This document shows positions 1 through 22,857 of a stretch of DNA of 22,857 bases, one piece after another. Below the pieces are notes generated by a model that saw only the letters and a list, made by a program, of their open reading frames with translations, made no database searches and was not told where the DNA came from. The position numbers and the translations under genes are program-made. Each line of letters starts with the position of its first letter. Within the stretch, counting starts at the first letter, position 1. The DNA is from Anaerolineae bacterium. GTDB lineage: Bacteria > Chloroflexota > Anaerolineae > B4-G1 > SLSP01. The stretch spans positions 1 through 22,857 of the forward strand of contig JAFGSL010000723.1 in the NCBI GenBank assembly GCA_016934645.1, written 5' to 3'.

Positions 1-307
1 AAATCGGCACGTAGCGGTTCAGGTCCTCGCCTTTGAAGGCGTTGGTGACGACGGTCTGGTTTTGCACGCACACCAGGTCGTCGAACCCGCCGGCACCGCG
101 CAGCGCCTGGATCGTGCCCTCAAGCTGCCAGGGCGTCGTGTTCGCCCCCGGCATTGGGAAATGCCAGGTGATGTTGTCCTTGAGGATGGTGGTAGCGGCA
201 GGATCGAGCGCTTTGGCTCCACCAGCTAGGGTAAACAAGCGTTGGTAGTCTTCCAGCACCGTCTCCGGCTGCGTGTACAAGACGGCCACTTTCGCTCTTT
301 GTGTCAT
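1..307 (-). CDS. DUF362 family protein, 3' end outside window
   Basis: N-terminal 102 codons of a gene running off the left edge; the frame is open from the ATG at 305-307 to base 1. An AAAGGA ribosome site lies about 6 bases upstream of the ATG. The product starts MTQRAKVAVLY, then has KDNITWHFPMPGANTTPW near residues 43-60 and a VVTNAFKGEDLNRY stretch near residues 85-98. This pattern (a Lys/Asn-containing strand, a TTPW motif, then a K-G-E segment) is what I recognise from the DUF362 family, whose biochemical role is mostly unknown and some members of which carry Fe-S clusters; no cluster motif is in the visible part. It is last in a likely operon behind the lyase, with a 140-bp gap holding a 66-bp palindromic repeat. 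Family assignment is from memory of the motif pattern. Confidence 0.72.
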   Translation of the reverse strand, partial: MTQRAKVAVLYTQPETVLEDYQRLFTLAGGAKALDPAATTILKDNITWHFPMPGANTTPWQLEGTIQALRGAGGFDDLVCVQNQTVVTNAFKGEDLNRYVPI

Positions 308-334
308 TTGATGTCCTTTCGAGATTATTTCTGG

Positions 335-400
335 ACGCTTCCAGCGGATCATAATCCGCTGGTGTCACAACTGCGCGGGATTGTGATCCCGCGCAAGCGT
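335..400. repeat. 66-bp two-hairpin palindromic repeat, copy 1
   Basis: Outer arms ACGCTT (335-340) and AAGCGT (395-400) enclose two perfect hairpins: AGCGGAT-cata-ATCCGCT (343-360) and GCGCGGGAT-tgtg-ATCCCGCGC (373-394). The layout is a stem with two side arms. A second copy of exactly the same length lies at 8798-8863. It sits between the lyase and DUF362 genes, so it would be transcribed if these form an operon and could fold in the mRNA. Confidence 0.85.
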
Positions 401-447
401 ATCAATAGTGAGGTGGAGCTTTTGTCAGTTCCATCCGTTGAGAAAAC

Positions 448-2490
448 TTATACCCAAGAAACAGCCCACTGCTGGCTCTCGCCGCCGAAGGTGACGCGCC
501 ACGTCTTGCCGCCGCTACTCACGGTGAGGTGGATGGCATCATCATCGGCAGCTTCTCTACACACACTGCCTGCGCCTTCGTGGATGACGGCGGTGAGGAA
601 GCGTGTAGGCACTGGGCCACTGGTGGTGTAGAGCAGTTGCGGCGCGGGCACTTTGACGGCATAACCGTAGGAGACCCACCCACCCTTCGGCTTGAGTGAC
701 CCTTCCAACACGCGGCTTTCCAGCCCGTTGAGCAAAACCGGCATAATCCTTGCCTTGATCCGCTCGCCGTGGTAGATGTAAGTGCCGGGCGCATCTGTGG
801 CGGCTTCCAACTGCCGGGGCGGGAAGTTTAACGAGAGCTGGTAGGTGTGATCGCCTACGCCGGTGAGCACATCGTCGATCAGCCAGACGCCGGGTTTGAA
901 GGCCAACACGCGCCGCAGGTGGAAGACCGGATCGTCCATAAAGGCGTAACCGTTGTGCGACACCTCGATCAAGTCTACATCCTCCCCCGGTTCGAAGCGG
1001 TGGAGGAAGGTGCGCAGACAGCGGATGCGGAAGTGCGTGTCGGGAACCGCGCCCATGATGTGGTCATCCACGCCGACGGTGTTATGCGCGTTGGTGGAGT
1101 AGAAGTAGTCGCGCCAATCCTTCCACGCGCAATTGCCGTAGATGTAGCGCCCGGTGTCGATGAGCACGTCCTCACCCGCGATGTGCAGCTCGAGGTGCGC
1201 GGCGTCGAAGTGCGAGTGCGCGCTGCTCTCCCCACGCTCCAACTGCGTCCCCGTGACCAGCGCATAGGAATCGGTCGCTTCCCAGCCGGTGCGGACAACG
1301 TGAAAGCCGGGATCGGGCAGCGAGTAGTTCTTTTGCGCGGGTGCTCTCCCTTCCTGGCGACATGTGGCGAAGTAACAGAAGTCCTCACGCCCGGTGAGTT
1401 CCGCCATCACGCGGAAGAAGGCGCGCAGCTCGTTCATGTCGCGCGCGTCGGTAGTGAGGTTCATGCCCTCGTAGAGCGCGGTGTCCGCTCGCCGGTCGCG
1501 CAGCGCGTTGCGGTCCGCGTCGCCGATCATCGGCAGCGTGAGATCGGGCTTCACCAGCAGCATCAGGTATTCGGCGGTCTTTTCCAGGATGGGCAGCATG
1601 TAGGGCGGCACGGGGATGTTGTTGAGCGTGGCGATGCGGTAGGCCTGCAAAAACGCGCCCGCCGCCACCATATGGTAGATGGGCGTGCGCTCCATGTGGA
1701 CGCCGTAGTGGTCGAACTGGTAGCGCACTTCGTGGGTGATCCGGCGGTAGCCCAGCCGCTGCCATTCGGCGGCCTGCTTGAACTCAGGGAACAGCACGCC
1801 CAGTTGGAATAGTGACGTCGCCTCCATCGTCAGCCAGTTGCTCGCGTGGCTGTGGTTGCTGTAGTGCGGGCAGAGGAACTCGCCGTGATCGTGCAGCGCG
1901 TTGAGGAAGCAGACCCAGCCCTCGTCATCCCACGAAGGGGACGCGCGAAAGTAGACGAGCATCGGCGACCAGATCGTGTAGATGCGGATGCCCGCTTCGA
2001 TGGAGCGCCACGCATTGCCGGGGAAGAGCATGTGCGAGTCGGCGTCGTTCATGTGCTCCGCCATCGGCCAACTGGCGACGAAGCTCTTGAGTTGATCGAC
2101 GAATTCGCGGGCGTACTTCTCATCGCCGGTGAGCGCGTAGGCGCGGCCCAGCGTGGCCCACCAGTTGTGCCGGGCCAGCGACCACATCCACTCCGGGTCG
2201 CGGGACGAATCCACCGTCGGGTTGAAGTGCCAATCGATCACCGGGCCGAGGTCGTAGCCGTAGATGAAGTGGTCGCAAATCTGATCGGCGTCGGCGACGA
2301 TGGTATCGTCGTGGAACGCCGCGATATCCGTCTCGTCGAACAAGTATACCGGCTCCGTGCGCGTGCGGAAGTGGTCGATGACGGCGTGTAATGCGCCTGT
2401 CTCGTCGCCCGCCTCCAGCCGCGCGCGGGCTTCGGTCAATCTGGGATGATTGAAATCCAATCGTGAAAACAAGGTTCTTGAGTCAGACAT
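448..2490 (-). CDS. Heparinase II/III-family polysaccharide lyase
   Basis: 680 aa. Predicted to cleave uronate-containing polysaccharide or oligosaccharide by beta-elimination. The N-terminal two-thirds is alpha-helical (toroid-type) with SNHSHASNW at 211-219 and GVHMERTPIYH at 263-273, matching the conserved Asn/His and Tyr/His regions of the family. The C-terminal beta-sandwich has AHSHFDAAHLEL at 424-435, then DVLIDTG and STNAHNTV (465-472), the metal/His segment of heparinase II/III-like proteins. The start is set at 2490, where AAGGAG lies 8 bases upstream; an in-frame ATG at 2541 would overlap the previous gene and lacks such a site. No signal peptide is seen, so it probably acts in the cytoplasm on imported oligosaccharides. 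It lies 47 bp behind the flavoprotein gene, same strand. Substrate (heparin, alginate, other) cannot be told from sequence. Confidence 0.9.
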   Translation of the reverse strand: MSDSRTLFSRLDFNHPRLTEARARLEAGDETGALHAVIDHFRTRTEPVYLFDETDIAAFHDDTIVADADQICDHFIYGYDLGPVIDWHFNPTVDSSRDPEWMWSLARHNWWATLGRAYALTGDEKYAREFVDQLKSFVASWPMAEHMNDADSHMLFPGNAWRSIEAGIRIYTIWSPMLVYFRASPSWDDEGWVCFLNALHDHGEFLCPHYSNHSHASNWLTMEATSLFQLGVLFPEFKQAAEWQRLGYRRITHEVRYQFDHYGVHMERTPIYHMVAAGAFLQAYRIATLNNIPVPPYMLPILEKTAEYLMLLVKPDLTLPMIGDADRNALRDRRADTALYEGMNLTTDARDMNELRAFFRVMAELTGREDFCYFATCRQEGRAPAQKNYSLPDPGFHVVRTGWEATDSYALVTGTQLERGESSAHSHFDAAHLELHIAGEDVLIDTGRYIYGNCAWKDWRDYFYSTNAHNTVGVDDHIMGAVPDTHFRIRCLRTFLHRFEPGEDVDLIEVSHNGYAFMDDPVFHLRRVLAFKPGVWLIDDVLTGVGDHTYQLSLNFPPRQLEAATDAPGTYIYHGERIKARIMPVLLNGLESRVLEGSLKPKGGWVSYGYAVKVPAPQLLYTTSGPVPTRFLTAVIHEGAGSVCREAADDDAIHLTVSSGGKTWRVTFGGESQQWAVSWV

Positions 2491-2532
2491 TGCGTATCTC
2501 CTTGACGAGTTGCGAGTTAAGAGTTGCAAACG

Positions 2533-2555
2533 GCGAATCATGATTCATGATTCGC
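2533..2555. repeat. 23-bp palindrome at end of the flavoprotein gene
   Basis: Perfect arms of 11 bases (GCGAATCATGA at 2533-2543 and TCATGATTCGC at 2545-2555) around a single T at 2544. It covers the last codons and the stop of the DHODH-like gene and faces the 47-bp gap before the lyase start. It could be an mRNA stem between two operon genes or a small repeat that supplied the gene's C-terminal residues. No T-run follows, so it is not an obvious terminator. Confidence 0.7.
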
Positions 2556-3779
2556 TGATTCATATGTGGAAGCCAGAATATCCCCAGCGGGAACTTCGAG
2601 TGCGCCAGTCGGGCAAACCTGGAAGCAGTAGCCGCACCCGACGCAGGCGTCGCTTTTGACCGCAAGGCCGTCCTGCATCGAAATGGCATTGTACCAGCAC
2701 ACGTCCTGGCATTGCTCGCAGCCGGTGCACCGATCAGGGATCGTCTGCGCGGCCCGGTAGGCGGTGGACAGTTTGCTCCGGCGGTTGTCTGCTACTTCGG
2801 GTGACATCGTGAGCAGGTGCAGGGCCTCGCCGCGCAGGGCTTCGATGTCCGCGTATCCGGCTTTGTCTATCCATGCGGCGAAGCCCGCGATCAGTTTAGC
2901 GACGGCGCGCGGCCCCAGGCAGCAGGCGAACGAACCGAGCTGCACGCACTCGCTGCCCGCCATGATGAGCTTGGCTGCCGCTTCCCAACTGAAGACCCCG
3001 CCGCCCGCGTACATCGGGAGTTCGATCCCGTTCAGGCGCGCTTCGGCCACCACGTAGCTGATGACGGGGAGCGCGTCGCTGCCGCCGTAGCCGCCGCCGG
3101 GCGTGGCCCGCGACCTCCGCCAGTCCAGGTCGAAGACGAAGCCTTTCCAACGCGCGGTAGGACCAATCGCGTCGGCTCCGCCGTGAAGTGCAGCCTCCAT
3201 TGCCCGCAGTGGATCGCAAGACTCCACGGGCAGCTTCACCACCACCGGAATGTGGACGGCTCGCTTGATCGTCTTGGTCACGGTGGTGATCAGCCGGTAG
3301 AAGTCGAAGAGTCTTCCACCCACGACGACGACACCCGGCGTATTGAAGTGCAATTCCAGCGCGTTAGCCCCAGCCCGTTCAACCTCGATGGCTTCGCGTA
3401 CCCAATCCCTGCGCCAGTCCCTACCGGGCGTGATAAGATCGTGGAAGTGCCCGATGGAGACCCACAATTTGACCTCCGGCGGCATCTCGCGGCGCACGTG
3501 CGCGACGGCGGCGCAGTAGTCGTCGAGCGAGTCGAAAGGATCGCTCAGACGTGCGCCCAGCGCGTGGCTTTGCATAGCGGGTTTCCCCGTCCGCAAGTCC
3601 GCCGTGGAGGGCAGCACCAGCGAACCATCGCCCGCACCATGCCCGAAGTTGCGCATCGTCACCGCGCCGGGGTGCGCGCTGGCGCTTTTCAGGACGGCAT
3701 ACGCCCCCTGCGTCGCCGGGCTGGCAGCGATCACGAACGGGTTTTGTAGTCCCAGTGATTTGACAGACAGATCAGCCAT
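2538..3779 (-). CDS. DHODH/PreA-like flavoprotein with two ferredoxin motifs
   Basis: 413 aa. Residues 1-330 form a dihydroorotate/dihydropyrimidine-dehydrogenase-like TIM barrel: NPFVIAASPAT (13-23), VVVKLP (179-184, FMN-contacting Lys) and an FMN-phosphate-type segment AGGGVFSWEAAAKLIMAG (258-275). Residues 351-390 hold two 4Fe-4S motifs, CTGCEQCQDVC and CVGCGYCFQVCP, as in PreA. The loop that normally carries the catalytic Cys (NxSCP) reads FNTPG (145-149), so the usual catalytic base is absent; the reaction is probably not standard pyrimidine chemistry. First gene of the minus-strand operon, with a promoter at 3836-3863. An NADH- or ferredoxin-linked redox step on a sugar- or pyrimidine-derived substrate is possible, but the substrate is unknown. 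Confidence 0.82.
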   Translation of the reverse strand: MADLSVKSLGLQNPFVIAASPATQGAYAVLKSASAHPGAVTMRNFGHGAGDGSLVLPSTADLRTGKPAMQSHALGARLSDPFDSLDDYCAAVAHVRREMPPEVKLWVSIGHFHDLITPGRDWRRDWVREAIEVERAGANALELHFNTPGVVVVGGRLFDFYRLITTVTKTIKRAVHIPVVVKLPVESCDPLRAMEAALHGGADAIGPTARWKGFVFDLDWRRSRATPGGGYGGSDALPVISYVVAEARLNGIELPMYAGGGVFSWEAAAKLIMAGSECVQLGSFACCLGPRAVAKLIAGFAAWIDKAGYADIEALRGEALHLLTMSPEVADNRRSKLSTAYRAAQTIPDRCTGCEQCQDVCWYNAISMQDGLAVKSDACVGCGYCFQVCPTGALEVPAGDILASTYESANHES

Positions 3780-3835
3780 TGTTTAACCCCTTGTCGGACA
3801 AGTATCAAGCTTCGAGTAACCAGCATCCAGTTCTC

Positions 3836-3863
3836 AGTATAGAAACTTTGCGATTGTAGTCAA
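3836..3863 (-). promoter_or_regulatory. Sigma-70-type promoter of the flavoprotein/lyase operon
   Basis: Read on the minus strand: -35 TTGACT (3858-3863), a 16-bp spacer and -10 TATACT (3836-3841). Transcription would start near 3829, about 50 bases before the ATG. The -35 box lies in a 10-bp perfect palindrome GTCAATTGAC (3859-3868), a possible operator shared with the divergent xpt gene. Confidence 0.6.
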
Positions 3864-3896
3864 TTGACCCTTCTCTGCATTTCCCTGCCCCACCTG

Positions 3897-3931
3897 TTGC
3901 AAAGCCGGGGTTTAGCGATAGAATACCCGGC
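3897..3931 (+). promoter_or_regulatory. Candidate xpt promoter with flanking inverted repeat
   Basis: -35 TTGCAA (3897-3902), a 16-bp spacer and -10 TAGAAT (3919-3924). The inverted repeat GCCGGG (3904-3909) / CCCGGC (3926-3931) brackets the -10 box and could be an operator. The predicted leader is about 50 bases, too short for a purine riboswitch, and I see none. Confidence 0.4.
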
Positions 3932-3980
3932 ATGGGATCGTGTCTCCCAAAATGCAAAAGCGGAGGATGAGGTAAAAGGC

Positions 3981-4562
3981 ATGGAAAGGTTGAAAGAACG
4001 TATCCTAAGCGAGGGGAAAAACCTAGGTAGCGGAATTCTCAAGATCGACAGCGTGATCAATCACCAAGTCGACGCCACGTTGATGTTAGAGGTGGGTGCG
4101 GAGTTCGCCCGCCGCTTTGCAGACGAGCATCCCACACGCGTGCTCACCGCTGAAGTGTCTGGCATCGTTCCGGCGATGGCGGCGGCATATGCACTGGGCC
4201 TGCCCCTGGTCTACGCCCGTAAACACAAGCCGGTGACGATGCAGGAACCGGTGTTCGTGGAGTTTGCGCCGTCGCACACCAAGGGCGGTCAGGTTTCGCT
4301 GATGGTGTCCCCAGAATTCATATCCCCTGGAGACCGCGTGCTCATCATCGACGATTTTCTCGCCACCGGGCAAACCATTGCGGCGATGGCCCGGATTGTC
4401 AACGACGCCGGCGCCACGCTGGTCGGCATCGGCACACTCGTCGAAAAATCATTCGAGGGCGGACGTGCCTTGCTGGACCCGCTGGACGTCCCGATTGAGT
4501 CGATGGTCATCATTACCGAAATGCGCGACGACGGCACCATCACCTTCGCCGACGACAAGTAG
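3981..4562 (+). CDS. xpt: Xanthine phosphoribosyltransferase
   Basis: 193 aa, the size of Bacillus-type Xpt (194 aa). It transfers ribose-5-phosphate from PRPP to xanthine, giving XMP, in the cytoplasm. The PRPP-binding motif VLIIDDFLATGQT is at 120-132, and ARKHKPV at 79-85 matches the conserved ARKHK segment of Xpt. The start at 3981 gives the family-typical N-terminus MERLKERILSEGKNLG...ILKIDSVINHQVD and has GAGG 8 bases upstream; the frame is open further up but that part is unlike the family and overlaps the promoter. The next gene, guaA, uses the product XMP, so the pair forms a xanthine-to-GMP salvage route. PurR-type or riboswitch control is not visible. Confidence 0.93.
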   Translation: MERLKERILSEGKNLGSGILKIDSVINHQVDATLMLEVGAEFARRFADEHPTRVLTAEVSGIVPAMAAAYALGLPLVYARKHKPVTMQEPVFVEFAPSHTKGGQVSLMVSPEFISPGDRVLIIDDFLATGQTIAAMARIVNDAGATLVGIGTLVEKSFEGGRALLDPLDVPIESMVIITEMRDDGTITFADDK

Positions 4563-4596
4563 ATTTCACCTCGAATCTTCACGAATCAAGTTTTTC

Positions 4597-4681
4597 GACA
4601 GGATTAACAGGATTTTCAAGATTGGGTCTAGCACGGTTAGCATATAGCGTTTTTCATCCTGTCAATCTTGTAAATCCTGTC
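4597..4681. repeat. Inverted repeat of 9-bp-periodic units between xpt and guaA
   Basis: Arms of 26 bp (4597-4622 and 4656-4681) match at 21 of 26 positions when one is reverse-complemented. Each arm is made of degenerate 9-mers (ACAGGATTA, ACAGGATTT, TCAAGATTG). A farther pair ACGAATC (4581-4587) / GATTCGT (4706-4712) extends the symmetry. It fills most of the 171-bp gap; it could form a long imperfect hairpin that attenuates read-through from xpt. A related three-unit tract is at 18320-18346. Confidence 0.65.
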
Positions 4682-4733
4682 TAAAAAACATTGTTCTTTT
4701 GTGGAGATTCGTGGTTTGATTAGGAGAGACCCC

Positions 4734-6293
4734 GTGACCCCACAAGAAACCATCGTCATCCTGGATTACGGTTCGCAGTACACACAGCTTATCGCCCGGC
4801 GTGTCAGGGAACAACACGTTTATGCCGAGATTCTGCCCTGGAACGCGCCGGAAGCGCAGGTGATGGCTCGCCGTCCGGTGGGCCTTATTCTTTCCGGTGG
4901 CCCGAACAGCGTCTATGACGCGGGCGCGCCAAGTCTACCGGACTACATCACGCGTATCGAAGTGCCTGTGCTCGGCATCTGCTACGGGATGCATCTGCTG
5001 GCGTACACGCTCGGCGGGCAGGTCGTTCCGGGCACGGCGCGCGAGTACGGCCCTGCCGAAGTGGACATCCTCGAAGCAGATACACCCTTGTTTGCAGGCC
5101 TAGACGCCCGGCAGGCCGTGTGGATGAGCCACGGTGACCGTGTCAAGGCGCTACCGCCAGGATTTCGCGTGCTGGCACGCAGTAGCGGTGGCATCCTCGC
5201 CGCGGTTGGCGAAGACGCAGGCCAGGTCTACGGAGTGCAGTTCCATCCGGAGGTGCAGCACACGCCCAACGGAGCTTCCATGCTGCGGCAATTCCTCTAT
5301 GCCGTGTGCGGCTGCCATGGGACGTGGACGACGGAGGCGTTTATCGAAGCAGCCGTAGCCCGCGTGCGCGCACAAGCCGATGACCCTTCGACAAGCTCAG
5401 GGGCCGGGCGGGTCGTGTGTGGCTTGAGCGGGGGCGTTGACAGCGCGGTTGTGGCGGCGCTGCTCCACAAGGCCATCGGCGATCAACTCACGTGCATCTT
5501 TGTGGACACAGGTCTTTTGCGGCGCGACGAAGCCGCGCAGGTCAAGGCCACGTTCCAGGAGGCATTGGGCGTCCGGTTGGTGATGGTGGATGCGTCGGAT
5601 CGCTTCCTGAACGCGCTGTCCGGGGTCACCGACCCCGAGCAGAAGCGGCGAATCATCGGCGAGCAATTCATCCGCGTTTTCGAGACCGAAGCGCGTCAAA
5701 TAGGTGCCGCATTCCTCGCACAGGGCACGATCTATCCCGATGTGATCGAAAGCGCAGGCAGCGCCAGCGCGCACAAGATCAAATCGCACCACAACGTCGG
5801 TGGACTGCCGGAGGATATGCATCTGGAACTCGTCGAACCGCTACGTGACCTCTTCAAAGACGAAGTGCGGCAGGTGGGCCTGGAACTGGGATTGCCGGAG
5901 AAACTCGTCTGGCGGCATCCCTTCCCCGGGCCTGGATTGGCGGTGCGCATCCTGGGCGAGATCACCCGCGAACGCGTCACCACGCTGCAAGCCGCCGACG
6001 CGATCTTCCTGGAAGAGCTGTGGAACGCCGGACTCTACCGGGAGACGGCACAGGCCTTCGCCGTGCTGCTGCCGGTGCGCAGCGTCGGCGTGATGGGCGA
6101 TGGACGTACATATGCCCACGTCATCGCCCTGCGCGCCGTCACCACCGAGGACTTTATGACCGCCGATTGGGCGCGGCTGCCCTATGACCTGCTCGGTCGC
6201 GTCGCCAACCGCATCGTCAACGAAATCCCTGCGGTCAACCGCGTCGTCTACGACGTGAGCAGCAAACCGCCCGCCACGATCGAGTGGGAATAA
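4734..6293 (+). CDS. guaA: GMP synthase (glutamine-hydrolysing)
   Basis: 519 aa. Converts XMP to GMP with ATP and glutamine. Class I glutamine amidotransferase domain, residues about 6-195: nucleophile Cys83 in GICYGM, with His171 and Glu173 in FHPEV. ATP-pyrophosphatase domain from about 225: PP-loop SGGVDS at 232-237. C-terminal dimerisation domain ends in KPPATIEWE, the normal GuaA end. The start is GTG at 4734, with AGGAGA 6 bases before it; an upstream in-frame ATG at 4701 lacks a ribosome site and adds non-homologous residues. Oddity: residues 218-225 (PSTSSGAG), just before the PP-loop strand, are extra compared with E. coli GuaA and are encoded by a short palindrome-like repeat (5385-5403). 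Confidence 0.96.
5385..5403. repeat. Small repeat inserted in frame in guaA
   Basis: The 19-mer CCCTTCGACAAGCTCAGGG, with CCCT/AGGG ends, encodes PSTSSG in the linker between the two GuaA domains. I recall this sequence as a common dispersed repeat in many environmental bacterial genomes; it is the only copy I see in this window. The insertion keeps the frame and falls in an interdomain linker, which explains why it is tolerated. Confidence 0.7.
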
Positions 6294-6340
6294 GCATATA
6301 TCAATAGCGATCTTCTCCGATATTGTGCATGGAAATCTCT

Positions 6341-6438
6341 GTGATCTCAGCGTGCTCTGTGTGAGATGTGGGAGATCACCAGACAGAACTGTCTAGCCGC
6401 CTCACGAAAGTATGTTACAATGCCTCGGACGTAACGTC
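6341..6438. promoter_or_regulatory. Upstream region of the MFS gene: three inverted repeats and a -10-like box
   Basis: GTGATCTC (6341-6348) pairs with GAGATCAC (6372-6379). A perfect 14-bp palindrome AGACAGAACTGTCT is at 6381-6394, and GACGT-A-ACGTC is at 6428-6438. The box TACAAT at 6416-6421 is the best -10 candidate; no good -35 lies 16-18 bases before it, where the AGACAG palindrome sits instead. The arrangement fits a regulated promoter with operators on both sides, but this is inference. The rest of 6294-6493 shows nothing else. Confidence 0.35.
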
Positions 6439-6493
6439 GGAACCACCTGGGGGTTATAACAAGCAACTAGCAATACATCATTAGGAGGATATT

Positions 6494-7756
6494 ATGACGG
6501 CAGCAACAGAGGCAATATCAAGTATCAAAATAAAAGTCCGCAGTAGAAATTATCTCGTTTATCTCATTATCTTCATGGGATTGGTCGCCGTGTTGGACCA
6601 ATACATCTCGATGATCAAAACTACGGCGATTCCATACATCATCGAAGAATACGGTATCACTGCCTCCGACTTTTCCTGGTACGAGGCGCTCTACCTGGCC
6701 GCTACATTCTTCATCTTTTTGCTGAATGGTCTCAACGACATCATCGGGCGCAAATATTCCATTCTTATTCTTGTTCTGTTGATGGGACTGTCCACACTTG
6801 GTATGGTCCTCTTCACCCCAACATTGCACCTCTTTATGGTGTTCTACGCGATTGCAATGTTCACAACGGTCTCCAACATGTGGTCGATCCCGATCAGCGA
6901 GGAGTCACCCGCTAAGAAACGTGCCAAATATGTATCGATTGTCTACGTCATAGGCCTAATCCCGCTGCAGGCGATCTTGCCGCCGCTCCTGATGGATGTC
7001 CTGGGGCTGAGCTGGAAATGGATGTACGGTGTGACGTTCGTGATGATGATTCCGGCGCTCGTAATGTGGTTCTTTATGCGCGAAACCAGCCGTTACAACG
7101 TTGTCAAGGCCGAGCGCCGCGCGGGAACCCGCAAGAATCACCTATTTGGCGTGGGCGTCATCAACCGGCAGGACATTCGCTACATCCTCATCGCTGCATC
7201 GATCTGGTTGTCCTGGTTGGTCTACCAGTTCCTCTACTTCTGGGCCGGCTATTACTTTATGGACCTCCACGGCTACACCCTGGGACAGTGGTCGATGGTG
7301 CTGCTGGCCTCGTTGGTGATGGCGATCATCGGCGGGGTAGGTGCCGGCTCGATTATGGATCGCATCGGACGAAAGCCAGCCTTCATCGGCGGGTGTGTTG
7401 GCCTGTCGTTGATCCTCGTCGTCCTGGGCTTTGGTCGGGGCTGGATTTTGCCCGTGGCGGCCGCCCTCACCGGTTTCTTCACCTCATTCACCTACACATG
7501 GATCGTCGTCTACGTACCGGAGGTCTTCCCCACCGAGCGGCGCGGCGCGTGTATGGGCTGGACAACCACAGTGGCGCGAATATCCTACGTTGTGGGACCG
7601 GCCCTAGCTGCCATCCTGCTGAAGGCTTTCCCCACGATGGAGTGGTTCTGGGTCGCCGCTGCTGTGTTGATATTGGTTCCCATTGCCATTATGCGGTTCG
7701 CCAATCCCTACGAGACCAAAACACACGAGTTGGAAGAGATCGAGCACAAGCGGTAA
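6494..7756 (+). CDS. MFS transporter, sugar-porter-like
   Basis: 420 aa, twelve predicted membrane helices (roughly 20-40, 65-85, 88-108, 112-130, 148-170, 175-195, 230-250, 270-290, 296-315, 318-340, 360-380, 385-405) in the inner membrane. The loop motif NDIIGRK after helix 2 and DRIGRK after helix 8 are the paired MFS signatures; PEVFPTERRGACMG near helix 10-11 matches the PExxPTxxRG motif of sugar porters and related families. TM1 carries an Asp (VLDQY) seen in proton-coupled members. A strong AGGAGG site is 5-6 bases before the ATG. The kinase gene follows after 3 bp, so the pair is probably co-translated: uptake followed by phosphorylation of a small solute. Substrate is unknown; a sugar or sugar derivative is favoured by the neighbours. 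Confidence 0.88.
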   Translation: MTAATEAISSIKIKVRSRNYLVYLIIFMGLVAVLDQYISMIKTTAIPYIIEEYGITASDFSWYEALYLAATFFIFLLNGLNDIIGRKYSILILVLLMGLSTLGMVLFTPTLHLFMVFYAIAMFTTVSNMWSIPISEESPAKKRAKYVSIVYVIGLIPLQAILPPLLMDVLGLSWKWMYGVTFVMMIPALVMWFFMRETSRYNVVKAERRAGTRKNHLFGVGVINRQDIRYILIAASIWLSWLVYQFLYFWAGYYFMDLHGYTLGQWSMVLLASLVMAIIGGVGAGSIMDRIGRKPAFIGGCVGLSLILVVLGFGRGWILPVAAALTGFFTSFTYTWIVVYVPEVFPTERRGACMGWTTTVARISYVVGPALAAILLKAFPTMEWFWVAAAVLILVPIAIMRFANPYETKTHELEEIEHKR

Positions 7757-7759
7757 ACC

Positions 7760-8764
7760 ATGCAGACAATTACAAACGCGCCCTTCATCGATGTTGCTGC
7801 GCGGCGTTATGGCGTCCCTGCCGCTGACCTCACACCGATGGTGGGCGGGCACGTCACCCACGTCTACAGCTTCACCAGAGATGGCAAGAACTACGTGCTC
7901 AGGATTACACCGCCCAACGAGGAAATCAGTCTGTCCGCAATGCGCGCCATCCTGCCGTGGATGCACTTCCTCGCTGAGGGTGGCGCTTCGGTCGCCGCGC
8001 CCGTGCTTTCGCAAAACGGCAACTTGATTGAGCTTATCGAACAAGACGGGCAGACCTACATCGCTGTGGCCTTCGAGAGAGCGCCGGGCATCCGGGGAGA
8101 GGAACTTACCTTCGACCAGTGGAACGATGCACTCTTCGAATGCTTGGGGCAGACCGCCGGCAAAATGCACGCGCTCGCCAAGCTCTACACACCATCCAGC
8201 GCCGATCTCAGACGCCCCGAGTGGGATGCCGCTGTCAACTGTTACCATCCCCCGGAAGAACTGCCGCCGTCGGAAGCGATCGTTGCGGAGAAACAAGCGC
8301 GCATTTTCGAGATCGTGCAGGCGCTGCCCAAAGACGAAGACAGCTACGGGATGATCCACGCGGACTTGCACGGTGGCAATTTCTTCGTGGACGTGGACAC
8401 AAACACGATCACCGTCTTCGATTTCGACGATTGCGCCTACGGCTGGTACGTGATGGACATTGCGATGAGTGTATTCGATATGCTCGTTCTCTATCCAGGG
8501 GCGGATCGCGAAGCTTTCACCGTACGTTTTTTGCAAAGCTACCTCAAAGGCTACCAAGTCGAAAACTCGCTCAGTGGCTTCTGGCTCGGCCAGCTTCCAC
8601 ATTTCCTCAAACTGCTAGAAATCGGCGTCTACGCCGAGGTTCGTACTTATCACGATCCCGCCGACACGGAGTCGTGGGTGGGAAAGTTTATGACAAATCG
8701 CAAATTCCGCATCGAGCACGATGTTCCCTACATCGATCTCGACTTCGAATATCTGCCAGAATGA
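7760..8764 (+). CDS. APH-fold phosphotransferase (small-molecule kinase)
   Basis: 334 aa, in the aminoglycoside phosphotransferase/choline kinase/homoserine kinase II superfamily. The catalytic loop HADLHGGNFF is at 200-209 (Asp202 base, Asn207 metal), and the metal-binding DFDD at 221-224 is followed by YGWYVMDIA. The N-terminal lobe has YVLRIT (45-50) with the ATP-lobe basic residue replaced by Arg, as in some family members. ATG lies 3 bp after the MFS stop, in the same operon. Members of this fold phosphorylate sugars, hexosamines, amino acids or antibiotics; position behind a porter and near glycosidases favours a sugar, but resistance or a stress kinase (SrkA type) cannot be excluded. 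Confidence 0.85.
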   Translation: MQTITNAPFIDVAARRYGVPAADLTPMVGGHVTHVYSFTRDGKNYVLRITPPNEEISLSAMRAILPWMHFLAEGGASVAAPVLSQNGNLIELIEQDGQTYIAVAFERAPGIRGEELTFDQWNDALFECLGQTAGKMHALAKLYTPSSADLRRPEWDAAVNCYHPPEELPPSEAIVAEKQARIFEIVQALPKDEDSYGMIHADLHGGNFFVDVDTNTITVFDFDDCAYGWYVMDIAMSVFDMLVLYPGADREAFTVRFLQSYLKGYQVENSLSGFWLGQLPHFLKLLEIGVYAEVRTYHDPADTESWVGKFMTNRKFRIEHDVPYIDLDFEYLPE

Positions 8765-8797
8765 GTCATTAAGAATCTATCCTGAATTGTTCTTCAA

Positions 8798-8863
8798 ACG
8801 CTTCTGGCGGATCACAATCCGCCGTTGCCGAGGCAGCGCGGGATTGTAATCCCACGCAAGCGT
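8798..8863. repeat. 66-bp two-hairpin palindromic repeat, copy 2
   Basis: Same layout and length as 335-400: outer ACGCTT (8798-8803) / AAGCGT (8858-8863), hairpin GGCGGAT-caca-ATCCGCC (8806-8823), hairpin GCGCGGGAT-tgta-ATCCCACGC (8836-8857, one C/A mismatch). Relative to copy 1 the first stem has a paired A-T to G-C change, so the pairing is kept. The linker TGCC-ga-GGCA (8826-8835) can form a third small hairpin in this copy. It stands 34 bp behind the kinase stop and 83 bp before the GH95 start. Confidence 0.85.
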
Positions 8864-8946
8864 ATCGGTGTCGAATCCTCGGATAGGTTTACGCATTGAT
8901 TCAAACTTGACGCGCATTTCCCGTACAATGGGCGAGGAGGTGAATT

Positions 8947-11355
8947 ATGGTATCCCCCCGATTCAACCAGTTGTGGTACACCCGACCGGCAACGCAGTGG
9001 ACCGAGGCGCTGCCGGTGGGCAACGGTCGGCTCGGCGCGATGGTGTTCGGCGGCGTCGCCACCGAGCGGCTGCAATTGAACGAGGACACGCTCTGGTCGG
9101 GCCATCCGTGCGATTGCGATAACCCGGAAGCGCTGCAGTACCTTCCGCAGGTGCGTGAGGCCGTCTTCGCCGGAGACTACGCCCGTGCCGACGAACTATC
9201 CAAACATATGCAGGGGCCATTCAATCAGAGTTACTTACCGTTTGGGGATTTGATCCTAGAATTCGGCGATGGCAATGACATCTTTCAGGTCTATCGCCGT
9301 TCCCTTGACCTGGACACGGCGCTAGCGGAGACGACGTACACCGTAGGTGGCATCACCTTCACGCGGCAGGCCTTCGCTTCCGCGCCGGACAACGCCATCG
9401 TGATGCGCCTGGCGTGCGATCACCCCGGCGCGCTGAACTTCACCGTGAGGTTGGACAGCCCGCTGCACCACCGGGTCACGGCATGGGGAACCAGCCTGAT
9501 GCTGCGCGGCCAAGCCCCCCAACACGTGGATCCGAGCTATCTCCCCTCCGAGAACCCCATCATTTACGGCGACGAGGGGCTGACGTTCGCCGCACTGTTG
9601 GACGCTCGCGTCACGGGCGGCACCACCACGGCGGAGGATGACCAGTTACGTATCGCCGGTGCAGACGAGGTCGTGCTACTGCTCTGCATGGCAACGAGCT
9701 TCACCGGCTTCGACAAACACGAAGGGCTTAACCCGGTCGCGCGTGTCACACCGATGATGGCAGCGATCCACGACAAACCCTACGCCGCGCTGCTGCAAGC
9801 GCATCTCGACGATTACCAACCACTTTTTCACCGGGTCAGCCTCGATTTGGGGTCGCTCGGCAACGAGTCCCGGCCCACCGACGAGCGCATCCAGCAATTC
9901 CAGGCGGATCCCGACCCGGCCCTGGTGAGCCTGCTCTTCCAATACGGGCGCTATCTGCTTATCGCCAGTTCCCGCCCGGGGACACAGCCTGCCAACCTGC
10001 AGGGCATCTGGAACGACATGGTGCGCCCGCCATGGAGCAGCAACTGGACGCTCAACATCAACACACAAATGAACTACTGGCCCGCCGAGATTGTCAATCT
10101 GGCGGAATGTCACCTGCCGCTGTTCGACCTCATCCGCGCTTTGAGCGTCAACGGCGCGAAGACGGCGCGGACCAATTACGGCTGTCGTGGCTGGTGCAGC
10201 CACCACAACGCCGACCTGTGGGCGCAATCCGCGCCGGTGGGCAACTACGGCGGCGGGCAGCCAATGTGGGCCAACTTCGCACTCAGCGCTCCGTGGCTGT
10301 GCTTCGATTTGTGGGAGCACTACACTTTCGGCGGTGACGAGGCTTTTCTGCACGACGTGGCTTATCCACTGATGAAAGGCGCGGCGGAATTCTGCCTGGA
10401 TTGGCTGGTTGAGGATGGCGAAGGTAACCTCGTCACGTGCCCCGCCGTCTCCTGTGAAAACGTCTTCGTCACTCCAGACGGTGTGGCGGCGCAGACCGCG
10501 CTGGCGACGGCGCAGGATATATCCCTCATTGCCCAACACTTCGACAACTGCCTAGCTGCCGCAGCGGCGCTGAGTATCGACGATGACTTTGTCGCTGAAG
10601 TCCGAGCAGCACGGGCGCGGCTTTACCCGCTTAAAATCGCGCGCGATGGCAGCGTCCAGGAATGGGCTGGACCGGGCGGCGCAGGCGCGGACTGGGAAAG
10701 CCAGGACCCGCATCACCGTCACATCTCGCACCTGATCGGGCTGTATCCCGGCAACCTCATCACTGAGCGAGAGACGCCGGAGTTGTTCGCCGCGTGCAAG
10801 CGCTCACTCGATCTGCGCGGTGACGAGAGCACCGGCTGGTCGATGGCGTGGAAGGTCAACTGCTGGGCGCGCCTCAAAGATGGCGATCGTGCGTTCAAAG
10901 TATTGTCGCAACTCTTCACGCCGGTAGACGCCAGCGAGGGGAACTGGCAGCGGGGCGGCGTCTACCCGAACCTGTTCGATGCCCACCCACCCTTCCAGAT
11001 TGACGGCAACTTCGGCGCGACGGCAGGCATCGCGGAGATGCTCGTGCAGAGCCACACAAGCAAGCGTACAAGCACAGGCGTGATCGAGTTCCTGCCTGCG
11101 CTGCCTTTATGCTGGCCCACAGGTAGCGTGAAGGGCTTGCGCGTGCGCGGCAGCTTTGAGGTGGACATCGCCTGGCGAGACGGCAAGCTGATTAAGGCGA
11201 TGATTCGCTCTTTGCGGGGAGAGGAATGTAGGGTTGCGGCGAGTGAAAGGGCAATAACCACATGCGATGAGGCTCCGATTGTAGTGCAGCAGGACGACAG
11301 CACAATCGTCTTTGCGACAGAGGTGGGAAAGGTCTACTATGTGAAAGCAGATTAG
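8947..11355 (+). CDS. Glycoside hydrolase family 95 (alpha-L-fucosidase type)
   Basis: 802 aa. Inverting exo-hydrolase expected to release alpha-linked L-fucose (some members L-galactose). The N-terminal beta-sandwich begins [28 protein letters not shown], the classic GH95 opening. The (alpha/alpha)6 barrel has [12 protein letters not shown] at 370-381, whose Asn370/Asn372 match Asn421/Asn423 of Bifidobacterium AfcA; QEW at 571-573 and [13 protein letters not shown] at 590-602; and IDGNFG with Asp686, matching AfcA Asp766. The segment between QEW and HRH is [11 protein letters not shown] rather than the common acidic ED-rich stretch. AGGAGG is 6 bases before the ATG; a -10-like TACAAT is at 8924-8929 without a clear -35. 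No signal peptide, so it probably acts in the cytoplasm on oligosaccharides brought in by a transporter. Confidence 0.93.
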
Positions 11356-11357
11356 GG

Positions 11358-11363
11358 TATAAT
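11358..11363 (+). promoter_or_regulatory. TATAAT -10 box ahead of the MNT/HEPN pair
   Basis: A consensus TATAAT lies three bases after the GH95 stop and 68 bases before the antitoxin ATG. No TTGACA-like -35 is visible 16-18 bases upstream, inside the end of the GH95 gene. It suggests the pair has its own promoter. Confidence 0.35.
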
Positions 11364-11431
11364 GGAGAAAAGATGTTACTGGAGTGGCAATTCGTTCTGC
11401 CTTTGTGTGACAACCAGATTGAGGTGCAACG

Positions 11432-11731
11432 ATGAGTATGAAGATCAAAGTGCCACAAGCAAAAATCGCAGCGTTCTGCCGGCGTAACTTCATTCGCAAG
11501 TTAGCCCTTTTCGGTTCGGTGTTGCGCGATGACTTTACGCCCGACAGCGACGTGGACGTGCTGGTGGAGTTTGAGCCAGGCCACACGCCAGGACTGGCAT
11601 TTTTCCGAATGCAGCGAGAGTTGTCAGAAATTCTTGGCAAGAAAGCTGATCTCAACACAGCAAAGGATCTAAGCCCGTATTTCCGGCAACAAGTCCTCGA
11701 CGAAACAGAGGTACTCTATGTCACGCCATGA
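11432..11731 (+). CDS. mntA: MNT-domain nucleotidyltransferase, MntA-type antitoxin
   Basis: 99 aa. Minimal nucleotidyltransferase with the GSx10DxD signature: Gly28-Ser29, Asp40 and Asp42 (GSVLRDDFTPDSDVDV), and a third acidic residue Asp73 in KKADLNT. In characterised MntA/HepT pairs this enzyme adds AMP groups to the tyrosine beside the HEPN active site and so blocks the toxin. GAGG is 7 bases before the ATG; a second ATG two codons in is also possible. The downstream HEPN gene overlaps its last 14 bases, the usual arrangement. Confidence 0.88.
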   Translation: MSMKIKVPQAKIAAFCRRNFIRKLALFGSVLRDDFTPDSDVDVLVEFEPGHTPGLAFFRMQRELSEILGKKADLNTAKDLSPYFRQQVLDETEVLYVTP

Positions 11732-12062
11732 ACCGATGGTACGGGTGCACTACATGCTGGATCACGCCCGGGAAGCAGTGGAGATGGTTCACCATCGTTC
11801 CCGGGTAGACCTTGACATGGATAGAATGCTGAACCTGGCATTAGTGCGGTTAATGGAAATTGTTGGTGAAGCTGCCGTGCGAATGCCGGAGGCGTTTCGA
11901 TCCCGCTATCCCCAGATACCCTGGCGTGATGTGGCAGATCTGCGCAACCGGTTGATCCACGGTTACGACACCGTCGATTTCGACATTCTCTGGACGATCA
12001 TTCAGGAGGACCTTCCGCCACTGATCGAGCAACTGGAGACCATCCTGGAACAGCAGAACTAG
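11718..12062 (+). CDS. hepT: HEPN-domain protein, HepT-type RNase toxin (DUF86)
   Basis: 114 aa, helical. The catalytic RNase motif Rx4HxY is intact: Arg76, His81 and Tyr83 in RNRLIHGYDTVD, so both the ribonuclease residues and the target tyrosine of the partner are present. AGAGG lies 6 bases before the ATG, inside the antitoxin gene. Together with the MNT gene it forms a type VII toxin-antitoxin pair. Its TAG stop (12060-12062) uses the TA at the edge of the first IS630-type element; removing both elements restores aacTAGact, so the stop would be the same and the protein is complete. Confidence 0.88.
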   Translation: MSRHEPMVRVHYMLDHAREAVEMVHHRSRVDLDMDRMLNLALVRLMEIVGEAAVRMPEAFRSRYPQIPWRDVADLRNRLIHGYDTVDFDILWTIIQEDLPPLIEQLETILEQQN

Positions 12063-12140
12063 TGTTCCGTCAAGGTATGAATGACGGGTATTTTCCTGTG
12101 CAGCACTTTTACCCGTCATACTAATATTGAAAGAACACTA
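12060..12140. mobile_element. 81-bp MITE-like element with IS630-type ends
   Basis: Bounded by TA at 12060-12061 and 12139-12140, the target duplication expected of IS630/Tc1-type insertions. Ends are TAGTGTTC and GAACACTA, with an inner pair ATGACGGGTA (12081-12090) / TACCCGTCAT (12110-12119) around a 19-base loop. It has no coding capacity. The left end is nearly the same as the right end of the neighbouring IS (GTGTTC...AAGGTATGAATGACGGGTAT), so it may have been moved by a related transposase. Confidence 0.75.
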
Positions 12141-12870
12141 GTGCATTTTCAAGTGTTGAATGGCGGGTAAAGCCGTTTGAGTTTGATACGTGCATCTTGA
12201 GTTGTAAACTGTCAATCTACCGTCGTGGCTTGGGCATTCCGCTGTTCGTACCACGCGGTGACATATTGTTCAAGTTCCGTTTGCGAGGCCACGCGCGGGG
12301 GTAATCCTTGGCGCGTCAGCCCCGTGACTATCGGTAAAGGGCCGCCGGCATTCTCCAATCAGTTGGCGCAGGGATTCATCCAAGCAGACCACCGGATGTT
12401 GCGGATCATATGGACGTTGATAGACACCCAGGACTTCCTCCATCGCACACACAAATTCAGCGCCCGCATCAGGAATCAGCCAGCCTTTCACCCATCAGGG
12501 CTTGAGTGTGTTTTTTTGGCAACTGGCGCACGCTTTCATGGCTGATCGCCGCCACGTACCTCAATTCCACCATCCGATCCGCCAACAACTGCAGTGTCCA
12601 ACGTGCGCGCCCACTGGGCGGATCGCTACATCGCAAGGCCACTAATCGCGCTTCGACTACTCCATCAAACACCTTTTCTTTATACACTTCACGCGGTTTG
12701 CCGTGCCCTGCTATCTGGAAACCGTCCTATACAAGGCGTTTGCGTGTCCGTTCCACTGTGCGCATGCCCACCTGGTATGTTGTACTGATGCGCATATCAG
12801 GCCACTGGTGCGGGCCGTTTTCATCGCTTAGAATTACCATACCCGTCATTCATACCTTAAAAGAACACTA
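12139..12870. mobile_element. Decayed IS630-family insertion sequence
   Basis: About 732 bp between TA dinucleotides at 12139-12140 and 12869-12870. Terminal inverted repeats of 31 bp agree at 23 positions and share TAGTG, TGAATG and CGGGTA blocks. Full IS630 copies are about 1.0-1.2 kb, so this one has lost roughly a third. It shares its left TA with the MITE-like element. Confidence 0.8.
12149..12849 (-). pseudogene. IS630 transposase remnant
   Basis: Recognisable pieces in order on the minus strand: an N-terminal segment MTGMVILSDENGPHQWPD...RTRKRLV ending at a TAG (12727-12729); GVVEARLVALRCSDPPSGRARWTLQLLADRMVEL...ISHESV; after a T7 run (12511-12517) that shifts the frame, KGWLIPDAGAEFVCAMEEVLGVYQRPYDPQHPVVCLDE with the first catalytic Asp; then a large internal deletion that removes the second Asp and the Glu; then EQYVTAWYEQRN, a TGA (12212-12214) where Trp is expected, and QFTTQDARIKLKRLYPPFNT. 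Several stops, a frameshift and lost catalytic residues make it inactive. Confidence 0.85.
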
Positions 12871-12906
12871 GACTGAAAAGGCGATTTGTGTACACTCTAC
12901 GTACAC
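12869..12906 (+). promoter_or_regulatory. Candidate promoter and operator before the phosphodiesterase
   Basis: TAGACT (12869-12874), a 16-bp spacer and TACACT (12891-12896) form a weak promoter whose -35 starts in the TA target of the IS. The inverted repeat GTGTAC (12888-12893) / GTACAC (12901-12906) with 7 bases between overlaps the -10 and could bind a repressor. Read another way, GTACACT occurs twice in direct order. Confidence 0.35.
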
Positions 12907-12929
12907 TGATTTGAGGAGAGTTCAAGCAT

Positions 12930-14438
12930 ATGCAGCTACCACATTCACTGGTCATTATCGATGTTGATGGCCTCCGGCGCGATGTGTTCTTGAAGGCGCT
13001 GGAGGCTGGCGAAGTTCCGAACGTCGCGCGCATTGTCGGCGGACGCGAGGGTGAGCGCGCGTGTCATCTGGAAGCGGTGAGCACTGCGCCGTCCATCACG
13101 TTTACGGCGCAGGCCAGCATTGTGACGGGGCGTCACCCTCGTGAGCACGGTGTCCCGGGCAACGAGAGCTTCGACCGGTTCGGGCGCATCTCGAACGGGC
13201 GACCGCGCCACTTCGGTTTCGATGTGGGTGACACGCTGGCGGTCGATGATGCCGCTGCTGTCTTCACCGATGGGCTGGCATCACGCTTTTTGCACAGTGA
13301 AACGCCCACCATCTACGAAATGGCGACAACGCGCGGTCTGCCCACGGCTGTCTTCTATCACATGTATGCGCGTGGTGCGGATGTCTGGCAGCCGCCCAAC
13401 GTGCTCGACATTGCGCGTTTCACGAAGGGGCGTGGCGCGTTGGGAATGGAAGCCGGACAATATGACGCCGGGATGCTCCACCGCCTTATCCGCAATCTGG
13501 AGAAGGGCCACCGGCCTGCCGTGCTGATGACTTACTTTATGGGCCTCGACCATCACAGCCATCTGCATAGCCCTGGCAGCCAGCCGGATTATCTGCGCGA
13601 GGTTATTGATCCCCAGATAGGGTTGCTGCTGAACGCACTGGCGCGTCACGGGATGCTGGATAACGTGCTCTGCGTGCTAGTGAGTGACCATGGGCAGGTC
13701 GATGCGGTGCCCGATGATCGTCATTCGCTGCGCTTGGGCTTTCCCTTCGATCTGGAGTTGGTGCACGTCTTTAACGCGCTGGGATTGGATGTCCACGACA
13801 TTCCTGGTGAAGATCCCAACTGCGATGCAGTGATGGGGCTCAACGGTGGAATGGCGTATGTTTACCTCCAGCGCCGCGATGGGCGTTGGGCTGACCGACC
13901 CCGCTATGCGGAGGACGTGTTGCCCGTGGCAGAGGCTTTTCGTGCGATGAACGAACAGGGACGTTACGCCGAGGAACTGCATGATACTCTGGATTTGATC
14001 CTCGTTCGCAATGTGGAGCGCGATGGCTGGGAGGCGCAGTACCAGGTATACGTGAACGATAGCCTTACACAGCCATTAGCTGACTATCTGGAAGCACACC
14101 CCGATTTAGGCTACGTCGATGCCGTCAATCGCTTAAAGGTGGCGACCGCTAAAAACAGCGGCGACTTGATCCTGATTGCCAAGGGGGATGAGGGGTATTA
14201 CTTTGGCGCGCCGATTCGCGGCGTACACGGCGGGCTGCTGCCGGGCGAATCCGAGACGGTGTTGACTTTCGGCTATCCCGGTGGGGATGCCGACAGTATC
14301 ACCTGGTTGCGGGAAACTGTCACCAGTGTCGTGAAGGCCCGCTGCGTCAATGAAGGCCACCGGCGGGCTAGCGTTGCTGACATGGTCCCAGCAGTAGCGG
14401 CTCTGTTGGGGTGGACATCGACGGTTGTGGAAAAGTAA
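12930..14438 (+). CDS. Alkaline-phosphatase-superfamily phosphodiesterase/phosphatase
   Basis: 502 aa, type I phosphodiesterase/nucleotide pyrophosphatase fold. Metal and catalytic elements appear in the family order: IIDVDGLRRD (Asp13) at the N-terminus; APSITFTAQASIVTGRHPREHG (53-74) with probable nucleophile Thr57; MGLDHHSH with an Asp/His pair near 205-212; SDHG near 252-255; and a late HG (IRGVHGG) near 430. No signal peptide or membrane segment is apparent, so it is probably cytoplasmic. GAGGAGAG precedes the ATG by about 9 bases. Substrate is unknown (nucleotide, phosphonate or phospho-sugar esters are all possible). It ends in a shared terminator with the convergent lipoprotein gene. 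Confidence 0.87.
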   Translation: MQLPHSLVIIDVDGLRRDVFLKALEAGEVPNVARIVGGREGERACHLEAVSTAPSITFTAQASIVTGRHPREHGVPGNESFDRFGRISNGRPRHFGFDVGDTLAVDDAAAVFTDGLASRFLHSETPTIYEMATTRGLPTAVFYHMYARGADVWQPPNVLDIARFTKGRGALGMEAGQYDAGMLHRLIRNLEKGHRPAVLMTYFMGLDHHSHLHSPGSQPDYLREVIDPQIGLLLNALARHGMLDNVLCVLVSDHGQVDAVPDDRHSLRLGFPFDLELVHVFNALGLDVHDIPGEDPNCDAVMGLNGGMAYVYLQRRDGRWADRPRYAEDVLPVAEAFRAMNEQGRYAEELHDTLDLILVRNVERDGWEAQYQVYVNDSLTQPLADYLEAHPDLGYVDAVNRLKVATAKNSGDLILIAKGDEGYYFGAPIRGVHGGLLPGESETVLTFGYPGGDADSITWLRETVTSVVKARCVNEGHRRASVADMVPAVAALLGWTSTVVEK

Positions 14439-14467
14439 CAAGCCCCTGAACTTGGTCCAGGGGCTTG
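14439..14467. terminator. Bidirectional terminator between convergent genes
   Basis: Perfect 10-bp stem CAAGCCCCTG (14439-14448) / CAGGGGCTTG (14458-14467) with a 9-base loop, starting right after the phosphodiesterase stop. On the minus strand the stem is followed by TTACTTTTCC, giving a T-rich tail for the lipoprotein gene; the plus side has no T-run. Confidence 0.7.
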
Positions 14468-14488
14468 CTCAGGATCAAACGTTTCGGC

Positions 14489-15910
14489 CTACTCGATTTC
14501 CAACCACGTGACTTCGACCTGCGAACCGTAAGCATCGGGGACATTGCGACGAACGATACCCCAAACGTGAATCACGGTGCCGGTATCGCGCAAGGCAGCG
14601 AGCTGCTCACCGATCTCCCCGAATCCGGCAATGCCGACGCGTGTACCGTTCTGGCCCATCATCTGGAAGTAGTCGTCAAACTGCGCGCCTTCTGGATTAC
14701 TCAGCACGACGCCCACCCAGTCCTCGACCGGTTCGGTGATCGTCTCAACTTCCGGTAATACCTCAACTTCGAGCCGCTGCACATCGATCTGTGTGCCGTT
14801 GAAGTCGGGGACGTCCTCGGTCAACGTTCCCCAGATGTGGACCTGTTGGTTGCTATCGCGCAGGGCTGCGATCTGCGCTTGAATCGCTGGGTCATGACTT
14901 TCGATGCCGAATTGCCCTCCCTCATAACCCTCTTTTTCGAAGTAGTCATCGAATTGTGCTCCTTCCGGTGTGCCGACGATGAAGCCCATCCAATCACTCA
15001 CAGGTTGTGTCTCTTCTGGCAAGGGAGCCACATCCTCGCCGCCTTCGATGCGTGTGACAGCGATTTGGCAACCGCTCGTATCGGGAACACCACAGGTCAG
15101 TTCTCCCCAGACGTAGAAGCGCACATCGCGATCGCGCAGGTTGTCCAACTGTGCGGCTACGGCAGGATCGAAGGTGTGGAGACCGTACCGGATTTTGAAG
15201 ACCGGATCCTCCAGGATGAAAGCGTCGTCACCACCGGAGCTAGGTTCGCTTGACAAGCTAACCAAGATGCCGGCCCATCCTTCAATAGGATCAGGCGCGA
15301 AAAAGTCACCGGGGCCATCGACCCGCAAGCGTGTGACGTCGAACACGCATCCACCGAATTCGGTTTCTTCGTCGAAGCCGGTATCCTCACAGATCAATGC
15401 CCCCCAGAAGTGAGCCAATTTGTCTGTGTCGCGCAGTGCGTCGAGTTGAGCCTTCACTGCTGCATCGCTGGTCGTAAGCCCGGCATTGCCAGCTTCTTTG
15501 GGACTGAGCATCAAGTAATTCTCAAAAGGTTGATCAGCAGGTGGTGTGATAACCTGTCCATACCAGCCGAAGACAAGTTTGGGTGCTGGTGCGCCAGGGC
15601 TACACTCGCCACGGAAAAACGCCCATTCCTCACATTCACTGCCATCGGGGAAGACACACACGCCATACTGGCCTGCGTCTGAATCCCGTATATCTAGGGT
15701 GCCGCACTGTTCTTCGCAGTAAACGGAGGCCGGATTGGCCATCCCGATACCTTTGTCTTCCGCCACAACTATCGGAGATTCGGTTTCTGCGACCACCTCG
15801 TCAACTGGGGATGTTTCCGAAAACAGTGCTCCGTTCACCGGGCTGCTACATCCGGTGATAAGCAATAGACAGCCTAAAAGTCCTAGTGCCAACAGTTTGC
15901 TTTTCATCAT
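14489..15910 (-). CDS. Lipoprotein with DUF333 domain and four tandem repeats
   Basis: 473 aa. A lipoprotein signal peptide ends in LITGC with Cys21. After a low-complexity acidic linker, residues 54-103 are a DUF333 domain (GMANPASVYCEEQCG...YGVCVFPDGSECEEWAFFRGEC). Then come four diverged repeats of about 80 residues at 115-197, 211-291, 306-383 and 397-473, each with W-x-G at the start, a D-x-A-x-x-A-Q-L/I-x-x-L-R-D core, an x-W-G strand and a final R/W-L-x-V strand. Repeats 1 and 2 have a Cys pair in the last hairpin; repeats 3 and 4 lack it. Probably anchored on the outer face of the membrane; function unknown. AAGGAG is 4 bases from the first ATG and 7 from the second (15905-15907), which may be the real start. 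Confidence 0.85.
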   Translation of the reverse strand: MMKSKLLALGLLGCLLLITGCSSPVNGALFSETSPVDEVVAETESPIVVAEDKGIGMANPASVYCEEQCGTLDIRDSDAGQYGVCVFPDGSECEEWAFFRGECSPGAPAPKLVFGWYGQVITPPADQPFENYLMLSPKEAGNAGLTTSDAAVKAQLDALRDTDKLAHFWGALICEDTGFDEETEFGGCVFDVTRLRVDGPGDFFAPDPIEGWAGILVSLSSEPSSGGDDAFILEDPVFKIRYGLHTFDPAVAAQLDNLRDRDVRFYVWGELTCGVPDTSGCQIAVTRIEGGEDVAPLPEETQPVSDWMGFIVGTPEGAQFDDYFEKEGYEGGQFGIESHDPAIQAQIAALRDSNQQVHIWGTLTEDVPDFNGTQIDVQRLEVEVLPEVETITEPVEDWVGVVLSNPEGAQFDDYFQMMGQNGTRVGIAGFGEIGEQLAALRDTGTVIHVWGIVRRNVPDAYGSQVEVTWLEIE

Positions 15911-16010
15911 TTTTCTCCTTTTGCTAGTTGAAACCTGTTCGATACTTTTGACGCTGTTTTACGCAAAATAGTTCCGGTTTTGCACTGTGCTTGTGGTGAG
16001 TTTCCGACCT

Positions 16011-16072
16011 GGTCACTTGACCGGGAAAACACAGGCCTATAGGCCTATGGCTAATTGTCGCCTTTGACAATT
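16011..16072. promoter_or_regulatory. Cluster of three palindromes in the divergent intergenic region
   Basis: GGTCA-ct-TGACC (16011-16022), the perfect 14-mer AGGCCTATAGGCCT (16033-16046) and AATTGTC-gccttt-GACAATT (16053-16072). The last contains a consensus -35 TTGACA (16064-16069) facing the glycosidase, but no good -10 follows at 16-18 bases. These lie between the divergent lipoprotein and glycosidase genes and could be operators or a regulatory hairpin. Confidence 0.45.
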
Positions 16073-16116
16073 TGGAGTACCATACGACCTATCCGAGTAA
16101 ACTTTCAGGGGAAATG

Positions 16117-18288
16117 ATGGAAACATCACAACACATGCCTTGGTACCAACGCACCCGGCGCTGGGGCCAGACCAACTTGAGCGAATTGGATCCGCTCGAC
16201 TATGATGCGGCGTGGTGGCGTGACTATTGGCGGCGCACTGGCGTGCAGGGCATCATCGTCAACGCGGGCGGCATTGTTGCGTACTACCCAAGCCGCTTTC
16301 CGCTGCACTACCCTGCTGCACACCTGGGAGAGCGCGATCTTTTCGGCGAAATTACGGCGCTGGCCCGCGAAGAAGGATTGACCGTACTGGCGCGTATGGA
16401 CTCCAACCGCGCTGAAGAACGTTTCTACCAGGCACATCCTGATTGGTTTGTAGTCGATGCGGACAGCAAGCCGCGCCGTGCAGGCAACCGTTATCTCACC
16501 TGTGTTAACAGCGACTACTACAAAGTCTACCTCCCCGATGTTTTGCGCGAGATCATCGATTTGTACCATCCCGATGGTTTTACCGACAACAGTTGGACCG
16601 GCGTGGGACGCAATTGTATATGCCAGTGCGAATCATGTCATCGCAAGTTCCGTGACGACACCGGCTATACACTCCCTACCGTCGCCAACTGGGATGATCC
16701 GGCCTATCGTCGTTGGATCAAGTGGAGCTATCAGTGCCGTCTGGAAAATTGGGACTTGAACAATTGTGTGACGCAAACGCACGGCGGTCCAGACTGCCTC
16801 TGGCTCGGTATGATCAATGGAAACCCTGTCTGTACGCATCTTTCTTTCTGCGACCTCAAGGAAATCGGCGCGCGGTCGCAGATGATGATGAGCGACCAGC
16901 AATCGCGGGATGCGCTCACAGGCTTCGAGCAAAACGGGCTGAGCGGGAAGCTGTTGCACGGTGTGCTGGGGTGGAACAAGATTATCCCAGAGAGTATGGC
17001 GACCTACGTTCGTGGCGTGCATCCCTTCCGCAAGGCTGCCAATCCGCTCGAAGAAACCCGTTTCTGGATGCGCGAGGGCTTTGCCGGGGGGATTTCGCCG
17101 TGGTGGCATCACGTGGGCGCGCACCAGGATGACCGGCGGCAATTCCATACGGTCGAGTCGCTGATGCGCTGGCATGCTGATAATGCAGCCTATCTCTACG
17201 ACCGCGAACCGGTCGCCAATGTGGGGCTGGTCTGGTCACAGGATAACATCGACTTTTACGGACGCGATCATATCCAAGAAAAGGTGCAGCTTCCCTGGCG
17301 CGGTTTCTCTCTGGCGTTGACGCAGGCGCGCATTCCTTTCCTACCCGTCCACGCCGATCACATCGCGCGGGACGCGAAGCACCTCGACGTGTTGATCTTG
17401 CCCGACCTCGGCGTGCTGACCGACGCGCAGGCTGACGCGTTACATACTTTCATCGCCAACGGCGGCAGCCTCGTCGCCACGGGGCGCAGCGGTTGTTTCG
17501 ATGCCTGGGGCGAGCCGCGCCCCACCCCGGCGTTGGACGATCTGTTCGGCATTTATCGTACAGAAAAACGTTTCGGTCTGGCAGGCGAGCGCACCTCAAG
17601 TTGGGAAGTTCATTCGGCGCACACTTACCTGCGCTTGTTGCCGGAACTGAATCAGCCCGATGCTCCTGTGGACAATGTAAACCGGCATCCTATCCTGGCG
17701 GGATTTGACGATACCGACATCATAGCCTTTGGCGGCACATTGGAAGGTGCCGCGCCGGATGCGGATGTTGATGTGGTCGCCACTTACGTCCCTGCCTTCC
17801 CCATCTATCCACCGGAGTTCAGTTGGATGCGCGCGCCGCGCACCGACATTCCCGCCATCATCGTCCGGGAGCATCCGGAGGGCGGGCGGATCGTCTACTT
17901 TGCCGCTGATATCAGCCGCTGTTATGGACGTCAGCGGTTGCCGGACCATGGTGACTTGCTGGCAAACGCCGTCCGTTGGGCCGCCCGTGACACACTACCG
18001 CTTTCTGTCGAGGGGCCAGGATATCTCGATTGTCACCTCTATCGCCAGGAAGGACGCTCCATCTTGCACATCGTCAATTTGAGCGCCTGCCGCGCTTGGC
18101 CCGGCTACGTCGAAGAGTCGTTACCCGCCGGACCGGTGCGTATTGCTCTACGCTTGGATGACGGCTTCACACCGCAGCGCGCTTCGTTGCAGGTCAGCCA
18201 TCAAATGCTCCCCGTCCACAGCACCGAAGGTTGGGCCGTCGTCGAACTTCCCGCCATCGTCGATCACGAAATGCTCGTCTTCACATAA
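16117..18288 (+). CDS. GHL6/GH42-like glycoside hydrolase with trimerisation-type domain
   Basis: 723 aa. The N-terminal TIM barrel begins MPWYQRTRRWGQTN, then has GIIVNAGGIVAYYPSRFPLH, LARMDSNR and HPDGFTDNSWTG followed by a Cys cluster CICQCESCHRKF near 180-190, typical of GHL6 and GH42-like enzymes. A Rossmann-type domain (VANVGLVWSQDN...LDVLILPDLGVLTDAQADAL...GGSLVATG, about 375-465) matches the beta-galactosidase trimerisation domain; a beta-rich C-terminus follows. Start chosen at the ATG at 16117 with AGGGGA just upstream; the ATG at 16114 is too close to it and a TTG at 16072 would sit on the -35-like box. No signal peptide. The substrate is unknown; these families act on beta-galactosides or fucosides. 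Function of the specific enzyme is inference. Confidence 0.78.
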   Translation: METSQHMPWYQRTRRWGQTNLSELDPLDYDAAWWRDYWRRTGVQGIIVNAGGIVAYYPSRFPLHYPAAHLGERDLFGEITALAREEGLTVLARMDSNRAEERFYQAHPDWFVVDADSKPRRAGNRYLTCVNSDYYKVYLPDVLREIIDLYHPDGFTDNSWTGVGRNCICQCESCHRKFRDDTGYTLPTVANWDDPAYRRWIKWSYQCRLENWDLNNCVTQTHGGPDCLWLGMINGNPVCTHLSFCDLKEIGARSQMMMSDQQSRDALTGFEQNGLSGKLLHGVLGWNKIIPESMATYVRGVHPFRKAANPLEETRFWMREGFAGGISPWWHHVGAHQDDRRQFHTVESLMRWHADNAAYLYDREPVANVGLVWSQDNIDFYGRDHIQEKVQLPWRGFSLALTQARIPFLPVHADHIARDAKHLDVLILPDLGVLTDAQADALHTFIANGGSLVATGRSGCFDAWGEPRPTPALDDLFGIYRTEKRFGLAGERTSSWEVHSAHTYLRLLPELNQPDAPVDNVNRHPILAGFDDTDIIAFGGTLEGAAPDADVDVVATYVPAFPIYPPEFSWMRAPRTDIPAIIVREHPEGGRIVYFAADISRCYGRQRLPDHGDLLANAVRWAARDTLPLSVEGPGYLDCHLYRQEGRSILHIVNLSACRAWPGYVEESLPAGPVRIALRLDDGFTPQRASLQVSHQMLPVHSTEGWAVVELPAIVDHEMLVFT

Positions 18289-18319
18289 GCAGCCTGACAG
18301 AACCAAAAGCGCAAATCTC

Positions 18320-18346
18320 AACGGATTGAACAGATTTTAACGAATT
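18320..18346. repeat. 9-bp-periodic tract related to the xpt-guaA repeat
   Basis: Three units, AACGGATTG, AACAGATTT and TAACGAATT, follow the same AC-x-GATT pattern and 9-bp spacing as the arms at 4597-4681. It occupies the 120-bp gap between the glycosidase and the next gene; nothing else is seen there besides the ribosome site. Confidence 0.5.
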
Positions 18347-18408
18347 TTTCTGGCTCCCAACGTGTAGCATGCAACCTGTAACCTACAACTGTTATCGAGG
18401 AGGACTCT

Positions 18409-19263
18409 ATGCCTGACACAATAGCATCGACTATGCCACACATTGCCTTTGGCGACTATTCACTATCGCGTTTGATCCTCGGCGCGAACCCGATCAACGG
18501 CGGATCGCATCTGTCACGCTTTGTCAATATGCAGATGAAGCGTTACTTCACAGAAGAACGCATCCAGGAGACACTGCGGCAGTGCGAAGCGGTGGGCATC
18601 AATACGTGGCAATCCGGCCCGGTAAACCTGGAGGCCTACCACACTTACGTTGAAAACGGCGGCACAATGCACTACATCGGGCTGGCGAGTGACAACAAGC
18701 ATGATCCCACGATGCTCGAACGCCTCGTTGCAAGCGGGACCATCGGCGTGGCGCACCATGGCGAAGTCACCGACGTATTCTGGAAAACGGGACAGGTCGA
18801 CAAGGCGCGCGACTACTGCAAGCGCATTCGCGACGCGGGCGTCATGGTCGGCGTCTCCACGCACATGCCCGATGTGGTGGATCACATCGTCTCGGCTGGG
18901 TGGGATGTGGACTTCTTCATGTGCTGCGTCTACGAGCGCCACCGCAGCCCGGAGGAACTCAAGGCGCTGCTGGGCCACATTCCGCTGCCGCCGAAAGAGG
19001 TCTACCTGGAAAGCGATCCACCCCGGATGTATAAGGCCATGCGCGGAACAGACAAACCATGTCTCGCGTTCAAAATTCTGGCGGCAGGCCGTCTGTGCGA
19101 CAGGCAAGAATGGGTCGAGACCGCGTTTGAAGACGCTTTCCGGCAGATCAAGCCCAACGACGCCGTCATCGTGGGGATGTATCCTGAGTATGAGGATCAA
19201 ATTGCGATCAACGCCGAATATGTGCGGCGATTCGGCCAGAGCAAAAGAGTAAAAACACCGTAG
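18409..19263 (+). CDS. Aldo/keto-reductase-like TIM-barrel protein, function unknown
   Basis: 284 aa. The opening LSRLILGANPINGGSHLS and the later ETLRQCEAVGINTWQSG resemble the first strands of aldo/keto reductases (SRLGLGTxxxGG ... GINxxDT), and later segments IGVAHHGEVTD, VMVGVSTHMPDVV and LAFKILAAGRL give the spacing of a TIM barrel. The AKR catalytic Tyr/Lys pair and the usual C-terminal NADPH-binding Arg-rich motif are not evident, so reductase activity is doubtful. AGGAGG is 6 bases before the ATG. It follows the GHL6 gene by 120 bp on the same strand and may share its transcript, suggesting a carbohydrate-related role. The stop codon lies within the terminator stem. Confidence 0.65.
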   Translation: MPDTIASTMPHIAFGDYSLSRLILGANPINGGSHLSRFVNMQMKRYFTEERIQETLRQCEAVGINTWQSGPVNLEAYHTYVENGGTMHYIGLASDNKHDPTMLERLVASGTIGVAHHGEVTDVFWKTGQVDKARDYCKRIRDAGVMVGVSTHMPDVVDHIVSAGWDVDFFMCCVYERHRSPEELKALLGHIPLPPKEVYLESDPPRMYKAMRGTDKPCLAFKILAAGRLCDRQEWVETAFEDAFRQIKPNDAVIVGMYPEYEDQIAINAEYVRRFGQSKRVKTP

Positions 19264-19286
19264 GGCAGGATGACCCTGCCCTACGG
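19258..19286. terminator. Bidirectional terminator between the TIM-barrel gene and pheT
   Basis: Perfect 12-bp stem CCGTAGGGCAGG (19258-19269) / CCTGCCCTACGG (19275-19286) with loop ATGAC. On the minus strand it is followed by TGTTTTTACTC, a good Rho-independent tail for pheST. The plus-strand gene's TAG stop (19261-19263) lies inside the left arm. Confidence 0.85.
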
Positions 19287-19293
19287 CTAAGTA

Positions 19294-21867
19294 TTACGCG
19301 CCGCGCAACGTAGCGTTGATCCGCTTCTGCACCAGCTTGATGACGCGCTCGCGGAGTTTGGCAACATCCCGCTCATCCAGCGGTTTGCCCGGCGATTGGT
19401 ATGTCAGCGCGAAAGCCAGGCTCTTGCGGCCCTCCCCCACCTGCGCGCCCCGGTACACATCGAAGAACAATGCCTGCGTAACCAAGGGGTATCCTGCCTC
19501 CAAAATGGCGCGCCGCACATCGTCGGCAGGCAGGCTCTCATCCACCACCAGAGCCAGGTCTTCGTACACCGGCGGGTAGATGGAGAGTGTGCCGATCTTC
19601 TTCTCCGCGTCGGCCTGGCGCGCGGCATCGAGCAATGCATCCAGGTCCCATTCCAGCATCACAATGGGCTGCTCCGGCAGATCGAAAGCCTCGCGGACGA
19701 GTGGGTGCAGTTCCCCAACGACACCAAGTTCGCGGTCGTTGACCGTCACGGCAGCGCAGCGCCCCGGATGGAACGACGGATGCTGGCCCTTGGCCCACTG
19801 CACCTTATCCTCCAGCGCGAGCGAGCGCAAGAGGGCGTCCGCAATCCCCTTGAGATCGAAGTAATCCATCATCTCGCGGTCGGTCGGCGCATACCAGCGA
19901 CCCTGGCGCGGGCCGGTGAGCAGGATGCACAGGCGGCGCGGCTCGTCCACGCCGGTATCCGGCGCATCGGCATCCAATTCACGCATCTTGAAATAGATGT
20001 GTCCCACCTCGAAGATGGCAATGCGCTCCAGGAAGCGCAGATTGCTCCACGCGGTGCGCAGCGCGCCGGACAGCAGTGTGCGGCGCATCTGCGAACGCTC
20101 GGGCGAGAGGTAGTTTTTTAACATCACGCGCTCCCCCGGCAATGCGAGCGTCGCCTGTGGATCAGGATTCAGCCGCGCCTCGTCCTCGGGATCGATCAAC
20201 GAGTACACGATGACTTCATCCAACCCCAGCCCCACCATAATATCGCGGATGTGATCCTCCTCCTCCAGGGAGACATTGCGACGCAAGGGCGGCAGTTCTT
20301 CCTCGATGAGCGTGATGGGGAAGTGGTCGTAGCCCCAGATGCGCCCGATCTCTTCCACCAGATCCACCGGCAGACTCACGTCCAGACGGTAGGAGGGAAC
20401 GGTCACACGCCACACATCACCCTGATCCGGGGCACCCGGTATGGGTAAGGATTCTGTGTCTTCTACACGGAATTCCAAGGACGCGAGGATGCGCAGTTGC
20501 TCCTCCGGCGGGATGGCGAGACCCAGGATACGGTCGGCGAGCGCCGGACTATAGTGGATGACGCGCGGTTCCGGCTTGCCTGGATAGAGGTCACCGGCAA
20601 CCTGATCGACGCGCGCTCCAGCGAATTCCACCATCAACTCGGCAGCACGGGCCGCGGCGACCAGGGCCAGTTCCGCGTCTACCCGTTTGCCGAAGCGGGA
20701 CCCCGCTTCAGTAGCAAGCTTGAGCGTCTGGCAGGTACGGCGGATGTTGATGAAATTGAAGCTTGCGGCCTCCAGCAAGATGTCCTGAGTGTCGTCCTTT
20801 ACTTCACTGTCCAGACCACCCATCACCCCACCGATGCCCACCGGGCCACCACCGTCGGTGATGAGCAACATTTCGCCGTCGTAGGTACGCAGTTCACCAT
20901 CGAGGGTCGCCATCTGCTCGCCCTCGGCGGCGCGCCGCACGATGATAGCTGGCTGTCCCTGTCCGGGGCGTGGGCGGATGTCGGCGTAGTCGAAGGCGTG
21001 AAGCGGTTGGCCCAACTCCAACATCACGTAGTTGGTGATATCGACAACGTTGTTGATGGAGCGCATCCCAGCGCGGCTCAGGCGCATCTGCATCCACAAG
21101 GGGGACGGCCCGATCTCTACGCCGCGAATCATCGTCGCCGTATAGCGCGGGCAGAGGTCGGGATCGGCAATTTCCAGGTCGACGAAGTCAGGCTGTTCCT
21201 GCACGGTCAGCCCAAGTCGCTGCGCGGCCTCGATGGGCGTGCGCTTGAGCGGCCGGTGGAAGATCGCCGCCATATCGCGGGCTATGCCGTAGACCGATTG
21301 CAAGTGCCCGAATGGTCCCTTGATCTGGAAATCCAGGACATAGTCGCCCAACACTTCCACGAGCGGCACACAAACCGGTGTGTCGTCAGGAAGATAGATG
21401 ATGTCCGTTTGTTCTTCGGCGAGGCCGAGTTCTTTCTCAGAGCACACCATCGCCCGCGAGGGGACGCCGCGAATTTTGGTGGGCTTGAGCTTGGTCTTGG
21501 ACCAGCCCTCCTTGTGACCGTCGTAGAGCGTCGCGCCCTCCCAGGCAAAGGCCACCTTAAGGTGCAAACCACTCTCACCCTTGCGTTCGTACAGGCTCGG
21601 CGCGCCCGTCACGACGATCTCGTTTTCGACGCCGCCGTAATTCACCTCGGCCAGTACCAACCGGTCGGCATCGGGATGAGGGCGCACGGCCAACACCTCG
21701 GCGGTGAGGATTTTCTCCGGGTCCCAGGGCAATTCTGCCTCCGGGTAACCAATGGCCTCAATCCCTTCAACTTCCAGACCGGCCATGTCCAACCGGAAAC
21801 GCAGGTCTTGGATAGGAATATCTTTGACATCGACATATTCGTTAAGCCAGGATAGTGGTATTTTCAT
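19294..21867 (-). CDS. pheT: Phenylalanine-tRNA ligase beta subunit
   Basis: 857 aa, a little longer than E. coli PheT (795). With PheS it forms the (alpha-beta)2 enzyme that charges tRNA-Phe. Domains in order: N-terminal MKIPLSWLNEYVD; EMAP-II-like tRNA-binding OB fold (about 45-165); B3/B4 editing region with NNVVDITNYVMLELGQPLHAFD; B5; catalytic-like core with SPERSQMRRTLLSGAL and FEVGHIYF; ferredoxin-fold anticodon-binding domain (about 758-857, YPPVYEDLALVV to the end). The usual PNRxD stretch before SVYGIAR is replaced by KGPFGH. An AGAGGTG site lies before the ATG, 10 bases after the pheS stop, so the two are translated from one mRNA. Ends at the 19258-19286 terminator. Confidence 0.96.
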   Translation of the reverse strand: MKIPLSWLNEYVDVKDIPIQDLRFRLDMAGLEVEGIEAIGYPEAELPWDPEKILTAEVLAVRPHPDADRLVLAEVNYGGVENEIVVTGAPSLYERKGESGLHLKVAFAWEGATLYDGHKEGWSKTKLKPTKIRGVPSRAMVCSEKELGLAEEQTDIIYLPDDTPVCVPLVEVLGDYVLDFQIKGPFGHLQSVYGIARDMAAIFHRPLKRTPIEAAQRLGLTVQEQPDFVDLEIADPDLCPRYTATMIRGVEIGPSPLWMQMRLSRAGMRSINNVVDITNYVMLELGQPLHAFDYADIRPRPGQGQPAIIVRRAAEGEQMATLDGELRTYDGEMLLITDGGGPVGIGGVMGGLDSEVKDDTQDILLEAASFNFINIRRTCQTLKLATEAGSRFGKRVDAELALVAAARAAELMVEFAGARVDQVAGDLYPGKPEPRVIHYSPALADRILGLAIPPEEQLRILASLEFRVEDTESLPIPGAPDQGDVWRVTVPSYRLDVSLPVDLVEEIGRIWGYDHFPITLIEEELPPLRRNVSLEEEDHIRDIMVGLGLDEVIVYSLIDPEDEARLNPDPQATLALPGERVMLKNYLSPERSQMRRTLLSGALRTAWSNLRFLERIAIFEVGHIYFKMRELDADAPDTGVDEPRRLCILLTGPRQGRWYAPTDREMMDYFDLKGIADALLRSLALEDKVQWAKGQHPSFHPGRCAAVTVNDRELGVVGELHPLVREAFDLPEQPIVMLEWDLDALLDAARQADAEKKIGTLSIYPPVYEDLALVVDESLPADDVRRAILEAGYPLVTQALFFDVYRGAQVGEGRKSLAFALTYQSPGKPLDERDVAKLRERVIKLVQKRINATLRGA

Positions 21868-21877
21868 TGTTCACCTC

Positions 21878-22857
21878 TTAGAACTGCCGCAAGAACCGCA
21901 AATCGTTGCCGTAGAAGTAGCGGATATCATTGACGTTGTATTTGAGCATAGCCGGGCGTTCGACACCGGGACCGAAGGCGAAGCCACTCCACTCGTCGGG
22001 ATCGTAGCCGCCATTCTTAAGCACGACGGGGTGCACCATTCCCGCGCCGGCGATTTCCAGCCAGCCGGTGTACTTGCAGACCCGGCAGCCTTTCCCGCCG
22101 CAGAGGATGCAGTCCATATCGACCTCGATACTCGGCTCCGTGAAGGGGAAGTACGAACTGCGCACGCGCATCTTGTGCCCTGGTCCGTAGAACAAATTGG
22201 TGAACTGGGTCAGCGTGCCGATAAGGTCGGTCATCGTGATATTCTTGCCCACGGCCAGCCCTTCCACCTGGTAGAACTGGTGCTCGCTGCGCGCGGTGAT
22301 TTGCTCGTAACGGTAGCACTTGCCCGGCAAGATCACGCGGATCGGTTCGGGATAGCGCTCGCGCATAGCGCGCATCTGTCCCGGTGACGTGTGCGTGCGC
22401 AAGAGCAGGCGAGTCGGGCTATTGCGGACTTGCTGCTGCACCCAGAACGTGTCCCACATATCCCGCGCTGGGTGATATTCCGGGATGTTGATCAGGTCAA
22501 AGTTATAGCTTTCCAACTCCACATCCGGCGCTTCGTAGACCTCGAAACCCATACGTCCGAAGATGCTGTAGATCTGCCGTAGCGATTGGGTGGTGAGGTG
22601 CAAGTGTCCGGGCGTCACCGGGCGACCAGGTAGCGTCACATCGATGGCGCTACCTTCCAGTTCACGGGCCAACTCAGCGTGTTTGATGGCTTGCGCACGC
22701 GCGGTATACGCTGCTTCGAGTGCCTGCTTGATCTCGTTGACACGCTTGCCGAACGCCGGACGATCTTCGTCGGGCAGTTGCCCGACGACGCGTACTTGCA
22801 GTGTGATCGCGCCTTTGCGCCCCAATGTGTCGGCGTACCAGGCTTCCAACGCGGCGG
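21878..22857 (-). CDS. pheS: Phenylalanine-tRNA ligase alpha subunit, 5' end outside window
   Basis: C-terminal 325 residues; the frame is open to the right edge and the visible start (ALEAWYADTLGRKG) corresponds to the coiled-coil region near residues 30-45 of full PheS. The first in-frame TTG is an internal Leu, not a start. Catalytic core: motif 1 around PGHLHLTTQSLRQIYSIFGRMGF; motif 2 PGKCYRYEQITARSEHQFYQVEG; motif 3 GPGVERPAMLKYNVNDIRYF. Between them, CILCGGKGCRVC (CxxCx4CxxC) is a probable zinc-binding insert that E. coli PheS lacks. Ends NDLRFLRQF as usual for the family. Promoter lies outside the window. Confidence 0.96.
   Translation of the reverse strand, partial: AALEAWYADTLGRKGAITLQVRVVGQLPDEDRPAFGKRVNEIKQALEAAYTARAQAIKHAELARELEGSAIDVTLPGRPVTPGHLHLTTQSLRQIYSIFGRMGFEVYEAPDVELESYNFDLINIPEYHPARDMWDTFWVQQQVRNSPTRLLLRTHTSPGQMRAMRERYPEPIRVILPGKCYRYEQITARSEHQFYQVEGLAVGKNITMTDLIGTLTQFTNLFYGPGHKMRVRSSYFPFTEPSIEVDMDCILCGGKGCRVCKYTGWLEIAGAGMVHPVVLKNGGYDPDEWSGFAFGPGVERPAMLKYNVNDIRYFYGNDLRFLRQF

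Follow-up and report, generated by a model that had tools for sequence, protein, structure and literature searches.

Paired GCTT-foot hairpins in an Anaerolineae contig: probable REPIN-type elements of a family found across Chloroflexi, with RAYT transposases as putative mobilisers

In a 22,857-nt stretch of DNA from an Anaerolineae bacterium (the window, meaning the whole stretch that was analysed), two intergenic elements fold as pairs of hairpins, which raises the question of what preserves such a fold. An earlier note had proposed selection on structure, acting either on an RNA or on DNA serving as substrate of a RAYT-type transposase. Both copies were found where it had placed them. Copy 1 (335-400, + strand) is an inverted pair of GCTT-foot hairpins, with feet ACGCTT (335-340) and AAGCGT (395-400); hairpin 1 (341-362) has a perfect 9-bp stem and a CATA loop, hairpin 2 (372-395) a perfect 10-bp stem and a TGTG loop, and the two loops are mutually complementary, one G.T included. 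Its score with the covariance model R1, 73.7 bits, is to be read in the light of the fact that R1 was trained on this very copy. The core of copy 2 (8798-8863, + strand, 79.1 bits) has the same feet, ACGCTT (8798-8803) and AAGCGT (8858-8863), around hairpin 1 (8806-8823, GGCGGAT-CACA-ATCCGCC) and hairpin 2 (8836-8857, GCGCGGGAT-TGTA-ATCCCACGC), in which 8 of the 9 pairs form, the single C.A mismatch being uncompensated. The compensated change between the copies, AGCGGAT/ATCCGCT versus GGCGGAT/ATCCGCC, is present as announced. The stems of 7 and 9 bp given for both copies hold for hairpin 1 of copy 2, but those of copy 1 are of 9 and 10 bp and the second stem of copy 2 is imperfect. Likewise, the 66-bp length is right for the cores but too short for copy 2, since positions 8772-8883 are homologous to locus L138 of a related genome (G004). 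The probable full unit is of 110 bp (8777-8886, + strand), bounded by outer arms CTATCC (8777-8782) and GGATAG (8881-8886), and is common to copies in genomes G001 and G004.

No direct repeat on the list for the window is longer than the one formed by copies 1 and 2 (69 nt, 81% identity), and an unfiltered R1 scan of the window gave no further copy (next match at E 0.08). As RNA, both copies on both strands folded better than 200 out of 200 dinucleotide shuffles (z from -4.3 to -6.0); for the + strand of copy 2, the minimum free energy structure was another fold, one long hairpin. As the earlier note had it, each copy lies between genes of one strand. Copy 1 is flanked by two ORFs of the - strand, a partial one (2-307) and one taken from the ORF list (448-2541). 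The start codon of the partial ORF points toward copy 1, at a distance of 25 nt from the edge of the model, and is accompanied by AAAGGAC, a weak SD-like motif. The ORF gave no Pfam match of its own at 1e-8; over 96 aa, it shares 49% identity with the DUF362 protein that lies behind element L135 of G004. Copy 2 is flanked by two listed ORFs of the + strand (7760-8764 and 8947-11355).

The search of relatives with a covariance model, suggested at the outset, did reveal further copies: the family was found in 18 of 149 related genomes (best E<=1e-10). At E<=0.01, with both strands counted and no more than 150 candidates per genome scored, there were at least 140 matches in G001, which is the richest genome among the matches listed, at least 77 in G004, 33 in G003, 17 in each of G002 and G010, and 8 in G005. 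The host of the window is near G004 and G003, Chloroflexi genomes whose PheT is 90% and 89% identical, respectively. An exact-pattern search of viral contigs gave no stretch. The 199 model matches were reduced to 100 places by keeping the better strand and removing one overlapping match and eight additional, weaker places; this set underlies the start-codon, Shine-Dalgarno (SD), arm-pairing and loop-complementarity counts. The general layout is GCTT-hairpin-spacer-hairpin-AAGC, and the hairpins are also found as solitary units and in tandem arrays. Significant covariation, the other check proposed, was observed as well. In alignment A2, made of 35 of the 100 copies picked to span genomes, 15 of 20 base pairs were altered on both sides, far above shuffles and slid controls. 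The GCTT/GCTC foot (A2 columns 5-8) keeps its pairing in 95.7% of cells, and within a pair each foot complements the other and changes with it, GCTT going with AAGC and GCTC with GAGC. In 28 of 67 copies, the loops of the two hairpins were exact reverse complements of each other, versus a mean of 10.4 and a maximum of 18 in shuffles; L087 and L075 are exceptional in having CACA in both loops. Lineage-specific subfamilies can be told apart, the second stem being CGCGGG in the window versus CGCCGG in most of the copies fetched from G001, G003, G004 and G005. The outer arms were also considered as a general covarying stem. Their covariation was significant outside the close relatives (0/5000 permutations, n=42) but not within them (518/5000, n=56), and for the latter reason they were left out of the definition of the element.

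Orthologous sites differ in the presence of the element. The G001 site syntenic to copy 2 is empty, with a gap of 66 nt versus 182 nt; the difference of 116 nt agrees with the 110-bp armed unit, at a divergence too high for calling a target-site duplication. The corresponding site of G003 was rejected as not clean, the APH neighbour being present but followed by another gene. Among orthologous loci, the element was found at 1 of 14 for argG and 1 of 29 for DUF362 (the loci entered in the count were 14 of 15 for argG, 29 of 30 for DUF362 and 9 of 13 for APH). For copy 1, a search of 14 genomes at 1e-60 for the heparinase gene next to it, as a guide to the orthologous site, gave no match in any of them.

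The RAYT-type HUH transposase that the earlier note had proposed to look for is encoded in related genomes, where the RAYT genes of one clade are flanked by pairs of GCTY-foot hairpins. At least two such hairpins were present at 8/10 RAYT loci of this clade (SH-aLRT 100) versus 7/50 outside it (Fisher, 8.8e-5), and inverted pairs within 45 nt at 5/10 versus 0/50. The RAYT genes of L240 (G127) and L250 (G003) have units on both sides, and units of the same family accompany those of L047 (G002), where they were detected at a stem threshold of 6 and not of 8, of L262 (G094) and of others; the L262 locus holds GGATCACAATCC, i.e. the window's hairpin centre with its CACA loop. Proteins of the L250 clade display the HUH and catalytic Tyr motifs (HxH in 12/12 rows of the alignment, Y[IV]H[ND]NP in 10/12) and match the NCBIfam model REP_Tyr_transpos (NF047646, cut-off 80 bits), L250, L240 and L047 being above the cut-off and the partial L262 ORF below it (61.5 bits); phmmer at 0.01 gave no PDB sequence match for this clade. 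RAYT genes of G001 and G002 were tried as direct neighbours of the units and rejected: the six Y1_Tnp loci had no good model match (best E 0.029).

With a probability of about three in four, copies 1 and 2 are REPIN-type non-autonomous mobile DNA, made of two inverted units, each with a short GC-rich hairpin after its GCTT or GCTC foot, belonging to a GCTY-foot family that extends across Chloroflexi and being putative substrates of a RAYT. Like REPINs, they have a conserved tetranucleotide foot (GCTT/GCTC) 5' of a short hairpin, two like units in inverted orientation, and this as judged from feet and loops. The resemblance extends to relatives, whose genomes carry numerous scattered copies and in which RAYT genes are bordered by units of this family. 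Of the two possibilities raised by the earlier note, DNA as a RAYT substrate is thus supported by the further copies, the covariation, the presence or absence at orthologous sites and the RAYT genes flanked by GCTY-foot pairs; selection as RNA is less likely, with no Rfam match and orthologous genes mostly devoid of the element. Several observations count against a RAYT origin. The foot is not the canonical GT[AG]G of GTAG/GTGG REPs, and no RAYT was found among the 17 window ORFs run against Pfam. At E<=1e-8, G001 has no relative of the clade RAYT, and G004 only a distant one without units, in assemblies that may both be incomplete; G094, whose RAYT locus carries the window loop, is only remotely related to the host of the window (PheT 50%). 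In the RAYT tree (60 rows from 66 loci, five duplicates and L259, without ORF found, being dropped), the unit label clusters moderately (12/500 shuffles as low), with a long-branch warning. Mechanistically, the RAYT (TnpAREP, HUH-Y1) would bind the folded single-stranded unit with the foot serving as its guide, and would cleave and rejoin the unit; intact hairpins would be copied and the others would decay. The compensated stem pair of copies 1 and 2 then most probably reflects two substrates of transposition that are both intact, rather than post-insertion repair.

Among the alternatives, the least improbable, unlikely as it is, sees the elements as MITEs of a classical (DDE) insertion sequence, with the outer arms CTATCCGARAATT as terminal repeats and the hairpin pair as cargo or internal fold. 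The arms CTATCC.../...GGATAG do bound copy 2, L138, L306, L160 and L180, and such 13-nt-like terminal inverted repeats resemble those of a MITE more; the 116-nt difference at the empty site also fits an armed unit. However, the arms are missing from copy 1 (rank 81/99 for arm pairing) and from many copies in other genomes, the hairpins occur alone or in tandem, and the same foot-hairpin pairs cluster round RAYT genes. L065, where both arms enclose a mere short ACGCTCGAAAGC middle, would suit a MITE but may also be explained by loss of the hairpins from a unit.

An unexpected observation concerns the position of one subfamily. CGCCGG copies of close relatives prefer a place just 5' of SD sites, in one orientation: an SD core lies 15-20 nt from the left end in 32/50 copies and from the other end in 0/50, and a start codon with an SD is faced by the left end in 29/45 versus 2/45 for the right end. 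The window-type CGCGGG copies show no such preference (0/13). ORFs and SDs near copies were called by simple rules, without a gene finder; for the SD count, one copy with a short flank was left out and L141 (G004) was put by hand among the 'other genomes'.

Less likely still than a MITE is a functional structured RNA, i.e. a regulatory, stabilising or attenuating 5'-UTR leader whose stems would be maintained through selection acting on the transcript. The above placement of the CGCCGG copies would suit it, as would the strong RNA folds of both window copies and the orthologous pair L140/L162, in which the element is better conserved (0.91) than its flanks (0.71 and 0.66). In two other orthologous pairs, however, it is no better conserved than the flanks (0.92 against 0.87 and 0.93; 0.73 against 0.84 and 0.86). 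Moreover, the downstream genes are of many families (Pfam matches for 18 of 20 proteins tested, nearly all different), orthologues of two of them lack the element at 13/14 and 28/29 loci, the SD preference does not extend to the window type, and an Rfam scan of the window gave no match at the gathering score. Finally, chance or simple terminator-like palindromes of no common origin, conceivable since small GC-rich hairpins are frequent in such genomes, are already refuted by feet, layout, loops and spacer that align across many loci and genomes, by the covariation and by a 26-base arm pattern that none of 100 shuffled versions of the window contained.

The REPIN-type reading can be set against known systems, as described in the relevant passages of the papers cited. 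REPIN/BIME elements and their TnpAREP/RAYT REPtrons likewise have a tetranucleotide foot on the 5' side of a short hairpin, inverted units, intergenic location, single as well as tandem forms, and the same units on the flanks of RAYT genes (PMC6006769, PMC8266576). They differ by their GT[AG]G foot; here, the paired feet complement each other, with covariation, and some subfamilies have longer outer arms. REPs are placed near the 3' ends of genes (PMC3733652), unlike the subfamily found beside SD sites. The GTAG repeats, reported in Chloroflexi, and the CGTC-tagged ones are also small tagged palindromes, single or dimeric and intergenic, but their tags are not GCTY and the CGTC repeats are reported without a tie to transposase genes (PMC3733652). 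Non-GTAG feet do exist beside HUH-Y1 genes, in class 3 TnpAY1 (CnGA, versus GCTY here) and in subclass 2.6, which has atypical structures and was compared by description only (PMC6006769). TIRtrons/TIRYT, also compared by description only, are similar in having tyrosine transposase genes flanked by terminal inverted repeats, some of them dispersed and self-complementary, but their motif GGGGWSAS was not seen here (PMC3733652). The GCTT/GCTC foot thus differs from the GTAG/GTGG, CGTC and CnGA tags as described in these passages.

As to the CGCCGG subfamily, we tentatively suggest, at somewhat less than even odds, that a RAYT-mobilised REPIN inserts directly 5' of native SDs in a single orientation, with the CCTCC strand directly next to its left end, so that dozens of unrelated genes would gain the same folded 5' leader. 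The ribosome-binding site would then be the effective target, and the element might have been exapted as a module for translation or mRNA stability. If the placement reflects targeting, a domesticated-type transposase reshapes 5' leaders genome-wide; selection would instead make it a natural experiment on how a hairpin leader affects translation. The family as a whole would bring uncultured Chloroflexi and the GCTT/GCTC foot into RAYT/REP biology, providing a new pair for testing foot-RAYT co-evolution and the guide logic.

The two 66-bp elements, at 335-400 (copy 1) and 8798-8863 (copy 2), have the layout described in the earlier note, and the stem-hairpin fold proposed there was borne out by strong predicted folds for both, save for one mismatch in the second stem of copy 2. 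Each is an imperfect palindrome: a GCTT foot, a hairpin, a spacer, a hairpin and AAGC. The centre of the first hairpin, GGAT-CACA-ATCC (or with a CATA loop), is mirrored by that of the second, GGAT-TGTG-ATCC (or with a TGTA loop); each element therefore carries a single hairpin unit twice, in opposite orientations, as in a REPIN. A model scan of the window revealed no third copy, and a scan with Rfam families gave no match.

Other features of the window can be listed briefly. Inverted and direct 33-nt repeats (CTAGTGTTC...) lie around 12058-12091, 12110-12142 and 12839-12871; the ORFs that they enclose are without Pfam hits, and the region (12058-12871) looks like a decayed insertion element. 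The adjacent nucleotidyltransferase (PF01909) and HepT-like (PF01934) ORFs at 11432-12062, recognized by Pfam, are likely an MNT/HEPN toxin-antitoxin pair. The 32-nt inverted repeat at 4591-4687 (CAGGATTAACAGGATT.../...AATCCTGTC), upstream of the GMP synthase ORF (4701-6293), is possibly another dispersed repeat, and the 12-bp-stem hairpin at 19258-19286, between the convergent ORFs 18409-19263(+) and pheT 19294-21867(-), is likely a terminator.

Searching for the exact two-hairpin pattern gave just two hits in genome_contigs and none in viral_contigs. Of the related genomes (numbered with a G), G001 and G002 were entered through contigs of Chloroflexi bacterium UR.bin85 and S1bins75. The PheT of the window shares 90% identity with its counterpart in G004, 89% with that in G003 and 84% with that in G002, and G001 gave two partial matches (86% and 89%). 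A similarity search (E<=10) gave 46 matches in G001 and 18 in G002, which are diverged copies, and 6 of 60 relatives of G002 matched at E<=0.001. With a covariance model built from 43 copies of the family (E<=0.01, both strands counted, no more than 150 candidates scored in any one genome), there were at least 140 matches in G001, 77 in G004, 33 in G003, 17 each in G002 and G010, and 8 in G005. Among the 149 relatives of G001, 76 matched at this threshold and 18 had a best E<=1e-10; the weak tail may be due to chance. Solitary hairpins also occur besides the paired elements. Minisatellite-like arrays of single hairpin units were seen in G001 (contig C319, 1-270, period about 77 bp) and G002 (contig C65, 5542-5956, period 75-88 bp).

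The fold is conserved across the family. Of the cells in 43 mostly close copies, 90.4% are paired, and both sides change in 6 of the 21 pairs. In 35 diverse copies the figures are 96.9% and 15 of 20 (shuffled mean 8.4), with a covariation score of 0.398 versus 0.140 after shuffling and no more than 0.114 in slid controls; covariation extends here to the feet (GCTC with GAGC 22 times, GCTT with AAGC 7 times). Exact reverse complementarity between the two loops was seen in 28 of 67 copies (shuffled mean 10.4, maximum 18) and, outside close relatives, in 17 of 33 (shuffled maximum 10); the copies of G068 are clear examples (GTACCC/GGGTAC and GGTCAC/GTGACC). In view of this family-wide covariation of stems and loops, the compensated base pair noticed earlier between the window copies is part of a general pattern. 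Two loci carry a CACA loop in both hairpins, in the same orientation, as if one hairpin had flipped.

Copy 2 and the G-type copies of G001 and G004 extend into outer arms, CTATCCGARAATT ... with its inverted partner; a G094 copy has the arms CTATCCGAAAA/TTTTCGGATAG. In 42 copies outside close relatives, own arms paired better than swapped arms (0/5000); the advantage was not clear in 56 close-relative copies (518/5000 swaps). They may belong to a longer unit or serve a different enzyme as ends. One locus, with both arms and only a short middle between them, is perhaps a unit that lost its hairpins. Five copies sit inside long outer palindromes; the arm sequences of these vary between copies, in some cases within one genome (G068).

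Genes with the Y1_Tnp domain of RAYTs (REP-associated tyrosine transposases) number two in G001 and four in G002, and are present in 13 of 18 further genomes; most of their loci have other flanks or none. In one G002 locus (L046, 1806-2249), the RAYT ORF ends inside its own tandem array, AGCAAACTGACAGTTTGCT / AGCAAACTGACAGTTTGCTCTAC, which is a second, different REP family in that genome. Locus L240 of G127 encodes a 187-aa RAYT with, on both sides, tandem GCTC-GCGCGGAC(AACA)GTCCGCGC ... GGCTGGGC(TGTT)GCCCAGCC-GAGC pairs, and G127 has dispersed copies with the same loops. The RAYT of L250 (G003) is flanked on either side by many GCTT-GCGGATC(GCCA)GATCCGC units and by inverted GGGGAAC partners; that of L047 (G002) is a close homologue (88% identical). 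In G094 (L262), the RAYT ORF adjoins GCTCA-CGGCGGAT(CACA)ATCCGCCG, which has the same hairpin centre as the window. L250, L240 and L047 score above the NCBIfam REP_Tyr_transpos cut-off. A tree of 60 Y1 proteins, with long branches flagged, contains a clade of 10 (SH-aLRT 100). At least two perfect hairpins with a GCTY foot (GCTT or GCTC) were found at 8 of 10 clade loci versus 7 of 50 others (Fisher 8.8e-5; 0 to 0.4 per locus in shuffled sequence), and inverted pairs of them within 45 nt at 5 of 10 versus 0 of 50. Over the whole tree, clustering of the hairpin label is only moderate (10 changes; 12 of 500 shuffles gave as few). Against the RAYT link stands the distribution of the enzyme: relatives of the clade RAYT occur in 29 of the 199 genomes searched, but none was found there in G001 and only a distant one in G004, even though copies are most numerous in these two genomes among the matches listed.

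Orthologous sites show both presence and absence. The neighbours of copy 2 are an APH-family gene on one side and a GH95 gene on the other. G001 keeps both of them, at about 80% DNA identity, with a gap of 66 nt without element, versus 182 nt in the window; the sole model match at the G001 site (E 0.003) is within the GH95 gene. In G004, one element precedes argG and another precedes a DUF362 gene; the model had no match at 13 of the 14 argG loci or at 28 of the 29 DUF362 loci. The ribosome-binding sites of these two G004 genes look native, judging from the start-adjacent bases (GAGGAGAG for argG, AGGAGAGAA for DUF362) that they share with the element-less G002 orthologues. Both the DUF362-family gene of G004 and the one beginning at 307(-) in the window have an element upstream, but their proteins are only 49% identical.

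The earlier note had left the choice between an RNA structure and DNA moved by a RAYT. A structure maintained for a role in the transcript would be expected to leave the element better conserved than its flanks in orthologous pairs; the three pairs (0.92 versus flanks of 0.87/0.93, 0.73 versus 0.84/0.86, and 0.91 versus 0.71/0.66) give a mixed picture. The balance tips towards mobile DNA, given the RAYT link and the occurrence of sites with and without an element. We put at roughly three in four the probability that this is a REPIN/RAYT-type family, in a new variant with a GCTY foot.

Most copies fetched from G001, G003, G004, G005 and G013 have the second stem CGCCGG. For these, a Shine-Dalgarno (SD) core (AGGAG or GGAGG on the lower strand, 10-35 nt from the element edge) was found off the left edge in 32 of 50 copies, always at 15-20 nt, and off the right edge in none (2.3 expected by shuffling; Fisher 2.5e-13). 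It was found at neither side of the 13 CGCGGG copies, the subfamily of the window, and in 2 and 3 of the 36 remaining ones. Under a stricter rule (SD plus an ORF of 60 aa or more within 80 nt), the left and right counts were 29 and 2 of 45 for CGCCGG, 4 and 2 of 13 for CGCGGG, and 13 and 9 of 42 for the rest. Two or three of the copies in the SD counts are mutually orthologous, so the counts are not fully independent. The adjacent genes are diverse: 18 of 20 tested proteins have Pfam families at 1e-8, including argininosuccinate synthase, GH4, amidohydrolase, GDP-mannose dehydratase, MFS and flavodoxin. Copy 1 is similarly placed, the model edge being 25 nt from an ATG, but its SD is only weak. 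The placement could reflect a CTCCT-type target lying on the genes' lower strand (cleavage by TnpAREP at CT is reported in PMC8266576), a loss of insertions from other places, or a benefit.

In the accessible parts of PMC6006769, PMC3733652 and PMC8266576, the feet on record are GT[AG]G, CGTC or CnGA, all different from GCTT/GCTC, or unspecified for subclass 2.6, and other REPs are placed near 3' gene ends (PMC3733652), unlike the CGCCGG subfamily beside SD sites. These passages mention neither a GCTT/GCTC foot nor an SD placement. The GCTY-foot and SD-placed families are likely to be unreported so far; the GCTY foot and the Shine-Dalgarno subfamily are the main points of note.
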